In this document: positions 1-64,000 of the stretch, piece after piece
Layout: each line of letters begins with the position of its first letter
Position numbering within the stretch: position 1 is the stretch's first letter
DNA from: a virus
DNA: 64,000 nt
Strand: one strand, 5' to 3'
Virus record (IMG/VR): IMGVR_UViG_3300044712_001218
Location: 1 to 64,000 of that record
Translations under genes and position numbers: made by a program
The notes under the pieces: model-generated
The model's database searches: none
What the model was told of the DNA's origin: nothing
Seen by the model: the letters and a program-made list of their open reading frames with translations, nothing else

Positions 1-491
1 TCCCCATCTTTCACCACTGCCCATTTCCCCCTCTGCCTTGCCGACAACCACAATTTTGCTGCAAAGGCGTCCGGCGGATAAAATTTCTTCACGGTTTCAT
101 GAATTACTTGCCCTTTATATATAAAGACCTGATCTTCCCAAATCCAAAACCCCGTTGCCTTTTTGTGGAGGCTTTCTACTACCCTACCATCTGCCACATC
201 TTTTCCATTCTCCCAAGCCTCCCTAAATTCCGGATACTTATTTTTCCATTCCTTTAACGTCTCCACATGAATTCCCATGACCCTTGCAATCTCCTTTTCC
301 GTATGCATTAACAAAGCCAACTGGTAAACCATTTGTACCATCCTCTTGGAATAAAACCCCCTATATTGAATGGAAAAAGTTTCCTCCTCAAATTCCTCCA
401 TTTGTTGTTCCGGAACATATTCTTGTTTATCTAACAGGAATTTTTCCTGCTCATTCCTGTCATTTTCCTTGTTTTTCTTATTCCTTGTCAT
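1..491 (-). CDS. terS: Phage terminase small subunit (partial, runs off the left edge)
   Basis: The reverse-strand frame opens at ATG 491-489 and stays open for 163 codons to the window edge, so the C-terminus is missing. It starts MTRNKKNKEN, has an acidic segment, then a helix-turn-helix-like stretch (EKEIARVMGIHVETLKEWK) followed by FREAWENGKDVADGRVVESL, the usual small-terminase pattern. Small terminases recognise packaging sites on concatemeric DNA and recruit the ATPase/nuclease large subunit, which is expected to the left of the window. A promoter candidate lies about 50 nt upstream. The gene is probably the first of the late, leftward operon. Confidence 0.8.
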   Translation of the reverse strand, partial: MTRNKKNKENDRNEQEKFLLDKQEYVPEQQMEEFEEETFSIQYRGFYSKRMVQMVYQLALLMHTEKEIARVMGIHVETLKEWKNKYPEFREAWENGKDVADGRVVESLHKKATGFWIWEDQVFIYKGQVIHETVKKFYPPDAFAAKLWLSARQRGKWAVVKDG

Positions 492-540
492 AACCTTATT
501 GTTTTCCTATGTATACCAATACTTTCCTTATAAAAATGAA

Positions 541-576
541 AAATTTTGAAAAATAATTTTTATAAATTTTGACAAA
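541..576 (-). promoter_or_regulatory. Candidate Bacteroidota-type promoter for the late (minus) operon
   Basis: On the minus strand TTTG (576-573) is followed after 17 nt by TATTTTTC (555-548). This matches the Bacteroidota -33 TTTG / -7 TAnnTTTG consensus at all but the last base. The predicted start is about 50 nt upstream of the terminase ATG. AT-rich DNA gives chance matches, so this is a moderate call. Confidence 0.45.
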
Positions 577-696
577 CCCTAATTTCATTGATAGTTGGGA
601 GTTTATCGTCCATATCTAAGGGCCTATATTTTATGACAAGTCCAAAAAATTGAAAAATTTGGAAAAAATTGTCATATATTTTGAGTCTCCCTCCAA

Positions 697-783
697 CGCC
701 CCCCTGCGTTCTCAACACGCGGATTGCGGGGCGGGGTGTGGATTCCAGGTCTCCCAGAGGCCTACGGCAGTGGGTCATCCACA
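697..783. other. GC-rich double hairpin next to the terminase gene
   Basis: Two structures stand out in AT-rich surroundings. CGCCCC (697-702) pairs with GGGGCG (728-733), with GCG (706-708) and CGC (718-720) inside. TGTGGAT (737-743) pairs perfectly with ATCCACA (777-783), with an inner CCCA/TGGG. Possible roles are a packaging (pac/cos) recognition site, a protein-binding palindrome or an RNA domain; the sequence alone does not decide. Confidence 0.4.
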
Positions 784-1237
784 GCAATGCCTTGTCAATT
801 GTCATGTCTAGAAGCCTTGGTATCAGTGATGTTGATGATGTAGATAGATGATCTGAAATGCTGCTGGATTGATTAGGAGGGTAGGATTCGCGGGTGCGCG
901 GGCTAAACTGATGACAAATAAGATATAAACATCCTCCTACCCTACTATATGCCCTACCTAATACATGACATATACATCCACATATCCCCCTTCCCTGATC
1001 TATACCCTTATCCATATATCCATATAATTTATTCCGGATATTCCTGTCTTTTTTTCCTGTTTCCTGATCCCTGCCATGGGTTAGGATTAATGACAGATAT
1101 AGATATAAATATGTTTTGGTCCTGTTTATTAGGGAATTTGTTTGCATGACAAGATTCATACATATATACATAAACATATATATAGAAGAGGACTTATGCA
1201 TCTTTATATTTGATGGGAGATTCATATGATGAAATAG

Positions 1238-1294
1238 CAATATGTATATATGTAATATTGTAGGAGCTCATCCAATATACATCTATATATAGAT
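1238..1294. repeat. AT-rich palindromes
   Basis: CAATAT (1238-1243) and ATATTG (1255-1260) flank an alternating TA core. Nearby ATCTATATATAGAT (1281-1294) is a perfect 14 bp palindrome. Such elements can be binding or melting sites in a control region, but AT-rich DNA produces them by chance fairly often. Confidence 0.35.
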
Positions 1295-1864
1295 ATATGA
1301 TAATTGTCCTGATAATGCGTAGTATATTATCTTTTTAGCCCAGATCAGGATGAAATAAAGGATAATCCTGATTTCCAGGTCTTTAATAATCTTATCTGGA
1401 ATCAATCTAAATTACCGGTCAAATCAAAAAAAGATGAATTTTTGTGATAAAAAAGTTGGCGGATAAATGGATTATTCCGATATTTGATAAGGATTTAATC
1501 ATAATCCTTTTCCCGCCGGATCGCATAAGCCGATCATTTGGTTCATTGACATCGTGGAAATTATCTGATTGTGGACAACAAACAGGATTATCATCCTTGG
1601 TATGGATGCCTATTAACGGACTACCTGGTCTTTTATGTCGGGCATTAAGAATCGTTGAAAACAGCCTTTTAGGCATTATCAGATAGCAGTCCCACTGTGG
1701 ATATTATAAGCTCCGCTTAGATTAATCCAGAAAAGATTAATTGTCTGACAGCCTTGTAGCTAAATATCCCGAAAATATTGGATTTCGCGAGCGGAGGATT
1801 ACGACCTTTTCGCCAAGACCGGATATAATTAGGACGCCAATACGAACTTTTATCATCCTTTCAA

Positions 1865-1939
1865 GATTAGCTGATGAGGATTAATTATCCGAAATCAGGA
1901 TGTCCGTCTCAAATAAATAAAGACATCCTGATCCTAATC
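1865..1939 (+). ncRNA. Hammerhead ribozyme 1 (type I)
   Basis: All core elements of a hammerhead are present. Stem I is GATTAG (1865-1870) with CTAATC (1934-1939). The core CTGATGA is at 1871-1877. Stem II is GGAT/ATCC (1878-1881, 1887-1890) with loop TAATT. GAAA follows at 1891-1894. Stem III is a 10 bp helix (1895-1904 with 1922-1931). U1932 and C1933 complete the AUC cleavage triplet. Stem I is open, so it is type I. Cleavage after 1933 would leave an 18 nt leader before the ATG at 1952. Confidence 0.88.
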
Positions 1940-1951
1940 AAATTAATAAAG

Positions 1952-2167
1952 ATGAAAAAATCCATTTATTTGCCAGAAGACCTGATTGATTTTTTAGATG
2001 GTCATAAGATGACTATTTCAATTATTCAGGATATTGAATATGTTGCTGATAAAATATCAAACTGGATTGATTATGGCGGGATTAAATATTCGGACAAAAA
2101 AGCCCTTAAATTAGCCCAAACTTATTATGAGCTTAAATTATTAGAAAAGGAATATTATGAATTATAG
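1952..2167 (+). CDS. Hypothetical early protein, 71 aa
   Basis: It begins MKKSIYLPEDLIDFL and is rich in Lys, Asp and Tyr; no family is recognised. The frame is open upstream to 1874, but that would put the start inside the catalytic core of hammerhead 1. The ATG at 1952, 18 nt after the cleavage site, is preferred. The stop codon TAG ends at 2167, the first base of hammerhead 2, so this cistron is bounded on both sides by predicted ribozymes. Confidence 0.6.
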   Translation: MKKSIYLPEDLIDFLDGHKMTISIIQDIEYVADKISNWIDYGGIKYSDKKALKLAQTYYELKLLEKEYYEL

Positions 2168-2222
2168 GTTAACTGATGAGTCTTTAATAGACGAAACAGG
2201 ACAAAAGCGTCCTGTATTAACC
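2167..2222 (+). ncRNA. Hammerhead ribozyme 2 (type I)
   Basis: Stem I is GGTTAA (2167-2172) with TTAACC (2217-2222). The core CTGATGA is at 2173-2179. Stem II is GTCT/AGAC (2180-2183, 2189-2192) with loop TTAAT. GAAA is at 2193-2196. Stem III is CAGGAC/GTCCTG (2197-2202, 2209-2214). U2215-A2216 complete a GUA triplet. Every helix is perfectly paired. Cleavage after 2216 would leave a 23 nt leader before the ATG at 2240. The first base is the last base of the preceding stop codon. Confidence 0.9.
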
Positions 2223-2239
2223 AATTAAAAACTAGTAAA

Positions 2240-2638
2240 ATGTCAAAAGTAGCAAAATCACCCGTACAGGATGTAGACGTCCTGAATTCAACCAGTGTTG
2301 AAAATGTAAAAACTTTAGCCCCGGAGTTAAGCCCTGTCGAAAAGGCTAATGCTCGTTATGAAGCTCAGCTGGCAAGGATTGAAAAGAGCAGGCAGGCTTT
2401 TATTGAGAAGGAAACCAAAAAAGCCGAGCGGGAAGCCAAGAAGGCTGAAAACCCAACTCCCTGGTCCTCTACCATGGACATTATGGTCAAATCACCGGAC
2501 ATTGAAATGTCAGCTGTTTTGGAGCAGCTCAAGGCAAAAGGCGTTGATGTTGAGGCCAGCAAATCCACCATTCACACCACCTTTGCCTATGTACGCAGGG
2601 TAGTCAAGGGTCTGCGTGAGAATGGTTTGATGGCCTAA
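2240..2638 (+). CDS. Hypothetical basic/coiled-coil protein with C-terminal helical domain, 132 aa
   Basis: The N-terminal third is disordered. Residues about 35-70 form a Lys/Glu/Ala-rich coiled-coil-like helix (AREAKKAE type), and the last 55 residues (from PWSSTMDIM to RENGLMA) look like a compact helical, possibly winged-helix, domain. No family is recognised. It follows hammerhead 2 by 23 nt and is followed by a strong intrinsic terminator, so a processed monocistronic RNA is likely. Codon use is less AT-rich than its neighbours, consistent with high expression. Confidence 0.7.
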   Translation: MSKVAKSPVQDVDVLNSTSVENVKTLAPELSPVEKANARYEAQLARIEKSRQAFIEKETKKAEREAKKAENPTPWSSTMDIMVKSPDIEMSAVLEQLKAKGVDVEASKSTIHTTFAYVRRVVKGLRENGLMA

Positions 2639-2671
2639 TTCCCTAAGATATAGGGCAGATGATCAAAGACA

Positions 2672-2698
2672 GGCTCCCCTAACACGGGAGCCTTTTTT
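2672..2698 (+). terminator. Intrinsic terminator
   Basis: GGCTCCC (2672-2678) and GGGAGCC (2686-2692) form a perfect 7 bp GC-rich hairpin with a 7 nt loop, followed by six T (2693-2698). It sits 34 nt after the stop of the preceding gene. Confidence 0.9.
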
Positions 2699-2915
2699 AT
2701 GCCCTTATGTGATCTGTTCGTTTAATTTGATCAAAAACTAGGTTTCAACCCAGTTTAAGATTAGGCATTCTTTATTAAATGAATAGGCATTCCTTAGATC
2801 AATTATTAATCATCCTATCAATGGATGATTTAATTAAATTTAATTAATTTCTTTTAATTATTTTGTTTTATCAAAATTGTTTTGTATATTAGATGATAAT
2901 TTTAAATCTAATAAA

Positions 2916-3152
2916 ATGAAAACTATCACAATTCAAATCATCCATCAAATTATCTCTGATGCTTTTGACATTTGTAGATCAAACAAAGATTACAAATTCA
3001 AAAATTATCATGATGCTTATAATTTAGCAATCAAAAAAGCAGGATTTGAAAATGTTGATGATTATAAAACAAGAATGGAGCCTATTTATCATGCTCATTT
3101 AGAAAAAAGAGTAAAAATGTATTATTTAACAAATCATCCTTGCAAAAATTAA
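2916..3152 (+). CDS. Hypothetical protein, 78 aa
   Basis: Starts MKTITIQIIHQIISDAFDICRS and is predicted helical, soluble and rich in Lys, Tyr and Asp; no family is recognised. The ATG at 2916 is preferred over an in-frame upstream TTG. Upstream is AT-rich DNA with TTTGTATATT (about 2880-2889), a string repeated at about 18745 before another transcription unit, so this gene may have its own promoter after the terminator at 2672. A second terminator follows at 3174. Confidence 0.55.
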   Translation: MKTITIQIIHQIISDAFDICRSNKDYKFKNYHDAYNLAIKKAGFENVDDYKTRMEPIYHAHLEKRVKMYYLTNHPCKN

Positions 3153-3173
3153 AGATCAGGATGAAAGGATATA

Positions 3174-3200
3174 AGGAGTAGGATGTCTTCTGCTCCTTTT
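3174..3200 (+). terminator. Intrinsic terminator
   Basis: AGGAGTAG (3174-3181) pairs with CTGCTCCT (3190-3197), 8 bp with one G-U, followed by a short T tract. It lies 22 nt after the 78 aa gene, isolating that gene as a small unit. Confidence 0.7.
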
Positions 3201-3285
3201 CTATTTCCCACCCATTAAAGGTCACCCAGACGGTTGAATTTCCTCCGGGGGTGATCACTATTTTTATTTAACTAAACTTAGGCTT

Positions 3286-3477
3286 ATGAAAAAACAACTA
3301 ATTTCAGACATCAGCTCTTGGGTATGTTATGCCAATGCTTTTACCTTCATGGTATTTCTTTTGTTTAGCACTCCTACATTAAGCCCTTTAAACTATGCCA
3401 TGGTTGGAACCTTGGTATCATGTTTCTTTATGGCAGTATCCTGTCTTATCTTTGTTTTTGTTAATTGGAATGACTGA
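3286..3477 (+). CDS. Small membrane protein, 63 aa
   Basis: A short polar N-terminus is followed by two predicted transmembrane helices (about 14-30 and 38-59, the second ending FVFVNWND). No family is recognised. The leader contains TTAAC and AAACTTAGG about 18 and 12 nt before the ATG, a version of the recurrent phage leader. The TGA overlaps the next ATG (ATGACTGA), implying translational coupling. Confidence 0.6.
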   Translation: MKKQLISDISSWVCYANAFTFMVFLLFSTPTLSPLNYAMVGTLVSCFFMAVSCLIFVFVNWND

Positions 3478-3928
3478 TTCAGTAGTTGATTCCGGAAAGA
3501 TTAGCAAGCATGAATTAGATTTCATGTTGGCTGGTCGAGCTATCTTTACCCTACGTAGTGTTGAGACACAAACCAGGTATACGTATAAGATTAAAAATGT
3601 AATGGGTAAAGATAAGATGTGGTTTGTTAGTGTATTAAGAGGTCAGGATAATACCACCGATTATCTGTATATTGGAACTTTGTTTCAGGAAATGGATGGG
3701 TCATTCCATTTTAAACTCACCGCTGCTAGTAAACTTAGAAGTGACGATAAACGGGTATTGGCTTTTACCTTTACCTTAAATAAGTTACTTAAGGGAACCC
3801 CTGATCCACGGGTAGAGATTTGGCATGAGGGAAGATGTGGAAGATGTGGAAGACTCCTTACTGTACCAGAAAGTATTGCTTCTGGTTTTGGTCCTGAATG
3901 TTTAACCCAAATTAAATTCAGATTCTAA
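3470..3928 (+). CDS. DUF6011-like protein with C-terminal zinc motif, 152 aa
   Basis: The start at 3470 (MTDSVVDSGKIS) is chosen because it overlaps the preceding stop; the frame is also open upstream. The C-terminus carries CGRCGRLLTVPESIASGFG followed by PEC, a zinc-knuckle pattern (CxxC plus a distal Cys) typical of the DUF6011 tail seen in many phage proteins. The N-terminal ~110 residues (YTYKIKNVMGKDKMWFVSVL...) resemble a small beta-rich domain. Molecular function is unknown; nucleic-acid binding is a guess. Confidence 0.65.
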   Translation: MTDSVVDSGKISKHELDFMLAGRAIFTLRSVETQTRYTYKIKNVMGKDKMWFVSVLRGQDNTTDYLYIGTLFQEMDGSFHFKLTAASKLRSDDKRVLAFTFTLNKLLKGTPDPRVEIWHEGRCGRCGRLLTVPESIASGFGPECLTQIKFRF

Positions 3929-4062
3929 TGGATGCTAAAACCAGGAATTGCCTATTTGGTTTTACTGAGGATAATCCCAGTGATGAAGTAGAAGATCAGA
4001 AAGAACCTATCAACTATTGTCCCGGATGTAAAAACCATGATTGTGATAATTGTGATCTATGA
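3928..4062 (+). CDS. Small cysteine-rich protein, 44 aa
   Basis: Begins MDAKTRNCLFGF, is acidic in the middle, and ends CPGCKNHDCDNCDL with two CxxC pairs, so it probably binds one zinc ion. The ATG overlaps the previous stop (TAATG). No family is recognised; a hairpin lies just after it. Confidence 0.55.
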   Translation: MDAKTRNCLFGFTEDNPSDEVEDQKEPINYCPGCKNHDCDNCDL

Positions 4063-4072
4063 ATAAACAACC

Positions 4073-4098
4073 AGCTCGTACTCTTAGGGGTACGGGCT
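4073..4098 (+). other. Strong hairpin without U-tract
   Basis: AGCTCGTAC (4073-4081) pairs with GTACGGGCT (4090-4098), 9 bp with one G-U, loop TCTTAGGG. No T run follows, so it is more likely an mRNA stability or processing element than an intrinsic terminator. Confidence 0.5.
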
Positions 4099-4143
4099 TG
4101 TGGTGGTGAAAAGCCTTAGTAATTTCATAAAAACCTAGAAATC

Positions 4144-4245
4144 ATGAATGAAATAACCATTGCTTTATTATGCATTGGAATATTATTATTCCTCTGCTGG
4201 ATGGGTCGTGAATTAACTTCCTATCACAATAACAAACGTTCTTAA
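4144..4245 (+). CDS. Very small single-pass membrane protein, 33 aa
   Basis: MNEITIALLCIGILLFLCWM forms one hydrophobic helix, followed by a polar tail (GRELTSYHNNKRS). The leader has CCTTAG and CCTAG variants of the recurrent motif before ATCATG. Reality is supported by leader and position, not by recognised homology. Confidence 0.45.
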   Translation: MNEITIALLCIGILLFLCWMGRELTSYHNNKRS

Positions 4246-4271
4246 TTATTAACCAACAAAAACTTAGTCAA

Positions 4272-4541
4272 ATGTTACAAAAAGATCAAATTTTAGTAGC
4301 AACTGAAGCTCAATTCTTCAGCTGTGGAAGAACCAAGTTGTACATGGATGCTATTGTAAAAGCAGCCAATTATGAGGATACTCATTCTCAGACAATAATA
4401 GTCTTTCTTTCCAAGAAAAGGGAACAGAAAAATGATTATGTCAGAGTTGATACGGATCGTGGAAAACTCAGACCTGCCAAACCCGAAGAAATTGAAATGT
4501 GGGAGGCTGGAATCCGTAATTGTAGGGGGGAATTGATATGA
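4272..4541 (+). CDS. Hypothetical protein, 89 aa
   Basis: Begins MLQKDQILVATEAQFFSCG; soluble, mixed alpha/beta, charged; no family is recognised. Its leader starts TTAACC exactly 23 nt before the ATG and contains AAACTTAGT, which is what two hammerhead cleavages in this window would leave. No ribozyme core lies upstream here. The TGA overlaps the next ATG (ATGA). Confidence 0.6.
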   Translation: MLQKDQILVATEAQFFSCGRTKLYMDAIVKAANYEDTHSQTIIVFLSKKREQKNDYVRVDTDRGKLRPAKPEEIEMWEAGIRNCRGELI

Positions 4542-4849
4542 TCAGGATTATTATAGCTATAGCACTGGTTGGTTATTGCTTTCAACTCATAAGCAATCCA
4601 CGGGAGGAGATGATCCTTAGCTTCTATGGAAGATGGTTATTAAGGCTCCACGATTCTGGTAAGTTCGGGAGATATATATACAAACCCCTTGGAGGATGTA
4701 TTGTCTGTAATACCACATGGATTGGTTTTCTCTGTGGCTGGTTTATCTTTCATCAATCCTTCTTTGTTGGTCTTGTTACTGGTCTTGCTTCTGCCGGACT
4801 AGCAAATTTCATTCAAATTCTTCATACATTAATCAAGAAAAACCTATAA
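4538..4849 (+). CDS. Membrane protein with CxxC motif, 103 aa
   Basis: The first hydrophobic helix is MIRIIIAIALVGYCFQLI. A cytoplasmic or periplasmic stretch contains KPLGGCIVCNTTW, with a Cys pair, and is followed by two more hydrophobic helices (about 60-95). The arrangement resembles small phage membrane proteins of the DUF1360 type, but this is a weak resemblance. It is translationally coupled (ATGA) to the gene before. Confidence 0.6.
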   Translation: MIRIIIAIALVGYCFQLISNPREEMILSFYGRWLLRLHDSGKFGRYIYKPLGGCIVCNTTWIGFLCGWFIFHQSFFVGLVTGLASAGLANFIQILHTLIKKNL

Positions 4850-4852
4850 ATT

Positions 4853-5008
4853 ATGGAAAACCAGGAATTGTACAAAGTAAGCAGGGTATTTAAAAATAGT
4901 ACTCAACGGATATTGATCAGAAAGAACCTGACATTGGAACAAGCTCAGGCATTGGTCAAATCGTTTCCAACAAAACCATTATCTATGGTTGTTTATGATA
5001 AACAGTAA
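4853..5008 (+). CDS. Hypothetical protein, 51 aa
   Basis: MENQELYKVSRVFKNSTQRI... ends PLSMVVYDKQ; a small basic alpha/beta protein, family unknown. Its TAA is separated by one base from stem I of hammerhead 3, so the ribozyme would cut just after this cistron. Confidence 0.5.
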   Translation: MENQELYKVSRVFKNSTQRILIRKNLTLEQAQALVKSFPTKPLSMVVYDKQ

Positions 5009-5009
5009 A

Positions 5010-5069
5010 GGTTAACTGATGAGGGTTTAATACCCGAAACAGACCTATTCATTTAGGTCTGTATTAACC
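5010..5069 (+). ncRNA. Hammerhead ribozyme 3 (type I)
   Basis: Stem I is GGTTAA (5010-5015) with TTAACC (5064-5069). CTGATGA is at 5016-5022. Stem II is GGGT/ACCC (5023-5026, 5032-5035) with loop TTAAT. GAAA is at 5036-5039. Stem III is 8 bp, CAGACCTA/TAGGTCTG (5040-5047, 5054-5061). U5062-A5063 complete a GUA triplet. Cleavage after 5063 would leave a 21 nt leader before the ATG at 5085. Stem I matches ribozyme 2 exactly, while stem III is different in sequence but fully compensated. Confidence 0.9.
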
Positions 5070-5084
5070 AAAAAACTTAGTAAA

Positions 5085-5288
5085 ATGAAAGATCAAAGCA
5101 TTCTTAATAATCCTTATATTGTCCCTCATCGTGGCTTGGGATTATTTACGGTGTTCCATTTATCTCAATATGGAACTTTTCTTTCAGGAACTAACAGTTT
5201 CCATTTAATGGAACATTTGAACTATGAATATTTGGCTTATGGGATGTATATTCATCAGCCAATAGTTTGCAAATTCAATATGAATTAA
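5085..5288 (+). CDS. Hypothetical protein, 67 aa
   Basis: MKDQSILNNPYIVPHRGLGL...; aromatic-rich (Tyr, Phe, His) with no clear domain. The start lies 21 nt after the predicted hammerhead 3 cut and is preceded by AAACTTAGTAAA. The next gene starts 3 nt after its stop. Confidence 0.55.
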   Translation: MKDQSILNNPYIVPHRGLGLFTVFHLSQYGTFLSGTNSFHLMEHLNYEYLAYGMYIHQPIVCKFNMN

Positions 5289-5290
5289 TT

Positions 5291-5719
5291 ATGAAACGAG
5301 TATTAATTTCAGCCATCCTCTTTCCGCTTACCCTTTGTGTTAGCCCTGCTATACACCGAGCGGATATTTCTGATCATATAACTACCCTTGTTAAGTATGA
5401 GAAATTTGTCAATGCTTTAACATGGGTTGAATCAAGACATGATTCATTAGCCGTGGGCTCTGCTCATGACTTAGGTTTATTCCAAATTACCCCTATTCGC
5501 TTATTGGATTATAATAGACGTACCGGTAAGCATTATACTGATCAGGATTTGTTTAACCCCCGTATTAGTCGTATTATCTTTGATTATTATTCAAAAGACC
5601 TCCCATTTGAGGAAGCAGCCCGTAAATGGAATAGGGCATATCAGTGGAGGGATTCTCTTGGAACGGTATATTGGAATAGAGTTTCTAAACAATTAAATAA
5701 ACTTAGTAATGAAAACTGA
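5291..5719 (+). CDS. Secreted lysozyme/lytic transglycosylase-like protein, 142 aa
   Basis: An N-terminal signal peptide (MKRVLISAILFPLTLCVS) sends it through Sec. The body contains ALTWVESRHDSLAVG followed by HDLGLFQITP: a catalytic Glu followed by the G-L-F-Q-I strand, the SLT/goose-lysozyme family 1 arrangement that cuts peptidoglycan glycan strands. It is short for the family. The start at 5291 is chosen over an in-frame site at 5267 because it opens the signal peptide. It lies among early genes, away from the late lysis cassette, so a role in cell-wall remodelling or exclusion is possible. Confidence 0.7.
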   Translation: MKRVLISAILFPLTLCVSPAIHRADISDHITTLVKYEKFVNALTWVESRHDSLAVGSAHDLGLFQITPIRLLDYNRRTGKHYTDQDLFNPRISRIIFDYYSKDLPFEEAARKWNRAYQWRDSLGTVYWNRVSKQLNKLSNEN

Positions 5720-6233
5720 AATTGATCAATTTAGCCCGTGCCGGGAGGCATTGGAATTTCGCAGACAATACCCAACTTTTGAACAGGCATGGAAGGAATG
5801 TCCACGAGGAGATTGGATGTTATGGATTGCAAAAAGGTTAAAAATTGATAATAGAAAATTAACTCTTGCAAAAGGATTTTGTGCTAATACGGTTATTCAT
5901 TTAATGAAAGATCAAAAAAGTAAAGATGCAGTGAAAGCCGCTATTGATTATGGAAATAATCAGATAGATGAAGATCAGTTGAAAACTGCTGCTGATGCTG
6001 CTGCTGCTGCTTATGCTGCTGATGCTGCTGCTGCTATTGCTGCTTATGCTGCTGCTTATGCTGCTGCTGCTACTACTGCTGCTGATGCTGCTGCTGCTTA
6101 TGCTGCTGCTGCTGCTGCTGCTTATGCTGCTACTGCTAAAAAGCAAAATCAGATGATTACTGCTAACATATGCAGGAATATTCTTACGGAAGTGGTGATG
6201 GAAAAGATTAAAAGGTTAACTGATGAAGATTAA
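5709..6233 (+). CDS. Imm-5-like phage protein with Ala/Tyr repeat, 174 aa
   Basis: The N-terminal ~75 residues (CREALEFRRQYPTFEQAW, then CPRGDWMLWIAKRLKI) match the family annotated in many phages as putative immunity protein Imm-5. Residues about 95-145 are an Ala-rich tract with Asp/Tyr spacing, encoded by a GCT microsatellite (about 5987-6137) that should vary in length by slippage. The C-terminal helix follows. The last codons and the stop lie inside hammerhead 4, so ribozyme and protein share sequence. The start overlaps the previous gene by 11 nt. Molecular function is unknown. Confidence 0.65.
   Translation: MKTEIDQFSPCREALEFRRQYPTFEQAWKECPRGDWMLWIAKRLKIDNRKLTLAKGFCANTVIHLMKDQKSKDAVKAAIDYGNNQIDEDQLKTAADAAAAAYAADAAAAIAAYAAAYAAAATTAADAAAAYAAAAAAAYAATAKKQNQMITANICRNILTEVVMEKIKRLTDED
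5987..6137 (+). repeat. GCT microsatellite within the Imm-5-like gene
   Basis: A run of mostly GCT codons interrupted by GAT and TAT encodes an alanine-rich helix with regular Asp/Tyr. Simple repeats of this kind are prone to slippage, so length variation between phage genomes is expected. Confidence 0.85.
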
Positions 6234-6271
6234 TTATCCGAAAGCCTTTCTAACAAGGAAGGTTATTAACC
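6214..6271 (+). ncRNA. Hammerhead ribozyme 4 (type I, core-adjacent mismatch)
   Basis: Stem I is GGTTAA (6214-6219) with TTAACC (6266-6271). CTGATGA is at 6220-6226. Stem II is AGAT/ATCC with loop TAATT. GAAA is at 6240-6243. Stem III is GCCTTTC/GGAAGGT (6244-6250, 6257-6263) with two G-U pairs. U6264-A6265 end the triplet. The normally conserved G10.1-C11.1 pair is A6227-C6239, which should weaken activity. Stem II and core match ribozyme 1 except for that base. Cleavage after 6265 would leave a 23 nt leader before the ATG at 6289. Confidence 0.75.
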
Positions 6272-6288
6272 AATTAAAAACTTAGTAT

Positions 6289-6672
6289 ATGAAAACTGAA
6301 GAAAAAGTAAACACCGAAGCATTGGAAACTAAAGCTATTAATCCCTTTGCTGTAGTCAGTCATTTTGTATCTGGCGAAAATGAAGATGATCGTATTATTC
6401 ATTCCGATCTTGGAATATCAGAAGAAAGAAACCATGAACTTTGCCAGAGAATGCAGGATTTTGTGGATAGAAGGAAAGTAGGTGATGAGATAAATATAAA
6501 CTGGCCTGAAGCCTTTCAGGAACTTACTTATGATGTTACTAATACCAATGAAGCAGTTTATATTGCTTTTTCCCTGACATATTCCATATTGGATGTACAA
6601 ATAGATACGTTAAAACGGATATTGCATAAACAGCAAATAATAATGACTATGCAAAACATTTTTGAGAAATAA
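6289..6672 (+). CDS. Hypothetical protein, 127 aa
   Basis: Begins MKTEEKVNTEALETKAINPF; an acidic N-terminus and a helical C-terminal half (LDVQIDTLKRILHKQQIIM). It contains IHSDLGISEERNHELCQRMQ, suggesting a small helical domain. No family is recognised. The start is 23 nt after the predicted hammerhead 4 cleavage. It is followed by a structured non-coding segment and terminator. Confidence 0.6.
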   Translation: MKTEEKVNTEALETKAINPFAVVSHFVSGENEDDRIIHSDLGISEERNHELCQRMQDFVDRRKVGDEININWPEAFQELTYDVTNTNEAVYIAFSLTYSILDVQIDTLKRILHKQQIIMTMQNIFEK

Positions 6673-6674
6673 TC

Positions 6675-6859
6675 GACGGTTCACAGTCCGTTTTAATTGT
6701 GGTGACAGTCCTGCCTGTGAAGGTCGGGCTGGAAACAAACCGATTGCTAAAAACTTAGTTAAAGACTTTCTCATGTGGAGAGCAACTTGTGGGTTTACTA
6801 AGTTTTCCCGACAATAACACATGGGCGGCCTGACCCCCTCCGTAATGGGGGTTTATTTT
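6675..6859 (+). ncRNA. Structured RNA candidate ending in a terminator
   Basis: Several helices can be drawn between the 127 aa gene and the next gene. GACGG/CCGTT closes a hairpin at 6675-6692. GTCGGG (6723-6728) pairs with CCCGAC (6807-6812). Nested inside, AAACTTAGT (6751-6759) pairs perfectly with ACTAAGTTT (6797-6805). A terminator ends the segment. The nested AAACTTAGT is the recurrent leader motif sequestered in a helix. No known riboswitch or ribozyme core is recognised. Confidence 0.45.
6833..6859 (+). terminator. Intrinsic terminator
   Basis: ACCCCC (6833-6838) and GGGGGT (6847-6852) form a 6 bp GC-rich hairpin with an 8 nt loop, followed by TTATTTTA. It ends the transcript that includes the structured RNA candidate. 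Confidence 0.8.
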
Positions 6860-6913
6860 AAATTTGGAGTATTAAATGGAATTAATTATATTTAACCACT
6901 AAACTTAGTAATT

Positions 6914-7414
6914 ATGATACACTTTACTAAAATTACCATTGATTCGGCGTACGCTAAAAAGTGGAATGTCGATATGAATGATTTCATTGTTCTCACGAAT
7001 GATGAAGGCAATCCCATTCGTAATACCCTTTATCGTAAAGGAGGAATGGGAGGAACATGGAAAGATGGATATTGTGAGCTGATTAAATACATAGAAGAAG
7101 AGTATTCTGATAGCATCACAAAGATCGCTGCTGATAAGCCTCACTTAGCTGGTCATTGGTGTATCATCAATGAGAAGGGGGAGGAAAAGGTGGTGACTAA
7201 GCAGTTCGAATACATCTATCATCAGGGAGGCATAATCTACTCCATTAACAATACCTATTACAATATTGAGACAGGAGAGGTATATTGTAAAGGAAATCAT
7301 TCTATAAGCTCCTCTCAATTCATATTCGCCGATAATATTTATCACACTGATAAAGAAAAAATGGGAATATGGAAGATTAACAAGTTTGATGGAACCTATG
7401 AAATATTTAAATAA
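6914..7414 (+). CDS. Hypothetical protein, 166 aa
   Basis: MIHFTKITIDSAYAKKWNVD... contains a Gly-rich turn (YRKGGMGGTW) and repeated beta-strand-like segments in the C-terminal half (GGIIYSINNTYYNIETGEVY; GIWKINKFDGTYEIF), suggesting a KWG-like or WG-repeat beta structure. Family unknown. The leader holds TTAACC 22 nt before the ATG and AAACTTAGTA just upstream; TAAATTTG at about 6857-6864 matches the Bacteroidota -7 element but lacks an evident -33 box. Confidence 0.6.
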   Translation: MIHFTKITIDSAYAKKWNVDMNDFIVLTNDEGNPIRNTLYRKGGMGGTWKDGYCELIKYIEEEYSDSITKIAADKPHLAGHWCIINEKGEEKVVTKQFEYIYHQGGIIYSINNTYYNIETGEVYCKGNHSISSSQFIFADNIYHTDKEKMGIWKINKFDGTYEIFK

Positions 7415-7417
7415 TAT

Positions 7418-7771
7418 ATGAAAGTACTGGCTAAAGCTCACCCTAATAAGAAGTATATCTACCATAACAACTTAGATAAACTATATCTGGAGGCGAGACT
7501 GGAAAATAATAAAGTCAGTTTTGTAGAAGTCTCTACTACCGTTCCTATTAAGGAACATCTATTAAAAGAAGAGACCGTCTTATCTTTATTCCCAGTGGAT
7601 GTGGAAGAAACCAGTAGACCCTTCTTAATTCAGGAAAACTTGGATTTCTATGCTATCTTACATAGAGATAAACCAAGGTATCAAAAAAGATTTATTGAAC
7701 TTAAAACCGGAAATAGTAATGGAACCTTATCCCGAACAAGTCCCTCGTTGGGCCGGCTTAGCCACCGATGA
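7418..7771 (+). CDS. Hypothetical protein, 117 aa
   Basis: MKVLAKAHPNKKYIYHNNLDK...; a mixed alpha/beta protein with no recognised family. It starts 3 nt after the previous gene and its last 53 nt overlap the helicase start at 7719, an overlap long enough that its C-terminus (SRTSPSLGRLSHR) may be a by-product of the downstream frame. Coupling to the helicase is likely. Confidence 0.55.
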   Translation: MKVLAKAHPNKKYIYHNNLDKLYLEARLENNKVSFVEVSTTVPIKEHLLKEETVLSLFPVDVEETSRPFLIQENLDFYAILHRDKPRYQKRFIELKTGNSNGTLSRTSPSLGRLSHR

Positions 7772-9362
7772 CGAAGGGAGTAAATCTATCAGGGTATTAT
7801 TTCCATTTAATGAGGAAGACTTAAGAAATGTTAAGAGTCTTCCTTCTAGAAGATGGGATGCCAAGAATAGATGTTGGTATGTTCCTTATTCCATTCAGAG
7901 TGCCCAAAGACTAAAGGAATGGGGTTTTAATATAGGGGCTGGTCTTCTTAAGAGAATTGAACAGTCCATGGAAGAATCTACCAAGATTGATATTACGAAA
8001 CTTGACAAGTTGAATATTCCTGGTTTAAAAGGGGAACTTAGACCATTCCAAAAGCAGGCAGTATTGTTTACCGAAATGAAAGAGGGTAGAATACTCAACG
8101 CGGATGAAATGGGAATGGGAAAAACGGTAGAGACTCTGGCATGGATTCAACTTCATAGGGATAGAATTCCGGTAGTCATTGTTTGTCCGGCTACTCTTAA
8201 GTGGAATTGGGAAAGGGAAACTATTAAGTGGTTACCAGATCCAAAGGTTCAGGTATTAGAGGGAACTAAACCCTACCGTATTACCGGAAGGATTATCATA
8301 TTGAATTATGATATTCTTCCTAACTGGGTTCAAACGTTAAAAGCCTTACATCCTCAGATTCTTATTACAGATGAAAGCCATTACTTTAAATCCAATAAGG
8401 CTAAAAGAACCAAGGCTATTAAACAATTAGGGAAGAATATACCCCATGTCCTTGCTTTATCCGGCACCCCGATCGTTAACCGGCCGGTGGAAGCTTTTAA
8501 TGCCATTCATCTGGTTAATCATAATATTGTTCCTACCTATTGGGAATTTGCCCAAAGGTATTGTGCCCCCAAACATAATGGGTATGGTTGGGATTTCAGT
8601 GGAGCAAGCAATACAGATGAGTTACATGAATTACTTATCAATAGCATTATGATTAGAAGGCTTAAGAAGGATTATTTAAAGGAGCTGCCTGACAAAGTAC
8701 ATTCCTTTATCCCTATTGAGTTAGATAATCAGGGAGAATATAACCTTGCTGAATCTGACTTTATTTCCTTTGTAAGGAATAGTAAAGGGAGAGAAGCAGC
8801 TGAACGGGCATCCAATGCTCAGGCATTTGCAGAAATTGAAGGATTAAAACAGATTGCCGTCAAAGGAAAAATCAGTCAGGCTGTCACATGGGTGGAAGAT
8901 TTCTTTACTTCTGACTCAGGTAAGCTGGTTGTTTATGCCAGACATAAATTTGTTATAGATGCGTTAATGACTGTCTTTAATGAGATTGCTGTTAAAATAG
9001 ACGGGTCTATTGCCGTTAATAAAAGACAGAATGTTATTGATCAATTCCAGAATAATCCTGATGTAAAATTAATTGTGATCAGTGATGCCGGAGGAGTTGG
9101 TATTACTCTTACTGCTGCTTCTACCATTGCTATACTTGAATTGCCATGGACTCCGGGGCAACTTGATCAGATTATTGACCGGCTTCATCGTATTGGACAA
9201 AAGGATACAGTAAACATCTATTATCTTCTTGCTCGTGATACCATTGAGGAAAAGATTGCTTATCTGCTTGATAAAAAAAGAAAAGTGATCAGCAGTGTAC
9301 TTGATGGAGAAGATGTGGAAATGGAATCATTACTTATGGAACTTATGAATGAATATAATTAA
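7719..9362 (+). CDS. SNF2-family DNA helicase with HARP-like N-terminus, 547 aa
   Basis: The start is set at MEPYPEQVPRW (7719). The N-terminus (FNEEDLRNVKSLPSRRWDA... YVPYSI) resembles the HARP domain of SMARCAL1-type annealing helicases. Helicase motifs follow in order: Walker A region DEMGMGKTVET, Walker B DESH, motif III LSGTP, and the C-terminal lobe with SDAGGVGITLTAAS and the arginine-finger motif DRLHRIGQ. SMARCAL1/ZRANB3 relatives rewind or remodel forked DNA, so a role in phage fork restart or recombination is likely. Full length. Confidence 0.88.
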   Translation: MEPYPEQVPRWAGLATDDEGSKSIRVLFPFNEEDLRNVKSLPSRRWDAKNRCWYVPYSIQSAQRLKEWGFNIGAGLLKRIEQSMEESTKIDITKLDKLNIPGLKGELRPFQKQAVLFTEMKEGRILNADEMGMGKTVETLAWIQLHRDRIPVVIVCPATLKWNWERETIKWLPDPKVQVLEGTKPYRITGRIIILNYDILPNWVQTLKALHPQILITDESHYFKSNKAKRTKAIKQLGKNIPHVLALSGTPIVNRPVEAFNAIHLVNHNIVPTYWEFAQRYCAPKHNGYGWDFSGASNTDELHELLINSIMIRRLKKDYLKELPDKVHSFIPIELDNQGEYNLAESDFISFVRNSKGREAAERASNAQAFAEIEGLKQIAVKGKISQAVTWVEDFFTSDSGKLVVYARHKFVIDALMTVFNEIAVKIDGSIAVNKRQNVIDQFQNNPDVKLIVISDAGGVGITLTAASTIAILELPWTPGQLDQIIDRLHRIGQKDTVNIYYLLARDTIEEKIAYLLDKKRKVISSVLDGEDVEMESLLMELMNEYN

Positions 9363-9374
9363 AAACTTAGTAAA

Positions 9375-9665
9375 ATGAAAACTGTAAAATTCAAAAAATG
9401 GATTTGTACCATTCATATTCATCATTATCTGAATGGTCGTCCAGCAATCCAATTAAGAAGTGCTGACAAACTCGATCCGGGTCCGGTATTAACTGCTACT
9501 GTCAATCTTCCTGAAATCCCTATCGAAACAGATGAGGTAATTATTAAGGATTATTCTGAAAATGAAGGAATATTGGAAGTTCTTATTGAGGCCGGTATTA
9601 TAAGTGAACCAAACTGGACTATAAAAAGTGATCATGTAACCTTTCCTGTTTGTAGACTGCTATGA
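9375..9665 (+). CDS. Hypothetical protein, 96 aa
   Basis: MKTVKFKKWICTIHIHHYLNG... contains RPAIQLRSADKLDPGPVLTA and an acidic middle (EVIIKDYSENEGILEVLIEAGII). Small phage proteins of this general shape are common but unnamed. The leader has AAACTTAGTAAA directly before the ATG. The TGA overlaps the next ATG (ATGA). Confidence 0.6.
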   Translation: MKTVKFKKWICTIHIHHYLNGRPAIQLRSADKLDPGPVLTATVNLPEIPIETDEVIIKDYSENEGILEVLIEAGIISEPNWTIKSDHVTFPVCRLL

Positions 9666-9957
9666 AAATATACTTCACCAAACATGCCTTAACCAAAGGT
9701 ATTATCACTCAGGAATGTAATGAGAGGGATTGGAAAATTAAAGGAAATTGTTTAACCCAATACCATTCCTCTCTCTCTATAATGTGAATCCTATTACTAA
9801 ATCCAAAGTAAGGATACCTCTACAATATTGGTATCGTCCTGATTGGCATTTAGATAAACAGGAAGCAATAGCTCAAGCAGAATATATGCGTGGTAAAGCC
9901 ATACAAGCTATTCAAAGGAGATTAGATCGGTTAAATAATCTTAAATTTATATTATAA
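9662..9957 (+). pseudogene. Small phage protein split by a one-base frameshift
   Basis: The first frame from 9662 reads MKIYFTKHALTKGIITQE and stops at about 9786. A second frame, one base back, is open from about 9748 and reads through YWYRPDWHLDKQEAIAQAEY to the stop at 9957. Together they match the pattern of a small phage family that begins MKIYxTKxALTKGI and ends W-H-x4-EA-x-A-x-AExMR-K. The shift must occur near the AAA of GGAAATTG (about 9742-9748). Causes could be a real frameshift, a base-calling error in the A run, or programmed -1 shifting. Confidence 0.55.
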
Positions 9958-10133
9958 TGAAAGAGGAAATATGTGATTTGATTGCTGGTTATAAAAGAAA
10001 AATCAGGATCAAACAAAAACAGATAGAATATAATGAGAAGTTAGGAAAAGGAGGAGTATGTATTTCAATTAATGGCGAAATACAAATGCTAAATGCTGTT
10101 ATTTCTGATCTACAAAAGATTGCTTATAAATGA
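9957..10133 (+). CDS. Hypothetical protein, 58 aa
   Basis: MKEEICDLIAGYKRKIRIKQKQI...; a small charged helical protein. The ATG overlaps the previous stop (TAATG) and its TGA overlaps the primase ATG (ATGA), so it is embedded in a coupled series. No family is recognised. Confidence 0.5.
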   Translation: MKEEICDLIAGYKRKIRIKQKQIEYNEKLGKGGVCISINGEIQMLNAVISDLQKIAYK

Positions 10134-11062
10134 ATATAATTGAATTATATAGAGATTTTAATGTACCTCATGCTACAGAAGGTCACAAACATTGCAGACC
10201 GGGATGGGTAAATGTAGAGTGCCCTTTTTGTACAGGAAACCCCGGTCTACATTTGGGTTATAACTTAGCATCCGGTGGATTCGTTTGTTGGAGATGTGGT
10301 TGGCATCCGCCAATCCTTACTATCAGTAAACTTATTCATATATCAGAACCGGAGGCAAAAGCCCTTATAAAATTATACGGTGGTATTGTTTCTTCTGCCA
10401 AATTTACCCCTATTACTAAAATTAAGGGCAAAGATCACCAATTACCTAGCAATACAAGCCCTTTACAATCAAATCACCGGCATTATTTAGAAGGACGTGG
10501 ATTTGATCCTGATAAATTGATTAAAGAGTGGAATTTGCTTGGAACCGGCCCCATTTCTCTTCTATCTACTGGAAAAGGAAAAGATAAAAAAGAAATTAAT
10601 TTTAAACATAGGATTATTGCCCCTATTATTTGGGATGGAATAGAGGTATCCTTTCAGGGAAGAGATATTACTGATAAGGCTAGTTTAAAATATATTACCT
10701 GTCCCAAAGATCGGGAACTAATATTTCATAAACATATTTTATATGGAAAACAAGAATATTGGAAGGAATCTGTTATACTCGTTGAAGGGATCACTGACGT
10801 ATGGAGATTTGGAAGATATAGTATGGCTTGTTTTGGTATTAAATTCACTCCAGTTCAGGTACGAGAAATCGCTAAAAGATTTAGAACCGTGGCAGTCTGC
10901 TTTGATGGTGGCGAATTACAGGCTATTAGTCAATCTAATAAAATCGTTGCAGAATTACGCTTCCGGGGAGTCGATGCCTTCAGAGTGGATATAGAAGGTG
11001 ATCCCGGAGAAATGAAACAAGAAGAAGCTGATTATTTAGTTAACCAATTAATAAAAACTTAG
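10130..11062 (+). CDS. DNA primase (zinc-binding plus TOPRIM), 310 aa
   Basis: An N-terminal zinc ribbon (VECPFCTG and FVCWRCGWH, residues about 28-65) is of the CHC2-like primase type. A central region (RGFDPDKLIKEWNL) and a TOPRIM domain follow, with VILVEGITDVW (catalytic Glu) and VAVCFDGGE (acidic metal site) at about residues 215-265. It would make primers for lagging-strand synthesis with the DnaB-like helicase at 14317. Residues DGG replace the more common DxD-type ending, which is tolerated in phage members. Full length for small phage primases. Confidence 0.8.
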   Translation: MNIIELYRDFNVPHATEGHKHCRPGWVNVECPFCTGNPGLHLGYNLASGGFVCWRCGWHPPILTISKLIHISEPEAKALIKLYGGIVSSAKFTPITKIKGKDHQLPSNTSPLQSNHRHYLEGRGFDPDKLIKEWNLLGTGPISLLSTGKGKDKKEINFKHRIIAPIIWDGIEVSFQGRDITDKASLKYITCPKDRELIFHKHILYGKQEYWKESVILVEGITDVWRFGRYSMACFGIKFTPVQVREIAKRFRTVAVCFDGGELQAISQSNKIVAELRFRGVDAFRVDIEGDPGEMKQEEADYLVNQLIKT

Positions 11063-11067
11063 AAATC

Positions 11068-11352
11068 ATGAGAACAAAAAAGTTTATGTCTACCTTTTAT
11101 AAAGTAGACGAAATAAAAAGAGAGGATAATAAAATTACACTTTCTTTAAATCAATATGATCGAATGGATGATGAATCTGAAGAAAGAGGATCACCAAACT
11201 ATAAATGGGATTATAAGATAGAATTAGAAATAACAAATCATTGTTTTCGGCTACAAAAAATTCATCCATTTCATACTATGAATACAGCTGATGCTAATTT
11301 TACTATACGGATAGATACCATAAATAATCAGTTATATATTGATTTTGAATAA
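11068..11352 (+). CDS. Hypothetical protein, 94 aa
   Basis: MRTKKFMSTFYKVDEIKR...; beta-rich, charged, ends TIRIDTINNQLYIDFE. Family unknown. The leader carries AAACTTAG before ATCATG, and TTAACC 28 nt upstream lies inside the primase C-terminal codons. Confidence 0.5.
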   Translation: MRTKKFMSTFYKVDEIKREDNKITLSLNQYDRMDDESEERGSPNYKWDYKIELEITNHCFRLQKIHPFHTMNTADANFTIRIDTINNQLYIDFE

Positions 11353-11364
11353 ACAATTAATATT

Positions 11365-11556
11365 ATGACAAGAGAACAAGAACTTAAATTGAAGGAGGAA
11401 CTGACTAAAAAGTTTGATCCTTTATCCATTCAGGTAGCAACCAACGCTATTGTACGGTATGAAGTAGAAATTTCTTATTTAGAAACCACTTGGAAAAAAG
11501 GATTGGTTTTCCTTAATGAACTGAATAAATTAGGATATAGAATAACTAAAAAATAA
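11365..11556 (+). CDS. Hypothetical protein, 63 aa
   Basis: MTREQELKLKEELTKKFDPLSI...; helical and strongly charged, no recognised family. Spaced 12 nt after the previous gene and 6 nt before the next. Confidence 0.5.
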   Translation: MTREQELKLKEELTKKFDPLSIQVATNAIVRYEVEISYLETTWKKGLVFLNELNKLGYRITKK

Positions 11557-11562
11557 CTAAAA

Positions 11563-11745
11563 ATGAAAACAATAGTAGTACAATGGAGAAAAACATTACC
11601 TGATGATCTTTATGATCAAGAAATGAGGGTAATGGCTAGTGGGCATCCTCGTTTTGTACCGGGATCAAGATTTGATTTCGGGTTCTTCCAAATAGCTACA
11701 AATGAAGGGTACACTATAATCTCATTACCTTATGAAAACAATTAA
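11563..11745 (+). CDS. Hypothetical protein, 60 aa
   Basis: MKTIVVQWRKTLPDDLYDQE... ends GYTIISLPYENN; a small alpha/beta protein with no recognised family. Its last 14 nt overlap the next gene. Confidence 0.5.
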   Translation: MKTIVVQWRKTLPDDLYDQEMRVMASGHPRFVPGSRFDFGFFQIATNEGYTIISLPYENN

Positions 11746-12271
11746 CTTAGCATGGGGGCTTCATGACTTTATGAAGCTTCCCGGCGATTCCAAGTACGGG
11801 GTGGATAAATGGAAGTGTAGAAAATGTGGAGTGATCGGTCTACGAGTTGGATTTTCTCAATTCATTGACGTGGATCAAACAGTATCTGATCAAATTGTTC
11901 ATAATTGTAATTTACAAACAGAAATGAATAAATTAAATGCTACACATATCATTATCTACCTTGATAGAAGCCACCCTGATCTGGAAATAAAATCAGTACA
12001 TCCCTTAATTACTCCTCCTCCGGGGAAACAACATTGGAATGGAGGAGTGTGGATTGCCCACCCAGTAGATAAACATCCAATACTAATTCCTTATGGGGAA
12101 TTCATGATTTATTGGAAAGACCCTACTCATACTATGGTCAGGGCTAAGAAATCTGAACCTACTATGACCAGATTAAAAAGAAATCCTCCTCCAGCCCCTA
12201 AAATGACAAGGGGAAAGAAGGAAGAGATTAAACCAGTAATGACCAGAAATAAACAAAAACCATTATTATGA
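11732..12271 (+). CDS. Hypothetical protein with zinc-ribbon-like N-terminus, 179 aa
   Basis: The N-terminus contains KWKCRKCGVIGLR (one CxxC) and a later His-Asn-Cys (VHNCN) that may complete a zinc site. The C-terminal 50 residues are basic and repetitive, with three copies of a MTR(x)K unit (TMTRLKRNPPP, KMTRGKKEE, VMTRNKQK), suggesting nucleic-acid binding. No family is recognised. Confidence 0.55.
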   Translation: MKTINLAWGLHDFMKLPGDSKYGVDKWKCRKCGVIGLRVGFSQFIDVDQTVSDQIVHNCNLQTEMNKLNATHIIIYLDRSHPDLEIKSVHPLITPPPGKQHWNGGVWIAHPVDKHPILIPYGEFMIYWKDPTHTMVRAKKSEPTMTRLKRNPPPAPKMTRGKKEEIKPVMTRNKQKPLL

Positions 12272-12384
12272 CTCCTGATCCTATCTTTTATCTCATCTAC
12301 CGTATTATATGGTGGGCTATTAGTATAGCAGTGATATTCCTTGTATATCTTATTTTCTATCCACCAGATAAAAAAGAAGAATGA
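12268..12384 (+). CDS. Very small membrane protein, 38 aa
   Basis: MTPDPIFYLIYRIIWW followed by AISIAVIFLVYLIFY: one long hydrophobic helix with a charged tail PPDKKEE. It is ATGA-coupled on both sides (12268 and 12381). No family is recognised. Confidence 0.5.
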   Translation: MTPDPIFYLIYRIIWWAISIAVIFLVYLIFYPPDKKEE

Positions 12385-12794
12385 TTAGATATTGCCTCAC
12401 TCCCGGATGTCATAATAGGGCAATACCAAAAAGGAAGTATTGTCACACCTGTCATCACAGAAAATGGAAAGAGAAATATCCCATCAAGTATGCTTTTCAG
12501 ACTCATAAAGACAATGCTCGTAGGAGAGGGAAGGAATATTCTCTCACCTACGAGCAATTTTGTGCCTTTGTAATAAGGGTCGATTATATGACCAAGAAAG
12601 GAATACATAGAGACTCTTATCATATTGATAGGGTAATAGAAGAAGAAGGGTATCATGAATGGAATCTACAGATATTACCGAATGCTGCTAATGTCAGGAA
12701 GTATTTACATTATCGCTGGGATGAAGAAACCAGGAAAATGGTATATGATGTAAAATTAGTCAAACAAATAGAAGATGATAATAATCCATTTTAA
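12381..12794 (+). CDS. HNH-like zinc-finger protein, 137 aa
   Basis: The N-terminus has CLTPGCHNRAIPKRKYCHTC, a zinc finger of the type that precedes HNH nucleases. The C-terminal part has SYHIDRVIEEEGYHEWNLQI followed by LPNAANVRK, matching the H-I-D-R ... W-N-L-Q ... N-x-x-K layout of HNH domains. The expected histidine before the N-terminal strand is not obvious, so it may be a degenerate or specialised nuclease. Confidence 0.6.
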   Translation: MIRYCLTPGCHNRAIPKRKYCHTCHHRKWKEKYPIKYAFQTHKDNARRRGKEYSLTYEQFCAFVIRVDYMTKKGIHRDSYHIDRVIEEEGYHEWNLQILPNAANVRKYLHYRWDEETRKMVYDVKLVKQIEDDNNPF

Positions 12795-12806
12795 AACAAT
12801 TAATGT

Positions 12807-13097
12807 ATGAAACAATTAACAAGTAAACAAGCAATAGCTTTCCATGACAGTAAAGTATGGGAAAGTTGGACGGATGAACAAATAGCAGGCTTTCAATTAT
12901 TTCAAAAATACCTAGCTGTGCCTTTTGATAGATTTCATCAAGCTATGGAAAAAGTATTAGGAAGACTAATTTTTACTCATGAATTTGGGTCTGCCGGAAA
13001 TCTTGAAAAGGAATTTTTAGGATTGAAAAAAGCTCCCACTTTTGAAGAAATATTAAACCTAATTCCTAAAGATAAACAAATAATAATTGGCATATGA
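12807..13097 (+). CDS. Conserved phage protein of unknown function, 96 aa
   Basis: LTSKQAIAFHDSKVWESWTD ... AVPFDRFHQAMEKVLGR ... HEFG ... EILNLIPKDKQIIIG is a layout I recognise from many phage hypothetical proteins (DUF7736-like). The function is not known. Coupled to the next gene by a 4 nt overlap. Confidence 0.65.
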   Translation: MKQLTSKQAIAFHDSKVWESWTDEQIAGFQLFQKYLAVPFDRFHQAMEKVLGRLIFTHEFGSAGNLEKEFLGLKKAPTFEEILNLIPKDKQIIIGI

Positions 13098-13318
13098 ATA
13101 ATTCCACGGAAATGACTCGTTCCACTTCTCCAAGGTACAAACACATAAGTGCTAGGAAAGCTGCTATCAGAAGTGCTATGGCAGTAAATAATGTTTTAAC
13201 AGAATATTATCTTTTCACTAAATCGGACGAAGAGGTCCTATGTTTCGTCCATCCTGCGTATCGACAGGAAATAGGAGATAAACTGGGCATTTCCACCATT
13301 AAAAGGCATGGGTGGTAA
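13094..13318 (+). CDS. Hypothetical protein, 74 aa
   Basis: MNNSTEMTRSTSPRYKHISAR... with a basic N-terminus and a helical middle; no recognised family. It is the last gene before a 270 nt non-coding gap that contains a structured RNA candidate. Confidence 0.5.
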   Translation: MNNSTEMTRSTSPRYKHISARKAAIRSAMAVNNVLTEYYLFTKSDEEVLCFVHPAYRQEIGDKLGISTIKRHGW

Positions 13319-13349
13319 ATTGATCAGGAATGCCTTATATTCCTTATAA

Positions 13350-13379
13350 AATTGATATGTTTTTAAATTCATATCAAGG
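13350..13379. other. AT-rich hairpin upstream of the replication genes
   Basis: TTGATATG pairs perfectly with CATATCAA across a 10 nt loop. It precedes AAATTTGGAGGTATTAA (about 13381-13397), nearly the same as AAATTTGGAGTATTAAA at about 6860-6876 before another gene. The shared string may be part of a promoter. Confidence 0.35.
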
Positions 13380-13434
13380 AAAATTTGGAGGTATTAATGG
13401 TGATATTTATCTTTGATCTGTTATTAAAAAATAG

Positions 13435-13545
13435 TGCGAGTCATGGAAAAGATACTAAGATATTCATCGTTAATGCCTCCAACAAGGCATTCAATTACCC
13501 ACAAAAGGATCATGACTCGCAATCAAACCTTAGTGGGTTTTTGTT
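13435..13545 (+). ncRNA. Structured RNA candidate with terminator before the initiator gene
   Basis: An 11 bp perfect outer helix (TGCGAGTCATG, 13435-13445, with CATGACTCGCA, 13511-13521) encloses a 7 bp hairpin (AATGCCT, 13472-13478, with AGGCATT, 13485-13491). It is followed by AAACC-TTAGTG-GGTTT and a T-rich tail, an intrinsic terminator. The layout (domain plus terminator, about 45 nt before the ATG of the replication initiator) fits an attenuator, riboswitch or small regulatory RNA. No known class is recognised. A 63-codon frame through it looks non-coding. Confidence 0.55.
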
Positions 13546-13588
13546 TGTCTCTTGGGGGCATTTTTTCATTTCATAATTTAATTTCATT

Positions 13589-14320
13589 ATGGAAAGATTA
13601 AAAGCTCCTTCTCATATCAGATATGCCTTGGAATTATTTTCCTCAGATGCTTATCTCACCATTAACAAGAAACTCCTTCAACATTATGGTCCTAATATAG
13701 CAGTATTCCTATCTAATTTGGTGGATAAATATAAATACTTTAAGGAAAAAGGATTATTGGAAGATGACCGATTTTTCCAAACTCATAAACAACAAATGGA
13801 ATGGACTGGTTTAACCATCGAAAAACTTAGATCATGTAAGGTACTTTTAATAAAGGATGGGGTACTTGATTCTCTTATGAAAGGCTTGCCTCCTAAGGAA
13901 TGGTTCTATATTGATTTTGACAAATTAATGACAATTATATATCCCACGAATATTCGTCGGAAAACACGACGATTGATCATCGGAAAACACGACGAATATA
14001 AGGATAATAAATTTAAGGATAATAAAAATTATATAAAAAGTTTTGACAAAAAGACAATTCCTCCAACAATAGATATGGTCAAGGAGTATTGTAAGGAAAG
14101 AAGAAACAAAATCAATCCAGAAACCTTTATAGATTTCTACACCATGAAAGACTGGATGGTTGGTAAGACTAGAATGAAGGATTGGCAGGCAGCAGTCAGG
14201 ACATGGGAAAAGAACCACCAGAATGGAAATAATAGACCAAAGTATGCTTCTTCTGATGAAGACGATTATGATGATAAACCCTTACCTGACCACATAAAGA
14301 AATTATACGATAAAAGATGA
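13589..14320 (+). CDS. Replication initiator / helicase-loader-like protein, 243 aa
   Basis: The N-terminal ~115 residues (MERLKAPSHIRYALELFSSD ... TGLTIEKLRSCKVLLIKDGV) read as a winged-helix domain of the phage replisome organiser / DnaD type. A variable Lys/Arg/Asp-rich linker follows (about 123-150), then a C-terminal DnaD-like segment (IDFYTMKDWMVGKTRMKDWQ AAVRTWEKN). Position just before the DnaB-like helicase (4 nt overlap) supports a loader or initiator role. The linker DNA carries out-of-frame direct repeats that look like an origin, as in gene O of lambda. Confidence 0.7.
   Translation: MERLKAPSHIRYALELFSSDAYLTINKKLLQHYGPNIAVFLSNLVDKYKYFKEKGLLEDDRFFQTHKQQMEWTGLTIEKLRSCKVLLIKDGVLDSLMKGLPPKEWFYIDFDKLMTIIYPTNIRRKTRRLIIGKHDEYKDNKFKDNKNYIKSFDKKTIPPTIDMVKEYCKERRNKINPETFIDFYTMKDWMVGKTRMKDWQAAVRTWEKNHQNGNNRPKYASSDEDDYDDKPLPDHIKKLYDKR
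13957..14040. other. Candidate replication origin (iterons plus AT-rich unwinding region)
   Basis: A perfect 16 nt direct repeat, TCGGAAAACACGACGA, occurs at 13957-13972 and 13980-13995. The 23 nt offset puts the copies in different reading frames, so they encode different residues and the conservation is at DNA level. Copy 1 extends to a palindrome (TCGTCG/CGACGA). Downstream, AAGGATAATAAA is repeated at 14000-14011 and 14015-14026, then a very AT-rich stretch follows. Iterons plus unwinding element inside an initiator gene is the lambdoid origin layout. Confidence 0.6.
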
Positions 14321-15852
14321 TTGAAAGGAAACTTATACAGGGTCTTATTATATCCACCCAATTCATTCAGCGTATTTATCAACACTGGAACATCCAGTTA
14401 ATTGAATCATCTGCTGCAAAAAGATTGGCTTCATGGATCATTATTTATTACGAGCAGTATAATAAAGCCCCGGGCAAGGATATAGAAGGAATATTCCTTG
14501 AACGGGCAAGACTACTTGCTCCTGATCTTGCAGAAGATATTGAAAATATATTAGCAGAATTAAGTGATGAGTTTGAAGAGGAAGGATTAAACATAGATTA
14601 TTTAGTAGACCAAACCATAAAATATTTTAATGAACGTTCCCTCACTATTTTATGTGATCAGATACAGGCTAATCTACAAAATGGTGATTTAATTGAAGCA
14701 GAAAAACTAGCTATTGGGTATAAGAATATACAAAAGCAGACTGGTACATGGGTTGATCTAGGTTCTCCGGAGGTAATGGAAAAGATTGACCAAGCTTTTG
14801 ATATAAGCAACCAAGTGCTTATAAAATATCCACGAGCATTAGGAGAATTTTGGAATGATCAGCTGGTTAGGGGTGGCTTTGTTGCACTCATGGCTCCTGA
14901 AAAACGCGGCAAAACCTTTTGGTTGCTTGATCTTGCTATCCGAGCAGCAAGACAAGGCAGGAGAGTGGCATTCTTTCAAGCAGGAGATATGAGCGAAGGA
15001 CAGCAATTAAAGCGGATTGGTGTTTATCTGACTAAAAAGAGCAATATTGAGAAGTATTCCGGAAAGATGTTTGAACCGGTAAAGGATTGTATATTTAACC
15101 AGATGGGTACCTGTAAGAAAAAAGAAAGGGAATGTGACTCAGCTGTTTTTGAAGGAAGGACGGAAAAGGAATTAAGAAGAGAAATTACCATTGATGAGTT
15201 AAAAGAGGCCTATGAAGAGAATCCTGATTATTCTGCCTGTACTAATTGTGCGGAATATGAAGGTTCCAAATGGGGGTGTGTTTGGTTAAAGGAAGTTAAT
15301 ACCGGGGCTCCCTTAACCAGTACAGAAGCCAAGGAAGCGGTAGGGGAATTCTTCGCCAAAGAATCAAGAAACTTTAGATTATCCACTCATGTCAACGGTA
15401 CCTTAACCGTCAGGGAAGCCTCCTCTATTCTGGAGATATGGGAAAGGCAGGATAATTTTGTGCCTGATGTCATTCTCTTTGACTACGCTGACATTATGAT
15501 GGATAATGATCATACCAAAGAATTCCGACATAAACAGAATAACATATGGATGCAGCTTAGGGGATTATCACAGGAAAGATTTGCTTTGGTTATTACCGCT
15601 ACTCAGGCTGACGCTAACAGTTATACCAAGGATTTATTAAAACTGGAAAACTTCTCAGAGGACAAAAGGAAATATGCTCATGTAACCGCTATGTATGGCC
15701 TTAACCAAGATCATAATGGAAGGGAGAAGGCAATAGGTATTATGAGAATAAATGAGTTGGTGGTAAGGGAAGGAGACTTTAACAATAAGAATCAGATTAA
15801 CGTACTACAGAATCTTAAAAGAGGCATTCCATTCATTGGGAGCTATTGGTGA
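14317..15852 (+). CDS. DnaB-like replicative helicase, 511 aa
   Basis: A helical N-terminal domain (about 1-150) precedes a RecA-like ATPase core: the Walker A-like loop is MAPEKRGKTFWLLDLAI, Walker B is VILFDYADIM, and the motif 3 region is ITATQAD. A cysteine-rich insertion (about 258-325: CIFNQMGTCKKKERECD and CTNCAEYEGSKWGC) is a probable zinc-binding module and is unusual for DnaB. Loading by the preceding gene and priming by the primase at 10130 would complete the fork machinery. Confidence 0.78.
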   Translation: MIERKLIQGLIISTQFIQRIYQHWNIQLIESSAAKRLASWIIIYYEQYNKAPGKDIEGIFLERARLLAPDLAEDIENILAELSDEFEEEGLNIDYLVDQTIKYFNERSLTILCDQIQANLQNGDLIEAEKLAIGYKNIQKQTGTWVDLGSPEVMEKIDQAFDISNQVLIKYPRALGEFWNDQLVRGGFVALMAPEKRGKTFWLLDLAIRAARQGRRVAFFQAGDMSEGQQLKRIGVYLTKKSNIEKYSGKMFEPVKDCIFNQMGTCKKKERECDSAVFEGRTEKELRREITIDELKEAYEENPDYSACTNCAEYEGSKWGCVWLKEVNTGAPLTSTEAKEAVGEFFAKESRNFRLSTHVNGTLTVREASSILEIWERQDNFVPDVILFDYADIMMDNDHTKEFRHKQNNIWMQLRGLSQERFALVITATQADANSYTKDLLKLENFSEDKRKYAHVTAMYGLNQDHNGREKAIGIMRINELVVREGDFNNKNQINVLQNLKRGIPFIGSYW

Positions 15853-15875
15853 AAATTAATTTAATAAATAAAATT

Positions 15876-16895
15876 ATGAAAGTAGAGGTAAAAGTAAAAG
15901 ATTTATTTCCTAATCCATATCGTAATATGAAAGAATATCCAGTGGATAGAGAAAAAATAGAAGCCCTTAAAAACTCAATAGAACAAACTGAATTTTGGGA
16001 TAATTTAGTAGCAAGAAAAGAAAATGGACAAATTCAAATTGCTTATGGTCATCATAGATTGATAGCTTTACAAGAGTTAGAGATAGAAAAAATCGGAATT
16101 ACTATAAGAGATTTAGATGATTCCACAATGCTTCAAATAATGGCCAATGAAAATATGGAGCAATGGAGTAGTTCTACTTCTGTAGTAATTGAAACCGTCA
16201 AAGCTACCCGGGATTTTCTAAACTCGGAATTGGCGAAGTATGATAGCTGGGAGGAATTTAGAGCTAATAGATTTATTAGCTCACTTATTGATGGTGAAAG
16301 AGGTTATAGAAGTGCTAAAGGGCAAGGTGTCGGTCAAACCACCATCCTCAAGTTCTTAGGGAAGAACTGGGAAAAGAAACAACATTTGATTCAGGATGCG
16401 TTGCATACATTGGATCTTATCAAAGATGATATAATTGATGAAAAGGCGATAAAACAATTAGAGGTAAAACATTTAAAAGAATTTACCTCCAACGTTGAAA
16501 AAAATAAGACATCAAAAAAAGACCAAGTAAAATATGCTAAAATAATAAAAGAGGAAGAAGTAAAAGCAAATAAAGTTAAAGATATTTTTGTGCGAGAAAA
16601 ATATGAAACACCTAAAAAAAATAAACTAGAATTAGATAATAGAAAAATAAAATTTGAGGATATAATAGCAGAAACAACTAATAATGCTGATGAATTATCT
16701 GAAAAACTAAAAATAATAATAAAATATAAAGAAGATTTTGATTCTGTTTACTATAGACAAACTATAGAGCGTCTTCGATTATTAATGAGTATAGATTCAT
16801 TAAAAAAACAATTTGTAATATTAACTAAACAAATAAAAGAATATGAAGAAGAAACCGTCACTGGAGAAGATGATACTCTCCGTATTGGAAGATGA
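15876..16895 (+). CDS. ParB/Srx-fold protein, 339 aa
   Basis: MKVEVKVKDLFPNPYRNMKE opens a ParB N-terminal domain; IQIAYGHHRLIALQELEIE carries the signature G-H-x-R motif, followed by IMANENMEQW. A helical, Lys-rich C-terminal half (190-339) is probably coiled coil and DNA-binding. The start at 15876 is preferred to 15846 because it opens the domain. Phage ParB-like proteins act in partition, DNA cleavage or transcription control; which applies here is not shown. The C-terminus overlaps the next gene. Confidence 0.7.
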   Translation: MKVEVKVKDLFPNPYRNMKEYPVDREKIEALKNSIEQTEFWDNLVARKENGQIQIAYGHHRLIALQELEIEKIGITIRDLDDSTMLQIMANENMEQWSSSTSVVIETVKATRDFLNSELAKYDSWEEFRANRFISSLIDGERGYRSAKGQGVGQTTILKFLGKNWEKKQHLIQDALHTLDLIKDDIIDEKAIKQLEVKHLKEFTSNVEKNKTSKKDQVKYAKIIKEEEVKANKVKDIFVREKYETPKKNKLELDNRKIKFEDIIAETTNNADELSEKLKIIIKYKEDFDSVYYRQTIERLRLLMSIDSLKKQFVILTKQIKEYEEETVTGEDDTLRIGR

Positions 16896-17280
16896 ATTGA
16901 ATGAATCAACTTCATCATTTTTAACTATTCCTAATATAGCAGAGGCCATATATGGATATGGATATGGAAAAAGAACTGCTTTTATTTATAATAAACAAAT
17001 AAGAGAAAGAATGGGAAAAGTTCGATTATTAGCAGAACAAAATGGAATGATAGTGATTCCTTTAAGAAAGGCAATCAAAAACGATCCATCAAAGAAATTT
17101 AGAATAGTTGGATGGAAAATTGCAGATGAAAGTGATCAAAAATATATATTTGATGAATTATTATTTATAAAAAGAAAGGGAGAAGAACATTCCAATACTT
17201 TTTTAAAATTAAAAACAGAAGCAAAACAACAGGGAATCCTGACTTATGAAAAAATAAGAGAGTTGAGAGAATTAAACTAA
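16843..17280 (+). CDS. Hypothetical DNA-binding-like protein, 145 aa
   Basis: ILSVLEDELNESTSSFLTIP NIAEAIYG ... KVRLLAEQNGMIVIPLRKA suggests a winged-helix domain with a long C-terminal helix. It overlaps the ParB-like gene by 53 nt; an internal ATG at 16870 is an alternative start. No family is named with confidence. Confidence 0.5.
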   Translation: MKKKPSLEKMILSVLEDELNESTSSFLTIPNIAEAIYGYGYGKRTAFIYNKQIRERMGKVRLLAEQNGMIVIPLRKAIKNDPSKKFRIVGWKIADESDQKYIFDELLFIKRKGEEHSNTFLKLKTEAKQQGILTYEKIRELRELN

Positions 17281-17297
17281 TCTAAATATCTAAATAT

Positions 17298-17654
17298 ATG
17301 TTTAAAATAAGAAAAGAGTTTACTTTTTCAGCCAGCCATCAACTCAGAGGATTACCGGAAACACATCCCTGCAGTAGGCTTCATGGACATAATTACATAG
17401 TTACGGTGGAATTAAAATCTACCCATGTGAGTGATATTGGTTTTGTAAGGGATTATCATGAACTGGATGAAATAAAAAAGTATATTGATACCAAGTGGGA
17501 TCATAGACATTTAAACGATCAAATGTTGGATAATCCTACTGCTGAGAATATGGCCCAGCATCTTTTCATGACCTTTAAATCTCAGTTCCCGGAACTCTGT
17601 GCTATTGAAGTAAGTGAAACCCCCAAAACAAATGCCATTTATTATGAGTTTTGA
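17298..17654 (+). CDS. queD: 6-carboxytetrahydropterin synthase (QueD), 118 aa
   Basis: FSASHQLRGLPETHPCSRLHGHNYIV (split here as FSASHQL and CSRLHGHNY) shows the zinc-binding His triad and catalytic Cys of the 6-pyruvoyl-tetrahydropterin synthase fold; DHRHLND and the C-terminal VSETPKTNA complete the family pattern. QueD turns dihydroneopterin triphosphate from FolE into 6-carboxy-5,6,7,8-tetrahydropterin, the second step towards preQ0. Normal length. The stop overlaps queE by 11 nt. Confidence 0.92.
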   Translation: MFKIRKEFTFSASHQLRGLPETHPCSRLHGHNYIVTVELKSTHVSDIGFVRDYHELDEIKKYIDTKWDHRHLNDQMLDNPTAENMAQHLFMTFKSQFPELCAIEVSETPKTNAIYYEF

Positions 17655-18408
17655 AATAATTAAAGCAAACCCTGACTTTAAGAAGGAAGCTCCTTTTTCC
17701 AGCAATTTCTTAGAAGTAGCAGAATTCTTTTGCGATACCATACAAGGAGAAAATTTTATTGGTTATCCAGCAGCCTTTCTCAGACTTCAAAACTGTACAT
17801 TAAACTGTGCGTGGTGTGACACTAGTGAAGTCTGGAGATATGGGAACCCTTATTCCTTTGATGAAATATTTGAGTTAATGGATCAGGCCGACCTACCAAG
17901 AAAGCTCCACGATGGTCAACATCTTATTTTAACCGGTGGTAGTCCATTAAAACAACAAATCCCATTAATTAATTTTATTGATGCCTTTATTACCTTATAC
18001 GGATTTGGGCCTTATATTGAAGTGGAAAATGAATGTGTAGTAAGGCCCCTTGATAGGATGATAAATTATGTGGATTGTTGGAATAATTCCCCTAAACTAT
18101 CTACCAGTGGTAATCCAAAGAGTAAAAGATATAAACCAGAGATATTGAAGATAATGTCTGAACTGGATAATTCTTGGTTTAAGTTTGTAATCACGGAAGA
18201 ATCAGATGACGATTGGAATGAAATAGTAACTGATTATTTAGACCCCGGTCTTATAAGAAAAGACCAAATCGTACTGATGCCATGCGGAGCTACCAAATTA
18301 GAGTTAGAGGAAAATAGGCAAAGGGTAGTTGATCTGGCAGTGGAATTCAACGTACGATATACAAGCCGCGAACATATAATTTTGTGGGATAAACGTACTG
18401 GCGTATGA
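17644..18408 (+). CDS. queE: 7-carboxy-7-deazaguanine synthase (QueE), radical SAM, 254 aa
   Basis: The radical-SAM cluster motif is in CTLNCAWCD (C-x3-C-x2-C), preceded by DTIQGENFIGYPAAFLRLQN, the QueE substrate loop. LTGGSPLKQ and YIEVENECVVRP are family strands. QueE contracts the pterin ring to 7-carboxy-7-deazaguanine. The ATG at 17644 overlaps the end of queD; an upstream in-frame start is not needed. The product feeds QueC at 19617. Confidence 0.92.
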   Translation: MSFEIIKANPDFKKEAPFSSNFLEVAEFFCDTIQGENFIGYPAAFLRLQNCTLNCAWCDTSEVWRYGNPYSFDEIFELMDQADLPRKLHDGQHLILTGGSPLKQQIPLINFIDAFITLYGFGPYIEVENECVVRPLDRMINYVDCWNNSPKLSTSGNPKSKRYKPEILKIMSELDNSWFKFVITEESDDDWNEIVTDYLDPGLIRKDQIVLMPCGATKLELEENRQRVVDLAVEFNVRYTSREHIILWDKRTGV

Positions 18409-18746
18409 TTGATGCCAGTCAATTAATAAGTATTGTGGAGGAACTAAACGTGGTTCTTGAATTAGACCCTCCCATTGACCCAACTCTTCCGGTAAACGTT
18501 TTATTAGAGGAGGTGGAGGCAGTATTTTTAATGACTGAAGAGGAAGACAAATTTTCAGATAATACCAGACTAACCATAAATTCATATCTTAGAGAAAGGA
18601 GGAAAAATAAGACCTGTAACGAATATTTCCCTTACTTTGAAAATACGGAACTAGCTAGGCTTGATCACCGTATATATAAACTCAAACTAACCAAGTGGGA
18701 GCATTTAAACAAAAATATAATTGCCAAAACCCTTGGAAGGAATTAA
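18405..18746 (+). CDS. Hypothetical acidic protein, short paralogue of the next gene, 113 aa
   Basis: Its first ~62 residues (LISIVEELNVVLELDPPIDP ... EEEDKF ... NSYL) align with those of the gene at 18810 (QLKAAAVEMNDVMSLNPPID ... EPEDEF ... DELS): PPID followed by an acidic E-x-E-D-x-F box at the same spacing. The C-terminal half is basic and different. No family name is known for this small domain. The start overlaps queE by 4 nt. Confidence 0.6.
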   Translation: MIDASQLISIVEELNVVLELDPPIDPTLPVNVLLEEVEAVFLMTEEEDKFSDNTRLTINSYLRERRKNKTCNEYFPYFENTELARLDHRIYKLKLTKWEHLNKNIIAKTLGRN

Positions 18747-18754
18747 AAATTATT
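18745..18754 (+). promoter_or_regulatory. Candidate promoter element TTTGTATATT
   Basis: This string lies in the 63 nt gap before the gene at 18810 and is shared with the gap before the gene at 2916. A TTG lies about 17 nt upstream. It does not fit the TAnnTTTG consensus exactly, so it is listed as a candidate only. Confidence 0.3.
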
Positions 18755-18809
18755 TGTATATTTATTCTTTATTAATCATTTATTATAAACCAATTAAATT
18801 TTTTGACAA

Positions 18810-19604
18810 ATGGCAACATTAAAACAGTTGAAAGCAGCAGCAGTAGAAATGAATGACGTAATGTCATTAAATCCTCCTATTGATGTTAAGTTGGCAGAAG
18901 ACGAACTGACTGAGAAGATTAAGGAAGCTATCGGTATTATGGAACCGGAAGATGAATTCGGAGAAGCCACTCAGGCAGTTATTGATGAGCTCAGTGCCAA
19001 GAAAGCTAAACCCGCTCGTGGCAAAGCAGCCAAAGAAGAAGAACCGGAAGAGGAAGAAGAACCTGTCGAAGAAGCTGAAGAAGCAGAGGAAGAACCTGAA
19101 GCTGAAGAAGCAGAGGAAGAACCTGAAGCTGAAGAAGAACCGGAAGAAGATGATCTGACCACTCAGGTGGAAGATGCTGAAAAGCTCAGTGAATTGAAAG
19201 ACCTTGCCAAGGAGAATGAGGAATTCAAACCTCTCCGTAGCAAACTGAGTTCTTATAAGACAGCATCCGAACTGAGAAAGGAAATGCTGAAGCTTCTGGA
19301 GAAACCGGCAAAGAAAGCAGCTCCTAAGGAAGCAGCTAAAGCAGAGAAGAAGGCTGAAAAGAAAGAGAAAAAGGAACCTAAGGAAAAAGGCCCGGGCGTA
19401 ATCGCTACGATCGTGGACATTCTGGAGAAGGCAGGAAAGAAAGGAATCACCAAGGAAGAAATCCATGCCAAACTCGTTCCTATGTTCCCTGACAAATCAC
19501 CTGACTCTTTAAAAGCTACCATTTCCGTTCAGGTTCCTTATCGCGTTAACAAAGAGCGCTGGGAAGTTGTTAAGTTGGAAGGTGGTCGTTTTGCCAAGAA
19601 GTAA
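18810..19604 (+). CDS. Acidic/basic linker protein with C-terminal winged-helix-like domain, 264 aa
   Basis: Three parts are visible. Residues 1-65 are a small helical domain shared with the preceding gene. Residues about 70-118 are an extreme Glu/Ala/Pro tract. A central helical segment (about 120-170) and a Lys-rich linker (about 170-195) lead to a C-terminal winged-helix-like domain (GVIATIVDILEKAGKKGITK ... RVNKERWEVVKL). The last segment resembles DNA-binding domains used in phage transcription regulators. Codon use is biased towards GC-ending codons, suggesting strong expression, possibly as a nucleoid-like or transcription-associated protein. Function is unknown. Confidence 0.65.
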   Translation: MATLKQLKAAAVEMNDVMSLNPPIDVKLAEDELTEKIKEAIGIMEPEDEFGEATQAVIDELSAKKAKPARGKAAKEEEPEEEEEPVEEAEEAEEEPEAEEAEEEPEAEEEPEEDDLTTQVEDAEKLSELKDLAKENEEFKPLRSKLSSYKTASELRKEMLKLLEKPAKKAAPKEAAKAEKKAEKKEKKEPKEKGPGVIATIVDILEKAGKKGITKEEIHAKLVPMFPDKSPDSLKATISVQVPYRVNKERWEVVKLEGGRFAKK

Positions 19605-19616
19605 TTATTGCTCCCG

Positions 19617-20342
19617 ATGCGTAAAGTGGTCATAGGCTTAAGCGGAGGGATGGATTCGGCCACCCTACTGGGGTATTACCTCAGTTTGGGTGCCGAAGTC
19701 CATTGTTGTTCTTTCTATTATGGTTCTAAACATGGTCAATGGGAAGGCAGAGCAGCCAATAATCTGTTTGAATTTTATAATCAAAGAGGCTTTCCGATCA
19801 TCCGTCATTTCTTTGACTTAAGATCAGTGTTTACGAATTTTCAATCTAATCTCCTCAAATCAGGAGGAGCTATCCCTGAAGGACATTATGATGATGAGAG
19901 CATGCGTTTGACCGTTGTGCCGGGGAGAAATATGATTTTTGCTTCCATTATGGCAGGACTGGCAGAATCTATAAAAGCAGATACTATTGCCCTTGGGGTT
20001 CATTCTGGAGATCATCATATATACCCTGATTGCCGACCTGAATTCATTCGTGCTTTAATGGATACTATTGAATTCTCCACTGATGGTGGAGTAAGAGTAG
20101 AAGCTCCTTTTATCTATGAAGACAAATCAACCATACTTAAAATGGGGTATGGTTTTGAACAAAATGTTCCATATCAACTCACCCGTACCTGTTATAAAGA
20201 TCAGGAGAAGAGTTGTGGAAAATGTGGTTCATGTACAGAAAGAATATTTGCATTTAATGAATTAGGATTACAAGATCCCATTCCTTATGAAAATGATTGG
20301 AATATTGTTTTAAAAACTGCTTTAGCTCTAAAAGGAGAATAA
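19617..20342 (+). CDS. queC: 7-cyano-7-deazaguanine synthase (QueC), 241 aa
   Basis: GLSGGMDSATLLGYY is the N-type ATP pyrophosphatase PP-loop (SGGxDS). VVPGRNMIFASIMAGLAES and LGVHSGDHHIYPDCRPEF are QueC signatures, and CYKDQEKSCGKCGSCTER holds the four zinc cysteines. It converts 7-carboxy-7-deazaguanine to preQ0 with ATP and ammonia. No amidotransferase or QueF-like reductase is seen in the window, so preQ0 is the predicted end product. ATG 19617 is preferred over an upstream TTG. Confidence 0.92.
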   Translation: MRKVVIGLSGGMDSATLLGYYLSLGAEVHCCSFYYGSKHGQWEGRAANNLFEFYNQRGFPIIRHFFDLRSVFTNFQSNLLKSGGAIPEGHYDDESMRLTVVPGRNMIFASIMAGLAESIKADTIALGVHSGDHHIYPDCRPEFIRALMDTIEFSTDGGVRVEAPFIYEDKSTILKMGYGFEQNVPYQLTRTCYKDQEKSCGKCGSCTERIFAFNELGLQDPIPYENDWNIVLKTALALKGE

Positions 20343-20345
20343 AAT

Positions 20346-21071
20346 ATGCCTAATCCCAAAGATCCTATAAAACTTGCCGAATATAAAGAGAATATGAGAA
20401 ATATTGCTCTTGAAAAAGGGTATGGTAAATGGATGAAAGGACGTAAAAATACTCCCGGAGCTTTAGCATTGAATTTATATATTAAATCAATTAAAGGAGA
20501 ATTAATTAAAATGAGGAGAATCCACTATTGTATAGTATGTGGCTCCTCATTTTATGATTATCCTTATAAAAAAGGTTTAAAATTTTGTTCAAAAAGCTGT
20601 TATTTGATAAATCATAAAAAATTACCAGAAGAAATTATTATCAAATTAATAAAAGCTGGTAAAAGATTACATCCAAAAAATGAGAGAATTTCAAATAATG
20701 GATTTGCTAATCCTGAGAATAGAAAAGGGAAAACATATAACGAAATATATGGAGATGATGCAGAAAAAGAAAAATTAAAAAGAAGTTTAGGCCATTTAAA
20801 AAGATTTAAAAATAAACTTAGAAATGGATGTCGTGATAAAATAAATGGGGAAACTAAATATAAAATTTGGAGGAATACCATTTTTAAAAGAGACAATTAT
20901 ACTTGTGTTGATTGTGGAAAAAAGGGAGGAAAATTACATGCTCATCATATTTATAATTGGGCCAAGAATCCTAAGTTAAGATATAGAACTTCCAATGGAA
21001 TAACTTTATGTACTAAATGCCATTCAGAAAAACACCCAAACATTAAAAAATTAATATTAAGTAATTCTTAA
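20346..21071 (+). CDS. HNH homing endonuclease, free-standing, 241 aa
   Basis: A basic N-terminus with NUMOD-like turns ([16 protein letters not shown]) is followed by a zinc finger (CIVCGSSF ... FCSKSC). The C-terminal HNH domain has [30 protein letters not shown] ... [14 protein letters not shown], with both zinc Cys pairs and the catalytic His. It separates queC from folE and is AT-richer than both, the pattern of a selfish free-standing nuclease that landed in the deazaguanine operon. Confidence 0.85.
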
Positions 21072-21075
21072 AATT

Positions 21076-21951
21076 ATGAATAAACTATATTTAACTTGGG
21101 AAGACGTAATGAATAAATTACGCACCGTAGACTTATTAAATAAAAAGGTCTACGGTGTCCCTAATGGCGGTATGATTGCTGCCGGATTCCTTAATTATGC
21201 CAAGAAGGTATATAAACCGGAATTTGCTGATATTATTCTTGATGATATTATTGATTCCGGAGGGACACAGAAGTGGTATAAGAAACAATTTCCCGATACC
21301 GTTTTTCATGCCTTATTTGATAAACAACTGGATCCTCAACTTCATGATCAGTGGGTAGTTTTTCCATGGGAAGCTCAACATCCTAATGGTGAGAATACAG
21401 TTCAGCATAATATTATCAGACAGCTCCAGTATATTGGAGAAGATGTTAATAGGGAAGGATTATTGAAAACTCCTGATAGAGTAGTAAAGATGTGGGGTGA
21501 AATCTTTTCCGGATATGATAAAGATGCCAAAGAACTTCTTACCACCTTTGATGCTGACGGTTATGCTGATCATTATGATGAGATTGTACTATTGAAGGAC
21601 ATTGAAGTTTATTCCATGTGTGAACATCACATGCTGCCTTTCTTCGGTAAAGCTCATGTAGCCTATATTCCTGGAAAAAAGATTGTAGGTATAAGTAAAC
21701 TGGCAAGACTGGTAGATATGTATGCTAGAAGACTTCAAATACAAGAGCGTATTGGTGATCAGGTCACTTCGAGCATTATGGAGTTATTAGAACCAAAAGG
21801 AGCTGCTTGCATAATAGAGGCAACTCATATGTGTATGCGGATGAGAGGAGTTCAGAAGCAGAACTCTATTATGACTACCTCCAGCATGAAGGGAGCCTTC
21901 TTGGATAAGCCGGCCGCTCGTAATGAACTCATGGAATTAATACGGCGATGA
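21076..21951 (+). CDS. folE: Phosphoribosyltransferase-GTP cyclohydrolase I fusion, 291 aa
   Basis: Residues about 108-291 are Fol[21 protein letters not shown] with zinc Cys/His ligands, [20 protein letters not shown], and [12 protein letters not shown]. Residues about 1-100 are a type I phosphoribosyltransferase-like domain with [14 protein letters not shown] and a PRPP-binding loop [14 protein letters not shown]. FolE opens the GTP ring to dihydroneopterin triphosphate, the first step of preQ0 synthesis; the extra domain could supply purine nucleotides by salvage, an inference. Classical FolE enzymes are about 190-220 aa, so the extension is a real addition. Confidence 0.88.
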
Positions 21952-23000
21952 ATATTTATACCGCTGGGAATGTAGGAATAATTTCCCGTGAAAAAGCCTT
22001 AAGTAAGGTTATCCTTAGAAGACTATTATCCTTCTATGAAATACATGGGAAATTATTCGCTGCAGACCAATCATTTGAATTTATAACTAAAAAAATGGAA
22101 AGAAATAAAAAGGTAGAATTGTTTTTGGATTCAGGGGCTTTCTCTGCTTGGAGCCAAGGGGTTTCTATTGATATTAATGATTATATCCAATTTATCAAGG
22201 AAAATATGGCCGTAATAGGCATTTATGCCAATCTGGATGTCATTGGAGATGTCAGGGCAACTTGGAACAATCAAAAGATAATGGAGGCGGCAGGATTAAA
22301 GCCATTGCCCGTATTTCATTATGGGGAGGATGAAAAGTGGCTTGAGCGATTACTACGTCAGGGTTATGATTATATCAGTTTAGGAGGCATGGTTCCGATC
22401 AGTACAGATAATCTTATCCTTTGGTTGGATAGAATCTATTCCAAATATCTTACGGATTCAAAAGGAATGCCTTGTGTAAAAGTACATGGTTTTGGTCTTA
22501 CCAGTTTAAGACTAATGTTACGCTATCCTTGGTTCTCAGTTGATTCTACCAGTTGGGTAGTAACAGGGAGGATGGGAGGAATTTATATTCCACGTTTTCA
22601 TCATGGTCAATGGATGTATGATGAGAATTCATGGAAGGTGACTGTTTCAGGAAGAAGTCCTAACAAAATAAGTAAAGGAAAACATATATTGACTATGAAT
22701 ATTCTTGAGAAAAAAGTATTTATGGATTATATAGAAATGAAGGGATACGCTATCGGTAAGTCAGAATTTAAAAAAGTTGATCAATCACATAAATTAGAAA
22801 AGAATGAAAAGTGGATTGATAAAAAGCCATCCAATAAAACAGTTAAAAGAGAAATGGAAATTATACTGGAACCTGGTATTTCTAATACTTACCAGTTACG
22901 TGATGAAATGAATATAGTATTTTTTAATGATCTTGAAAAAAGTATGCAATCATGGCCATGGTCTTTTAAAACAAAAAGTCAGAATTCAATATTTAATTAA
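21948..23000 (+). CDS. dpdA: DpdA-like DNA 7-deazaguanine transglycosylase, 350 aa
   Basis: [55 protein letters not shown] and [26 protein letters not shown] follow the TGT-barrel order of tRNA-guanine transglycosylase relatives of the phage DpdA type. Such enzymes swap guanine in DNA for a 7-deazaguanine base. Coupling to folE (4 nt overlap) and presence of queD/E/C support DNA modification rather than tRNA salvage. A poorly conserved, Lys-rich C-terminus (about 265-350) may bind DNA. Confidence 0.82.
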
Positions 23001-23025
23001 TCATAAACCTTTAAACATTAATCAT

Positions 23026-23391
23026 ATGTCAATAAAAGGAGCTAATTTTAGGTTAACTCGGGATTTAACTATACAAAATCCTGATTGGTCTTTAAGAAAA
23101 GTACGTTCTGTGATGGAAAGTAGAGGAGAAATAATTGAAAATGAAGCTTATCATTTATCCAGAACTCTTAGAAAATTCTTTAAAAAGTCTTTAAAGACAA
23201 AAGGAATTGTAAATGCTATTAAAGGAAATTATATTCCCGGAATCTCTAAAAATGATCTTATAGAAAAATTAAAAGAACAACAATTTGATGTATTTAAGCT
23301 TAGTGATACTATAACAAAACAATTTAATAATCTCAGGAGATGTGAAGAAGGATTTATAAAGCATGGTTATTGTATAAAGGAGGATAAATAA
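23026..23391 (+). CDS. Hypothetical basic protein, 121 aa
   Basis: MSIKGANFRLTRDLTIQNPD WSLRKVRSVMESRGEIIENE...; basic and helical, possibly DNA-binding. The start at 23026 is chosen because the frame upstream overlaps dpdA out of phase. No family is recognised. Confidence 0.55.
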   Translation: MSIKGANFRLTRDLTIQNPDWSLRKVRSVMESRGEIIENEAYHLSRTLRKFFKKSLKTKGIVNAIKGNYIPGISKNDLIEKLKEQQFDVFKLSDTITKQFNNLRRCEEGFIKHGYCIKEDK

Positions 23392-23392
23392 A

Positions 23393-23875
23393 ATGACAAA
23401 GAGACAGGAAGATTGGGAAAAAGCACAGGAGAAGAGGGATGAGACTGCCAATGATCTTAACTTTTATCTACTCATCTCCGGACTATCATTCAAAAGAGTG
23501 GATGATACCATTCATTATCAGTTAAATTCAAAGAATGGAAAGAATATTCCTTTTATATTTATGTACAAAGATAGTGGTGGATTCTATCTCAAAGTACCTA
23601 AGGAATTTCTGGATAATCCGGTAACCTACTTAGATCATCTGATAAAAGAAAACTACTACTCTATCATAGTAGATGGGGAAAATAGGGAATATACGGTTCC
23701 TATTAGTTTTATGACCATCAAGAAATACTGGAAATGGAAAATGGAGACTTCGGAAGGAAATAAAAATAGAATGCAATTCCGTAGTTTAATAGGAAGAATG
23801 ACCTATCGTAGACCACTGGAAGGTTCTGCTTTTTCTCCATGCCTTGTTGATGAACTAAATAAACTCTTATCATGA
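23393..23875 (+). CDS. Hypothetical protein, 160 aa
   Basis: A charged N-terminal helix (QEDWEKAQEKRDETANDLN) is followed by an alpha/beta domain (FKRVDDTIHYQLNSKNGKNI; GGFYLKVPKEFLDNP; EYTVPISFMTIKKYWKWKM). No family is recognised. GGAGG occurs 12 nt before the ATG, one of few purine-rich boxes in the window, but it may reflect the coding sequence of the gene before. Coupled to the next gene by ATGA. Confidence 0.55.
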   Translation: MTKRQEDWEKAQEKRDETANDLNFYLLISGLSFKRVDDTIHYQLNSKNGKNIPFIFMYKDSGGFYLKVPKEFLDNPVTYLDHLIKENYYSIIVDGENREYTVPISFMTIKKYWKWKMETSEGNKNRMQFRSLIGRMTYRRPLEGSAFSPCLVDELNKLLS

Positions 23876-24048
23876 ACATCTATTTGAGTACATGGTTAAC
23901 AGATCGTTCCCTTGGAAACAGTATGACTAAGAAGAAAGCATCCAAACGATTGCTATCATATTTTTTCCTGAAGGAGCAGGATATTTCACAAGAACATTTT
24001 GATGAATACGTAGAGACTGGGAGATGTGATCCTAGGAAAAGAAAATGA
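23872..24048 (+). CDS. Mini-ORF 1, resembles the N-terminus of the DpdA-like protein, 58 aa
   Basis: MNIYLSTWLTDRSLGNSMTK KKASKRLLSYFFLKEQ shows the M-x-I-Y-L ... R-x-LLSY pattern also seen at the start of the transglycosylase gene (MNIYTAG ... [10 protein letters not shown]). The catalytic barrel is absent. It is the first of three consecutive, overlapping mini-ORFs of this kind, which may be truncated gene copies or a real small-protein family. Confidence 0.5.
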   Translation: MNIYLSTWLTDRSLGNSMTKKKASKRLLSYFFLKEQDISQEHFDEYVETGRCDPRKRK

Positions 24049-24227
24049 AAATCTATTTAGCCGGAGTACCAAAAGCCTATGGGAAATTACCCTATAAGGT
24101 ACTTTTTAGTTACTTTACTATTAAATATCCTGACCAGAAATGGGGAGCTAAATCTAATTTTAACTATTATACCAATGAAAATATACTTAGCAGCAGTTTG
24201 GCCTCCCAATCATCTGAAGATAACTAA
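24045..24227 (+). CDS. Mini-ORF 2, resembles the N-terminus of the DpdA-like protein, 60 aa
   Basis: MKIYLAGVPKAYGKLPYKVLFSYFTI (given as MKIYLAGVPK and KVLFSYFTI) repeats the pattern of mini-ORFs 1 and 3. The second half (NFNYYTNENILSSSL) overlaps mini-ORF 3 and may be meaningless readthrough. Coupled by 4 nt to mini-ORF 1. Confidence 0.45.
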   Translation: MKIYLAGVPKAYGKLPYKVLFSYFTIKYPDQKWGAKSNFNYYTNENILSSSLASQSSEDN

Positions 24228-24369
24228 ACGAGTTCTGCTTAGTTATTATGATTTAGATGTATCTACAATACCTTTTAGAAATGAAACCTTTAATACTATA
24301 ACCAATGCTAATAAACAAAAACGACCTCTTACACGCCTTAGAAGTAGTAAAACCGGGCTTAGCCAGTAA
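24175..24369 (+). CDS. Mini-ORF 3, resembles the N-terminus of the DpdA-like protein, 64 aa
   Basis: MKIYLAAVWPPNHLKITKRV LLSYYDLDVS, again with M-K-I-Y-L-A and R-V-LLSYY. Its C-terminus overlaps the start of the sliding-clamp gene by 65 nt in another frame, so the last ~20 residues may not be selected. No function is assigned. Confidence 0.45.
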   Translation: MKIYLAAVWPPNHLKITKRVLLSYYDLDVSTIPFRNETFNTITNANKQKRPLTRLRSSKTGLSQ

Positions 24370-25357
24370 AGAAATCATTGAACAGGCTACTTCCTTTGCC
24401 TTTATGGATAATCGGGTAGTAACCTATAATGATGAAATAAGTATTTCTCACCCAGTAAAAGACCTTGATGTTACTGGGGCAGTAAAAGCAGATAAGCTCT
24501 ACCAATTTTTAGGTAAGGTAAAGATTGATGAGATTGAGATTGTAGAAGAAGATAATGCCATTACTCTTACTACCGGTAAAGCTAAAGCTGGATTAGCAAT
24601 GCAGGCTGAAATTAAACTACCTCTTGATCAGGTAGGAGATATTGAAGACTGGGAAGATTTGCCGGAAAACTTTATAGAGGCCTTAAAGTTTGTCTATCCT
24701 TCCTGTGGACATGATATGAGCCGACCCCTGTTAACCTGCGTCCATGTCAACCATGATGGATTTATAGAGGGTAGTGATAGCAATTGTATCACCCGTTATA
24801 CTCTGGAAGAATTTTCCTTTGATACCTTTTTATTACCTTCGAGTTCAGCATCAACTGTAGTAAAGCTTAACCCTACTCAAATATCGCTCGGGAAATCATG
24901 GGTACATTTTAAAACAGAGGATGACAGTATTATATCCTGCCGTATCTTTAGCAATAAGGATAAGTTTGTAGATACTACTCCATTTCTTGATGTGGAAGGA
25001 ATTGAGGTGACTCTTCCGGAAGCTATCACAGAAATAATGGATAGGGCTATGGTTTTTGCCAAGCAGGATCACCAGCTGGATGAAACCATTAAGATCACTC
25101 TGAAAGAAAGTAGGATGATAATGGAATGTAAATCAGAATCTGATAATTCCTGGTTTAGGGAGGAAGCAAGAATGAGATATAAACAGGATCCATTAACTTT
25201 CTTTATCACTCCTTATTTGCTTAACTGGATTATATCAAAGACAAAGGATTGTACTATTGCTGAAGATCGTTTGTGTTTTAAGAGTCCAGCAAAGGAAGAA
25301 GGAGATACCTCTGGTGATTGGATTTATGTAACGGCTTTGAAAAATAAGATTGACTGA
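24305..25357 (+). CDS. DNA polymerase sliding clamp-like protein, 350 aa
   Basis: The protein begins MLINKNDLLHALEVVKPGLA and shows beta-clamp-like repeats: QATSFAFMDNRVVTYNDEIS, LDVTGAVKADKLYQFLGKVK, EDNAITLTTGKAKAGLAMQA, FVYPSCGHDMSRPLLTCVHV NHDGFIEGSD. The length fits a three-domain DnaN-type ring subunit. It lies upstream of exonuclease, polymerase and clamp-loader genes, forming a complete phage replisome set. The assignment rests on fold pattern rather than a short signature. Confidence 0.7.
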   Translation: MLINKNDLLHALEVVKPGLASKEIIEQATSFAFMDNRVVTYNDEISISHPVKDLDVTGAVKADKLYQFLGKVKIDEIEIVEEDNAITLTTGKAKAGLAMQAEIKLPLDQVGDIEDWEDLPENFIEALKFVYPSCGHDMSRPLLTCVHVNHDGFIEGSDSNCITRYTLEEFSFDTFLLPSSSASTVVKLNPTQISLGKSWVHFKTEDDSIISCRIFSNKDKFVDTTPFLDVEGIEVTLPEAITEIMDRAMVFAKQDHQLDETIKITLKESRMIMECKSESDNSWFREEARMRYKQDPLTFFITPYLLNWIISKTKDCTIAEDRLCFKSPAKEEGDTSGDWIYVTALKNKID

Positions 25358-26199
25358 TGATCAGGGGATACAGCTTAATAAGTCTCGGGGTAGGAGTTCA
25401 GAGTTCTGCTCTCTACTATATGAGTTCTATGGGAATTCTACCAAGAATAAATATGGCAATCTTTGCCGATACTGGTGGAGAGAAGTCTAAAACTCTGGAG
25501 TATTTACAATACCTGCAAAAGTGGAAGAAGGATAATAATGGAATACCAATTCATGTGGCAAATTTCATTAATCTGGAGAATGACTTATTAAGGGAGGATG
25601 AAGGCAGATTTTCTTCTATTCCGGCTTTTACTCTTAATGAAGATGGAGAGAAAGGAATGCTCAGACGTCAATGTACCGGAGAATATAAAATAGCCCAGAT
25701 TAACAAGAAGTATCGAGAGCTGATGAAACTGGGTAATAAGTATTTCCCTAAAACAGAAGTGTGGATAGGAATTACTCAGGAGGAGAAAGATAGAATGGCC
25801 ATCCCGCTGGAGCAGTGGAAAATAAATGTATATCCTTTCTGTGGATATAAGATTTATCACGATGGTCACTTTGAGCTATTTCCAGGTTTTGAATCAACCC
25901 GTACTTCTATTCTTTCGTGGTATAAGGAGAATAATCTTCCAATCCCTGAGAAGTCTTCCTGTAAATTTTGCCCATTTCATGGCTACAATAGCTGGAAGAG
26001 ACTTAAGGAGATAAGTCCTAGTGATTTTGAAGATGCCTGTAAAGTGGATGATAAGATAAGACATTCATCCATGAAAGGAGTTAAGAATCCTATCTATCTC
26101 CACGAGTCTTTAAAACCACTAAGAGAAGTAAAATTTAATACCCGTACCATTGGATTCTTTGATGATCACGGTAATTGTTCTGATAATTGTGGAATATGA
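25357..26199 (+). CDS. PAPS reductase / PP-loop family protein, 280 aa
   Basis: SLGVGVQSSALYYMSSMG is the PP-loop (S-x-G-x-QSS), followed by IFADTGGEKSKTLEYLQYL, the PAPS reductase-like adenine-nucleotide alpha-hydrolase strand. RRQCTGEYKI, WIGITQEEKDRM and CKFCPFHGYNSWKRLK add conserved Cys and the ligand region. Phages often carry this family in replication or modification regions; substrates are not established. Coupled on both sides by 1-4 nt overlaps. Confidence 0.7.
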   Translation: MIRGYSLISLGVGVQSSALYYMSSMGILPRINMAIFADTGGEKSKTLEYLQYLQKWKKDNNGIPIHVANFINLENDLLREDEGRFSSIPAFTLNEDGEKGMLRRQCTGEYKIAQINKKYRELMKLGNKYFPKTEVWIGITQEEKDRMAIPLEQWKINVYPFCGYKIYHDGHFELFPGFESTRTSILSWYKENNLPIPEKSSCKFCPFHGYNSWKRLKEISPSDFEDACKVDDKIRHSSMKGVKNPIYLHESLKPLREVKFNTRTIGFFDDHGNCSDNCGI

Positions 26200-28511
26200 G
26201 CGGATTTTTTACAAAAAAGGAAACTGAATCAAAGACTAGACCAGATGGTCGAAATCTTTCCTGTATTTCTTGTGGACTTTATAAGAATTGTAATTCCCCT
26301 AGAATGAATCCTTATGGTGAATTCAAAAAGGGAATTATGGTGGTTGGAGAAGCCCCGGGAGAAATAGAAGATAGCCGGGGTAAACCTTTTCAGGGAAAGA
26401 CTGGGAAGCTTCTTCAAAGAACTTTGGCAAAGTATGGAATAGATTTATTTGAAGATTGTGTTAGTTTAAACTCAGTTAATTGCCGGCCGGAGGATAATAG
26501 AACTCCTAGTACTTATGAAATGGATTGTTGTAGATCAGTCAAAGTAACCAAAGCTATTGAGCAATATAAACCAAAGATCATAATTGTACTTGGTGGAAGT
26601 GCCTTATATAGCATAATAGGAAATAGATGGAAAAAGGAATTGGGTGGAATAACGAAATGGAGAGGGTTTTGTATTCCGGATCAAGATTTGCATTCGTGGG
26701 TTTGTCCGGTATTCCACCCATCTTTTGTCGAACGTGATGATACCGGAGTAGCTCAGGTAGTATGGGAAAATGATCTGCAGGAAATATTTAAACTGATTGA
26801 GGATAAAGTTCCTTTCCCAATTTATAAGAAACCTAAAATTGAAATAATAGATGATCTGCAGATTCTTGATACTATCAAATCTACCAGAATCGCCTTTGAT
26901 TATGAGACTACCGGATTAAAACCTCATGGATTAGGACAGGAAATAGTATGTTGTTCAATAGCTCCTTCATCAAATATGGCCTACTCCTTTATGATGCCAT
27001 CTACAAGGATAGAGAGGATGCCATTCATTAGACTCTTACGGAATCCACTAATTGAGAAAATGGCACATAATTGTTTACATGCACGATCATTAGTATTAAT
27101 GGCAGATGGAAGTAAGAAATATATAAGTTATTTAGTCAATAATAAAATTAAAGACCCGGTATTGTGCTTTAATACAAAAACAAAGAAGATTGAAGAAAAA
27201 CCTATAATAAATTGGTATAAAGAAGAAGATTCTAAAGTGATTTGGAAAAAAGTAATTACAAAAAATAGTATTAATGGAAAACAATCACATTGCTTAACTA
27301 ATGACCATAAAGTATACACTATTGAAAGAGGAATGGTAAAAGTAGATGATTTAAAAATAGGAGAAAATCTTTTAATAAAAAAAGAAGGACTATCTGATAT
27401 TCAATTGCAATTAATATTAGGGAGTGGATTAGGTGATGGGAGTATAGTTTTAAATAAGAAAAATAATAAGGCAAAAAATGCATATTTTGTAGTTACACAT
27501 GGGGAAAAACAAGAACAATATATAAAATGGAAAAGAAAAATATTAAATAATATAAGTGATGATGTAAAGAAGAAAAATAATAATAAAGGATTTAGTAGAA
27601 AAGATGGAATATCTTACGCTTTTCATACTAAATCTCTACCAGAAATCACCCCATTAAGAAGACAACTATATAGTAGAAATGGAAAGAAAATAATAACAGA
27701 AACATATCTTAATAAATTAGAACCATTAGCATTAGCAGTGTGGTATATGGATGATGGTTCTGTTTATAAAACAAATATGAATTTACATATTGCCGGATAT
27801 TCAGAAACCTCTTGTGAAAAAATAATTGAATATTTTGCTAAAAAATATGAAATATATTTTAGATTAGAAAGAGATTCATTTAATAAACCAAGAACTTTAC
27901 ATTTGGGTAAAAAAGCAGGAGGTTATAAATTTTGTGAATTAATAGCGCCATATATTCATGATGATTTAAAATATAAAATTCCAAAATATTATAAAAAGGA
28001 GGTGGGAAAATTAGTAAATAAAGTAATTAATAGTCAAAAGAATTATACCCAATCAGAAATTACTGATATAATTGATTCTGTTCCAAGAATGTCTAAAAAG
28101 ATTAAATTTTGTATAGAGGTTCCTGATAACCATAATTTCTTTACAACTATGGGATTAGTGAGTAATTGCAAATATGAAGAAACATGGAGTGCTGTTAAAC
28201 TTAGACAACCGGTAAAGAATTGGATTTGGGATACTATGTTAGCAGCCCATATATTTGATAATCGACCGGGGATAACCAATCTGAAGATTCAAACTTATCT
28301 TATGTTTGGAATCATTGATTATGCCAGTGAAGTTTCTCCCTACTTAGAAGGAGTAGGAGAGGGAGGGAATTCGTTAAATAGAATAAAGGAGTTATTGAAA
28401 CTTCCCGGTGGAAAAGTTAAAGTATTAACTTATTGTGGATATGATTCAGTATATCAATATAGATTAGCAGAATTACAAATGTCAAAAACTAATTTTGACT
28501 TGCCCTTTTAG
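26196..28511 (+). CDS. Uracil-DNA glycosylase-3'-5' exonuclease fusion interrupted by an intein, 771 aa precursor
   Basis: Residues about 15-215 are a family 4/5-type uracil-DNA glycosylase: CISCGLYKNC Fe-S cysteines, VVGEAPGEIEDSRGKPFQG, SVNCRPEDNRTP, VLGGSAL, VFHPSF. From about 230 a DnaQ/PolA-like 3'-5' exonuclease follows: Exo I in FDYETTG (D235, E237), Exo II AHN|CKYEETW split by a 365 aa intein, Exo III TYCGYDSVYQYRL. After splicing, 406 residues remain. It supplies repair and proofreading to the exonuclease-less polymerase at 28932. The start at 26196 overlaps the previous stop. Confidence 0.85.
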   Translation: MSGFFTKKETESKTRPDGRNLSCISCGLYKNCNSPRMNPYGEFKKGIMVVGEAPGEIEDSRGKPFQGKTGKLLQRTLAKYGIDLFEDCVSLNSVNCRPEDNRTPSTYEMDCCRSVKVTKAIEQYKPKIIIVLGGSALYSIIGNRWKKELGGITKWRGFCIPDQDLHSWVCPVFHPSFVERDDTGVAQVVWENDLQEIFKLIEDKVPFPIYKKPKIEIIDDLQILDTIKSTRIAFDYETTGLKPHGLGQEIVCCSIAPSSNMAYSFMMPSTRIERMPFIRLLRNPLIEKMAHNCLHARSLVLMADGSKKYISYLVNNKIKDPVLCFNTKTKKIEEKPIINWYKEEDSKVIWKKVITKNSINGKQSHCLTNDHKVYTIERGMVKVDDLKIGENLLIKKEGLSDIQLQLILGSGLGDGSIVLNKKNNKAKNAYFVVTHGEKQEQYIKWKRKILNNISDDVKKKNNNKGFSRKDGISYAFHTKSLPEITPLRRQLYSRNGKKIITETYLNKLEPLALAVWYMDDGSVYKTNMNLHIAGYSETSCEKIIEYFAKKYEIYFRLERDSFNKPRTLHLGKKAGGYKFCELIAPYIHDDLKYKIPKYYKKEVGKLVNKVINSQKNYTQSEITDIIDSVPRMSKKIKFCIEVPDNHNFFTTMGLVSNCKYEETWSAVKLRQPVKNWIWDTMLAAHIFDNRPGITNLKIQTYLMFGIIDYASEVSPYLEGVGEGGNSLNRIKELLKLPGGKVKVLTYCGYDSVYQYRLAELQMSKTNFDLPF
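27072..28166 (+). mobile_element. Intein with LAGLIDADG endonuclease, 365 aa
   Basis: It begins at Cys (CLHARSLVLMADGSKKYI, block A). A block B-like SHCLTNDHKVYTI follows, with the G-Q-S-H-x-L-T x-D-H pattern. LAGLIDADG-type motifs are LGSGLGDGSI and LALAVWYMDDGSV. The end is FCIEVPDNHNFFTTMGLVSN, then Cys as +1 residue. The penultimate residue is Ser (V-S-N) instead of the common His, which is known in some active inteins. It sits exactly in the Exo II motif (AHN^C), a typical conserved-site location. AT content is higher than the exteins. Confidence 0.93.
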
Positions 28512-28528
28512 AATTAATTAGGAATATT

Positions 28529-28666
28529 ATGGAAACTAAGAAATGTTTTAAATGTTTAAAAGTTAAAAAGATATATAACTTTTACACCCATCCTAAAATG
28601 AAGGATGGTCATTTAAATAAGTGTATTAGGTGTTCTAAAAAAGATGTTAAAGAAAGATGGGAGTGA
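28529..28666 (+). CDS. Small zinc-finger protein, possible nuclease fragment, 45 aa
   Basis: CFKCLKVKKIYNFYTHPKMK then LNKCIRCSKKDVKERWE: two CxxC pairs in the spacing typical of the N-terminal zinc finger of phage HNH endonucleases, but with no HNH domain after it. It lies between the exonuclease and polymerase genes and may be what is left of a homing nuclease. Confidence 0.5.
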   Translation: METKKCFKCLKVKKIYNFYTHPKMKDGHLNKCIRCSKKDVKERWE

Positions 28667-28669
28667 CTT

Positions 28670-28720
28670 ATGTTGACTAAAGAGTTTGAAGACAAGGAAT
28701 TATTTGATCAAAAATCATGA
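28670..28720 (+). CDS. Tiny ORF, 16 aa, possible gene remnant
   Basis: MLTKEFEDKELFDQKS is flanked by ATGA-type overlaps and could be a real leader peptide or a fragment of a polymerase linker region interrupted by inserted ORFs. Too short to judge. Confidence 0.25.
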   Translation: MLTKEFEDKELFDQKS

Positions 28721-28935
28721 AAGAAGCTATAGCAGTACTAGAAAAAGAATTAAATGAACTCACTCATCACTTTACTAAAGTCAGTGAGGCCTTTATAGAA
28801 AAGAAACTTTCTGAAAAAGATTATATCAGAATAGTTACTCAAACAACCCGTAAAATTAGTGAATTAATCGGAGCTATTGAAATATTAGAAAGTATACCAG
28901 AAAAGACAAATATAAACAATAATTGTAGTTTATGA
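28717..28935 (+). CDS. Hypothetical coiled-coil protein, 72 aa
   Basis: MKEAIAVLEKELNELTHHFT...; a long amphipathic helix with a heptad-like pattern, probably coiled coil. ATGA overlap with the polymerase gene suggests coupling. No family is recognised. Confidence 0.5.
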   Translation: MKEAIAVLEKELNELTHHFTKVSEAFIEKKLSEKDYIRIVTQTTRKISELIGAIEILESIPEKTNINNNCSL

Positions 28936-30365
28936 TAATTAGTCCACATACTCACAAAGCGGTTAGACTTCTAATGGAAGGAACTCAATCTCTGGCAAGA
29001 GCAGAACAGGCCGGTATTCGGGTTGATATGGATTATATTCAAAAGAAGAAACGTCAACTGACCAATCGGATAGAGAGCATGGAGGAGGAATTTAGAGAAA
29101 CTAAATTTTATCGCCGGTGGGCTCATTCAGTAAAGGGTAATATCAATATCCATGCCAACCAACAGCTTAGTCATTATTTGTATGATATTCTAAAGCTTGA
29201 TCCGGCTAAGAGGACTAAAAAGTCTGATCAAGGTTCTACAGATGAGGAGGCTTTAAAACAATTACAAATACCAGAAGTAAATGCATTACTTGAAATTAGA
29301 AAACTTAAAAAGGTCAGGGATACATATCTTGAAGGTTTTGCTAGAGAGCAGGTAGATGGGTATATTCATCCATTCTTTAATTTACATCTAGTCCGTACTT
29401 TTCGTTCCAGTTCGGACCATCCCAACTTCCAGAATATTCCCAAGAGGGATGAAGAGGCAATGCAGATTTGTAGACAGGCTTTATTTGCTCGCCCGGGACA
29501 TCAGTTATTGGAAGTGGACTTTAGTGGATTAGAAGTAAGGATAGCAGCCGCTTATCATAAGGACCCTACCATGTTAGCTTATCTATGGGACCCAAGTAGT
29601 GATATGCATGGAGATATGGCAAAACAAATCTTTCTTATTGACAAGTATGATAAGACTATTCCAGCTCACTATACCATGCGTCAGGCAGCTAAGAACGGAT
29701 TTGTCTTTCCTCAGTTTTATGGTGATTATTTTAAGAATAATGCAGAGGGAATATGTGAGTGGATGAAGCTTCCTCAGACTAAATGGAAAGCTGGTCAGGG
29801 TATTCCTCTACTTGATGGTACGGTAAGTGATCATTTGATTGCAAAGGGAATTAAAGAGTTTGGTTCCATGAGAAGAGGAGAGCATGGAAAACCTATTGTA
29901 ACCGGATTCCTTAAGCATATCAAGAATATTGAAACAGACTTTTGGGAAAATAGGTTTCCGGTATATGCCAAGTGGAAAGAGCAATGGTGGAATCAATATC
30001 TCGCCAAGGGATATATCGACATGTATACCGGATTCCGTTGTAGTGGAATGATGGGAAAGAATGACTGCATTAATTACCCAGTACAAGGTGCTGCTTTCCA
30101 TTGTCTACTCTATCTACTTAACCGGTTGGATGGTATTATTATAGAGGAAGAACTGGATAGTAGAATTATTGGACAGATTCATGACTCTATTATCATTGAT
30201 ACTCATCCAGAAGAACTCAATTACATTGCTCACTTAGCTCATGAGATTGTGGTGGAAGAATTGCCAAAGGTATGGGACTGGATCAATGTGCCTCTTGATA
30301 TTGATGCAGAACTAGCTCCTATTGATCATCCGTGGAGTGAAAAGTGTAAGTACGTTTTAAATTAA
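28932..30365 (+). CDS. Family A DNA polymerase (polymerase domain only), 477 aa
   Basis: Family A motifs appear in order: FRSSSDHPNFQNIPKRD, motif A LLEVDFSGLEVRIAAAYHKD, motif B MRQAAKNGFVFPQFYGDY, motif C IGQIHDSIIID. The exonuclease domain is missing here and is found in the gene at 26196, so proofreading and synthesis are on separate polypeptides separated by small ORFs. It is the main phage replicase candidate together with clamp and clamp loader. Confidence 0.92.
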   Translation: MIISPHTHKAVRLLMEGTQSLARAEQAGIRVDMDYIQKKKRQLTNRIESMEEEFRETKFYRRWAHSVKGNINIHANQQLSHYLYDILKLDPAKRTKKSDQGSTDEEALKQLQIPEVNALLEIRKLKKVRDTYLEGFAREQVDGYIHPFFNLHLVRTFRSSSDHPNFQNIPKRDEEAMQICRQALFARPGHQLLEVDFSGLEVRIAAAYHKDPTMLAYLWDPSSDMHGDMAKQIFLIDKYDKTIPAHYTMRQAAKNGFVFPQFYGDYFKNNAEGICEWMKLPQTKWKAGQGIPLLDGTVSDHLIAKGIKEFGSMRRGEHGKPIVTGFLKHIKNIETDFWENRFPVYAKWKEQWWNQYLAKGYIDMYTGFRCSGMMGKNDCINYPVQGAAFHCLLYLLNRLDGIIIEEELDSRIIGQIHDSIIIDTHPEELNYIAHLAHEIVVEELPKVWDWINVPLDIDAELAPIDHPWSEKCKYVLN

Positions 30366-30376
30366 AAATGTAAAAT

Positions 30377-30517
30377 ATGCTAATCTGGAAAAGAGTAAAA
30401 CAGCTTTTTATCTATAAAGGTAAAACAATAGAGATTCTCATGGATCAAGTAGAACATATCAAAGTCGAATTAGACCCAAAAGAACTTAAATCAATTAAGA
30501 ATATTTGTAAAAATTAA
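30377..30517 (+). CDS. Hypothetical protein, 46 aa
   Basis: MLIWKRVKQLFIYKGKTIEI... ends IKNICKN; small basic alpha/beta protein, family unknown. Spacing (11 nt after the polymerase) and an A-rich leader support expression. Confidence 0.45.
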   Translation: MLIWKRVKQLFIYKGKTIEILMDQVEHIKVELDPKELKSIKNICKN

Positions 30518-30529
30518 AAAACTAACTTT

Positions 30530-30775
30530 ATGAAACTAATCATTTTAAAAAAGAGAGAAAAGATTCACGAATTCAGTGGTATTGATAATACCCCGGGAGG
30601 TATGTTATTACAATTGGAAAAAGCCCTTATCAAAAAAGAAACCTTGGCAGTGGAATCTACTCATCAGGGATTACATGTTTTCCCTTACAAAGTTTATAGT
30701 AAATATACTTTTATAATGAAGGAGGAAATAGAATATGAAACTTCCAATATGGATAAAGGTGAAAAATCTGCGTAA
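30530..30775 (+). CDS. Hypothetical protein, 81 aa
   Basis: MKLIILKKREKIHEFSGIDN ... TPGGMLLQLEKALIK; charged, alpha/beta, no family recognised. The leader AAAAAACTAACTTT resembles the recurrent leader loosely. It overlaps the following ORF by 41 nt. Confidence 0.5.
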   Translation: MKLIILKKREKIHEFSGIDNTPGGMLLQLEKALIKKETLAVESTHQGLHVFPYKVYSKYTFIMKEEIEYETSNMDKGEKSA

Positions 30776-30905
30776 AGTCCATAATTCTATTGAAATTCAA
30801 TTCAAAATACGCTGGTGGTATCATTGGATATTATGGATTAAAGCATTATTTATAGTAATAAAAGAAGTAATACAAGAAAGGAAAAAGAATGAACCTATAC
30901 AATAA
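30735..30905 (+). CDS. Small basic, possibly membrane-associated protein, 56 aa
   Basis: MKLPIWIKVKNLRKVHNSIE ... RWWYHWILWIKALFIVIKEV; a Trp-rich amphipathic segment followed by a basic tail. It overlaps genes on both sides (41 and 17 nt), so confidence is modest. Confidence 0.4.
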   Translation: MKLPIWIKVKNLRKVHNSIEIQFKIRWWYHWILWIKALFIVIKEVIQERKKNEPIQ

Positions 30906-31800
30906 ATATAGACCAACTACCTTAGAAGGAATAAAGGGAAATGAGGAAATACTTCCTACCCTTGAGACTATGCTTTCTGATCTTTCTAAATGCCCTCATT
31001 CCTTTCTACTCACAGGTCCTACCGGATGTGGAAAAACAACCCTTGCTCGTATTATTGCAGAAAGAGTAGGATGTCAGCCAAAGGATATGGTGGAAATGAA
31101 TATAAGTGATCTTCGGGGTATTGATAATGTTCGGGATATAATTAGGAGCACTTCTTTTTTACCTATGGGAAGCACTGCCAGAGTTTGGTTACTTGACGAA
31201 TTTCATAAGGCTACCAATGATGCTCAGAATGCTCTTCTTAAGATTCTGGAAGATACCCCTGATCATGTTTACTTTATACTTTGCTCTACCGATCCACAAA
31301 AGATTATATCCACCATTAAAGGGAGATGTTCTACCTTCCAAATGAGTCTTCTTAATGATGCTTTAATGACCGGATTACTCAGAAGGGTAGCAAGGGCAGA
31401 AGGAGTAAAGCTGGAAGAAAAAGTAATGGAGCAGATTGTTCAGGATAGTTTAGGTCATCCTAGAAATGCTTTGAATATACTGGAACAGGTAATCAGTACG
31501 GAACCTGATCAGAGACTGGCTATGGCTACCAAAACGGCAGAGCAACAGAATCAGGTAATTGAACTCTGCAGGGCTATGTTAAAGAATGCTGGTTGGAAAG
31601 AAATAAGAGTTATACTTACTGGTTTATCCGATCAGGAACCCGAGCAGGTTCGTAGAGCTATTATGGGATATAGTCAGGCTGTTCTATTGAAGGAAGATAA
31701 TCCCAAAGCCGGATTAATGCTGGAATCTATGCTGGAGCCATTCTATGATTCGGGTTTTCCAGGTTTGACGTACGCATGTTATCGAATTACTAAATCTTAA
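30889..31800 (+). CDS. Clamp-loader AAA+ ATPase (DnaX/RFC small subunit-like), 303 aa
   Basis: LYNKYRPTTLEGIKGNEEIL is the clamp-loader N-terminal signature; GPTGCGKTTLARIIAE is Walker A, VWLLDEFHKA Walker B, KGRCSTFQMS sensor 1 with the SRC-like arginine. The C-terminal helical domain follows. It would open the clamp encoded at 24305. No second loader subunit is seen in the window, so it may work as a homo-oligomer. Confidence 0.88.
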   Translation: MNLYNKYRPTTLEGIKGNEEILPTLETMLSDLSKCPHSFLLTGPTGCGKTTLARIIAERVGCQPKDMVEMNISDLRGIDNVRDIIRSTSFLPMGSTARVWLLDEFHKATNDAQNALLKILEDTPDHVYFILCSTDPQKIISTIKGRCSTFQMSLLNDALMTGLLRRVARAEGVKLEEKVMEQIVQDSLGHPRNALNILEQVISTEPDQRLAMATKTAEQQNQVIELCRAMLKNAGWKEIRVILTGLSDQEPEQVRRAIMGYSQAVLLKEDNPKAGLMLESMLEPFYDSGFPGLTYACYRITKS

Positions 31801-31804
31801 AGAA

Positions 31805-31978
31805 ATGGAAATATATGCTGGGAAATTAAGAGTAAAAGTATTTATATGTACTGCCGAAGACCTTCAAAAGGAAATAACAGAATGGTTAGTTAATAATACT
31901 ACCACTATAATTAGTACGGAAACGGTAATAGCTGGAATGTTTAGAGTTATCCATATTATTTATTTTAAACCCTTATAA
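31805..31978 (+). CDS. Hypothetical protein, 57 aa
   Basis: MEIYAGKLRVKVFICTAEDL QKEITEWLVNN...; a small alpha/beta protein with no recognised family, 4 nt after the clamp loader and 2 nt before the next gene. Confidence 0.45.
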   Translation: MEIYAGKLRVKVFICTAEDLQKEITEWLVNNTTTIISTETVIAGMFRVIHIIYFKPL

Positions 31979-31980
31979 TT

Positions 31981-32472
31981 ATGAATTATGAAGAAGATGT
32001 AAGAATTGATCCTGATGCACTGGATGTAGAGTGGTTAGAGCAACCAAGTCTACTTATGAGATATGCCAGAAATGCAGCAGAATGTCGAATGGAAGTAGAT
32101 CGTGCCAAAGAACTAGTAGATGTGACCAAAGCTAAACTTGATAAGAAGATTCGGAATGATCCGGAAGCTTATCATGTGGAGAAAGTTACTGAAACTGCTG
32201 TGCAGGCTGCTATAATCAGTCATAAGGATTTTCAGGCAGCAAATGATTCCTATTTAACTGCTAAGTTTGAAGCAGACATTGCTCAGGGAGCAGTCAATGC
32301 TATCAATCAAAGGAAGGATGCTCTGGAGAATCTGGTACGCCTTCATGGATTACAATACTTTGCCGGTCCACGTATTCCTAGGGATTTATCCAAAGAGGCC
32401 ATGGCAAAGGCTCAACAAAAGAAAGTAAATGCCGGTATAGCTGGTAAAATGAAAAGAAATCTTGATAGTTAA
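31981..32472 (+). CDS. Helical protein, possible UvsY-like recombination mediator, 163 aa
   Basis: DPDALDVEWLEQPSLLMRYA RNAAECRMEVDRAKELVDVT KAKLDKKIRNDP, then KVTETAVQAAI and a C-terminal YFAGPRIPRDLSKEA. The pattern is known from phage proteins annotated as UvsY-type mediators that load recombinase onto gp32-coated ssDNA. Position directly before the ssDNA-binding protein and the RecA-like gene fits. Assignment is by pattern and context only. Confidence 0.55.
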   Translation: MNYEEDVRIDPDALDVEWLEQPSLLMRYARNAAECRMEVDRAKELVDVTKAKLDKKIRNDPEAYHVEKVTETAVQAAIISHKDFQAANDSYLTAKFEADIAQGAVNAINQRKDALENLVRLHGLQYFAGPRIPRDLSKEAMAKAQQKKVNAGIAGKMKRNLDS

Positions 32473-32493
32473 CCAATTTAATAATCACTTATT

Positions 32494-33693
32494 ATGAGTA
32501 AAAAAAGAGAAAGTATGTTCAAGGGCAAGGTGATCAATAGTGCTCAGAAACAGAAAAAAGAGAGATCATCTTATGGTTATTTAAATCTTCCTAAGAATGT
32601 GAAAGTATTCTCAGTGGAAGATAAGGCTAAATCAGTAAAGTTAGACTTTTTAGCTTATACAATCACTGATAAGAAACATCCTGAAATGGATGCTGAAGCC
32701 GGAGTAGCCCAGCAGGGTGATCAGTGGTATCGTAGACCTTTCAAAATACATAGGGATATTGGTGCCGATAATGAGGTGATTGTTTGCCCTACATCTATTG
32801 GAAAGAAGTGTCCGGTATGTGAGTATCAATTAAAAAGGTTTAAAGCAGGAGCCCCAAAGGAAGAAACCAAACCATTGCTGGCAAAGCTCAGGAGTTTATA
32901 TATAGTGGTACCTCTCGAATCAAAGAAGTTTGAAGAAGAGCCTCATATTTGGGATATGTCAGATGCTCTATTTCATGAAGAATTGATTAATACTCTGGAG
33001 GAAGACCCCGATAATGAAGACTTTGCCGCTCTTTCTGGTGGCAAGACTGCTACAGTCAGGTTCCGCTGGGAGAGTTTAGGAGGTCATAGTTATCCGGAAA
33101 CTCGTAAAATTGAATTTGAAGATCGTGGTGATTATGATGATAATTACCTTGATGATTTTCCCAGTCTTGATGAAGTACTGAAGATTCAGACTTATGAGGA
33201 GATCGAAGCCAAATTCTTTCAACTTGATGGTGATAAGGAAGAGGATGAGGAACCCAAGAAAAAGAAAAGGGTAAAAGATGAAGAAGAGGAGGAAGATGAC
33301 GATCCTCCAGTAAGGAAACGTAAAAAAGTAGTTGAAGAGGAAGAGGAAGAAGAGGAGGAAAAACCTGCTCGTAAGAAAAAACCGGCACCTAAAGAAGAAG
33401 AGGAGGAAGAACCGGAAGAGGAACCTGAGGAAGAAGAGGAGGAGGAAAAACCTAAGAAAAAGACTCCACCTAAGAAACCAGTAAAAGATGAGGAAGAGGA
33501 GGAAGAGGAAGAACCTAAGAAAAAACCTATTGGTCGTGGAGTAGCAAAGACTGCTACTAAACCATCTGCCTCATTAGTATGTGCTTATAAGCATGTTTTT
33601 GGTAAGGATACTGATAAATATCCAAAGGATTGTGATCGTTGTGATATTTGGGAAGAGTGTACTGATGAAAAAGATAAAAACAAAAGAAAATGA
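32494..33693 (+). CDS. gp32-like single-stranded DNA-binding protein with long acidic tail, 399 aa
   Basis: The N-terminal ~235 residues hold the core (KVFSVEDKAKSVKLDFLAYT, WYRRPFKIHRDIG) with a zinc motif CPTSIGKKCPVCEY, as in T4 gp32 relatives. A Lys/Glu tract of ~110 residues (PKKKKRVKDEEEEEDDDPPV type) replaces the usual short acidic tail, and the end carries a second Cys cluster (CDRCDIWEEC). It coats ssDNA and recruits partners through the acidic region. The leader has TTAACC 25 nt before the ATG. The long repeat is probably length-variable. Confidence 0.75.
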   Translation: MSKKRESMFKGKVINSAQKQKKERSSYGYLNLPKNVKVFSVEDKAKSVKLDFLAYTITDKKHPEMDAEAGVAQQGDQWYRRPFKIHRDIGADNEVIVCPTSIGKKCPVCEYQLKRFKAGAPKEETKPLLAKLRSLYIVVPLESKKFEEEPHIWDMSDALFHEELINTLEEDPDNEDFAALSGGKTATVRFRWESLGGHSYPETRKIEFEDRGDYDDNYLDDFPSLDEVLKIQTYEEIEAKFFQLDGDKEEDEEPKKKKRVKDEEEEEDDDPPVRKRKKVVEEEEEEEEEKPARKKKPAPKEEEEEEPEEEPEEEEEEEKPKKKTPPKKPVKDEEEEEEEEPKKKPIGRGVAKTATKPSASLVCAYKHVFGKDTDKYPKDCDRCDIWEECTDEKDKNKRK

Positions 33694-34037
33694 GTATACT
33701 CAATGAAACTAGGCATACCGGGGTTCAATTACCCCGGACTGCCTTCTCTTATCTCACTTTGTATGCCTTATCAAAAGGCACTACTAGAACCCAAATACTA
33801 AGGGAAATTGTCGAAGATTGGATTTCCAATCAGTCAGAACAGGATTTATTATCTGGTGTGGTTGAAAAGGTTAGAAGAAAATGGATTTTAGAAAAAGCTA
33901 ATACTCCACATCTAGGTGCTGGTCGTTTATTTGAGGAATTTAAAATTAAACTTAAAAAAGAACTACAAAAGAAAGAAATAGAAGAAGACAAAATTGATTT
34001 AATATTAAATAATCTCAATAGCAATGGAAAGACTTAA
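33690..34037 (+). CDS. Ribbon-helix-helix-like protein, 115 aa
   Basis: GVQLPRTAFSYLTLYALSKGTTRTQIL (given as GVQLPRTAFSYLTLYAL, KGTTRTQIL) has the beta-strand, helix, turn, helix layout of RHH DNA-binding proteins. A coiled C-terminal half follows. It overlaps ssb by 4 nt and the RecA-like gene by 14 nt, so it may regulate or assist this group. Confidence 0.5.
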   Translation: MSILNETRHTGVQLPRTAFSYLTLYALSKGTTRTQILREIVEDWISNQSEQDLLSGVVEKVRRKWILEKANTPHLGAGRLFEEFKIKLKKELQKKEIEEDKIDLILNNLNSNGKT

Positions 34038-35097
34038 GAAAGAAGATCAACCATTAAGTAGACAAATGGAAAGGCATGCTAAAACTAAACCAAAGAAGGA
34101 AGAGGAATTAAAAGGTAATTTTAATTTGATTATATCTACAGGAAGCACTTTACTTGATTTAGCTATATCTGGAAAGAGAATACGTGGTGGAGGACTTCCC
34201 GGGGGAATAGTAGTAGAAGCTTTTGGACCTAGTCAAAGCGGTAAGACTGCTTTACTTAGTGAGATTGCCGGAGCCGTACAAAGAAAAGGAGGAGATGCTT
34301 TATTTCATGATCCTGAGGCCAGACTAGATAATGAATTTGCTGCTATGTTTGGTATGCATATTCCAGAGGAGAAATACTTTCAACCTGATACCGTTACAGA
34401 AGTATTTAAGGAATCAAGAAAATGGATTCCTGATAATACCAATTATGATGAAGTAGTTAATGGTATATTTGCTGATTCCCTTGCTGCCTTATCCACTAAA
34501 ATGGAAATGGAAGAAGAAGATGGTGATAAAATGGGAATGAGAAGGGCAAAAGAATTCTCAGAGCAATTAAGAAAGTTTTGTAGGATAATCAATAAGAAAA
34601 ACTACTTAATGGTTTGTAGTAATCAGGTTCGGGTGAATATGGATGGTCAAAATAAATACAGTCCAAAGTATACCGTTCCAGGTGGACTTGCATTTAGTTT
34701 TTATGCCAGTGTACGATTAAAATTTGGGACTCCTTCTAAGATTTACAAAGAGATTACTTTTAATGGAAAGAAAATTAAAGAGGTAGTAGGAATAGAGGTA
34801 GAAATTGAAGTAATCAAAACCGTAGATTCCCCTTATCGTAAAGCTCCCATTTATATAATGTATGATTATGGAATAGATGATATTCGTGGAAATCTACAAT
34901 ACATAAAAGATCATACTAAGAATACTACCTTTATGGTAGGTGATAGAAAATTAGATCCTTCTCTGGAAAAGTCAGTTAAGATGGTAGAGCATTATAATCT
35001 GGAAAAGGAACTAAAAAATGAAGTAATTGATCTTTGGCAGGCTATTCAGGATGAACTTAAAGTAGAAAGGAAATCACGCCATGGAGAGGGGAACTAA
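34024..35097 (+). CDS. RecA/UvsX-like recombinase, 357 aa
   Basis: GSTLLDLAISGKRIRGGGLPGGIVVEAFG precedes Walker A GPSQSGKTALL; FHDPEARLDNEFAAMFG, GIFADSLAALS (Walker B) and MVCSNQVRVNMDGQNKYSPK YTVPGG are RecA-core strands and loops. It promotes strand exchange in recombination-dependent replication with the gp32-like and UvsY-like proteins upstream and RuvC downstream. The N-terminal ~30 residues are basic. Confidence 0.85.
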   Translation: MERLKKEDQPLSRQMERHAKTKPKKEEELKGNFNLIISTGSTLLDLAISGKRIRGGGLPGGIVVEAFGPSQSGKTALLSEIAGAVQRKGGDALFHDPEARLDNEFAAMFGMHIPEEKYFQPDTVTEVFKESRKWIPDNTNYDEVVNGIFADSLAALSTKMEMEEEDGDKMGMRRAKEFSEQLRKFCRIINKKNYLMVCSNQVRVNMDGQNKYSPKYTVPGGLAFSFYASVRLKFGTPSKIYKEITFNGKKIKEVVGIEVEIEVIKTVDSPYRKAPIYIMYDYGIDDIRGNLQYIKDHTKNTTFMVGDRKLDPSLEKSVKMVEHYNLEKELKNEVIDLWQAIQDELKVERKSRHGEGN

Positions 35098-35677
35098 ACT
35101 GGAATCTTTTTCAAAGCGTGATATTGAATTATTATCACAGGCAAAGATCAGACAAAATGGAACTATTCTTACTAATGATCCAAGTATGACTGCTTGGGGA
35201 TGGGCTATTATAGATTATATGGGAAATATATTATCTACTGGTTGTATTAAAACTAAAACAGAAGGAAAGAAAAGAAGAATCCGTAAGAGTGATGAGACCT
35301 GTCAAAGGATAAGTGAAATTAACAATATATTAATAGACCTTATCAAAAAGAATAATGTTAAATATATTTTGACAGAAGCTCCTCATGGTTCTCAGAATGC
35401 ATCAGCTGCTGTAATGATAGGGGTGGTAGCTGCTATTACTCAAACTATTTCTGATTGCCTTCAAATTGGAATTGAATATTATTCAGAAGGTGATTCAAAA
35501 AAATGTTTATTAAATAAAATAGCAGCTACTAAACAGGAAACCATTAATGCTATTGGTAAGATATATAAAGTTCCATGGACTGGCATTAAATGGAGAGATG
35601 AAGCAGTAGCTGATGCTATTTCTGTCTATCATGTAGCAAGTAAACAATCTTCCACTCTTAAACTACTTAAATCTTAA
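35081..35677 (+). CDS. RuvC-like Holliday junction resolvase, 198 aa
   Basis: TNDPSMTAWGWAIID carries the first catalytic Asp, YILTEAPHGSQNASAAVMIG the Glu, and KWRDEAVADAISVYHV the C-terminal Asp pair of the RNase H-fold resolvases. It would cut branched DNA made by recombination. It overlaps the recombinase gene by 17 nt. Confidence 0.82.
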   Translation: MERGTKLESFSKRDIELLSQAKIRQNGTILTNDPSMTAWGWAIIDYMGNILSTGCIKTKTEGKKRRIRKSDETCQRISEINNILIDLIKKNNVKYILTEAPHGSQNASAAVMIGVVAAITQTISDCLQIGIEYYSEGDSKKCLLNKIAATKQETINAIGKIYKVPWTGIKWRDEAVADAISVYHVASKQSSTLKLLKS

Positions 35678-35848
35678 ATGAAAAGGATTGAACCTATTTT
35701 AGACTCATACAATAGACCAATTAAAAAGTACAAGGTTTGTGATGAAAATGATAATATTTGGTTTATTGGTACTTATAAAGAATGTCATAAATATAAAATA
35801 GAACATAATGCTGAAGTCACTCAAACTCAGAAACTTTCAAAGCCATAA
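35678..35848 (+). CDS. Hypothetical protein, 56 aa
   Basis: MKRIEPILDSYNRPIKKYKV CDENDNIWFIGTYKECHKYK...; a compact small protein with a W-F-x-G turn. The last 41 nt overlap the SbcC-like gene. No family is recognised. Confidence 0.45.
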   Translation: MKRIEPILDSYNRPIKKYKVCDENDNIWFIGTYKECHKYKIEHNAEVTQTQKLSKP

Positions 35849-36857
35849 AAGAACCATTTTAGAATTTCATCCGGGGGTCAACGTAATTGTTGGCCCTTCG
35901 GATAGTGGAAAAACTGCTATCCTGCGTGGATTGAATCTAGTAGTAAATAATCGACCTACCGGAGAAGAATACCGTTCTAGTTGGGGCGGGGCAACTTCGG
36001 TTATCCTTGAAACTGATCAGGATGTAATCACCCGTCTTCGATCTGATAGCGAAAATGTCTATATATTGAATGATCAGGAATTTAAAGCTAATAAAACAGA
36101 AGTACCGGAAGAAATAGTAAAAGCCTTAAACCTCAATGAAATCAATCTCCAAAGACAACTTGATTCTCCATTCCTCCTTAGTCAGACTCCGGGAGCAGTA
36201 GCAGAGTTTTTTAATAGAATTGCTAACCTTGATCAAATTGACAAAGCTACACAATCTGTTAATTCATCTATTAGAAAGATTACTAGTAGTATTGAATCGA
36301 AGGCAGAGCAAAGAAAATCTGCCAAAGAGGATTTACAAAATTATAAAAACTTGGATGAGATCGAAGTAGAAGTAGAAATTCTGGAACGGTTAGAAAAGGA
36401 TTTATATTCTCAAAATAGCAATCTCTCTGTTTTAAAAAGACTAATCACTCAAATTGAAAGAACAAATGATCAGATTGAGGAGATAGAACCCATGTTGGAA
36501 ATGGAACCAATTCTAAATGGATTACTCGAAAAGGTATCCATAAAGAAAGAGAAAGAGGCAGAACTCAGCAGATTATCCAATATATGCCGGGAAATTAAGG
36601 AAAAAGATAGGGAAATCAGGAAATCTGAGGCAATAATCCCGGCGGGTGATAAAATTGATAGTCTTTTAATCCTGATCAGGGAATTCAAACAAAAAGAACA
36701 AGATCATTCCAAACTATCAGAATTATTGAGAAAAATAGAAGATTGTAGTGATAATATTGCTTTTATGGATGAGGAATATACCAAACTCCATAAACAATTT
36801 GAACAGGAGATGGGAGATGTCTGTTTATTATGTGGACAACCAATTAAAACCAAATAA
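35808..36857 (+). CDS. SbcC/Rad50-like ATPase, N-terminal half ending at the zinc hook, 349 aa
   Basis: KSLKLRNFQSHKRTILEFHP, then Walker A GPSDSGKTAIL, and a Q-loop region (LQRQLDSPFLLSQTPG). A coiled coil (about 165-325) runs to the C-terminal CLLCGQPIKTK, a CxxC zinc hook. The signature and Walker B half is on the separate gene at 40008. With SbcD (38612) it should form an Mre11-Rad50-type nuclease complex that trims DNA ends. The split at the hook is unusual. Confidence 0.8.
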   Translation: MLKSLKLRNFQSHKRTILEFHPGVNVIVGPSDSGKTAILRGLNLVVNNRPTGEEYRSSWGGATSVILETDQDVITRLRSDSENVYILNDQEFKANKTEVPEEIVKALNLNEINLQRQLDSPFLLSQTPGAVAEFFNRIANLDQIDKATQSVNSSIRKITSSIESKAEQRKSAKEDLQNYKNLDEIEVEVEILERLEKDLYSQNSNLSVLKRLITQIERTNDQIEEIEPMLEMEPILNGLLEKVSIKKEKEAELSRLSNICREIKEKDREIRKSEAIIPAGDKIDSLLILIREFKQKEQDHSKLSELLRKIEDCSDNIAFMDEEYTKLHKQFEQEMGDVCLLCGQPIKTK

Positions 36858-36860
36858 TCT

Positions 36861-37049
36861 ATGAAAACTTTACGCTCTATCTGCTTTGCCTTCTTTATCG
36901 CAACCTGCATATATCTTTTATGTGCCTTATTCGTCCATGAATTTGACTTCCGGCTGTGGTCAATTGATACCCAGCTGGCATGTGCTATCCCGATGGCCAT
37001 CTTCGGGTATGTAGCTTATGCCCTTGCTGAAATGTTGCAAACCAATTAA
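36861..37049 (+). CDS. Small membrane protein, 62 aa
   Basis: MKTLRSICFAFFIATCIYLL and LACAIPMAIFGYVAYALAEM are two hydrophobic helices. Similar in layout to the 65 aa protein at 37283 (a W-x4-D/S segment between helices). No family is recognised. Confidence 0.5.
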   Translation: MKTLRSICFAFFIATCIYLLCALFVHEFDFRLWSIDTQLACAIPMAIFGYVAYALAEMLQTN

Positions 37050-37060
37050 AACCAACTAAC

Positions 37061-37264
37061 ACGAAAACACCACCAGTAGAAACAAACCGAAAAACCTTCA
37101 TTATTGAACAGGTTGAATTTTCAGACGAAACAAGTACTATACATTTTGAAGGGAAGGGATTTAACATGAATGAATTATTTGGCGTTCTGTTTCGTGCAAC
37201 ATCTTACGTAAAGAAGGCATTAAAGAAAGAGAAAATGGCCCCACCCCCTCACCCGATCAATTAA
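37061..37264 (+). CDS. Hypothetical protein with probable ACG start, 67 aa
   Basis: The frame from ACG 37061 is open for 67 codons: KTPPVETNRKTFIIEQVEFS DETSTIHFEGKGFNMNELFG..., a protein-like sequence with a beta hairpin then a basic helix. No ATG lies upstream of it before a stop; the first internal ATG is at 37166 (32 aa). Either ACG serves as start, an ATG has mutated, or only the short form is made. The stop sits in a TTAACC leader of the next gene. Confidence 0.45.
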   Translation, partial: TKTPPVETNRKTFIIEQVEFSDETSTIHFEGKGFNMNELFGVLFRATSYVKKALKKEKMAPPPHPIN

Positions 37265-37282
37265 CCAAATAAATAAACTGAG

Positions 37283-37480
37283 ATGAAAGCAATTATCACA
37301 ACCATCACCTTATGCCTATTGGCGGTACTATTCTGGTATGGATTTTTCGCATTTATAATGTGGAATTTAAATCCAGCAACATGGATAAATGATTCAAGAT
37401 TTGTTTGTGGCTGTCTTATGGCTGTAAGCGTAATCGCTTTGTTGGGAGCGGCTGCATCTGTTTATTCCAGTAACAACTAA
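37283..37480 (+). CDS. Small membrane protein, 65 aa
   Basis: MKAIITTITLCLLAVLFWYG and FVCGCLMAVSVIALLGAAAS VY form two hydrophobic helices. TTAACC lies 22 nt before the ATG. Possibly a distant paralogue of the 62 aa protein at 36861. Confidence 0.5.
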   Translation: MKAIITTITLCLLAVLFWYGFFAFIMWNLNPATWINDSRFVCGCLMAVSVIALLGAAASVYSSNN

Positions 37481-37515
37481 CCCCTGCCCAATGGCGGGAT
37501 AAAACAAGATAAGAG

Positions 37516-37716
37516 ATGAACGCACCATTTGAACTAAAAGACATTGAAGATGTGAGAATCATCATCAAGGCAAAAGGAAAGCATTATTCCATCATGCCGA
37601 ATAAGGACGTTGTAACTGATGAAATTGGTCGGGCGCAAAGACGATCCTGTTTGCATTTATTAATGGAAAGCCATGTGATTGTAGAACCCTCATTAGAGGA
37701 AATTAAAGGAGAATGA
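37516..37716 (+). CDS. Hypothetical protein, 66 aa
   Basis: MNAPFELKDIEDVRIIIKAK GKHYSIMPNKD...; alpha/beta, soluble, no recognised family. Base composition of this and the next gene is less AT-rich than the surrounding replication genes, hinting at a separate origin. Confidence 0.5.
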   Translation: MNAPFELKDIEDVRIIIKAKGKHYSIMPNKDVVTDEIGRAQRRSCLHLLMESHVIVEPSLEEIKGE

Positions 37717-37717
37717 A

Positions 37718-38185
37718 ATGTCCCAACAATCTGAATCCACAAAAGAAATAGCCCGTAAAGCATTTGAGGCTGGAATGCATTGGGAGGCTTGCCCCAATGG
37801 AACAATAATAAATACAGAAACCCATGAGGCAACGCCCATTACTAATTTTGAATTATGGTGGAAATCAATCAATCCTCCCGAAGATAAGCCTAAACGGAGT
37901 AAGGAAGAGATATTGAGCGAAGTAACTCACCTTCACATCGAATTGATTATGGATGGAACAATTGAATATTTCAGTATTCTTGATGTATGTAAAGCAATGG
38001 AAGAATACGCCTCACAATTCAAAGACAGTGGGATTGAACTTCCGAGTGAAATGGAATCTGAAAAGAAATTAGTGGAAATGGCTGATAAAAATAAAATTAA
38101 TTTCTTTTATCCCAGTGATTATGCTTTAGCGTGGAGAAATTGTTTCGATTGGCTCCGTGATCGCATCAAATCCCAAATGAAATGA
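37718..38185 (+). CDS. Hypothetical protein, 155 aa
   Basis: ESTKEIARKAFEAGMHWEAC ... FELWWKSINPPEDKPK ... FSILDVCKAMEEYASQFKD ... DYALAWRNCFDWLRDRIKSQ; the layout resembles Bacteroidota phage proteins of unknown role with an N-terminal F-E-A-G helix. Coupled by 4 nt to the next ORF. Confidence 0.5.
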   Translation: MSQQSESTKEIARKAFEAGMHWEACPNGTIINTETHEATPITNFELWWKSINPPEDKPKRSKEEILSEVTHLHIELIMDGTIEYFSILDVCKAMEEYASQFKDSGIELPSEMESEKKLVEMADKNKINFFYPSDYALAWRNCFDWLRDRIKSQMK

Positions 38186-38358
38186 AAACTCTATATGGTT
38201 CACTTCAACTAGGAGATCGTTTTACTTATGATGGTTCTGGTGATGCATTTGTTGTATATGAAGTTGATGTATTTAACAGATACCGATATTGTAGAAATGA
38301 AAATAATCCAAATGACAAAAGGGCATTGTATGATGGAATAACAGTAAATAAATTATGA
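38182..38358 (+). CDS. Hypothetical protein, 58 aa
   Basis: MKTLYGSLQLGDRFTYDGSG DAFVVYEVD...; a short beta-barrel-like protein. The ...LGDRF.Y....  pattern occurs in many small phage proteins. ATGA overlaps on both sides. Confidence 0.5.
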   Translation: MKTLYGSLQLGDRFTYDGSGDAFVVYEVDVFNRYRYCRNENNPNDKRALYDGITVNKL

Positions 38359-38615
38359 AACAATTTAAAGACTATTATGGTTTCGATGAAAAGGATGTGC
38401 GAGCAGTAATACATACCCCTGTACGACAGGCACGTAATGTATATACCGCCGGGCGATCACTTGTAACGTATAAAGCATTAGGTGTAGTAATATATCTATT
38501 TAGCTTTGTGGCTTTTTACAAATCCTTTAACACTCCACAAATGAAATGGATACCGATAGGTTTTGGCTTATGTTGTTTGCTATTTGGTAGTTATTTAATA
38601 ATTAATAAGAAATGA
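38355..38615 (+). CDS. Small membrane protein, 86 aa
   Basis: A soluble N-terminus (MKQFKDYYGFDEKDVRAVIH) is followed by two hydrophobic helices (ALGVVIYLFSFVAFYKSF; WIPIGFGLCCLLFGSYLII). No family is recognised. Coupled by 4 nt to SbcD. Confidence 0.5.
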   Translation: MKQFKDYYGFDEKDVRAVIHTPVRQARNVYTAGRSLVTYKALGVVIYLFSFVAFYKSFNTPQMKWIPIGFGLCCLLFGSYLIINKK

Positions 38616-39529
38616 TAAGACAAACTAAACATAGAGGATCAGTATCAGCTATCCTATGTAGTGATATTCATCTACGAGAGGATAAACCAATTTGTCGTAC
38701 TGATGACTATTGGAATGCTCAGTGGAAGAAAATGGATTATATTGGTTATCTTCAAGGTAAATATGATTGCCCTGTACTTTGTGGAGGAGATTTATTTAAC
38801 CATTGGAAACCTTCCCCAATGCTTCTTTCTGAAACAATTAAACATATTCCAAAACAATTCTTTACTGTTTATGGACAACACGATCTTCCTCAGCATAATT
38901 TAGATTTAGCATATAAAAGTGGAATATTTACTTTGTGGATGGGAGGTCATATAGAATTATTAGCTCAAGGACATTGGGGACAGGAAATAGATATAAATAA
39001 ATCCAGTATAACATTAGAAAAAATTCCAATACTTGTGTTGCATATTACTACTTATGTAGGTTCTCTTCCTTTTGAAGCTACTCCAGCTAGCAAAATTCTC
39101 AAAGACTATCCTCAGTACAAACTTATTTTGACAGGAGATAATCATCAACCTTTTGTCACAAGGATACAAGATAGTTATGTTAATGGAGTTGAAAAATTTA
39201 GACTCTTAGTTAATCCCGGTAGTATGATGAGAATGACTGCTGATCAAATCAACCACGATCCACGGGTTTATCTTTGGTATGCTGAAAGTAATACGGTGGA
39301 ACCTATTTATCTTCCTATTGAAGAGGATGTAATAAGCCGGGAGCATATTGATATTCAACAAAAGAGAGATGCCCGTATAGATGCTTTTATTAGTAGTCTT
39401 GATGGTGATTGGAAAGCAACTATGTCTTTTGAAGATAATCTCCAGGTTTTTGAAAAGAAGAATAATGTGGAAAAAGAAGTAATGAATATAATCTATAAAT
39501 CACTTGAAAATGAAAAATCTCAAATCTAA
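38612..39529 (+). CDS. SbcD/Mre11-like metallophosphoesterase, 305 aa
   Basis: ILCSDIHLRED (D-x-H), CPVLCGGDLFNHW (GD-x-F), VYGQHDLP (GxHD, in place of GNHD) and LTGDNHQPF (G-x-x-H-like) are the phosphoesterase metal motifs. It is the nuclease partner of the split SbcC (35808 and 40008). Slightly shorter than cellular SbcD, as usual in phages. Confidence 0.82.
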   Translation: MIRQTKHRGSVSAILCSDIHLREDKPICRTDDYWNAQWKKMDYIGYLQGKYDCPVLCGGDLFNHWKPSPMLLSETIKHIPKQFFTVYGQHDLPQHNLDLAYKSGIFTLWMGGHIELLAQGHWGQEIDINKSSITLEKIPILVLHITTYVGSLPFEATPASKILKDYPQYKLILTGDNHQPFVTRIQDSYVNGVEKFRLLVNPGSMMRMTADQINHDPRVYLWYAESNTVEPIYLPIEEDVISREHIDIQQKRDARIDAFISSLDGDWKATMSFEDNLQVFEKKNNVEKEVMNIIYKSLENEKSQI

Positions 39530-39683
39530 AACCTTTTTGATGTATGCTTTTATAATATTACTAACTGGAATGTTATATCTTGTTATTAAATATGAATTAC
39601 TAGCAAAGATAATTGCCATAATAGCTGTTCTCTTTGGAGGGGGAATAATATTTTGGGGTCTTGGTGAAATTGATAATGACTAA
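39510..39683 (+). CDS. Small membrane protein, 57 aa
   Basis: TFLMYAFIILLTGMLYLVIK and IIAIIAVLFGGGIIFWGLG form two hydrophobic helices. The start lies within the last 20 nt of the SbcD gene. No family is recognised. Confidence 0.5.
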   Translation: MKNLKSKTFLMYAFIILLTGMLYLVIKYELLAKIIAIIAVLFGGGIIFWGLGEIDND

Positions 39684-39694
39684 ATATAAATAAT

Positions 39695-39928
39695 ATGACA
39701 GAACAAGAATTACTCAGATTAAAAAAGAAAGTTGAGGATACTAAACAACAAAAATCTCAACTGGAAGGACAGAAGGTAGCTTTAATGAAACAACTCAAAG
39801 ATGATTGGAAAGTGAAATCATTGGAAGAAGCTACTGCCAAAATGAACTCATTAGCTGAAGAAGTAGAGCAGCTAACTAAACAAATTGAAAAGGGTAGTAA
39901 AGAACTAGAAGAAAAATATGAGCTATGA
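39695..39928 (+). CDS. Coiled-coil protein, 77 aa
   Basis: Almost entirely heptad-like (LLRLKKKVEDTKQQKSQLEG; MNSLAEEVEQLTKQIEKGSK ELEEKYEL). It lies between SbcD and the C-terminal half of SbcC and could supply part of the missing descending coil of the split ATPase, an inference from position. Coupled by ATGA to the next ORF. Confidence 0.55.
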   Translation: MTEQELLRLKKKVEDTKQQKSQLEGQKVALMKQLKDDWKVKSLEEATAKMNSLAEEVEQLTKQIEKGSKELEEKYEL

Positions 39929-40011
39929 CCTACGATGAATTTGCAATAGCCTGTGCTATTATAGGAGTCCTTCTTCTCATCATAGCTAAAAACATTAAAA
40001 TAAAGAAATGA
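39925..40011 (+). CDS. Tiny membrane protein, 28 aa
   Basis: MTYDEFAIACAIIGVLLLII AKNIKIKK: one hydrophobic helix with a basic tail, ATGA-coupled on both sides. Could be real or a coupling ORF. Confidence 0.4.
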   Translation: MTYDEFAIACAIIGVLLLIIAKNIKIKK

Positions 40012-40613
40012 TACCAATACAAGAACTCAGGAATAGATTAGAACGAAGGAAAGGGAAAAAACAACAAATAATTGAAACCCTTTCTATCCTTCGAGCAGAA
40101 CTACAAGCCTTATCTAAGTCATTAGTCTTACATGAAAAGGCAAAAGAAGTAATCAGGGAAGTTGGAATAAAAACCCAACAACAATTGGTTTATCATATCA
40201 GTGATATTACTTCTTTAGCTTTAGATACTATTTTTGATGATCCATATTCTCTAGAAGTAGAGTTTGTTCAGAGGAGGAATAAAAATGAATGTGATCTCCT
40301 TTTTGTCCGTAATGGTGAGCGGATAGATCCCTTGAGTGCATCAGGTGGAGGAGCGGTTGATGTGGCTTCCTTTGCCCTTAGAATAGCCAGTTGGAGTATG
40401 CAGATGCCTCATTCCAGAAATACTATTATACTAGATGAACCTTTGAAATTTCTTAGTATGGATCATCAGGAACAGGCAAGTCAGATGATAAAGGAAATTT
40501 CAAAAAGACTGAATATTCAGTTCATTATAATTACTCATAACGAAGTGCTCGCCAGTTATGCGGATAAGACTTTTACAACCAGTATTAATAACGGTAAAAC
40601 TACAGTAACATGA
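40008..40613 (+). CDS. SbcC/Rad50-like ATPase, C-terminal half, 201 aa
   Basis: A short coiled coil (about 5-50) leads to SLEVEFVQRRNKNECDLLFV, the ABC signature-like PLSASGGGAVDVASFALRIA, Walker B TIILDEPLKFLS and the H-loop IIITHNEVLASYADKTF. It complements the N-terminal half at 35808, so the two chains must assemble in trans to make one ATP site. It lacks a zinc hook and most of the coiled coil. Confidence 0.82.
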   Translation: MIPIQELRNRLERRKGKKQQIIETLSILRAELQALSKSLVLHEKAKEVIREVGIKTQQQLVYHISDITSLALDTIFDDPYSLEVEFVQRRNKNECDLLFVRNGERIDPLSASGGGAVDVASFALRIASWSMQMPHSRNTIILDEPLKFLSMDHQEQASQMIKEISKRLNIQFIIITHNEVLASYADKTFTTSINNGKTTVT

Positions 40614-40825
40614 AAGTATCAATAGGAGGGCGTACTGAAATTACAGTAGAACCTATGGAATTATTTAAACCTGACGAACTTACAGTAGAGTTTTATTATA
40701 GGCGCGGTACACATTACTTCTTTCGTGGAGAAGGTGAAAAATTAGAAATCACAACACCTGAATTATTACCAAATAAAACTCTTATAAAAGGACATTATTA
40801 TACCATTAAAATTGAATACAAATGA
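40610..40825 (+). CDS. Hypothetical protein, 71 aa
   Basis: MKVSIGGRTEITVEPMELFK PDELTVEFYYRRGTHYFFRG...; beta-rich small protein. No family is recognised. 4 nt overlaps with both neighbours. Confidence 0.5.
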   Translation: MKVSIGGRTEITVEPMELFKPDELTVEFYYRRGTHYFFRGEGEKLEITTPELLPNKTLIKGHYYTIKIEYK

Positions 40826-41304
40826 ATGAACAAGAATTTAAACCTGAAACAGGACAAACCCATTGGGGAGTAATAATATGGGTAGTTGTTATGATGCTAT
40901 TGTTATTTGCATGGACTAAACGCGATTCTATTGAAAAGCTGTTCCATAGGAATACTACACAAATACAGGATATCACTACAGGAGGAGTAGTTGGGCAAAG
41001 AGTATATATACCAAAAGAAGATATTCCATGTGATTTTAAAATAACAGGTTGTTATAAAATGCTTTATAGTGAAGATAAAGGAGTTTACATTATTAGAAAA
41101 AATGAAGGGTATAAGCAAGGGTTTGATCTCTATAGTTATATGTGTACAGGTAGAGGAACTAAAGATTTATTCTTTTGGTTGCCTGAAGATTATCCTCCAA
41201 ATATGTATTTAGATAGTTGTCAAGCTAAAAATGATTTGAAAAGGTACTTAGATGCAGAATATAAAAAGACACATAAAAATGATTACTTAAAAGAATTTAA
41301 ATGA
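40822..41304 (+). CDS. Single-pass membrane protein, 160 aa
   Basis: A cytoplasmic start, then one transmembrane helix (GVIIWVVVMMLLLFAW, about 13-31), then a ~125 residue domain with four Cys (DIPCDFKITGCYKML; YMCTGRG; YLDSCQA) suggestive of disulphides in the periplasm. Family unknown; an effect on the host envelope is possible. Confidence 0.5.
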   Translation: MNEQEFKPETGQTHWGVIIWVVVMMLLLFAWTKRDSIEKLFHRNTTQIQDITTGGVVGQRVYIPKEDIPCDFKITGCYKMLYSEDKGVYIIRKNEGYKQGFDLYSYMCTGRGTKDLFFWLPEDYPPNMYLDSCQAKNDLKRYLDAEYKKTHKNDYLKEFK

Positions 41305-41615
41305 CTCACATAGAACGACTACTCGCAGAACTACAATCAAGAGCCCATCTCAGCACTTATCAGTTAGAGTTAGTAAAGCAATACATGGAATATACGTATG
41401 GTGTAGGATTTGATGAAGCACGACTAACAATAGGTGGGCAAACAAGACGTCCCATACAGCAAATAAAAGATGGAAAAGTAGTAGCTACATATGAAAGTCA
41501 AACAGAAGCTGCCCGTGCTATGGGTTGTAATCAAGCCAGTATTTCAAGAGTTGTTTCAGGGATACGGGAATCTGTAAAAGGATATAAATTCAAGAATGTA
41601 AAACAAAGTGCATAA
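41301..41615 (+). CDS. NUMOD1-domain DNA-binding protein, 104 aa
   Basis: RPIQQIKDGKVVATYESQTE AARAMGCNQASISRVVSGIR ESVKGYKFK is a NUMOD1 helix-turn-helix module, normally the C-terminal DNA-binding part of homing endonucleases. Here it is without a nuclease domain; the N-terminal 50 residues are helical. It may be a nuclease remnant or a domesticated regulator. Last gene of the rightward operon. Confidence 0.7.
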   Translation: MTHIERLLAELQSRAHLSTYQLELVKQYMEYTYGVGFDEARLTIGGQTRRPIQQIKDGKVVATYESQTEAARAMGCNQASISRVVSGIRESVKGYKFKNVKQSA

Positions 41616-41654
41616 AAAACCGGGGATAGGAAAACCCTTAAAACCTACCCCCGG
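41613..41654 (-). terminator. Terminator at the convergence of the two operons
   Basis: CCGGGG (41620-41625) and TAGG (41627-41630) pair with CCTA (41644-41647) and CCCCGG (41649-41654), with one A-C mismatch. Read on the minus strand the hairpin is followed by six T, so it is an intrinsic terminator for the late operon. In the plus direction no T tract follows, so it is weaker there. Confidence 0.8.
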
Positions 41655-41694
41655 ATAACCAACTAAACCCTAAACAACAAAAACAGAACAAACA

Positions 41695-42048
41695 CTAATC
41701 AAGATCAGCAATCACGCCTTTCAAAATTTTAAGGACACCAAGAACGACATCCTTTACTGCTTGTTTTAATCCAGTTTTGTTTATGAGCTGAACCAATGTA
41801 TCAATAGCCTCAGCCCCAGCATCATCATAATCACCAGCAACAACTAAATCCATAGCCTGATGAAACTCAGGTTTAAATTCGTCAGGGATATCATCACTGA
41901 CATTATTGTTAATAGCATTTAAGATAAGCCTATACATCAGGTTATCTACTTTGTCTCCAAAACCTTTTTTAAAGGTCCATTTATCCAATAAATTTGCTTG
42001 CCAATCAATATGAGCAGCAAGAAACAGTGGAATTGTGTTTGTTCCCAT
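41695..42048 (-). CDS. Hypothetical late protein, 117 aa
   Basis: MGTNTIPLFLAAHIDWQANL LDKWTFKKGFGDKVDNLMYR...; acidic, helical, with C-terminal hydrophobic segment KDVVLGVLKILKGVIADLD. No family is recognised. Last gene of the late operon, next to lysis genes, and possibly a lysis accessory. Confidence 0.55.
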   Translation of the reverse strand: MGTNTIPLFLAAHIDWQANLLDKWTFKKGFGDKVDNLMYRLILNAINNNVSDDIPDEFKPEFHQAMDLVVAGDYDDAGAEAIDTLVQLINKTGLKQAVKDVVLGVLKILKGVIADLD

Positions 42049-42075
42049 GATAATAAAATTTAAATTGTTTAAAAA

Positions 42076-42441
42076 CTAAATAGCCTTTTTTAATTGATCA
42101 ATTTCTTCTTTAACAAGCCCTGCCTTTTTAATATCATCCTTTTTATCCACCTCTGCTTGTTTTACCACCTCTACTGCCTGTTTAACTGCTGCCACATCAT
42201 CCTTAAAACAATTAGTTAGGAATTTAGCACTGGCAGCACATATTACGGATACTGCCGCCACAATTGGATTCTTTGATACGGCAGCAATAGCCGAAGTTAC
42301 AGAACCAGCAAACAATAGCCAATCTCCCAATTTTCTAAAGAATTTTGGAGTTGGCTTATAATAAGTATCACTGAATGGTAATCCTACTCGTAAAGTTCCA
42401 TTACCTACAGGAATGCTTCCTTTTTTGATTTTATCAATCAT
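42076..42441 (-). CDS. Holin-like membrane protein, 121 aa
   Basis: A polar N-terminus with SDTYYKPTPKFFRKLGDW is followed by two hydrophobic helices (LLFAGSVTSAIAAVS; PIVAAVSVICAASAKFL) and a charged coiled tail (VVKQAEVDKKDDIKKAGLVK). This topology and the position next to the endolysin suit a holin, which permeabilises the inner membrane at the end of infection. Confidence 0.55.
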   Translation of the reverse strand: MIDKIKKGSIPVGNGTLRVGLPFSDTYYKPTPKFFRKLGDWLLFAGSVTSAIAAVSKNPIVAAVSVICAASAKFLTNCFKDDVAAVKQAVEVVKQAEVDKKDDIKKAGLVKEEIDQLKKAI

Positions 42442-42465
42442 TTTGTAATTTTTAATTTGTTTATA

Positions 42466-42927
42466 TTAGACCATTTTCATATAATGACCATTTACACATC
42501 GTAACACTTCTTTCCTATTATGACCTTCCCAATAACTCACATGAACCCAGTCTGGAGAATTATTATCACCATATTCCCATATAAGTTGGTCGAAGGTTAA
42601 ATTATTCTTTATACAATAGAATATATCCTTATTGGAAGGTCCTGCCGGATTATTATCATTGTCAATATCAATTGCAGCCCCTGCATCACAAAGATGCTGA
42701 CTAGTAGGACTTCCCCCTACTACTTTGTTTAACGCATCACATCTAAAAAATGAATTAATCCACAAAGCTTTTCCACCAAGCAATAATCGTAGGGGTTCAA
42801 ATAGATTCATCCCTATCTTATGCATAAAAGCTAATTGCTCCACATTAGGAGTATTTAAAATACCCTTCTTGATGGCAGTTCTGGAGAAAGTTGCTTCTCT
42901 ATAAGTAATATGTTCCGATATATTCAT
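42466..42927 (-). CDS. M15-family peptidase endolysin, 153 aa
   Basis: Zinc ligands are visible in SPTSQHLCDAGAAIDID (H-x6-D type) and DWVHVSYWEG (H-x-S), as in D-Ala-D-Ala / L-Ala-D-Glu carboxypeptidases of the M15 family (M15_3). NSFFRCDALNKVVGG is the usual preceding strand. It would cut peptide stems of peptidoglycan. No signal peptide, so release through a holin is expected. Confidence 0.85.
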   Translation of the reverse strand: MNISEHITYREATFSRTAIKKGILNTPNVEQLAFMHKIGMNLFEPLRLLLGGKALWINSFFRCDALNKVVGGSPTSQHLCDAGAAIDIDNDNNPAGPSNKDIFYCIKNNLTFDQLIWEYGDNNSPDWVHVSYWEGHNRKEVLRCVNGHYMKMV

Positions 42928-43424
42928 TTGAATATCTCCATTATGGTTTTAATAATAGGCTGTATGTTTTGTAACTTATCAGCTACCCATGCTCCTATAA
43001 CTACTAAGGTTAAAAATATCATAATAGCTTTCAGTGGTTTTTGTTTTATGTACTGAATAATAGCAGTGTCCCGCTGAATCTGATCAATTACTTTATCACG
43101 GGCTATTAATTGTTCCGCTTGGCGTTTAAGTAACTGGTCATGTTCTAATACATTTCCATTAGTTTTATCCTGCTTTTTTAACATTTGCCTCATCATCTCT
43201 ACTTCCACATCGTGATTGGAAATCATCTCCGCATGAAAAGCGGTCACTCTTTCCTCCAAAATCCCTTTGGTCTCTTTAATAGATTCTTTGATATTGAGAT
43301 GCTCCTCTTTCTTAATCTCCTTTAAATCATTTAATGCTTCTTTAATATTCCCTACTTCGGTTTGGATGTTTTTAATCGGTTCCTCTTGAGGACACGGAAA
43401 GGAATGCATAGTTTCATCAGCCAT
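42924..43424 (-). CDS. Coiled-coil protein with C-terminal membrane anchor, 166 aa
   Basis: A long coiled coil (about 20-130, KNIQTEVGNIKEALNDLKEI and QLLKRQAEQLIARDKVIDQI) ends in a transmembrane helix (KAIMIFLTLVVIGAWVADKL) and a short basic tail. XhlA-type haemolysins and phage spanin/holin accessories have this layout. Overlaps the endolysin by 4 nt. Function inferred from context. Confidence 0.6.
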   Translation of the reverse strand: MADETMHSFPCPQEEPIKNIQTEVGNIKEALNDLKEIKKEEHLNIKESIKETKGILEERVTAFHAEMISNHDVEVEMMRQMLKKQDKTNGNVLEHDQLLKRQAEQLIARDKVIDQIQRDTAIIQYIKQKPLKAIMIFLTLVVIGAWVADKLQNIQPIIKTIMEIFK

Positions 43425-43457
43425 TACTTTAAGTTTTTTAATGGTTAATACTCGTTT

Positions 43458-46400
43458 TTATTGTTTATCATATTTAATTGCTTGACTCTTGGTTACTCCC
43501 GTACTCCATCCTGAATGGATCTCAATCGTAAACGGCCCGGTTATGCTGTATGTTCCTGATGGCGCTTCATAAGCCGGTAATCCGTTTCTGCTTGTCCTTC
43601 CGAAGGTGTGTTGTAGGACTTTCCCTGCTCCTACTCCACTGTATACCTTGACCCAGGCATCCTGATTTGGTTCATCCGGTCCATATCCCCATTCAGCGGT
43701 AACAAATCTGTAATTTACAGTACCTGTTACGTTGATTACTTTTGTGGTGTACCCGTGATTGTTCGGGGGATTCAGAATATAGAACTTGTTATTTCCGGCA
43801 TCATAAACCGTGTCATGATCGGCGGTGTAGGTTTCATCAGTGAATAATGACGGTTTTTTATATGAATCAACCGGAGGGGTAACCTGGGATATTCTATGCC
43901 CCAAAGCATGAGCTTTTGGTGTAAAATTCACCGCACCTGGTTTATATTTCCACACTACGAAATTATCCAACCGGATCCATTCATCGGATTGGGCTGCATA
44001 GTTGTAATTCTCTGAACCACCGTGAAAAAATGACATATTAATCATTTCCACCTTTCCGAAATCCTTACCCCCGTCCCCTGCATGAAATTCCTGTGTCTGG
44101 CTTCTGAATTTAAAATGAGTATATCGTGCTGTTAAAATTCCATTTATGTATACTTCGCATATGGCATCATGGGTACTTGGCTTTCCTACATACCAGTGAT
44201 GAATCACATTTTGCCACACACCAAGCGGGCGGGACCAGTATCCGGAATCAGCCCTTACAAATCCATCCCACCATACATGCCCGGCGTTTCCTTCAATAAA
44301 TGGAATCATATCCTGATTATAGATATAAGCCATTTGATTTGATCCACCTACATCATGAAACCATCCTGCGCGACCCGAAACCGTTACGGTGTCTACTATT
44401 CCACCGGGATAATTCGCTGCAAAATCTATGTTATTCCCTGCGGTAAATCCGGTAGATGCTTTATAGGATGTTGAGCCACCCATCCCGGCCGCAAGGAAGT
44501 TAGGGTCCATATAAACATCAGCCGACATCCAAATATCGGAAGCGGTATCCATAAGACAAACGTCAAAAGCAAAACTATTCCAACAATCCGTTGGCGCATG
44601 GGCGTAACTCTTTATATACCCTCTCCAGACATTCCCGTGTGTCCCACCTGTATTTTCAATTGATAATTGAGAGAAATGGTTATTGGTATAAGCAATTGGC
44701 CATCTTTTCTCTAAACTGTCAGCTGTATTAACAGAGGAGTTTGTCCATCCAGTAAATGTTTCTGCAAATAAATATTCAATAGTATCATTTGCTGGAGGTT
44801 GAGGAGGCGTAACTTCATCCAAAGCTCGGTATACCCGATTATAAGACAATAAATTATTCGCTTTCATTTTACGTGGTTTACTTACAACCTCTCCCCCCGG
44901 CCATGGGTAAGTTTGCCCAGTACCATAATTGTAATCTACGGTTAGATCACTGGATGATAAAGCAGAATTGAAATAGGCAATTTCATCTATTGTACCAATA
45001 AATTTCTGCACATTATTATACATTTGCCCAATCAAATTACTATAAGCCCCAGCTGTAAATTCCGTAGAATAATTGGTTAGAGTTTGTACATCCCCGTTAA
45101 CGCAATATAAAACGGTATTCGTAGTTTGATTATATGATACTGCTATATAATTCCACTGATTTAAAGTAACAGCCATTGTACTAGGTGTAGCATTATTATA
45201 ATTATTCTTACCCAACACTAACTTCCTATTATTATCTATAAATATAGTCATGCAATTATCCTGCCCACCAACAATTCCATTCTGAGTTTGCAGGGTAAGA
45301 TTGGTTGGGTAAATCCATGCACGGACAGTAAAGTTTTCCGCAGCAAATTCAAATACTGAATTATTAGGAACTGTTATACGGCTATTATTAGCTCCATTGA
45401 AAGCATAACCTGTACCAAACATGCCTGTTTGGTTTACAGTGACGCCAGCCCCAGTAGTCCCATTATTACCTGAAGATATTTCTTCAACCGCTACCAATCC
45501 ACTAGATTCATCCAACTTGTAATAAGCCATTGGAGCAGTAAAAGAAGCTATACTTATACGTTCATCTAATACATTAGAATATACTGTACCGCATGTAGCA
45601 TCTGTTACTCTCCGTACGAAGTAAGTTCTTTCTGCAATAGTCCCATAATCATATGTGGTAGAGTTGCTACTATTAATAGTAGTCCACCCTGTAGCTGCCC
45701 CCGGTACAGTGGTTGTGGTAGAGTATTGCCAAGCATAGGTATAAGACCCTGTACCACCGTTAGCAGGGGTTATAGAACGGAAAGCAGGTAAATTAGCTCC
45801 AGATGATACTGTACGACTATCCGCTATCACCCCAGCCTGTAAAGGATCACGTACCGTAATGGTTACTGTATTACTATATGCATAACAATAATTATCATTC
45901 ACCCTACGTCGGTATTCTGTAGTAGTGTATAAAGCAGGTGGATCATATACATTACTGGAAGCCATTGTTGATATCAAAGTCCATGTACCTCCCGGTGGAC
46001 GTGTTTCCCATGCATAAGTTAATCCTCCACTACCCCCTGAAGCATTTACAGTACTAGTTAAAACGGCCGGATTAACTCCATTGCATTGGGTAGCAGAAGT
46101 AGCTATTGTACCCCCTAATAATTCTGTGCGAGCTGTAATTGTAGCTACGTTTGAATAAGCTATTGTAAAAGCATCATATACTTTACGAACAAAATACGTG
46201 GTGGAAGTAATTCCATCAGAAGGATTATATGCCACCCCGGTAGCTCCTGGTATATCTGTCCACACACCTACTCCCGGCTGGGAGCTAGTAGTGGATTTTT
46301 GCCATTGGTAAATATAATAACGACTACCTCCTAATGCACCATATTGATTAGTAAAGTAACCGGGGTCATCATTATAACAAGTTGTATATATACTTTGCCC

Positions 46401-47102
46401 GATAACTCCTCCGGTTAAAACATCACCAGAATTACCACATTCAAAATTATCTATTAACGTATATAAATTATTATTTATGTCTGAAGCCCCATAAGCTACA
46501 ATACCAGCATAAGAATGTGAAGGATAATTTCCCGGAATATCTATATCCGTAACAATACCATCTCCACTAATACTAGCATCTAATATACCATTTCGATAAA
46601 AATATAATACATTCCTTTTTGCCACTAGTTTTACTACATCATTCATAGTCCAAGATAATCCCGTAGCCATAATAAATTTAAAACCATTTATTACTTTAAA
46701 GAAATATGATTTTGTGGAATCACTAGACCAACCATAATAATTCCCACCATTTACTGTATTCATCCTTACAGCCACCCCCATTGCCAGACTACCATATTCT
46801 TTTATATAAGTAACTTGAGCGTATTGATCATCCATTAAATCACCACCACCACCTACATACATCATTGCATTATCTGCGGTACCAGAACAATATAGTGTAT
46901 AAGAACCACCATATGAAGTAATACAAAAATAAAAAGGGCCTCCTGTATAATTATTACTACCATGAGTAACTAAAGTCCAATTTGACCAATTTTCAATACC
47001 CCTTCCAAGAGGACCATACGTATTGAAATTGTCTATGTAGGCCTGTCCATAAGACAGCACCACCATACATACACTAATTAAAGTAAGTGTAAAACGTTTC
47101 AT
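43458..47102 (-). CDS. Large signal-peptide-bearing tail fibre / glycan-binding protein, 1214 aa
   Basis: A Sec signal peptide (MKRFTLTLISVCMVVLSYGQ) opens the protein. An N-terminal beta domain (about 20-225) is followed by three Ig-like modules (about 230-515; YIYQWQKSTTSSQPGVGVWT, LTYAWETRPPGGTWT, YTYAWQYSTTTTVPG) of Bacteroidota-adhesin type. A LamG domain (about 520-735; AYYKLDESSGLVAVEEISSG, FTVRAWIYPTN, TIDEIAYFNSALS), a jelly-roll region resembling polysaccharide lyases (about 775-1070), and a CUB-like end (about 1090-1214) follow. Probably receptor or glycan binding, perhaps depolymerase. Catalytic residues are not assignable by eye. Confidence 0.72.
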   Translation of the reverse strand: MKRFTLTLISVCMVVLSYGQAYIDNFNTYGPLGRGIENWSNWTLVTHGSNNYTGGPFYFCITSYGGSYTLYCSGTADNAMMYVGGGGDLMDDQYAQVTYIKEYGSLAMGVAVRMNTVNGGNYYGWSSDSTKSYFFKVINGFKFIMATGLSWTMNDVVKLVAKRNVLYFYRNGILDASISGDGIVTDIDIPGNYPSHSYAGIVAYGASDINNNLYTLIDNFECGNSGDVLTGGVIGQSIYTTCYNDDPGYFTNQYGALGGSRYYIYQWQKSTTSSQPGVGVWTDIPGATGVAYNPSDGITSTTYFVRKVYDAFTIAYSNVATITARTELLGGTIATSATQCNGVNPAVLTSTVNASGGSGGLTYAWETRPPGGTWTLISTMASSNVYDPPALYTTTEYRRRVNDNYCYAYSNTVTITVRDPLQAGVIADSRTVSSGANLPAFRSITPANGGTGSYTYAWQYSTTTTVPGAATGWTTINSSNSTTYDYGTIAERTYFVRRVTDATCGTVYSNVLDERISIASFTAPMAYYKLDESSGLVAVEEISSGNNGTTGAGVTVNQTGMFGTGYAFNGANNSRITVPNNSVFEFAAENFTVRAWIYPTNLTLQTQNGIVGGQDNCMTIFIDNNRKLVLGKNNYNNATPSTMAVTLNQWNYIAVSYNQTTNTVLYCVNGDVQTLTNYSTEFTAGAYSNLIGQMYNNVQKFIGTIDEIAYFNSALSSSDLTVDYNYGTGQTYPWPGGEVVSKPRKMKANNLLSYNRVYRALDEVTPPQPPANDTIEYLFAETFTGWTNSSVNTADSLEKRWPIAYTNNHFSQLSIENTGGTHGNVWRGYIKSYAHAPTDCWNSFAFDVCLMDTASDIWMSADVYMDPNFLAAGMGGSTSYKASTGFTAGNNIDFAANYPGGIVDTVTVSGRAGWFHDVGGSNQMAYIYNQDMIPFIEGNAGHVWWDGFVRADSGYWSRPLGVWQNVIHHWYVGKPSTHDAICEVYINGILTARYTHFKFRSQTQEFHAGDGGKDFGKVEMINMSFFHGGSENYNYAAQSDEWIRLDNFVVWKYKPGAVNFTPKAHALGHRISQVTPPVDSYKKPSLFTDETYTADHDTVYDAGNNKFYILNPPNNHGYTTKVINVTGTVNYRFVTAEWGYGPDEPNQDAWVKVYSGVGAGKVLQHTFGRTSRNGLPAYEAPSGTYSITGPFTIEIHSGWSTGVTKSQAIKYDKQ

Positions 47103-49048
47103 AATTTCTGGAATGTTAAGTTAACAAGTAATCCATACGGAGCCGTTGTACCAGTACCAAGTGTCCAAACTAATTTAATCCTATCTCCACGTATTACATC
47201 ATCATTCGCTTCATTAATATCAGCATCAGTAGTAAAATTAGCCCCTACACTGGTCATGTTAGCCTCTACACCTCCGCGATTCCTCCATACGGTAACCGTA
47301 GGTACTCGGTCACCTTGGCTATTAGCATAATACAATTCAGCCCCTATTAAGGTATACCCATCTAGGGCACTTGTAATAGGATATTGATAAGGAGTGCTTC
47401 CACTACTAGCTGCAATGGTATCAGTGGCCGTATATACTATACTTATCGGTGGATTAGCCCGTTTAATTGCTCCAGTACTGGTTACTGTAAGAAGTATATT
47501 AGATTCCCCGGTATATTGTTTTAAATATACACTATCTCCCACAACCGTAAATATATTAGTCCCTCCTGTCTTTTTAACAGCAAAGGATGTATCAGCAGTA
47601 GATTGTATTCTTAACCCTCCTGCCAATCCTATTTTAGTATTGCTTTCATACTTATTACCGTGTATATTAGCCGTATATTTATAAAGAGCTGGAAATACGG
47701 TAGTATCACCTATACCTATTCTACCAATGGAAGCTCCTGAGGCGTATAACATCCCGTTATAATTCATACGCGTACGATTAGATGGGTTGTTTGTACCAGA
47801 GTACCAAGCTCCTGCTGTTTTAGTTGTTCCGGTGTATAACCATGCCGGATAACCTAACATTGTAGAAGCACTAGCCCATACTCCAATCTGCCCAGCTGCA
47901 GGTGTACCGACCGCAACCATATTACCAGTTCCTCCTTCCCCTCCAGTACCATGAGCCCTTGAATAAGCATTAGTAGCTAATGTATCCGTATTACTACGCC
48001 AATACGTTCCATCAAATGCATACATTCCTGCTCCATGTGTAAATTCTATGGCTGTACTAGTTAAAGCTATATCATTATTTCCCACAACTCCATCATTGAT
48101 TCCCGGAATACCAGTGTTAATATTTAATCTACCTCCCCCCGGATAATCACTACCAAATTCAATTTCATAATTAGAATATCCTTTTGCATAAGCATAAGGA
48201 CCGTAACGAACAGTATCCGTATTAGATAATCCTCCACCACCACTTACTAAATCATTCAAATAATATGTTCCTGTAGCATCCGATAGTACCAAACTATCTC
48301 CTTCCATCCCGACCTGAGGATGACCCGTTCCATATAAACTTCCTACTCCTTTAAAATCTATATAATTCCCCATATAAAGATTTCCCGTAACTTCAGCATC
48401 TCCCGTAACTTTTAATTTGCGGGTGGTAGCAGTACTACCCCCTAAATGCCAATTCAAAGATGTGCTGGTGGAATAACTGGTTAAAGTGGTTGAAGATAAT
48501 CCTGCTGTGAAAGTCCGACTGAACGGACCTCCTTCGATTAATGAAGATAGAGTTTTACCGGAAGGATTATTAGCATCCTTTAAATACAAATCATCTCCAA
48601 TAGAATAAATATCTCCCGTTCCTCCTCCAACAGCATCTAATAAAACATGATTAACATGAAAATCTCCATAAACTCTACTATTTCCTGTTACATCTAATTT
48701 GTAACTAGGAACTCCCCCAACACCTAAAGAATCTAAGACATTAGTAACGGTTAATCTCCTCCCAGTTCTACTGAAATAACCTCCTCCCCCTATATCTAAT
48801 CGCAAAGCTGCCAAACTATCTACTGTTCTTTGCCACCGTGCAATTAAGCTATCACTAACAGCTTCCATAAACGTATTACCAGATATCCGCTTACTGCCCA
48901 CACCTTGATCCATAGTATAAAACCAGTCGTTTAAATGAAATGTATTATCTACATTCATATTCATAAGCGGTTTAGGGGTAAGTACAGTTTGGGCAGTACA
49001 ATTTAATACTATTATTACTAAACCAAGAACTATTATTAGCTTTTTCAT
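47099..49048 (-). CDS. Tail fibre-like protein with signal peptide, 649 aa
   Basis: MKKLIIVLGLVIIVLNCTAQ is a Sec signal peptide. The rest is Gly/Ser/Thr-rich with repeating trimeric-fibre-like units (KLDVTGNSRVYGDFHVNHVL; KLKVTGDAEVTGNLYMGNYI) of the kind found in tail fibres with chaperone-folded tips, and a C-terminal beta domain (SGSTPYQYPITSALDGYTLI GAELYY). Overlaps the 1214 aa gene by 4 nt. A fibre is the likely role; why it has a signal peptide is unclear. Confidence 0.68.
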   Translation of the reverse strand: MKKLIIVLGLVIIVLNCTAQTVLTPKPLMNMNVDNTFHLNDWFYTMDQGVGSKRISGNTFMEAVSDSLIARWQRTVDSLAALRLDIGGGGYFSRTGRRLTVTNVLDSLGVGGVPSYKLDVTGNSRVYGDFHVNHVLLDAVGGGTGDIYSIGDDLYLKDANNPSGKTLSSLIEGGPFSRTFTAGLSSTTLTSYSTSTSLNWHLGGSTATTRKLKVTGDAEVTGNLYMGNYIDFKGVGSLYGTGHPQVGMEGDSLVLSDATGTYYLNDLVSGGGGLSNTDTVRYGPYAYAKGYSNYEIEFGSDYPGGGRLNINTGIPGINDGVVGNNDIALTSTAIEFTHGAGMYAFDGTYWRSNTDTLATNAYSRAHGTGGEGGTGNMVAVGTPAAGQIGVWASASTMLGYPAWLYTGTTKTAGAWYSGTNNPSNRTRMNYNGMLYASGASIGRIGIGDTTVFPALYKYTANIHGNKYESNTKIGLAGGLRIQSTADTSFAVKKTGGTNIFTVVGDSVYLKQYTGESNILLTVTSTGAIKRANPPISIVYTATDTIAASSGSTPYQYPITSALDGYTLIGAELYYANSQGDRVPTVTVWRNRGGVEANMTSVGANFTTDADINEANDDVIRGDRIKLVWTLGTGTTAPYGLLVNLTFQKL

Positions 49049-49057
49049 ATCATTTAT

Positions 49058-51106
49058 TTATAAAGGTATATATTGATCACTTTCAGTTGCTAAAATATCA
49101 CCACTACTCTCTAAACCAAGAATTTCTACATACTCTCCTATTTGTAAAAGGGTAACTTCAGTTTGAGCTGTATGTATATCAAATATCATAGAGGCAATCA
49201 TATATGTTTTACCCTTGTACGTAAAAACAGTACCTATGTCAAATTGTCCTAATATTCTACCAGTCACCTGCCACCGTAACATTGAATGTAATGCCATAAT
49301 GTCTTGAGCAAGGGCTATTTCAAGTTTAACAGGGTCTACAACTGTTGATTTATCATAATATACCCATTTACAAGGAATATACAAAGCTCCACTTTTGTAT
49401 AGCAGTAATCCCGGATAAGCAAGCTGCGGATTTAAGTAATACCTAAAGTAATGATCACGTGAAACTCCCGGTACATCATAATAATCCTGCCGCATGCAAG
49501 GTGCTGTATAAATATCAGAAGGATACTCTTTTGTATTGGTTTGTATAGTGTTTAAATCAATGGCATAATTATTATCTGATGTTTTACACTCATTCCAGGT
49601 AACACTTAAACTATCTGTATTTATCTTTAGTATTGGTGAACGGGATATTCCCTGAGTAGCCCACCATGGAGGGCAAATCTGCAAATACATTTGCCCACTA
49701 AAGTTTGCCCCAAAAGTATTAATATCTACCACTTCGTCAAAACTAACCTCATTAGTGGTATCATTTTCAAGATATATAATACTTCCAAATCCTGTAGCAG
49801 CATTAGTCACTTCTTCATACCAGCCAGTGGCTATTGTTTTATCATTTATATGTAATTCATCTGTATAAAAATATCTTTTACCACTAACAACATCATCTAT
49901 ATAAAGTCGTATACGCATACGCCCACGAAACATTCCTGATATGTTCAATGTCATAAAGGCTTTACTAATATTAACACTATCAGGTTGTGTATTTAAAGCC
50001 CCCCAAGCATTTGAATAACCAAGATTATATATTATCCCCTGTGTAACCGGATAAAAAGCATTATTAATATTCCTAAATGAAAGTAGCATTACATAATTAC
50101 TATCCTCCGTAACAAGTGAATATGTTATTGGGCCGATTACTGTATTAGGCTTTTCAGGATAACGCACCATATTATTATTTAAAGCATAATTTGTCTTAAT
50201 GGTTAGTTTAGTATATGGTCGTATAGTCTTTTTAGTTAATGTCATATCTACCGGAACATTCATCGGTGAACCAAATTGGGTTGTAATTGCCTTAAAAAGA
50301 TTTTCAGTAGTTATAAGTACAGTTCCTCCAAATGTTGAATCATACGTTCTGTATGAAATTTCCCCTGTAATTAATTGCTGAGTTCGATCCATATACCAAT
50401 GTCCATTCTTCTGATACAACCGCCCACCTACACAAGGATTAAAAAGAATAAAAGAAAGGATTTCATACAAACTTTTATATTTCCCATTACCTAAATAAAA
50501 TGCCCATGTATCAAGATAATGTTCATATAATGGACTCAATACTTTTGCTGTGCCATAAGCATAAATATCAAAACTTTCATATATAGTTAAATCTAAACCA
50601 ATTTTATTAAATGCTTGCCTAAAGTATTTGTATAAAGCGTATGGTCCGGGACTGCTTATACCAGTAGCACCAGTTTCATCAAGGGTGAGTTCCATTGAAT
50701 TTAAAAAAGTCAATCCACATACTGCTGTTACAGTAATTGGCTTAGGAGGAAGATTATAAAGAGTTTCATATTCACCCGCCTTTGTCCAACCCATCCAAAA
50801 GATAGTTTCATTTTCACCTTCAGGCTTACGAGTTACTTCAACCATTGCTTTACGGTCGTACTCAAATAGCTCTAAGTATTTATCTTCGGTAAATTCCATT
50901 AAATCCATTTCCAAAAATGAAGCCTTAATAGGACTGTGGGTATCTTCATCGTTAGATTCATAATTAAGTCTGGCAGGTGATATACCAGCCCCTTTTATAT
51001 ATTCTATAACACCAACATAATCCTCTAGCTTAAAACGGATATTCCATTCCGTATAAAACGGAGGAGCATCTTGCCATTGTACTATATATCTTGTTCCCCA
51101 GCTCAT
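49058..51106 (-). CDS. Tail tip / baseplate protein, 682 aa
   Basis: N-terminal MSWGTRYIVQWQDAPPFYTE WNIRFKLEDYVG looks like a distal tail domain; ITVTAVCGLTFLNSMEL and the central beta-rich region (YEILSFILFNPCVGGRLYQ) continue it. The C-terminus (VTGRILGQFDIGTVFTYKGK TYMIASMIFDIHTAQTEV) resembles the hub proteins common in Bacteroidota phages. Position directly after the tape measure supports a tail-tip role. It overlaps the tape measure gene by 4 nt. Confidence 0.7.
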   Translation of the reverse strand: MSWGTRYIVQWQDAPPFYTEWNIRFKLEDYVGVIEYIKGAGISPARLNYESNDEDTHSPIKASFLEMDLMEFTEDKYLELFEYDRKAMVEVTRKPEGENETIFWMGWTKAGEYETLYNLPPKPITVTAVCGLTFLNSMELTLDETGATGISSPGPYALYKYFRQAFNKIGLDLTIYESFDIYAYGTAKVLSPLYEHYLDTWAFYLGNGKYKSLYEILSFILFNPCVGGRLYQKNGHWYMDRTQQLITGEISYRTYDSTFGGTVLITTENLFKAITTQFGSPMNVPVDMTLTKKTIRPYTKLTIKTNYALNNNMVRYPEKPNTVIGPITYSLVTEDSNYVMLLSFRNINNAFYPVTQGIIYNLGYSNAWGALNTQPDSVNISKAFMTLNISGMFRGRMRIRLYIDDVVSGKRYFYTDELHINDKTIATGWYEEVTNAATGFGSIIYLENDTTNEVSFDEVVDINTFGANFSGQMYLQICPPWWATQGISRSPILKINTDSLSVTWNECKTSDNNYAIDLNTIQTNTKEYPSDIYTAPCMRQDYYDVPGVSRDHYFRYYLNPQLAYPGLLLYKSGALYIPCKWVYYDKSTVVDPVKLEIALAQDIMALHSMLRWQVTGRILGQFDIGTVFTYKGKTYMIASMIFDIHTAQTEVTLLQIGEYVEILGLESSGDILATESDQYIPL

Positions 51107-54100
51107 AATACTTGTTTCATATATTCTTCAGTATTTTTTAAAACTATTCTGAGTTTTCTTCCATCTACTATTATATCATCTACTACTATATGTGATCCAG
51201 TATCTCTTAATTTCTTTGGTGGAGTGACCGTTTCCCCTGATGTGAGTAAAGCAGGATAAGTATCATGGGGGTATCCCGGAGGAACTACTCCACCACCAGC
51301 CATCTTAGCTGCTTGTTTAGCACTTGATTTAGCTCCTGCCATCATAGCAGTAATAGCAGCAATTCCCACGGCTGCAAGAATTAAACCTGGAAGTCCCTTT
51401 TTAGCCTCTTTAACAAGCATTTCACTATCCGCTAATATAATATTAGCAATAGCTTGTTCTAATAAAGCATTTATAATCTGCCCAGTTGCTTGTAAAACTG
51501 CTCCAGCCAATGCTTGAAAAGCGTTTGCCCCTTCTCCTATTGCAGTACCTAAAGCATTTATTATATCAATAGTTCCACTTACTATTCCCTGACTAATCAA
51601 CATTTCTTTATTATGATTATACTGGGCTAATTGAGCTTGTTCTAATTCCTTCGATAATTTTTGTAATAATAATATCTTGTAAAGTAAATCAGTATTATCT
51701 TTTTGAATAGATGATCGTAATTCCTCAATTCTAGAAGTTAATATTGATACTTTAGCTCCAGCCAAATCATAGGAATTACCAAGTAAACCACCCATATAAT
51801 CAGCTACCGTCATTTGATCAGCCAAATCCTTCATTATAGGACCAACCCCATTAACTTCCCGATTAAAGGTAGAGATCATTCCTCTTAAATACTCAATATC
51901 TTTCCCACTAACCACTCCAGCCTTAGCCATCTTCTCTAAAGCATTGGTAAAAGCATTCAAAGACTCTACATTAGTCTGGTCAGTAGACCATCCTAAACTA
52001 CCCATTGCTTTAATGAAGGCAAGTTCCCCTGCCAAATCATCCATGATCTTAGTAGTCCGTTTTGTAGATTCTCCTACCTGAGCCAATTTCTTTGCTACCT
52101 GCTCTTGTTCTGCTGCTGCCTCCCTACCATAAGTAACCAATTCTTTTAAGGTCTTTACATATAAGGAGGTATATTCTGCATTGGCATCATATTCTTTTCC
52201 GGCTTTCTTCATTAATGGAATCATGGCATTTATGACAGCCTCTTCCAATTTCATATTTGCCATAGCTTCAGCAATACCGGGATTCTTTACATGAACTTCC
52301 GGAAGCCTTTTTATTGCTGCTTCTACTTGAGTTTGATATTCCTTGAGTTGTTTTAAAGATTGTTGATTTCCCTGATATTGACTTTCTAATTCCTGAGCAA
52401 TCTGATTTCTCCTTACTTCTATTAAAGCAGCAGCAGCAACTTTTGCCTGTACTGTAGATGATTTATCATAATCCTGTTGTAGTTTCTTAAGTTGTTCATC
52501 TGCCCAAAGCCTCTTCTGTAATTCCCCTTTTAAGAATACAGTATAATCTTCTTCCTGTTCCTTTTGATTTTGAATCCTCCCAGCCAAAGTTTCCAATTGC
52601 CTACGATTCATAGTATTTACCATGATCATGGAGGTTCCAATATCTTTTACATCTGCTTTTAATTGGTTAAATATTTCTAATTGTTTATTCATCTCTGCCT
52701 GAGCAGTTGCTGCTTTCTGTGTTTCTCTCTGAGATTTAGCGTAAGCGATTGATATAGCCGCTAGTATTGCAATTACCCCCCATGCAATAGGACCCATTGC
52801 CGAAAGGCCAGATATCATAGCATTCCATCCCACAATAAAAGCCGGAATAACATACCTTATCATAAAACCTATACCAGCAGCTAATGGACCAAGAGCAGCA
52901 GTAATACCAGTTAATACCCCAATCACTGCTCTGGCTACCGGGGGTAATTCGGAAAACCAATCCGCCAGACCAGAAATAGCTTTGGTTAATACCTCTAATA
53001 TTGGAAGCAATAAATCCTTCATTGCTAATCCAACCTTGATAAGAGCAGCCTGCATAGTAGCCAATGACTGATTCCATTTGAACTGAATAGTATTAGCCAC
53101 TGCCTCAAATGCTTTATTCATATCTCCGGTAGAAGCATATACTTGTCTAAATATTTCCAAATTATGTTCATAATTCTTTCCTAACAAAGACATAAATCCA
53201 GTCATTGCCCTAACATTGGGAATAACTTTACTTACCATATTCTCCCCATACTTAGCAGTTAAATCACTGATCTTTTTGAGAGCAGGAAGTAATCCTTGTT
53301 CACTTATAACCTTTCTTAACTCTTCTCCTGATGTTCCCATTAAACGAAGAGAATCTTCCGCCTCTTTAGCAGGATCAAGCAGGGAGTTTAATATACCTCT
53401 CAAGTATACGGCTCCCTGCGATGCATTGGTTCCTGTCAATGACATACTTGCCATAGCAGCAGCAAGTTCATCAAATTGAACTCCCATTTCAGCAGCAACA
53501 GGAATGACCTGACCAATCTCCTGCGTAAAACTAGCAGCCTCCAATTTCCCTTCCCTTACAGCAGCAGTTAAAATATCCATTACCTTTGCTGCACTCAATC
53601 CGGTACCAGCATAAGCATTTAAAACAGATGTAGTAAAATCAGCAATCTTATTAACATCTCCTAATCCTGTAGCAGCAGCTTTAGCAGATTTCTCCAGAAT
53701 ATCCATTGCCTCCGCTCCTTTAAATCCTGATGAGGTAATAAAATACATACCTTCCGCCAGAGCTTTAGGCATCTGCCCTAAACTGGGTCCTAACTTTAAA
53801 ATAGATTCACTCCATTGAGCAACCTGTTGTTTTGACTCTCCAACCAACCCTATAATCTTTGCCATGGAAAATTCAAAATCTTTTGCTGCTTTCATAGAAG
53901 CAATACCAAATATAGTAATAGGGGCAGTCAAATACATACTAGCATACCAACCAAAGTATTGCATAGACCGCCCAGCATTATTCCAATTCTTTGCCATACC
54001 AGTTGACACGGCATTTGCTGTTGCTGCTACTTTTTTGAGTTCTGTACTTGCAAATCCTAAAGCAGTAGTATCAGTCTCAAATCTTACAGTAAGGTGTCCT

Positions 54101-54114
54101 ATTACGTCTGCCAT
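51103..54114 (-). CDS. Tape measure protein, 1003 aa
   Basis: The N-terminal part has the TP901-type tape-measure domain (AAKDFEFSMAKIIGLVGESK, EGMYFITSSGFKGAEAMDIL EKSAKAA, AGTGLSAAKVMDILTAAVRE G, SLTGTNASQGAVYLRGILNS L). Hydrophobic segments (about 395-460 and 935-960) and long coiled coils follow. Tail length scales with this protein; about 1000 residues suggests roughly 150 nm. The first codon overlaps the preceding chaperone stop. Confidence 0.92.
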   Translation of the reverse strand: MADVIGHLTVRFETDTTALGFASTELKKVAATANAVSTGMAKNWNNAGRSMQYFGWYASMYLTAPITIFGIASMKAAKDFEFSMAKIIGLVGESKQQVAQWSESILKLGPSLGQMPKALAEGMYFITSSGFKGAEAMDILEKSAKAAATGLGDVNKIADFTTSVLNAYAGTGLSAAKVMDILTAAVREGKLEAASFTQEIGQVIPVAAEMGVQFDELAAAMASMSLTGTNASQGAVYLRGILNSLLDPAKEAEDSLRLMGTSGEELRKVISEQGLLPALKKISDLTAKYGENMVSKVIPNVRAMTGFMSLLGKNYEHNLEIFRQVYASTGDMNKAFEAVANTIQFKWNQSLATMQAALIKVGLAMKDLLLPILEVLTKAISGLADWFSELPPVARAVIGVLTGITAALGPLAAGIGFMIRYVIPAFIVGWNAMISGLSAMGPIAWGVIAILAAISIAYAKSQRETQKAATAQAEMNKQLEIFNQLKADVKDIGTSMIMVNTMNRRQLETLAGRIQNQKEQEEDYTVFLKGELQKRLWADEQLKKLQQDYDKSSTVQAKVAAAALIEVRRNQIAQELESQYQGNQQSLKQLKEYQTQVEAAIKRLPEVHVKNPGIAEAMANMKLEEAVINAMIPLMKKAGKEYDANAEYTSLYVKTLKELVTYGREAAAEQEQVAKKLAQVGESTKRTTKIMDDLAGELAFIKAMGSLGWSTDQTNVESLNAFTNALEKMAKAGVVSGKDIEYLRGMISTFNREVNGVGPIMKDLADQMTVADYMGGLLGNSYDLAGAKVSILTSRIEELRSSIQKDNTDLLYKILLLQKLSKELEQAQLAQYNHNKEMLISQGIVSGTIDIINALGTAIGEGANAFQALAGAVLQATGQIINALLEQAIANIILADSEMLVKEAKKGLPGLILAAVGIAAITAMMAGAKSSAKQAAKMAGGGVVPPGYPHDTYPALLTSGETVTPPKKLRDTGSHIVVDDIIVDGRKLRIVLKNTEEYMKQVL

Positions 54115-54883
54115 TATTTTTTGGTATTTGTGCTCTTGTTAAGATCCTTTCGACTTTTAATTTCCGGATTTTTTCTTCTTGCTATCTGCATTATTGCCTG
54201 TTTCATTTCTTCCACACTTTGTTTCTTTACTTCTTTTTCTTCTGCTCTTTCCCACTTTGGCATATAATCATTTGGCGTGGTCATCTTAGTCCCCTTCTTC
54301 CCGTATGCCCACCTAAATCCATTTTCATTCTCTGAACATATTTTTGCCATCCTAAAATCAGCCCTCCACTCTCCTATTGGATCAATCTGATCATAAGCTT
54401 CCCATTCCCCTAATTGAGCTGCCGTCAGATGATCCAGTAGGAAATCTGGATGAATTATTCCGATTTCTTTACAGAGTCGGAATTGGAATTGTCGGCTGGG
54501 ATGGCTTCTAAGTTTTTTACTATAGCCTCTTTATCCTCATCAGTGATTAAATTTAATTTCTGAGCAGCACGGATAATCTTTGATAATTTAGCAGCACTTA
54601 TATTTTGACTCAATGTAGCAGCATCCTTTGGATCAAATATGAGATTTCCTTCCTCATCACATACTGTAGCACAAGCAAGCTTAGCCCGAAAGTCTTCCAA
54701 GGTTTGAGAATAAACAACTTCACCTTTTGGTCCTTTTGATTCCACTGTCATTGATTTTTCCCAGCGATCTTTAGCACGAGCAGTCATTTCCGTGACACAT
54801 ACAAACTCATCGTTTCCAAGATCAACTTTTACAATTTGAAGTTTTTCCTTCTGTAATAATTCTTTTCTACCTAAAAATGCCAT
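54114..54883 (-). CDS. Tail assembly chaperone, G-T fusion made by -1 frameshift
   Basis: The 0-frame product G (54883-54455, 142 aa; MAFLGRKELLQKEKLQIVKV) ends KKSE. A -1 shift at the A AAA AAC heptamer (54518-54512) continues without a stop through CKEIGIIHPDFLLDHLTAAQ LGEWEAYDQIDP, IGEWRADFRMAKICS and a Lys-rich end to the stop at 54114. The T part matches the known GpT family pattern (E-W-x-A-Y ... P-x-GE-x-R-x-D). G and GT guide tail-tube assembly on the tape measure encoded next. Confidence 0.85.
54455..54883 (-). CDS. Tail assembly chaperone G (0-frame product), 142 aa
   Basis: Read without frameshift from ATG 54883 to TAA at 54455. Contains MTARAKDRWEKSMTVESKGP and SAAKLSKIIRAAQKLNLITD; soluble and helical. 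It is made in excess of the G-T fusion. The gene lies between the tube protein and the tape measure, the conserved position. Confidence 0.82.
   Translation of the reverse strand: MAFLGRKELLQKEKLQIVKVDLGNDEFVCVTEMTARAKDRWEKSMTVESKGPKGEVVYSQTLEDFRAKLACATVCDEEGNLIFDPKDAATLSQNISAAKLSKIIRAAQKLNLITDEDKEAIVKNLEAIPADNSNSDSVKKSE
54512..54518 (-). promoter_or_regulatory. -1 programmed frameshift heptamer (A AAA AAC)
   Basis: In the 0 frame the codons are GTA AAA AAC, so tRNAs can re-pair one base back on A AAA AAC. The -1 frame is then open for 133 codons with GpT-like content, whereas an independent start for it is only at 54350. This is a classical phage slippery site. Confidence 0.85.
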
Positions 54884-54950
54884 GATTAGTTTCCTCCTTT
54901 AATTAATTGTTTAAAATATAAAAAGTCCTTGATTAGAACCATGTTTAGTC

Positions 54951-55388
54951 CTAGATTCCTGAAGATGCTCCGGAATCAGTAGTAGGCATTCCACTGACTT
55001 TGATAGTAACATCCATAGTTACTTTGTCATCAGTAGGAATAGTCAACGGCATTTCCGTAACTAACCCGGCAAAGCTAATAGATGTATTTTCATTATCAGG
55101 AAGCACTATATTATAATGCTGTAAATCATCACTCTCAAAATCAGCCAGCATCAGATCCCATGTAATACGAGTCATGTTCATAGAAAGGGAAACATTTCCC
55201 CCATCCCTAAAACCCGTAATATATTCACGGTATCCTCCGGTAGAGTCAAGAGAAGTGACGTCAATAAAATCCTTGGTCATTCCGGGACCTGTAATGGAAT
55301 TTACCTCTGCAATGTTTTCCCACTCGCTAGTAGTGGAATTCCATCTGCGGAATAAAGTCCCTACACCGGAAAAAGCATTACTTGGCAT
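54951..55388 (-). CDS. Major tail (tube) protein, 145 aa
   Basis: MPSNAFSGVGTLFRRWNSTT SEWENIAEVNSITGPGMTKD FIDVTSLDSTGGYREYITGF RDGGNVSLSMN: the N-terminal beta barrel and the G-Y-R-E-Y-x-T-G-F-R-D-G-G loop are typical of siphovirus tail tubes. The single small tube gene and absence of a sheath gene point to a long non-contractile tail. Confidence 0.82.
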   Translation of the reverse strand: MPSNAFSGVGTLFRRWNSTTSEWENIAEVNSITGPGMTKDFIDVTSLDSTGGYREYITGFRDGGNVSLSMNMTRITWDLMLADFESDDLQHYNIVLPDNENTSISFAGLVTEMPLTIPTDDKVTMDVTIKVSGMPTTDSGASSGI

Positions 55389-55393
55389 AGTTT

Positions 55394-55786
55394 TTACCTC
55401 CTTTGTACATTTAAGTTTAGAATAAATTGTGCTCTGTTTTTCTCATCCCATTCCAAAAAAGCAGGGCTTCCCGAACTGGCTATGAGAGAATATAATGTAC
55501 CATTCCATGTCTCTTGTGCCCGGCCATGTAATGAATCCATTATGTTTTTAATCAGGGTATATCCTGTATCATATTTTATACTCCTGACCATGATTTGTAC
55601 TGTTGGGTATTCGTATGATTTGCTATCCATTGTTAAATGAGGGGGTCTTCCAGAATAATCCCAAATACAAACACAATCATTTGGTTTATCAGGTTGAAGG
55701 CCACGAAATAAGTTAGTTCCTGATACTAAGCCCAATGAGCTTTCAGCATCTAACATATCACATATATCTTTGGATGTACTATTCAT
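55394..55786 (-). CDS. Tail terminator / minor capsid-like protein, 130 aa
   Basis: MNSTSKDICDMLDAESSLGL VSGTNLFRGLQPDKPNDCVC IWDYSG ... PTVQIMVRSIKYDTGYTLIK NIMDSLHG: the layout (helix, Gly-x-x-P-x-x-P, beta sheet, long helix) matches phage tail terminators of the minor-capsid family. Overlaps the next gene by 4 nt. Confidence 0.72.
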   Translation of the reverse strand: MNSTSKDICDMLDAESSLGLVSGTNLFRGLQPDKPNDCVCIWDYSGRPPHLTMDSKSYEYPTVQIMVRSIKYDTGYTLIKNIMDSLHGRAQETWNGTLYSLIASSGSPAFLEWDEKNRAQFILNLNVQRR

Positions 55787-56289
55787 TTGTTTTTTACATT
55801 ATTTTTGATAGTCTGCAAAATAAGATTGTGATTTCTAGATACTGCTTCTTGAAACCACTTTGCTCCAGCTCCTCTACGTTTCCAATTCGTTCTAGAAGAT
55901 TTTTCATGTACCGCCTGAGCATAATTAGCAGTATAACCCATATATACTATTTGTTTCTTTGCTGCCCTAGCCTGTTCTTTATAAGTAGATACTATAGAAT
56001 TATGTTCTCCTTGCATAACTGCTGCTTTCCTTTTCTCTGATGAGGTCCTTCCTACAAACTTAGGAGATGATCCTTCCTCTACTTTATCAGCAGTCACAAT
56101 AAATAAACTACTCCTTAAATTACCAGTATCAACAGGAGTAAGGGGAGGAGTCGATTCCATATCTCTCTTAATAATTTTGGCTGCTTTGATCAAGCCTTTT
56201 GTATTGGCTCCCTCAATTGCCTTAATCTCTTTATTGAGGTTTCTCATAATCCTCCTCAGCTCCTCTGGAGCAGTCATTCCCCTGTTCAT
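55783..56289 (-). CDS. HK97 gp10-like tail completion protein, 168 aa
   Basis: Helical N-terminus (PEELRRIMRNLNKEIKAIEG; LIKAAKIIKRDMESTPPLTP VDTGNLRSSLFIV): the D-T-G-x-L-R-x-S motif is the hallmark of gp10/neck family proteins. The C-terminal YTANYAQAVHEKSS and W-F-Q-E-A-V-x-x-x-x are also typical. Confidence 0.82.
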   Translation of the reverse strand: MNRGMTAPEELRRIMRNLNKEIKAIEGANTKGLIKAAKIIKRDMESTPPLTPVDTGNLRSSLFIVTADKVEEGSSPKFVGRTSSEKRKAAVMQGEHNSIVSTYKEQARAAKKQIVYMGYTANYAQAVHEKSSRTNWKRRGAGAKWFQEAVSRNHNLILQTIKNNVKNK

Positions 56290-56297
56290 TTCCTTAA

Positions 56298-56741
56298 TTA
56301 TAAATATGCAATACGAACAAAAACACTGGTTGATCTAAACATTGGTATTTTATCGAATCTCTTTATCTCCCATGCTCCATTCACTTCATGAGGATCAGTA
56401 GAACCAGTCCCAGTATTATCCATTGTAATATCAGTATCATCCATAGTATATTCTGTATTATCCATAGTAATCACTTCATCTATACTAATACCTAATGTAG
56501 CTATTGTTCCTAAACAAATATATCCTCCTTCATCCACATCCTGAGTAACTAATAATCGGGCTTTACTTATTACATCCTTTCCTTCCCCATCACTTATAAC
56601 TTCAGTATGTCCTTCCCATCTACAAAAGATTTCAACAGGAGAATCAAAGGTATAATTTCCCTGAGCATCAGGAACTGGATTGCCCCAATACACTGCGGGT
56701 TGTACGCAGACTCGATTTAAGAACCTTTCTAAACTACTCAT
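56298..56741 (-). CDS. Head-closure / head-tail stopper-like protein, 147 aa
   Basis: VCVQPAVYWGNPVPDAQGNY TFDSPVEIFCRWEGHTEVI and DEGGYICLGTI follow head-closure proteins (beta-rich, W-E-G). An internal MDNTEYTMDDTDITMDNTGT region is three near-repeats of an 8-9 residue unit. Its place between connector and gp10-like genes supports the role. Confidence 0.62.
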   Translation of the reverse strand: MSSLERFLNRVCVQPAVYWGNPVPDAQGNYTFDSPVEIFCRWEGHTEVISDGEGKDVISKARLLVTQDVDEGGYICLGTIATLGISIDEVITMDNTEYTMDDTDITMDNTGTGSTDPHEVNGAWEIKRFDKIPMFRSTSVFVRIAYL

Positions 56742-57106
56742 TCGTCAAAGCTTTTAACTGCTGTTATCTTTGCTGCTCTTCCAGATAAAGTTGCCATCTT
56801 TCCAGTAGTATCCAATGTTAATACCATCTGCCCATAAGTAGTAGATTTTAATCCAGCATCATACTTTCCAGTATATTTTATCTTAGCTCCTCCGGCTTCC
56901 TCACTCTCTGCCTGCCTCTCCCGAGTAGAAACTATAAGATGAGCAGTTAACCACTTTTCAATCTCTGTTAGCAAATCAGTGGTTCCTGTTCCAAGAACAT
57001 CATTTACTAATACATTAGCCGTTACAATATAGGAATCAATATCAGTATCACTAAGAGCGGTACTATCCAGTATCTTTTTTACTTCAGTTGCTGTTGTCCT
57101 TGGCAT
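56738..57106 (-). CDS. Head-tail connector protein (gp6-like), 122 aa
   Basis: MPRTTATEVKKILDSTALSD TDIDSYIVTANVLVNDVLG ... EIEKWLTAHLIVSTRERQAE: the helical gp6-like connector pattern, with S-x-x-x-I-x-x-I-x-x-A and the helical W-L-T-A-H-L. It is the first gene downstream of the glycan cassette, sharing TAATG with the sulfotransferase stop. Confidence 0.72.
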   Translation of the reverse strand: MPRTTATEVKKILDSTALSDTDIDSYIVTANVLVNDVLGTGTTDLLTEIEKWLTAHLIVSTRERQAESEEAGGAKIKYTGKYDAGLKSTTYGQMVLTLDTTGKMATLSGRAAKITAVKSFDE

Positions 57107-57774
57107 TATATTGTCCTCCTACTTTTAGTTAACATTGGGTCTATCGTTTCAAATATTTTGCTATTCCATTTTAATCCTAACCACTCAAGCATTTCATAAA
57201 TCTGTTCATAATCCCCATGAACCATTCTCTCCGGCCATATTTGCTTACAATTTACTCCGGCCTCAATCATATCCCTAAACCGATGTTCATATTCATGTAT
57301 CCACCATAACCATCCAGCTTCTTCTGAATCTACCTTTATTTTATTCCGATTTACTTCATCTTTAAAAGTATTCATATATCCGGTTTTCAAACAGGATTGA
57401 ATAATATCACCAGTTCTTCTTCTTACTATAATCCAACGGGCATTCGGATAAGCATAATTCCAGATTGGCCATGATTGGGTTAATTTAGCATCTTTATACA
57501 TCCATACCCCTTTTTCATACCTATCATATTTTACTAAACTTCTATGTATTCTCTCTTTCCAATTATTTGGTATATAAAGATTCTTAGTAGAAGGGATTAA
57601 TTCATTCATTGGATTAGCATCAAGATAATCCCATAACATTTCTTTAATATGTATATTTTCACACATATTATTAACCTCTCCGGTAAATACTCCACAAATA
57701 CTGAGTATTCTAGCTATCATAGAACTTCCACTACGTTCAATGCCTGTTATAAATATGGGAGATTTTTCTATCAT
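57106..57774 (-). CDS. Sulfotransferase, 222 aa
   Basis: IFITGIERSGSSMIARILSI is the 5'-phosphosulfate P-loop, and ARWIIVRRRTGDIIQSC the 3'-phosphate motif, of PAPS-dependent sulfotransferases. KEMLWDYLDANP and HEYEHRFRDMIE follow. It would transfer sulfate from PAPS to a sugar or protein, presumably the same glycan built by the upstream genes. Phage sulfotransferases in glycan cassettes are uncommon. Confidence 0.82.
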   Translation of the reverse strand: MIEKSPIFITGIERSGSSMIARILSICGVFTGEVNNMCENIHIKEMLWDYLDANPMNELIPSTKNLYIPNNWKERIHRSLVKYDRYEKGVWMYKDAKLTQSWPIWNYAYPNARWIIVRRRTGDIIQSCLKTGYMNTFKDEVNRNKIKVDSEEAGWLWWIHEYEHRFRDMIEAGVNCKQIWPERMVHGDYEQIYEMLEWLGLKWNSKIFETIDPMLTKSRRTI

Positions 57775-59063
57775 TTCATGTACCTTTTTCTGATCATATT
57801 CCTTTTCTCATTCTGAATCTTTACCTGAGTTGTCCTTACTTTTTGACTACCATGCCGACGATAAATAGCTAAAGGTCCGGTTGAACAATAACCAAGTTTC
57901 ATCCCATTAGCTAAACATTTAAGATTAAATTCATAATCTTCACTTGTGTTTAGATCAGGGTCAAATCCTCCCAATTTCTCAAAAACCTCCCGACGATAAA
58001 ACATAGAGGCACTATGCATTGTATTTTTAAAAAGTAGGTCTTTTAAGGTCGGGACAGCAATAGGAGGTCTCCAGAGTAATTGCCTGCCTGTATTTTGATG
58101 TAATTCGATTACATCACCATGAATAAAATCAACTCCTAACCCCTCAATAGCCTTAATTGATTCCTCTATGGAATTCTCTGTCAACATATCATCCTCATGA
58201 AGATACTTGATGTATTTTCCCCTGACCTTTGGTAAAGCCCTGTTAAAATCTTCTGACCAGCTATTATTACCCTGACTAAGTATAAGCTGAACATCACTTG
58301 GTATGCTATCAATAGCATCCTTCAACCATCCTCTATCTTCTTTGTATGATATAATAACTGTAGCTTTTGCCCTATTATCAGCTATATATTGATTGACATA
58401 ATTATTAATCCAGTCAATACTCATACTGGATTCGACTGCTTGAAATATCCTTGGTTTCCCATGAAAACAGATCAGGTTCATTCCTGGTTCGATGTTAGTC
58501 ACCACTTTTGCATTCTGTGGTTTAAAATCTACTATTCCATTATTTTGAATCGCCTGCCAAAATAAATCAGGTTTAACCACCTTTCTCAGGAAATAATCCA
58601 TCCTATTTCCAGTCACCCCTTCTTTATTAAAAGACTTCCATATCTTTTTTATCTTATCTGAATTGGCAGGGACCCATACCAAACCGGTGGCTAGTTGACC
58701 TTTCTGATAAAAATCTTCCAAGGTTATAAACATAGAAGGGTCCCTTACCAATTCAAATATATTCTCAATAGACTCAATAATAGCTGTATCCAAATCAACA
58801 TATAAAAATGGTCTGTATTTCTCCATCTCCGGGGAATATAAAGCCATCCGTGACCAAGTCCCGGGCAATTCATTCTTAAGAGGAATTACCTGCAGATTAC
58901 CAAGGTCATATTCCTGACTAGCTTTATCTGATAAACAAATAATACGTGGACGTTCTATTGCCTCCCATTTCATATTAATATGACGGGAAATCAATTCAAC
59001 ATCCCTAAAAGCAAAATCACCTCCACTCCTAAGAACAACTACTATAGTCGGTTGGGTATTCAT
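57771..59063 (-). CDS. Two-domain glycosyltransferase, 430 aa
   Basis: Residues about 1-215 form a GT-A-like domain with PFLYVDLDTAIIE (D-x-D). Residues about 225-430 are a family 2 glycosyltransferase: ATVIISYKEDRGWLKDAIDS IP, YIKYLHEDDMLTENSIEESI (D-D), SASMFYRREVFEKLGGFDPD LNTSEDYEFNLKC (acceptor loop). Two transferases in one chain suggests two successive sugar transfers. It overlaps both neighbours by 4 nt. Confidence 0.8.
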   Translation of the reverse strand: MNTQPTIVVVLRSGGDFAFRDVELISRHINMKWEAIERPRIICLSDKASQEYDLGNLQVIPLKNELPGTWSRMALYSPEMEKYRPFLYVDLDTAIIESIENIFELVRDPSMFITLEDFYQKGQLATGLVWVPANSDKIKKIWKSFNKEGVTGNRMDYFLRKVVKPDLFWQAIQNNGIVDFKPQNAKVVTNIEPGMNLICFHGKPRIFQAVESSMSIDWINNYVNQYIADNRAKATVIISYKEDRGWLKDAIDSIPSDVQLILSQGNNSWSEDFNRALPKVRGKYIKYLHEDDMLTENSIEESIKAIEGLGVDFIHGDVIELHQNTGRQLLWRPPIAVPTLKDLLFKNTMHSASMFYRREVFEKLGGFDPDLNTSEDYEFNLKCLANGMKLGYCSTGPLAIYRRHGSQKVRTTQVKIQNEKRNMIRKRYMK

Positions 59064-59710
59064 AATATTTTATAATTTTTAACAGCCAATATATCTGTAC
59101 TCTCTTTTGTAATGGTATATCCTAAATTCAATAACATATGTGCTACAAATCTCATTCCACTCACTCCATAATCTTTTCCTTTATTCCCATGCCTTTGAAA
59201 GCTATCCTCAGAAAAAGACCAATCTTCATATTTAATTATATCAATATTTACTTTCTTAAAATCAATAGACTTAATAATTTCAGCATCATACCCTTCCGTA
59301 TCTATCTGCAGATAATGAATATCTTTTATATTATTCATCTTACAAATATCAGTAAAAGTAATACTAGGAGCCTGTATTTCTACAAAATCATCTCCCCAAT
59401 CATCCATAGGAAGAAGACTAAAATGTTTATCAATATAATGCCCATTACTCACACATTTTCCATTTCCATTAAATCTATTCTTAGGATGTACCAGTTTTAC
59501 CAAGCCTCTGGTCTTATCCATCACAGCAGCATTTATAATAGTACAAGAAATTCCTTTATAACTTTCCTTTATTTTATCATTTAAATCAGAATTAGGCTCC
59601 ACCAAAATCAATTGGGAGGGATGATAAGAGCGGACAAATTTATTGAATTCATCATCACCATCATTTGTACCAATCTGTACAAATACTTTATTTTGTTGTA
59701 ATTTAATCAT
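59060..59710 (-). CDS. FkbM-family methyltransferase, 216 aa
   Basis: VFVQIGTNDGDDEFNKFVRS opens the SAM-binding fold; LILVEPNSDLNDKIKESY is motif II, and YLQIDTEGYDAEIIKSIDFK KV the D-T-E-G-x-D box of FkbM proteins. Methylates hydroxyls on sugars or polyketides. Its location in the glycan cassette suggests O-methylation of the glycan. Confidence 0.85.
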   Translation of the reverse strand: MIKLQQNKVFVQIGTNDGDDEFNKFVRSYHPSQLILVEPNSDLNDKIKESYKGISCTIINAAVMDKTRGLVKLVHPKNRFNGNGKCVSNGHYIDKHFSLLPMDDWGDDFVEIQAPSITFTDICKMNNIKDIHYLQIDTEGYDAEIIKSIDFKKVNIDIIKYEDWSFSEDSFQRHGNKGKDYGVSGMRFVAHMLLNLGYTITKESTDILAVKNYKIL

Positions 59711-60573
59711 AATAGGTTATCTGCTTTTAATAGGGTTTCCAAATAATCTTCCAACCAAATTTGATTTTCACTGTGTCCTAATTTACATTTATCAATAAGA
59801 TCAGGAACTTCCTCAGCATCCTGAAAGAATAAACAATCCTCAAATCCTGATTCAATATCATACATTTCCAAAGTATCTGATTTAACTTGCTGAATTGGAA
59901 TTGAATTTACTAATAGAGCTTCATAGAATCTGGATACCAAACCATTAGCATTTCCTAATGGGGATAAGACAAAACGATATACTGCCATCTTCTGCAAATA
60001 AGCTTCCCAGCGCTGGATTTGTGGGTCAAATACATCCAATGGACAAGTTTTTTGTAATTTCCTTATCAATTCCTTTCTCTGAGTATATTGTCCAGCAGGT
60101 CCATTCAAACTTCCAATAAACACAGCCCTATCACATTTATAGTCATAATCAATACAAATAATATCCTGATAGTTCTTAGATGGACAAAGTCTGTGTAATT
60201 TAGTCCCCAAGCGTTTGCAATCATCCACATCATAATTATAATGATAGAGATTATCAAATCCCTGTAAGAATTTATAATTATCCTCATTCCAAGAGAAAAT
60301 GGTTCCAAATATTCTCTCTGCTCCAAATACTACCACTTTTATTCCCTTATTATTACACTTCTCCACAAATCCCGGCTGATTAATTATACATTTATGAACA
60401 GAATAATGATCATCCCCTATGAATAGTATTCCAACATGATTTAAATCTTCCGTATGTAATACAATCTTTACATTTCCATATAACGCTAATAAAGCAAAAT
60501 AGTAATTTCGGAACTCACTATGTTTAGTAAATCCGAGATCACAGACTAATCCTATTTCTAATTTCCGTTTCAT
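59707..60573 (-). CDS. Exostosin-like glycosyltransferase, 288 aa
   Basis: The C-terminal half has YRFVLSPLGNANGLVSRFYEALLVNSIPI (given as YRFVLSPLGNANGLVSRFYE, ALLVNSIPI), the GT47/exostosin-like P-x-G-x-G ... R-x-x-E-A-L-x-x-x-x-I-P pattern. The N-terminal half is Rossmann-like. Donor and acceptor are unknown. Confidence 0.65.
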   Translation of the reverse strand: MKRKLEIGLVCDLGFTKHSEFRNYYFALLALYGNVKIVLHTEDLNHVGILFIGDDHYSVHKCIINQPGFVEKCNNKGIKVVVFGAERIFGTIFSWNEDNYKFLQGFDNLYHYNYDVDDCKRLGTKLHRLCPSKNYQDIICIDYDYKCDRAVFIGSLNGPAGQYTQRKELIRKLQKTCPLDVFDPQIQRWEAYLQKMAVYRFVLSPLGNANGLVSRFYEALLVNSIPIQQVKSDTLEMYDIESGFEDCLFFQDAEEVPDLIDKCKLGHSENQIWLEDYLETLLKADNLL

Positions 60574-62141
60574 AGTTTAGTTATGAGATTACGCCAATAC
60601 TCAAAGTTCATTTTTCCATAATTCCAATTTCTCAGTTTAATCCTTTCAAATTCCTTATTCAAAAAATCTTCAGTAATTCTACTCCAACTATCTACAAAAC
60701 AAATAGGGAGATCATCATAAAAACGATTATTCAAATCACTCAATACAATAGGAATAGAACCCATATATAAAGTTTCCCATAACCGATGAGTATCTATTCC
60801 GTTTCCATCAGGACAAGCTACAAATTTATGATTATACACTTGATCAATATAAGTTTTAAAGGGAACCCTTTTTTCAACAGTCACCCACGATTTATCAGAA
60901 AAAAGAGTAGCTATAATTGGTCTTATATAATTAGTTTTATTATTATGATTGACATATAATAAATTCCGGAATTTCCTATCTTTCTTTAATCTCTCTACCA
61001 TATCAGTTCTATTCACTAATCCTTTATCCCACATTGTATTAGGTATTCCTATCGGAATAGATTGTACTTTTGGATTAGGAGTATTAACATTTTGAGTATA
61101 CCATTTAATAACATTATCAGGTATTTCAAAACTATCATCAACATTAATATCACTATTATGAGTGATCACAATAAATTCACCTGACAAATGACGGAGTATA
61201 TTGAATAACTGATTTACATAAAAGGTATGAGTATAAACAATATTAACATCTTTTAAATTGAAAGGATCGAATGTATTTTCCAATTTACTATAATCATCGC
61301 GGTGTTTAATATTTGGAGAATAAATAGAATCGGCAATCTTCCAAAATCTTTCACCTTGTATCCAATCAATATTTCCAGATTTGGTAGCCCACGAAATTTC
61401 CCAATAATGAACAGCATAAGATTCTGGTAATATGAATTTCTTCCCATCTCTCTTTTCAAATCCTCTATTATTAGGAAAAGGATAAAAGTAATTAGGTGGT
61501 AAAGCAACCACCCCGGGCATATATCCTTTTATCACATCAAAGAAACAACGGGTAAAGAAATAGCTACTAATCACTTTTAAAACCTCTGCCTGAGTCATAT
61601 CATGGTTCCTTTTACTTATCTCCGATACCAGATATTCAGTAATAGGATGATGAGGAATACTTCCAATTAATCCAACATATAATTCCGGTTTCATTGGATA
61701 ACCTATTCCGGTTATAAATTCAGCATAGGATAATTCATCAAAAGGTTTTAAACATTCAAAATCAGTATCAACATATAATCCACCAAACTGATTTAATATA
61801 TGATACCTTAAAAAATCACTCTTTGGTCCGTAATTACTCATAGAAGCATAGAGTGATCTATTGATTATATTTAATTCATCCAAATCTCCTTCAGTCCACA
61901 AACGGTATTCCCAATCCGGATTCATATCCCTCCAAGTGTTGGCCCACTTTTTATACTTATCCGGAAAGGGACTACCTAACCAAATTTGATGTATCTTTTT
62001 TGGAATGCTACTTTTTGATTTATCAGCATTAATAAAGTTCCGATCATAGAGTCGATCAAGAATAGCCCAGTTAGGAAAACTATCGTACTGCCTCTGGTTA
62101 AAAGCGTATGACTTTTTCATTAATATACTAAAATTACTCAT
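60570..62141 (-). CDS. GT32-like and exostosin-like fusion glycosyltransferase, 523 aa
   Basis: Residues about 40-260: IPKKIHQIWLGSPFPDKYKK W, GPKSDFLRYHILNQFGGLYV DTDFECLKPF with the D-x-D of GT32 (capsular/mannosyltransferase type). Residues about 290-523: NIVYTHTFYVNQ, HKFVACPDGNGIDTHRLWET LYMGSIPIV, an exostosin/GT47-like acceptor loop. Two catalytic units on one chain; both loops look intact. Confidence 0.75.
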   Translation of the reverse strand: MSNFSILMKKSYAFNQRQYDSFPNWAILDRLYDRNFINADKSKSSIPKKIHQIWLGSPFPDKYKKWANTWRDMNPDWEYRLWTEGDLDELNIINRSLYASMSNYGPKSDFLRYHILNQFGGLYVDTDFECLKPFDELSYAEFITGIGYPMKPELYVGLIGSIPHHPITEYLVSEISKRNHDMTQAEVLKVISSYFFTRCFFDVIKGYMPGVVALPPNYFYPFPNNRGFEKRDGKKFILPESYAVHYWEISWATKSGNIDWIQGERFWKIADSIYSPNIKHRDDYSKLENTFDPFNLKDVNIVYTHTFYVNQLFNILRHLSGEFIVITHNSDINVDDSFEIPDNVIKWYTQNVNTPNPKVQSIPIGIPNTMWDKGLVNRTDMVERLKKDRKFRNLLYVNHNNKTNYIRPIIATLFSDKSWVTVEKRVPFKTYIDQVYNHKFVACPDGNGIDTHRLWETLYMGSIPIVLSDLNNRFYDDLPICFVDSWSRITEDFLNKEFERIKLRNWNYGKMNFEYWRNLITKL

Positions 62142-62755
62142 ATTTTAAAGTATAAAGCATCTCCCCAACTTCTTGGTTTATCATTTGTGCAAAGGCGATG
62201 AAATCCAAACTCCACTAAAAATCGGTCTAAATCCCTAACTAAACAACATCCTTTATAAACTTCTTCAAAATTAACTTCGGAATATATAATATCAATATAT
62301 TTCAAAGTATTTACTGCTCCTTTAAATACCTCCAACTCATATCCCTGAACATCTATATTAATCATATTATATTTTGAATGATCAAACATTATCATGTCTA
62401 ACTTTTCCATCATTACCGTTTCCCTCTGATCAAACACAATCTGAGGATATTGTTTTAAATGAGTCCCGGGCTCCAATACACTACTACTCATTCCATTATT
62501 TACCGTCTCTACAAACATCTGAACTTCCCCTACCTGATTTCCTAAGGCTAATTTAAAAGGAACCGCTGTAGAATCATTAGCCAAGGTTTTTAGTAACTGA
62601 TCATAATTAGATTGAAGAGGCTCAAAGAAAAGCATATTCTTTATCCCATTCCTCTTATAAATAGGATATTCCTGACCATAATGGGCTCCTATATGGATAA
62701 CTCCATTAATTTTCAAGCAATACTTCCTGATTATATCTTCCAGTTTTATAAGCAT
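62138..62755 (-). CDS. FkbM-family methyltransferase, 205 aa
   Basis: INGVIHIGAHYGQEYPIYKR NGIKNMLFFEPLQSNYDQLL: SAM motif I and the following E-P. YNMINIDVQGYELEVFKGAV NTLKYIDIIYSEVN is the FkbM D-V-Q-G-Y-E-x-x-V box. A second methyltransferase, different from the one at 59060, so at least two methylation positions are implied. Confidence 0.88.
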   Translation of the reverse strand: MLIKLEDIIRKYCLKINGVIHIGAHYGQEYPIYKRNGIKNMLFFEPLQSNYDQLLKTLANDSTAVPFKLALGNQVGEVQMFVETVNNGMSSSVLEPGTHLKQYPQIVFDQRETVMMEKLDMIMFDHSKYNMINIDVQGYELEVFKGAVNTLKYIDIIYSEVNFEEVYKGCCLVRDLDRFLVEFGFHRLCTNDKPRSWGDALYFKI

Positions 62756-63546
62756 ACTATCCTCCCCGGTGATTCTAATCTAGTCCATCCAGCAGGACAC
62801 ATAAAATCCATATCAGTCATTGCTGGGTCATTTATATCTTTCCTCCATTGAATTGGAGTTATTACTTGTTTATCAATATTCTGATTTAAATATGCTGCCC
62901 ACCAACTAAATGTACTATTTGCAATTATATTATTATTACAGAGTCTCATCAAATCAAAGGACAAATAGTCAGGCAGATGTACTAAAGTAGCATTTTCAAA
63001 CTTATCACCACACCACGGTAGATCATCACTAAAAACATAAATATCACCTTTATCCTTTATACTATCTAAAGCATTCCTATAATAATCCAAGCCCAACAAA
63101 TAATGACCATTAGCCTGCAGATAATCACCTCTACGTACATGAATAGAAGTAGATTGATTCAATATAATCTTTTCCCTTAATTCCATATACTCTTCCGTAT
63201 ACCACCCTATAGTTACTTTGAAAATATTATATAGTTTAGGAAGGATTTCCTGAAAGTATCCCGGATGTTGCCAATATCCATAGAAATAACAATTATCCAT
63301 GGTAAGGTAGTTCATATTTTTAACATATCCGGTCTTTACTTCATTTATAATGGTACCCTTCATTCTTGGAAGAGGATGAACTATTGTATAAAATTTGTTA
63401 AGTCGGTAAGGTCTTGTTTCATCACGGTATCCATTAAACCAAGAGAGATCATAACGTACAATATGCCCATGATGTTCCAAAGTATGCCCAAAAGCATACT
63501 GGAATAATTGATTTCCCAAACCACCATATATTTTAACAATATTCAT
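62746..63546 (-). CDS. Alpha-1,2-fucosyltransferase (GT11), 266 aa
   Basis: MNIVKIYGGLGNQLFQYAFG is the GT11 start. TSIHVRRGDYLQANGHYLLG carries the H-x-R-R-x-D GDP-fucose motif, and NNIIANSTFSWWAAYLNQNI the N-S-T-F-S-W-W box. GDP-fucose must come from the host, as no GDP-fucose pathway genes are visible. The product would carry terminal or branching fucose. Confidence 0.92.
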   Translation of the reverse strand: MNIVKIYGGLGNQLFQYAFGHTLEHHGHIVRYDLSWFNGYRDETRPYRLNKFYTIVHPLPRMKGTIINEVKTGYVKNMNYLTMDNCYFYGYWQHPGYFQEILPKLYNIFKVTIGWYTEEYMELREKIILNQSTSIHVRRGDYLQANGHYLLGLDYYRNALDSIKDKGDIYVFSDDLPWCGDKFENATLVHLPDYLSFDLMRLCNNNIIANSTFSWWAAYLNQNIDKQVITPIQWRKDINDPAMTDMDFMCPAGWTRLESPGRIVCL

Positions 63547-64000
63547 AGCATTCTTCTAAAGCAACTTTTCTAAACTGAGTTATAGAACTATCTGGTGATA
63601 AATTGAGTATTTCTACCCCTAATTTCTTAGCATCAATGTCAATTTGTTTAAATCCCATTAGATGCATATCAAAAGGCATTTCCATTGCTTTGCGAGGATT
63701 ACGTGATTCCATCCTATGATAAACATCATGCCAATGTTGTGCCTTATTATCCCCTAACTTCATATCAAATCCCAATAACATTATTCTCTTTGCCCCCATA
63801 TGAACTGCCAAACTGATGGAAGCAGCTCCTGAATTATGATTCCAACTTACTTTTCTAGGATCAGGACTTATTCCTTTTACATGATTAACATCTCTAGCTA
63901 CATATTTAATCCATGGTTCTCTTGCAGCATGAGGATCACAGCAAACCTTTAAACCTGGAAATTCAGCTAACTTATGTTCATTCTTAAGGAAAAAGCTATG
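63533..64000 (-). CDS. DUF115/GT42-like protein (partial, runs off the right edge)
   Basis: The frame is open from the edge, so the N-terminus is missing. Visible: HNSGAASISLAVHMGAKRIM LLGFDMKLG, with the S-G-A-x-x-x-x-x-A-x-x-x-G-A-K-x-I-x-L-x-G-x-D pattern of MptE/DUF115-like and GT42-type proteins; then HWHDVYHRME. It overlaps the fucosyltransferase start by 14 nt. Likely transfers or binds an activated group in the same cassette; assignment is tentative. Confidence 0.55.
   Translation of the reverse strand, partial: HSFFLKNEHKLAEFPGLKVCCDPHAAREPWIKYVARDVNHVKGISPDPRKVSWNHNSGAASISLAVHMGAKRIMLLGFDMKLGDNKAQHWHDVYHRMESRNPRKAMEMPFDMHLMGFKQIDIDAKKLGVEILNLSPDSSITQFRKVALEECYEYC

Follow-up and report, generated by a model that had tools for sequence, protein, structure and literature searches.

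Type I hammerhead ribozymes between the stop and start codons of phage genes: a candidate mRNA-processing array

The 64,000-nt stretch analyzed here (positions 1 to 64,000 of IMG/VR virus record IMGVR_UViG_3300044712_001218, hereafter the window) carries four sequences laid out as type I hammerhead ribozymes (HHRs), each shortly before a start codon. Are these elements genuine ribozymes, and what would self-cleaving RNAs do at the junctions of phage genes?

Four hammerhead layouts in the window

A structural descriptor applied to both strands of the 64 kb returned exactly four matches (table 1), at the positions proposed in a first-pass annotation, and none in 100 Markov-1 simulated windows. 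All four elements combine the CUGAUGA and GAAA core with an NUH cleavage triplet, a stem I of 6 bp, a stem II of 3.5–4 bp, and a stem III of 7–11 bp. As the annotation had stated, the predicted cuts of HH1, HH2, HH3, and HH4 fall 18, 23, 21, and 23 nt before an ATG, respectively. A covariance model, R1, was built solely from HHRs of other phages, the window members being left out. Searching the whole 73,401-bp record, it recovered exactly HH1–HH4, with 32.2 bits for HH1, 64.5 for HH2, 62.7 for HH3, and 49.7 for HH4, and per-genome E-values from 3e-13 to 3e-5 (2.5e-5 for HH1). The HH1 match ends early, at 1916, probably because of its long loop III.

The description of all four as intact applies to HH1–HH3 only. 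In these three, no core position departs from the consensus, the G10.1–C11.1 pair closing stem II is present, and the minimum-energy structure is a hammerhead (z −3.2, −4.0, and −4.1 for HH1, HH2, and HH3, respectively). HH4 has A–C instead, a mismatch unique to it among the 339 HHRs surveyed below (G–C in 330), and does not take up a hammerhead in its minimum-energy fold. From these features, HH4 is probably weak, decaying, or impaired.

The Rfam search suggested by the annotation gave a different picture: release 15, applied at gathering threshold, does not report any of the window's hammerheads, and RF00163 (Hammerhead_1) scores HH2 only, whose 16.9 bits fall short of the cut-off of 34. Among 16 related loci searched with RF00163 and RF03152 (RAGATH-1-hammerhead), one element exceeds the gathering threshold. 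The phage elements share the core and the three-way junction with both families and fall mostly below gathering. The RF00163 shortfall lies with the Rfam model, not with the motif. When the array region was compared with named phages by BLASTN, no match was obtained. Matches to isrG, Afu_254, and microRNAs around 5965–6145 were discarded; they fall in GCT alanine repeats of ORF 5709–6233.

Three of the ribozymes adjoin or overlap an upstream stop codon. The first base of HH2 is the last base of TAG (2165–2167), a TAA lies at 5006–5008 upstream of HH3, and the TAA at 6231–6233 is inside stem II/loop II of HH4. HH1 has no clear gene directly upstream, the nearest ORF of at least 50 codons ending about 180 nt before it. 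HH1 and HH2 flank a single gene, and two further genes separate the HH3-led gene from HH4. Several ribozyme-free junctions and a strong terminator-like hairpin lie between HH2 and HH3, contrary to the initial view of an array at consecutive cistron boundaries. Since most junctions of the region lack a ribozyme, their placement is not a universal rule within this phage.

Table 1. Ribozymes, predicted leaders, genes, and hairpins of the array region (window coordinates)
Feature	Coordinates	Strand	Details	Support
HH1, type I hammerhead	1865..1939	+	predicted cut after 1933	descriptor, MFE, R1
HH1 stem I	1865-1870/1934-1939	+	GATTAG/CTAATC	
HH1 core	1871-1877	+		
HH1 stem II	1878-1890	+		
HH1 stem III	1894-1904/1922-1932	+		
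Predicted post-cleavage leader of gene 1952-2167	1934..1951	+	18 nt	
CDS led by HH1	1952..2167	+	71 aa, without Pfam match	
HH2, type I hammerhead	2167..2222	+	stem I GGTTAA/TTAACC; predicted cut after 2216	
Predicted post-cleavage leader of gene 2240-2638	2217..2239	+	23 nt	
CDS led by HH2	2240..2638	+	132 aa, without Pfam match	
Terminator-like hairpin, strong	2671-2693	+	3' of HH2-led CDS	
HH3, type I hammerhead	5010..5069	+	stem I GGTTAA/TTAACC; predicted cut after 5063	
Predicted post-cleavage leader of gene 5085-5288	5064..5084	+	21 nt; AAAACTTAGT motif	
CDS led by HH3	5085..5288	+	67 aa, without Pfam match	
HH4, type I hammerhead layout with A10.1-C11.1 mismatch	6214..6271	+	predicted cut after 6265	
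Predicted post-cleavage leader of gene 6289-6672	6266..6288	+	23 nt; AAAACTTAGT motif	
CDS led by HH4	6289..6672	+	127 aa, without Pfam match	
Twister, type P3 match	6669..6747	+	overlaps stop of HH4-led gene	RF03154
Terminator-like hairpin	6832..6853	+	3' of twister	

Covariation and position among phage hammerheads

A core-only pattern, in which stems I and III are unconstrained, gave 126 distinct matches among the listed loci. Stem II is perfect in 125 of these and 123 form a full type I hammerhead, with more than 50 distinct stem I sequences. Across 114 distinct sequences we counted 531 double-change cells, and the covariation score was 0.787, compared with 0.155 for shuffled and at most 0.09 for slid pairings. 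At 59 pairs of orthologous junctions, the ratio of double to single changes was 79:0 in stem II, 65:18 in stem III, and 16:6 in stem I. The comparison with related phages called for by the annotation thus demonstrates covariation of all three stems, orthologous junctions included; these figures come from junctions of other phages, as no close relatives turned up for the four junctions in the window itself. Stem III has a GC content of 76% in loci of 40% GC, and the loops are mostly UUCG or GNRA. Loop II is conserved and TNANT-like. A pseudoknot between loop II and the leader was rejected, the mean match being 2.91 nt observed and 2.94 nt permuted.

The survey comprises 339 distinct HHRs at 200 loci in roughly 200 phage sequences; its statistics pass through the descriptor filter, and many members come from contigs of related phages. 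The median distance from the predicted cut to the start codon is 23 nt (interquartile range 21–27), and the start is ATG in 325 of 329 cases. In a set unbiased with respect to stem I, the cut lies 14–35 nt before the start in 93/129 cases, against 16–19% under the null. In the same set, an upstream stop codon is found from −10 to +22 of stem I in 106/124 cases (null 12%), and inside the ribozyme in 70. Frequent positions are +5, in stem I, and +9, in the CUGAUGA core. With the stop in or beside the ribozyme, the predicted cleavage falls between the stop and the start. Neighboring HHRs within a locus are on the same strand in 139 cases and on opposite strands in none. The ORFs that follow the ribozymes are small, with a median length of 73 aa. 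The HHR of Pelagibacter phage HTVC019P does not lie close to a start codon.

Hammerheads were detected in none of the 27 contigs that encode a homolog of a window protein, a result that doubles as a specificity control; the motif is therefore either dispensable or patchily gained and lost. BLAST matches of the HHR consensus to Streptomyces phages were discarded: the region of phage Diane, like a spring-water phage and a lemur-faeces phage, lacks a type I hammerhead, and only a stem III-like hairpin was matched.

A twister candidate and comparison with known systems

The same region contains a twister-P3 match overlooked in the first-pass annotation. It scores 40.3 bits against the RF03154 cut-off of 39.9 (E 4.6e-5, or 1.3e-8 for one genome). 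Its predicted cut, inferred from the model consensus, is at about 6732|6733, some 40 nt before the ATG at 6773 of a 14-codon ORF. The conserved U–A cleavage step is lacking, a G replacing the U before the cut, and its activity is uncertain. In two other phages (G006 and G013), twisters also occupy sites equivalent to those of hammerheads. Twister-P1 was found in 2/70 records with hammerheads and 0/46 without, counts too low to claim enrichment. A proximity of different self-cleaving classes, twister and pistol, near phage genes has been described (Weinberg et al. 2015, via PMC4604425); unlike that association as reported there, the twisters of the two phages hold start-proximal sites.

The novelty implied for such arrays did not survive comparison with the literature. 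Multiple HHRs flanking prophage genes were reported by Perreault et al. (2011; PMC3088659), who found arrays active in vitro, and that of Agrobacterium also in Escherichia coli, and proposed processing. These clusters resemble the window in placing several hammerheads around single genes or short gene blocks, with varying gene identities. They differ in that the accessible text of the paper gives no rule for stop or start positions, which here are a median of 23 nt to the start and a stop in or beside the ribozyme. The HHphage of haloviruses HF1 and HF2, described in the same paper, is likewise an early-region hammerhead, 13 nt before a start codon, and the 5' end of a major transcript suggested activity in vivo. 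Unlike the window elements, it is a single copy in an archaeal virus with a core insertion near C3, whereas the four cores of the window are canonical CUGAUGA/GAAA. RiboJ is a further parallel, as a 5' UTR hammerhead that removes the upstream leader and standardizes the mRNA 5' end (PMC6206723; PMC7536230). It was, however, engineered from sTRSV and is placed after a promoter and followed by a 23-nt hairpin, whereas the phage elements mostly lie between genes and precede an A-rich leader.

Proposed transcript processing, its alternatives, and significance

We consider it probable (roughly 0.7, judging from sequence features) that these elements are type I hammerheads cutting phage transcripts in cis at gene junctions. 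After transcription, the hammerhead would fold between the stop of one gene and the start of the next and cleave 3' of NUH. The downstream mRNA would carry a 5'-OH and a mostly unstructured leader of roughly 20–25 nt, which would reach about as far upstream as the footprint of a 30S ribosome. The mRNA on the other side of the cut would retain its complete reading frame, with the stem III hairpin and a 2',3'-cyclic phosphate at its 3' end. Because the cut would separate the two mRNAs, each gene would become an independent message, shielded from upstream sequence and possibly from 5'- or 3'-end decay. By analogy, the ribozyme may act as a natural equivalent of the RiboJ insulator. What the sequences show is the motif, the covariation of its stems, and where it sits between stop and start codons; that it is cleaved in this phage, insulates genes, and affects stability is what we infer. 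In E. coli, RiboJ increased mRNA levels about twofold and protein levels two- to tenfold (PMC6206723), and its variants were cleaved in vivo to about 0.84–0.94 with one exception (PMC7536230). The processing with near-constant leaders proposed in the annotation is backed by spacing, stop–start placement, co-orientation, and covariation. Its "regulated" character is not: we found no sensor or switch, and cleavage lifts the predicted start accessibility only slightly, from 0.63 to 0.67. Ribosomes translating the upstream gene into the ribozyme could block its folding, which is a point against processing.

The position of the stop codons also allows a more tentative reading, in which the ribozyme would serve as a reporter or regulator of upstream translation. 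Terminating ribosomes would cover a ribozyme that contains or adjoins the stop, so that cleavage would depend on the level of upstream translation. The 106/124 stops of the unbiased set, with their frequent +5 and +9 positions, are in line with this, as is an AU-rich RiboJ variant containing an ORF that was non-functional in E. coli (PMC7536230). The overlap may nevertheless reflect genome compactness alone, since stops in two frames are already part of the core sequence. A switch in which the ribosome binding site is masked by the uncut hammerhead and exposed by cleavage appears improbable. The 5' end of the leader is the 3' strand of stem I, and the slight opening of the start on cleavage is significant (Wilcoxon p 1e-11), but the effect is small and the start is more open with the intact hammerhead (0.63) than with a scrambled segment (0.60).

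Horizontally spreading selfish or neutral inserts, tolerated at junctions, would explain the patchy distribution (0/27 contigs) and the small downstream ORFs. We regard this as unlikely in view of the paired substitutions in stems II and III at orthologous junctions, the narrow distance to the start codon, the strict co-orientation, and the second ribozyme class at equivalent sites elsewhere. That the four elements are hammerhead-like decoys, inactive in vivo, would agree with the core-closing mismatch of HH4 and with scores below Rfam thresholds for all four; the full consensus core and hammerhead fold of HH1–HH3, and their recovery together with HH4 by a model built without them, make it very doubtful. 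Tandem same-strand type I ribozymes yield ligatable ends in retrozymes and viroid-like RNAs, and paired ribozymes could similarly free RNAs the size of a gene, which would be closed into circles by ligation of the 5'-OH to the cyclic phosphate. Least probable of all is this circularization: RtcB is encoded in 0/32 ribozyme-bearing records versus 9/14 control genomes, although a host ligase could still act, and circles were sought by Perreault et al. (2011; PMC3088659) in the arrays they studied, and none were found.

As both HHR clusters in prophages and the idea of processing were published in 2011, an array of this type is not new in kind. The literature searched, outside of which lie Weinberg 2015, Hammann 2012, and de la Pena 2010, contained no statement of the stop/start rule, and its novelty is not proven. 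A 2017 review considered the purpose of bacterial and phage hammerheads an open question (PMC6155905). At current Rfam thresholds most of these elements escape detection, and phage annotation therefore overlooks them. The strict stop–start position is kept where stems covary between orthologous junctions, and a second ribozyme class shares it; these observations speak for mRNA maturation at the level of the cistron. A bolder and speculative extension is a widespread stop–ribozyme–start punctuation, with a built-in stop, a cut at the landing edge of the ribosome, interchangeable ribozyme classes, and cleavage gated by termination, the last of which would tie message separation to translation. 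The cultivated Flavobacterium phage elemo (host BAL314) allows a simple test of mRNA maturation. If true, these phages would possess a natural counterpart of the insulator engineered by synthetic biologists, and could provide insulator parts for hosts that do not use SD sequences.

The window's hammerheads and their surroundings

The source of the window is a tailed phage. Its full record of 73,401 bp (the window is positions 1-64000; locus L127 is the remaining 9 kb) contains major head protein and maturation protease genes besides the tape measure, and also encodes a family A-like DNA polymerase and a clamp loader. The polymerase lies in two ORFs (26187-28511 and 28932-30365), the first with a LAGLIDADG homing-endonuclease domain (intein-like). 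A queuine tRNA-ribosyltransferase-like gene (phrog_887; 21948-23000) possibly serves deazaguanine DNA modification. Most window leaders lack a clear Shine-Dalgarno (SD) sequence, a Bacteroidota-like trait.

The first-pass annotation described four CTGATGA-stem-GAAA-stem-NUH layouts punctuating one early operon. These layouts, HH1-HH4, are real: a three-stem descriptor and R1, a covariance model whose 15 training hammerheads all come from phages other than this one, each recover the same four. The descriptor found only these on both strands of the 64 kb and had no hit in any of 100 Markov-1 simulations, and R1 found nothing further over the whole record. The minimum-energy fold is a hammerhead for HH1, HH2, and HH3; that of HH4 is not, because of its A10.1-C11.1, unique among 339 hammerheads.

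Features of the window and of two other hammerhead-bearing phage records
Feature	Record	Position	Strand	Remark
HH1	window	1865-1939	+	predicted cut after 1933
HH2	window	2167-2222	+	predicted cut after 2216
Strong terminator-like hairpin	window	2671-2693		between HH1-HH2 and HH3-HH4
HH3	window	5010-5069	+	predicted cut after 5063
HH4	window	6214-6271	+	predicted cut after 6265
Type-P3 twister match	window	6669-6747		overlaps stop of HH4-led gene
Tape measure	window	51103-54114
Type-P1 twister	G006	43084-43148	-
Type-P1 twister	G013	31408-31459	-

HH1 comes first in the region, and nothing that is clearly a gene lies immediately upstream of it. G2167 is both the first base of HH2 and the last of the TAG that ends the HH1-led gene, one base separates HH3 from the upstream TAA, and the TAA of gene 5709-6233 falls within HH4. 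A single operon spanning all four is not assured, since a terminator-like hairpin separates the two pairs. The ribozyme-led genes are small and without Pfam match. ORF 5709-6233 contains a GCT-rich alanine repeat (AADAAAAAYAAD...; 5965-6145), which explains false Rfam hits there; its protein has homologues in other phages without hammerheads.

Relatives, covariation, and position

A raw pattern scan of IMG/VR yielded at least 135 distinct matches, cleanly divided into two groups. Among the matches listed, stem II was perfectly paired in 62/135 (2.3% expected) and 61/135 were complete hammerheads, the rest being mostly coding coincidences. A second scan, leaving stems I and III unconstrained, gave at least 126 distinct hits; among the matches listed, 125/126 had a perfect stem II and 123/126 were complete type I hammerheads, with more than 50 different stem I sequences. 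Totals from all three pattern scans are lower bounds, the true number being larger. Covariation scored 0.787 over 114 distinct sequences, versus 0.155 when shuffled. At orthologous junctions (59 pairs with homologous downstream proteins), double versus single changes were 79:0 in stem II, 65:18 in stem III, and 16:6 in stem I, an informative yet biased test because the structural descriptor selected the rows. Whole-record searches found nine hammerheads in the 51-kb phage G003 (4446-8720) and seven in G032; L170, a contig binned as Aliivibrio, has nine within 5.8 kb. Tandem cores lie 53 nt apart in L282 (4218 and 4271), and the stem III loop carries long inserts (tens of nt) in hammerheads of L165, L170 (1334), L106 (1000), and L233 (13708).

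Over at least 339 distinct hammerheads from at least 200 loci, the median cut-to-start distance is 23 nt (IQR 21-27): 22 nt in leaders without an SD-like tetramer and 26.5 nt with one. The downstream start codon is ATG in 325 of 329. In a stem-I-unbiased subset, 93 of 129 matches listed place the cut 14-35 nt before the start (p 5e-39, from counts not fully independent, as related phages are included), versus 16-19% when positions are drawn at random or set 40 nt past other stop codons. Among the matches listed, the stop of a long upstream ORF falls within -10 to +22 of stem I in 106/124 (null 12%) and inside the ribozyme in 70/124, frequently with its last base at -1/0, at the stem TAA (+5), or at the core TGA (+9). 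Successive ribozymes share a strand in 139 cases and oppose in 0. Given this position relative to stop and start codons, predicted cleavage keeps both reading frames whole.

Flavobacterium phage elemo (MT497067, host BAL314), a cultivated phage, has one hammerhead (R1 48.6 bits) whose predicted cut precedes the annotated elemo141A_phanotate41 start by 28 nt; a TAG overlaps stem I. The rule has exceptions: the single hammerhead of Pelagibacter phage HTVC019P (KC465901, 2946-3010; 10-bp stem III), similar to one in phage Jormungand, does not adjoin an annotated start codon.

Twister ribozymes and leader motifs

Downstream of the type-P3 twister match come a 14-codon ORF and, at 6832-6853, a terminator-like hairpin; the activity of the twister match is uncertain because the base at -1 to the cut is G, the consensus being U. 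Two weak twister-P3 hits beside hammerheads, in G006 and G013, were reassigned as type-P1 twisters (51.9 and 47.5 bits, below the Rfam threshold of 67.2; E 1e-9 and 2e-8). Each directly precedes a gene whose next gene is hammerhead-led and adjoins the same lineage-specific leader as the hammerheads there; 46 phages without hammerhead had no type-P1 twister. As a second ribozyme class occupies equivalent sites, selection at such sites appears to be for cleavage, not for the hammerhead as such.

The motif AAAACTTAGT is enriched immediately 5' of ATG in the window (AAACTTAGT: 8 observed versus 1.0 expected), with sites at 4260, 5073, 5699, 6278, 6901, and 9363, roughly 8-10 nt ahead of a start codon. 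Ribozyme-led and ribozyme-free leaders both carry it, so it is part of the leader, not of the hammerhead, possibly an SD-independent translation signal. A similar leader, AAAACYTAGAAA, is present in another ribozyme-bearing phage (G001/L213). TTAACCA-initial leaders with ATG about 22-28 nt on and no hammerhead upstream (window 4249, 6892, 11040, 32469, and 37261; L213) could be either remains of lost ribozymes or leaders with their own role. In L100 (G032; 6224-11141), six hammerheads each precede a near-constant stretch AAAAGTCAGGTGCAGACTATAACAGGC, with ATG at 44-45 nt; these leaders form a different class, possibly a structured one.

Proposed mechanism

The best-supported reading is that each hammerhead would cleave its own transcript in cis, splitting neighboring cistrons and leaving the downstream message with a short leader of fixed length. 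The upstream RNA would then end in stem III, which has 76% GC, against 40% in the loci, and mostly UUCG or GNRA loops. The cut falls near the upstream edge of the 30S footprint, which lies at about -20. Unmasking of the start site on cleavage is unlikely, and ligation of the cleaved RNAs by the phage through RtcB is not supported; a putative gating of cleavage by translation, acting through the stop codons embedded in ribozymes, is plausible. Cistron separation with a fixed leader would resemble the engineered insulator RiboJ, both setting a short leader by cis-cleavage, predicted for the phages. In Escherichia coli, RiboJ roughly doubles mRNA levels and increases protein two- to tenfold (PMC6206723), with in vivo cleavage of about 0.84-0.94 for all variants but one (PMC7536230).

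Prophage hammerhead arrays and their activity were already described in 2011, together with the idea of processing (PMC3088659), and association of ribozymes with one another and with phage genes was also known (PMC4604425); as late as 2017, what hammerheads do in prokaryotes was termed an open question (PMC6155905). The stop-ribozyme-start rule may be new: no prior statement of it was found in the accessible literature covered. Elemo provides a cultivated test case for a hammerhead at a start-proximal site.

Follow-up and report, generated by a model that had tools for sequence, protein, structure and literature searches.

The cassette between the capsid and connector genes

At its right end, the window (the whole 64,000-nucleotide stretch of DNA analysed) carries eight overlapping ORFs on the minus strand, spanning 57106-64000, of which seven are complete within it. 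The eighth, G8, is truncated by the window edge; in the 73,401-base virus record the full gene encodes 234 aa (record 63533-64237). The source is an uncultured tailed phage, and its lineage is large and likewise uncultured. The cassette and the genes that bound it are as follows:

56738..57106, minus strand: con1, head–tail connector gene (phrog_302), boundary of the slot on the 3′ side
57106..57774, minus strand: G1, sulfotransferase (Pfam Sulfotransfer_3), 222 aa, last cassette gene, 1-nt overlap with the connector gene
57771..59063, minus strand: G2, two-domain glycosyltransferase with an N-terminal GTa domain (phrog_1962, DxD; homologue of P1 PmgQ) and a C-terminal GT2-type domain (Pfam, PHROG)
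59060..59710, minus strand: G3, FkbM-type methyltransferase, 216 aa (Pfam Methyltransf_21, 1e-13; NCBIfam fkbM, 8.2e-12)
59707..60573, minus strand: G4, divergent glycosyltransferase-like protein, 288 aa (profile common to the G5 C-terminal domain)
60570..62141, minus strand: G5, two-domain glycosyltransferase, GT32 plus GT47/RXYLT1-like, 523 aa (Pfam Gly_transf_sug)
62138..62755, minus strand: G6, FkbM-type methyltransferase, 205 aa (Pfam, 1.3e-16; phrog_8156, 7.7e-24)
62746..63546, minus strand: G7, GT11 family glycosyltransferase (fucosyltransferase class), 266 aa (Pfam Glyco_transf_11; phrog_2644, 3.2e-39)
63533..64000 in the window, minus strand: G8, Maf/CstII-sialyltransferase/MptE-fold protein, first slot gene (phrog_4603, 1.4e-29)
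record 64234-65798: capsid gene and gene X, the other boundary of the slot

From the connector to G8 the successive overlaps are 1, 4, 4, 4, 4, 4, 10, and 14 nt, and the original prediction of an eight-gene cassette with 1-14 nt overlaps holds for every ORF and every overlap. It had placed the cassette inside the late operon and proposed inspecting the region to the right of the window. There the record completes G8 and then shows the small head-region gene X and the capsid gene, so the location can be sharpened to the interval between capsid gene/X and connector 1, with the head–tail connector genes on the far side.

The sulfotransferase, the GT11 enzyme, and the two FkbM methyltransferases named from the sequence all score above their Pfam cutoffs: G1 with 36.4 bits (cutoff 27; 8.8e-09), G7 with 76.3 bits (cutoff 23.9; 3.1e-21), and G3 and G6 with 52.2 and 61.7 bits (cutoff 22.7), the last two also passing the NCBIfam cutoff. 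G7 contains HVRRGDY, the HxRRxDY motif of GT11; used as a query it found no close relatives, and neither G1 nor G7 matched a PDB sequence. The two fusions are real as well. G2 has a GT2-type domain at 33.6 bits (cutoff 27), and its two halves are separate adjoining genes in five related loci (L023, L028, L029, L052, and L054); G5 has a GT32 domain at 54.0 bits (cutoff 23; 2.8e-14) and a weak second domain, with RXYLT1_C and Exostosin_GT47 both below the Pfam cutoff, and its halves are likewise separate genes in L022, L043, L052, and L063. G4, however, matches no Pfam family above cutoff (GT61, 15.7 bits against 27), and its label as glycosyltransferase-like derives solely from its homology with the C-terminal half of G5.

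A slot with conserved ends and a variable middle

About 90 relatives were collected by their capsid gene, of which 39 non-redundant complete loci served for interval statistics; cultured phages yielded neither a close relative nor near-identical DNA. Homologous genes fill the same interval in dozens of these relatives, and the cassette is therefore not a chance assembly. Homologues of con1 lie downstream of the slot in about 60 loci, and the distance from G8 to the connector ranges from -4 to 8,674 nt, with 0-10 genes between them. As a control for enrichment, profile matches were counted inside and outside the slot: 135 cassette-family (core) genes lie within the capsid–connector interval and 1 outside it (246 versus 636 kb).

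The order of genes is patterned, with G8 first, the sulfotransferase nearly always last, and a variable middle. Of the 43 loci having any cassette-family gene (redundant copies included), 42 carry a sulfotransferase, and in 38 it is no more than 150 nt away from connector 1; GTa usually precedes the sulfotransferase directly. The middle draws on GT11, FkbM, GT32, GDP-fucose-synthase-like, and PseB-like enzymes (the last in L023), and further slot genes encode GT2 enzymes, sugar-nucleotide enzymes, and methyltransferases, such that most assignable contents are glycan-related. Donor-site motifs are conserved. The PAPS-site residues of G1, R14-S15-G16, R119, and S127, are 96-100% kept in 45 distinct homologues (R14, G16, and R119 in 100%, S127 in 98%), and a DxD-type motif is found in 49 of 55 GTa proteins versus 37 of 1285 other ORFs. 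Co-loss of G8, the sulfotransferase, and the C-terminal domain of X runs in one direction, but over too few independent events; on the capsid tree, joint loss of G8 and the X C-terminal domain has only 4 supported independent pairs and is not significant.

The protein encoded by X found no fold match in the PDB. Its match to RaxX was sub-threshold (16.6 bits against a cutoff of 40; E 0.0076) and was dropped. Sulfotyrosine on X was dropped as well, because the aromatic position in the C-terminal domain is Tyr in some sulfotransferase-bearing loci and Phe in others.

G8 and its pairing with GTa in other phages

The structure model of G8 (pLDDT 92.6) has as its best fold match the flagellin glycosyltransferase Maf (5MU5; Z 15.1 over 190 residues) and also aligns with CstI/CstII (Z 10-12). 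By overall fold, the modelled G8 groups with the Maf/GT42-fold enzymes, and sugar transfer is its putative activity. The same fold family includes a pyrophosphokinase, MptE, and G8 scores 21.9 bits with the Pfam MptE-like family, below its gathering score of 34.6. A match to the JBP1 DNA-binding domain (18.9 bits against a cutoff of 25) conflicts with the Maf/CstII fold and was rejected. A distant clade retains G8 although its slot holds no glycan genes, and G8 may therefore have another role.

Homologues of G8 and GTa also adjoin in the unrelated phages P1/P7, XacN1, RAS14, and phiNP. In a wider scan with a GTa profile built from four sequences, G8 stood beside GTa in 17 of 33 GTa clusters on contigs showing no capsid gene of the cassette lineage's family. 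In P1 the homologues of G8 are pmgO (1.4e-37) and pmgP (8.3e-14), and that of GTa is pmgQ (1.1e-55). The operon pmgO-pmgP-ppp-pmgQ (in P7, hdmB-hdmC-ppp-hdmD) thus resembles the cassette in uniting both homologues, but it lies away from the capsid gene, includes a phosphatase, and lacks a sulfotransferase, GT11, and FkbM. The P1 genes are annotated only as putative morphogenetic functions and are nonessential (PMC10695390); any glycan they make would therefore be dispensable in P1.

Discussion

The present analysis suggests, with a probability of about 0.62, that the cassette is a cytoplasmic, phage-encoded glycosylation locus whose product is placed on a component of the virion. The original prediction had offered this as one of two branches, and it is the better supported, given the capsid–neck position in dozens of relatives, the Maf-fold first enzyme, and the missing membrane and lipid-carrier enzymes; a virion protein is the putative acceptor. 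The position could also be explained by expression late in infection at a site that tolerates insertions. In the proposed scheme, the enzymes would be produced late in infection, through translational coupling from the capsid operon. Before assembly, G8 and/or the GTa enzyme (G2) would attach sugars to a head or neck protein or extend those already there, and the chain may be lengthened by the GT11, GT32, GT47-like, and GT2 domains, O-methylated by the FkbM enzymes, and sulfated by the sulfotransferase. With the ends of the locus (G8; the sulfotransferase, usually with GTa just before it) kept and the middle exchanged, related phages would be expected to show different glycans. The possible benefit is shielding, altered adsorption, or surface charge. 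The predicted "sulfated, fucosylated, methylated" glycan agrees with the enzyme classes, namely the sulfotransferase motifs, GT11, and, in the related locus L043, a GDP-fucose-synthase-like enzyme (1.3e-121; 405.8 bits against an NCBI cutoff of 500) adjoining GT11; the sulfate and the exact deoxy-sugar are predictions. Most likely, the genes would specify a sulfated glycan that probably contains a deoxy-sugar, with fucose or colitose as candidates, and is methylated.

The other predicted branch, in which a glycan of the host surface is rebuilt to block superinfection, appears unlikely. The target would be O-antigen, capsule, or a lipid-linked precursor, and the effect would be to keep competing phages from adsorbing or progeny from re-adsorbing. 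GT11, GT32, FkbM, and sulfotransferase families are frequent in bacterial surface-polysaccharide loci, and cytosolic glycosyltransferases could use host undecaprenyl-linked intermediates. However, no credible membrane proteins occur in the sulfotransferase-bearing cassettes, in which neither a membrane glycosyltransferase nor an initiating phosphosugar transferase nor a flippase was seen, and it is the absence of all these usual parts that makes host-surface remodelling less likely. In addition, the slot is fixed within the head–neck block, unlike phage serotype-conversion operons.

More doubtful is a reading of the slot as a tolerant landing site whose glycan genes were gathered for unrelated reasons and have no common product. 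Its contents do vary, and in the distant clade the same place holds small membrane or signal-peptide proteins, the only convincing hydrophobic N-termini among 187 slot proteins. Against this, the cassette clade combines fixed ends, conserved sulfotransferase and GTa motifs, few-nucleotide overlaps, and mostly glycan-related assignable contents. Direct modification of a protein by the sulfotransferase and G8, such as tyrosine sulfation, with the glycosyltransferases acting separately, is improbable: in L044 and L099 the sulfotransferase is accompanied by few other recognised glycan genes or by none, and the sub-threshold RaxX match would fit, but the sulfotransferase's neighbour is usually GTa or GT2 and the aromatic residue of X is Tyr or Phe. 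Least probable is that the enzymes glycosylate bases of the phage DNA to protect it from nucleases of the host. DNA hypermodification by virus-encoded glycosyltransferases has a precedent (Pyle 2024, as cited in PMC12619734), and the weak JBP1 match would agree with it. However, no base-hydroxylating enzyme occurs among the Pfam families listed (25 of 28) for the window's other genes, and DNA modification in the window resembles the 7-deazaguanine type, with GTP cyclohydrolase I, QueC, and PTPS. Nor would a role on DNA readily account for the set of enzymes next to the neck genes, with its sulfotransferase, two FkbM enzymes, and several glycosyltransferase domains.

If virion glycosylation is correct, the lineage would maintain a capsid-adjacent, conserved locus for variable sulfated glycans, and the two-gene core in P1 would point to a general phage trait, with effects on the charge and stability of the particle and on its adsorption and recognition, and would provide the first testable role for genes known merely as putative morphogenetic functions. 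Tentatively, one may go further and regard the slot as an exchangeable "virion serotype" locus, in which a Maf-like first and a sulfating last enzyme are fixed and the swappable middle gives each phage its own particle glycan, with P1 pmgO/pmgQ as the minimal version of the module; virion glycosylation would then be far more widespread than recognised.

Among known systems, serotype-conversion operons (gtrABC) share phage-encoded sugar transfer with the cassette, but they employ a membrane flippase and lipid-carrier transferases, and both the flippase and a lipid-linked sugar transferase are absent from sulfotransferase-bearing slots. A search of the literature for "norphogenetic protein" and phage sulfotransferase cassettes returned nothing relevant, and in the literature examined we found experimental virion glycosylation for only a few mycobacteriophages, Che8, Corndog, and Myrna (Freeman et al. 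2023, as cited in PMC12363180 and PMC12619734). As those citing papers describe it, phage-encoded glycosyltransferases there modify virion structural proteins (capsid, tail tube). The cassette, known from its genes, is larger, includes a sulfotransferase and methyltransferases, and has a fixed capsid–connector site and a variable middle; no Mycobacterium phage, the group to which the glycosyltransferases Che8 gp110 and Corndog gp38 belong, was among the matches listed when G8, G2, GT11, and G1 were compared with phage records (tblastn, E<=1e-5). In the flagellin glycosylation islands of Aeromonas (PMC7874193, PMC4065374), a Maf-fold enzyme likewise lies by structural genes, with glycan genes of varying content behind it, and Maf modifies flagellin in the cytoplasm, before assembly (PMC4065374), as we propose for the cassette. 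In contrast, the cassette occupies a phage head–neck region, shows no full nonulosonic-acid pathway, and ends in a sulfotransferase; its setting, a phage structural operon with no flagellar genes around it, speaks against flagellin as its substrate.

Gene content and layout of the cassette

The window covers bases 1–64000 of a virus record that is 73,401 bases long. Positions 57106–64237 of this record are filled by eight minus-strand genes, neighbors overlapping by 1–14 nt, which are listed here in the direction of transcription:

G8, minus strand, first: Maf/sialyltransferase-like
G7, minus strand, second: GT11
G6, minus strand, third: FkbM
G5, minus strand, fourth: GT32 plus a GT47-like domain
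G4, minus strand, fifth: homologous to the C-terminal domain of G5
G3, minus strand, sixth: FkbM
G2, minus strand, seventh: GTa (phrog_1962 domain) plus a GT2-type domain
G1, minus strand, last (eighth): sulfotransferase

Upstream lie genes for a DUF2213 protease, a decoration protein, the major capsid protein, and X (133 aa, no family assignment); downstream are connector, neck, major tail, and tape-measure genes. Strong AGGAGG/GGAGG ribosome sites mark the capsid, decoration, major tail, and connector-1 genes, and within the cassette a site of this type occurs only in G6, a pattern that fits production of the enzymes by translational coupling and not in structural amounts.

A variable slot in related phages

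A first scan of IMG/VR with the capsid protein gave 13 loci, and a capsid profile scan gave 396 matches, of which the best 80 were kept together with 9 from bacterial or archaeal genome bins; these 80 are the closest matches, and percentages hold for near relatives. ORFs were called mechanically on contigs that are fragments, and in distant loci X and some slot borders may have been missed. In most kept relatives X and then G8 follow the capsid gene, and the slot lies between G8 and connector 1, measuring −4 to 8,674 nt and holding 0–10 genes (39 nonredundant loci with both borders). In the cassette-bearing clade the slot often opens with GT11, then FkbM, and a sulfotransferase homologous to G1 nearly always closes it, in most cases preceded by GTa and/or GT2, the two being either one fused gene, as they are in the window, or separate genes. 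The sulfotransferase occurs in 42 of the 43 loci holding any cassette-family gene (redundant copies included), lying ≤150 nt from connector 1 in 38 of those 42. Minimal slots hold essentially GTa and the sulfotransferase (L081, L083) or the sulfotransferase with little else recognized (L044, L099). The nine window-cassette profiles gave 135 matches within the capsid–connector interval (246 kb) versus 1 outside it (636 kb). G8 and any slot are missing from L056, L075, L082, L087, L101, and L103. In a distant clade (L005–L012) G8 is retained, and the glycan genes give way to small proteins of the membrane or signal-peptide kind; those between G8 and the connector in L005, L007, L008, L011, and L012 are perhaps lysis genes.

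Judged by sequence conservation, the cassette enzymes are under selection. Across 45 distinct sulfotransferase sequences, three residues never vary (R14, G16, R119) and two are 96–98% conserved (S15, S127); we take these five to be the positions at which the fold binds the phosphates of PAPS. Of 55 GTa proteins, 49 show hhhDhD, a pattern typical of DxD-type glycosyltransferases, against 37 of 1,285 other ORFs, and GT11 (G7) carries HVRRGDY.

Window-cassette profiles leave 80 slot genes unexplained, including GT2 enzymes, NAD epimerases/dehydratases, RmlD- and GDP-mannose-dehydratase-type proteins, methyltransferases, and radical SAM proteins. Specifically, a GDP-fucose-synthase-like enzyme adjoins GT11 in L043 (1.3e-121, 405.8 bits; below the NCBI cutoff of 500), a PseB-like dehydratase occurs in L023 and L028, and a nucleotide-sugar dehydrogenase in L050. 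L054 and L040 pair a fucose-synthase-like enzyme with a DegT-type protein (GHHMSTIEGG) bearing His at the usual Lys position. Because ColD has the same replacement, colitose is a possible sugar in these two loci. Radical SAM enzymes lie within the slots of L046, where the enzyme resembles B12-binding types, and L108.

Probable mechanism and candidate acceptors

The cassette is best read as directing cytoplasmic glycosylation of a virion component. The rival possibility, lipid-linked surface-glycan work, is disfavored because no credible transmembrane segment was found among slot proteins of sulfotransferase-bearing cassettes, in which hydrophobic-window matches resemble buried strands of soluble enzymes; true hydrophobic N-termini belong to slot proteins of the distant clade.

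X is a possible acceptor of cytoplasmic glycosylation. Its C-terminal domain of 32 residues, of the GWYDVVDSNGKVLNEKPLRKEEAEELIKDL type, is confined to X among the proteins of these loci and is duplicated in four of the loci (L074, L076, L089, L090), and in most G8-negative loci X is absent or lacks this domain. On the capsid tree, co-loss of G8 and X or its C-terminal domain runs in one direction and is not significant, and X is therefore a lead only; the capsid or decoration protein is an equally possible acceptor.

Hosts and other genes

Metagenome-bin hosts carry the tentative names Zixiibacteriota, Balneolales, Marinimicrobia, and Bacteroidales. Relatives occur in two Zixiibacteriota bins, L105 (CP070742.1) and L108 (DSEQ01000021.1), and since L105 sits within a 3.7-Mb contig, it suggests a prophage, and thus prophages in Zixiibacteriota. 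The early strand of the window (1–41000) encodes GTP cyclohydrolase I, QueC, and PTPS/QueD-type proteins, a set known from phage 7-deazaguanine DNA modification. At 26187–28511, one 774-aa ORF joins a DNA polymerase A-type region to a LAGLIDADG homing-endonuclease domain, possibly an intein. The late operon of L002 (14823–18947; record 68823–72947) encodes beta-helix/pectate-lyase-like proteins with signal-peptide-like starts (Pel9A-like, BT_4170-like C-terminus), which may be depolymerases.

Comparison with known systems

In tblastn searches of phage records, GTa corresponds to P1 pmgQ and P7 hdmD, and G8 to P7 hdmB and relatives. By profile, P1 has two G8 homologs, pmgO (1.4e-37) and pmgP (8.3e-14), and one of GTa, pmgQ (1.1e-55), all in one operon (2638–5196 of the P1 stretch, L109); profiles find the same neighborhood in XacN1, RAS14, and phiNP. 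A separate GTa-seeded scan placed G8 on the same strand within ~4 kb in 17 of 33 clusters (80% identity), and the capsid gene of the window lineage was in none of the GTa–G8 clusters in the stretch read. Deletion and CRISPRi data show pmgO, pmgP, and pmgQ to be nonessential in P1 (PMC10695390); these “putative morphogenetic” genes are homologs of the cassette core.

G8 belongs to phrog_4603 (“alpha-2,3-sialyltransferase”) and scores under the cutoff for Pfam MptE-like. Its structure model, built from 48 homologs (pLDDT 92.6), best matches a Magnetospirillum Maf glycosyltransferase (Z 15.1, 190 residues, 3.7 Å), followed by Campylobacter CstI/CstII (Z 10–12) and archaeal MptE/HPPK (Z 10), with other folds from rank 25 onward at Z <5. 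A common fold does not prove the reaction. Flagellin receives its pseudaminic acid in the cytoplasm, before export, and Maf is required for this step (PMC4065374). In Aeromonas, the maf gene has flagellar genes on one side and a variable island of glycosylation genes on the other (PMC7874193), an arrangement that the phage locus shares.
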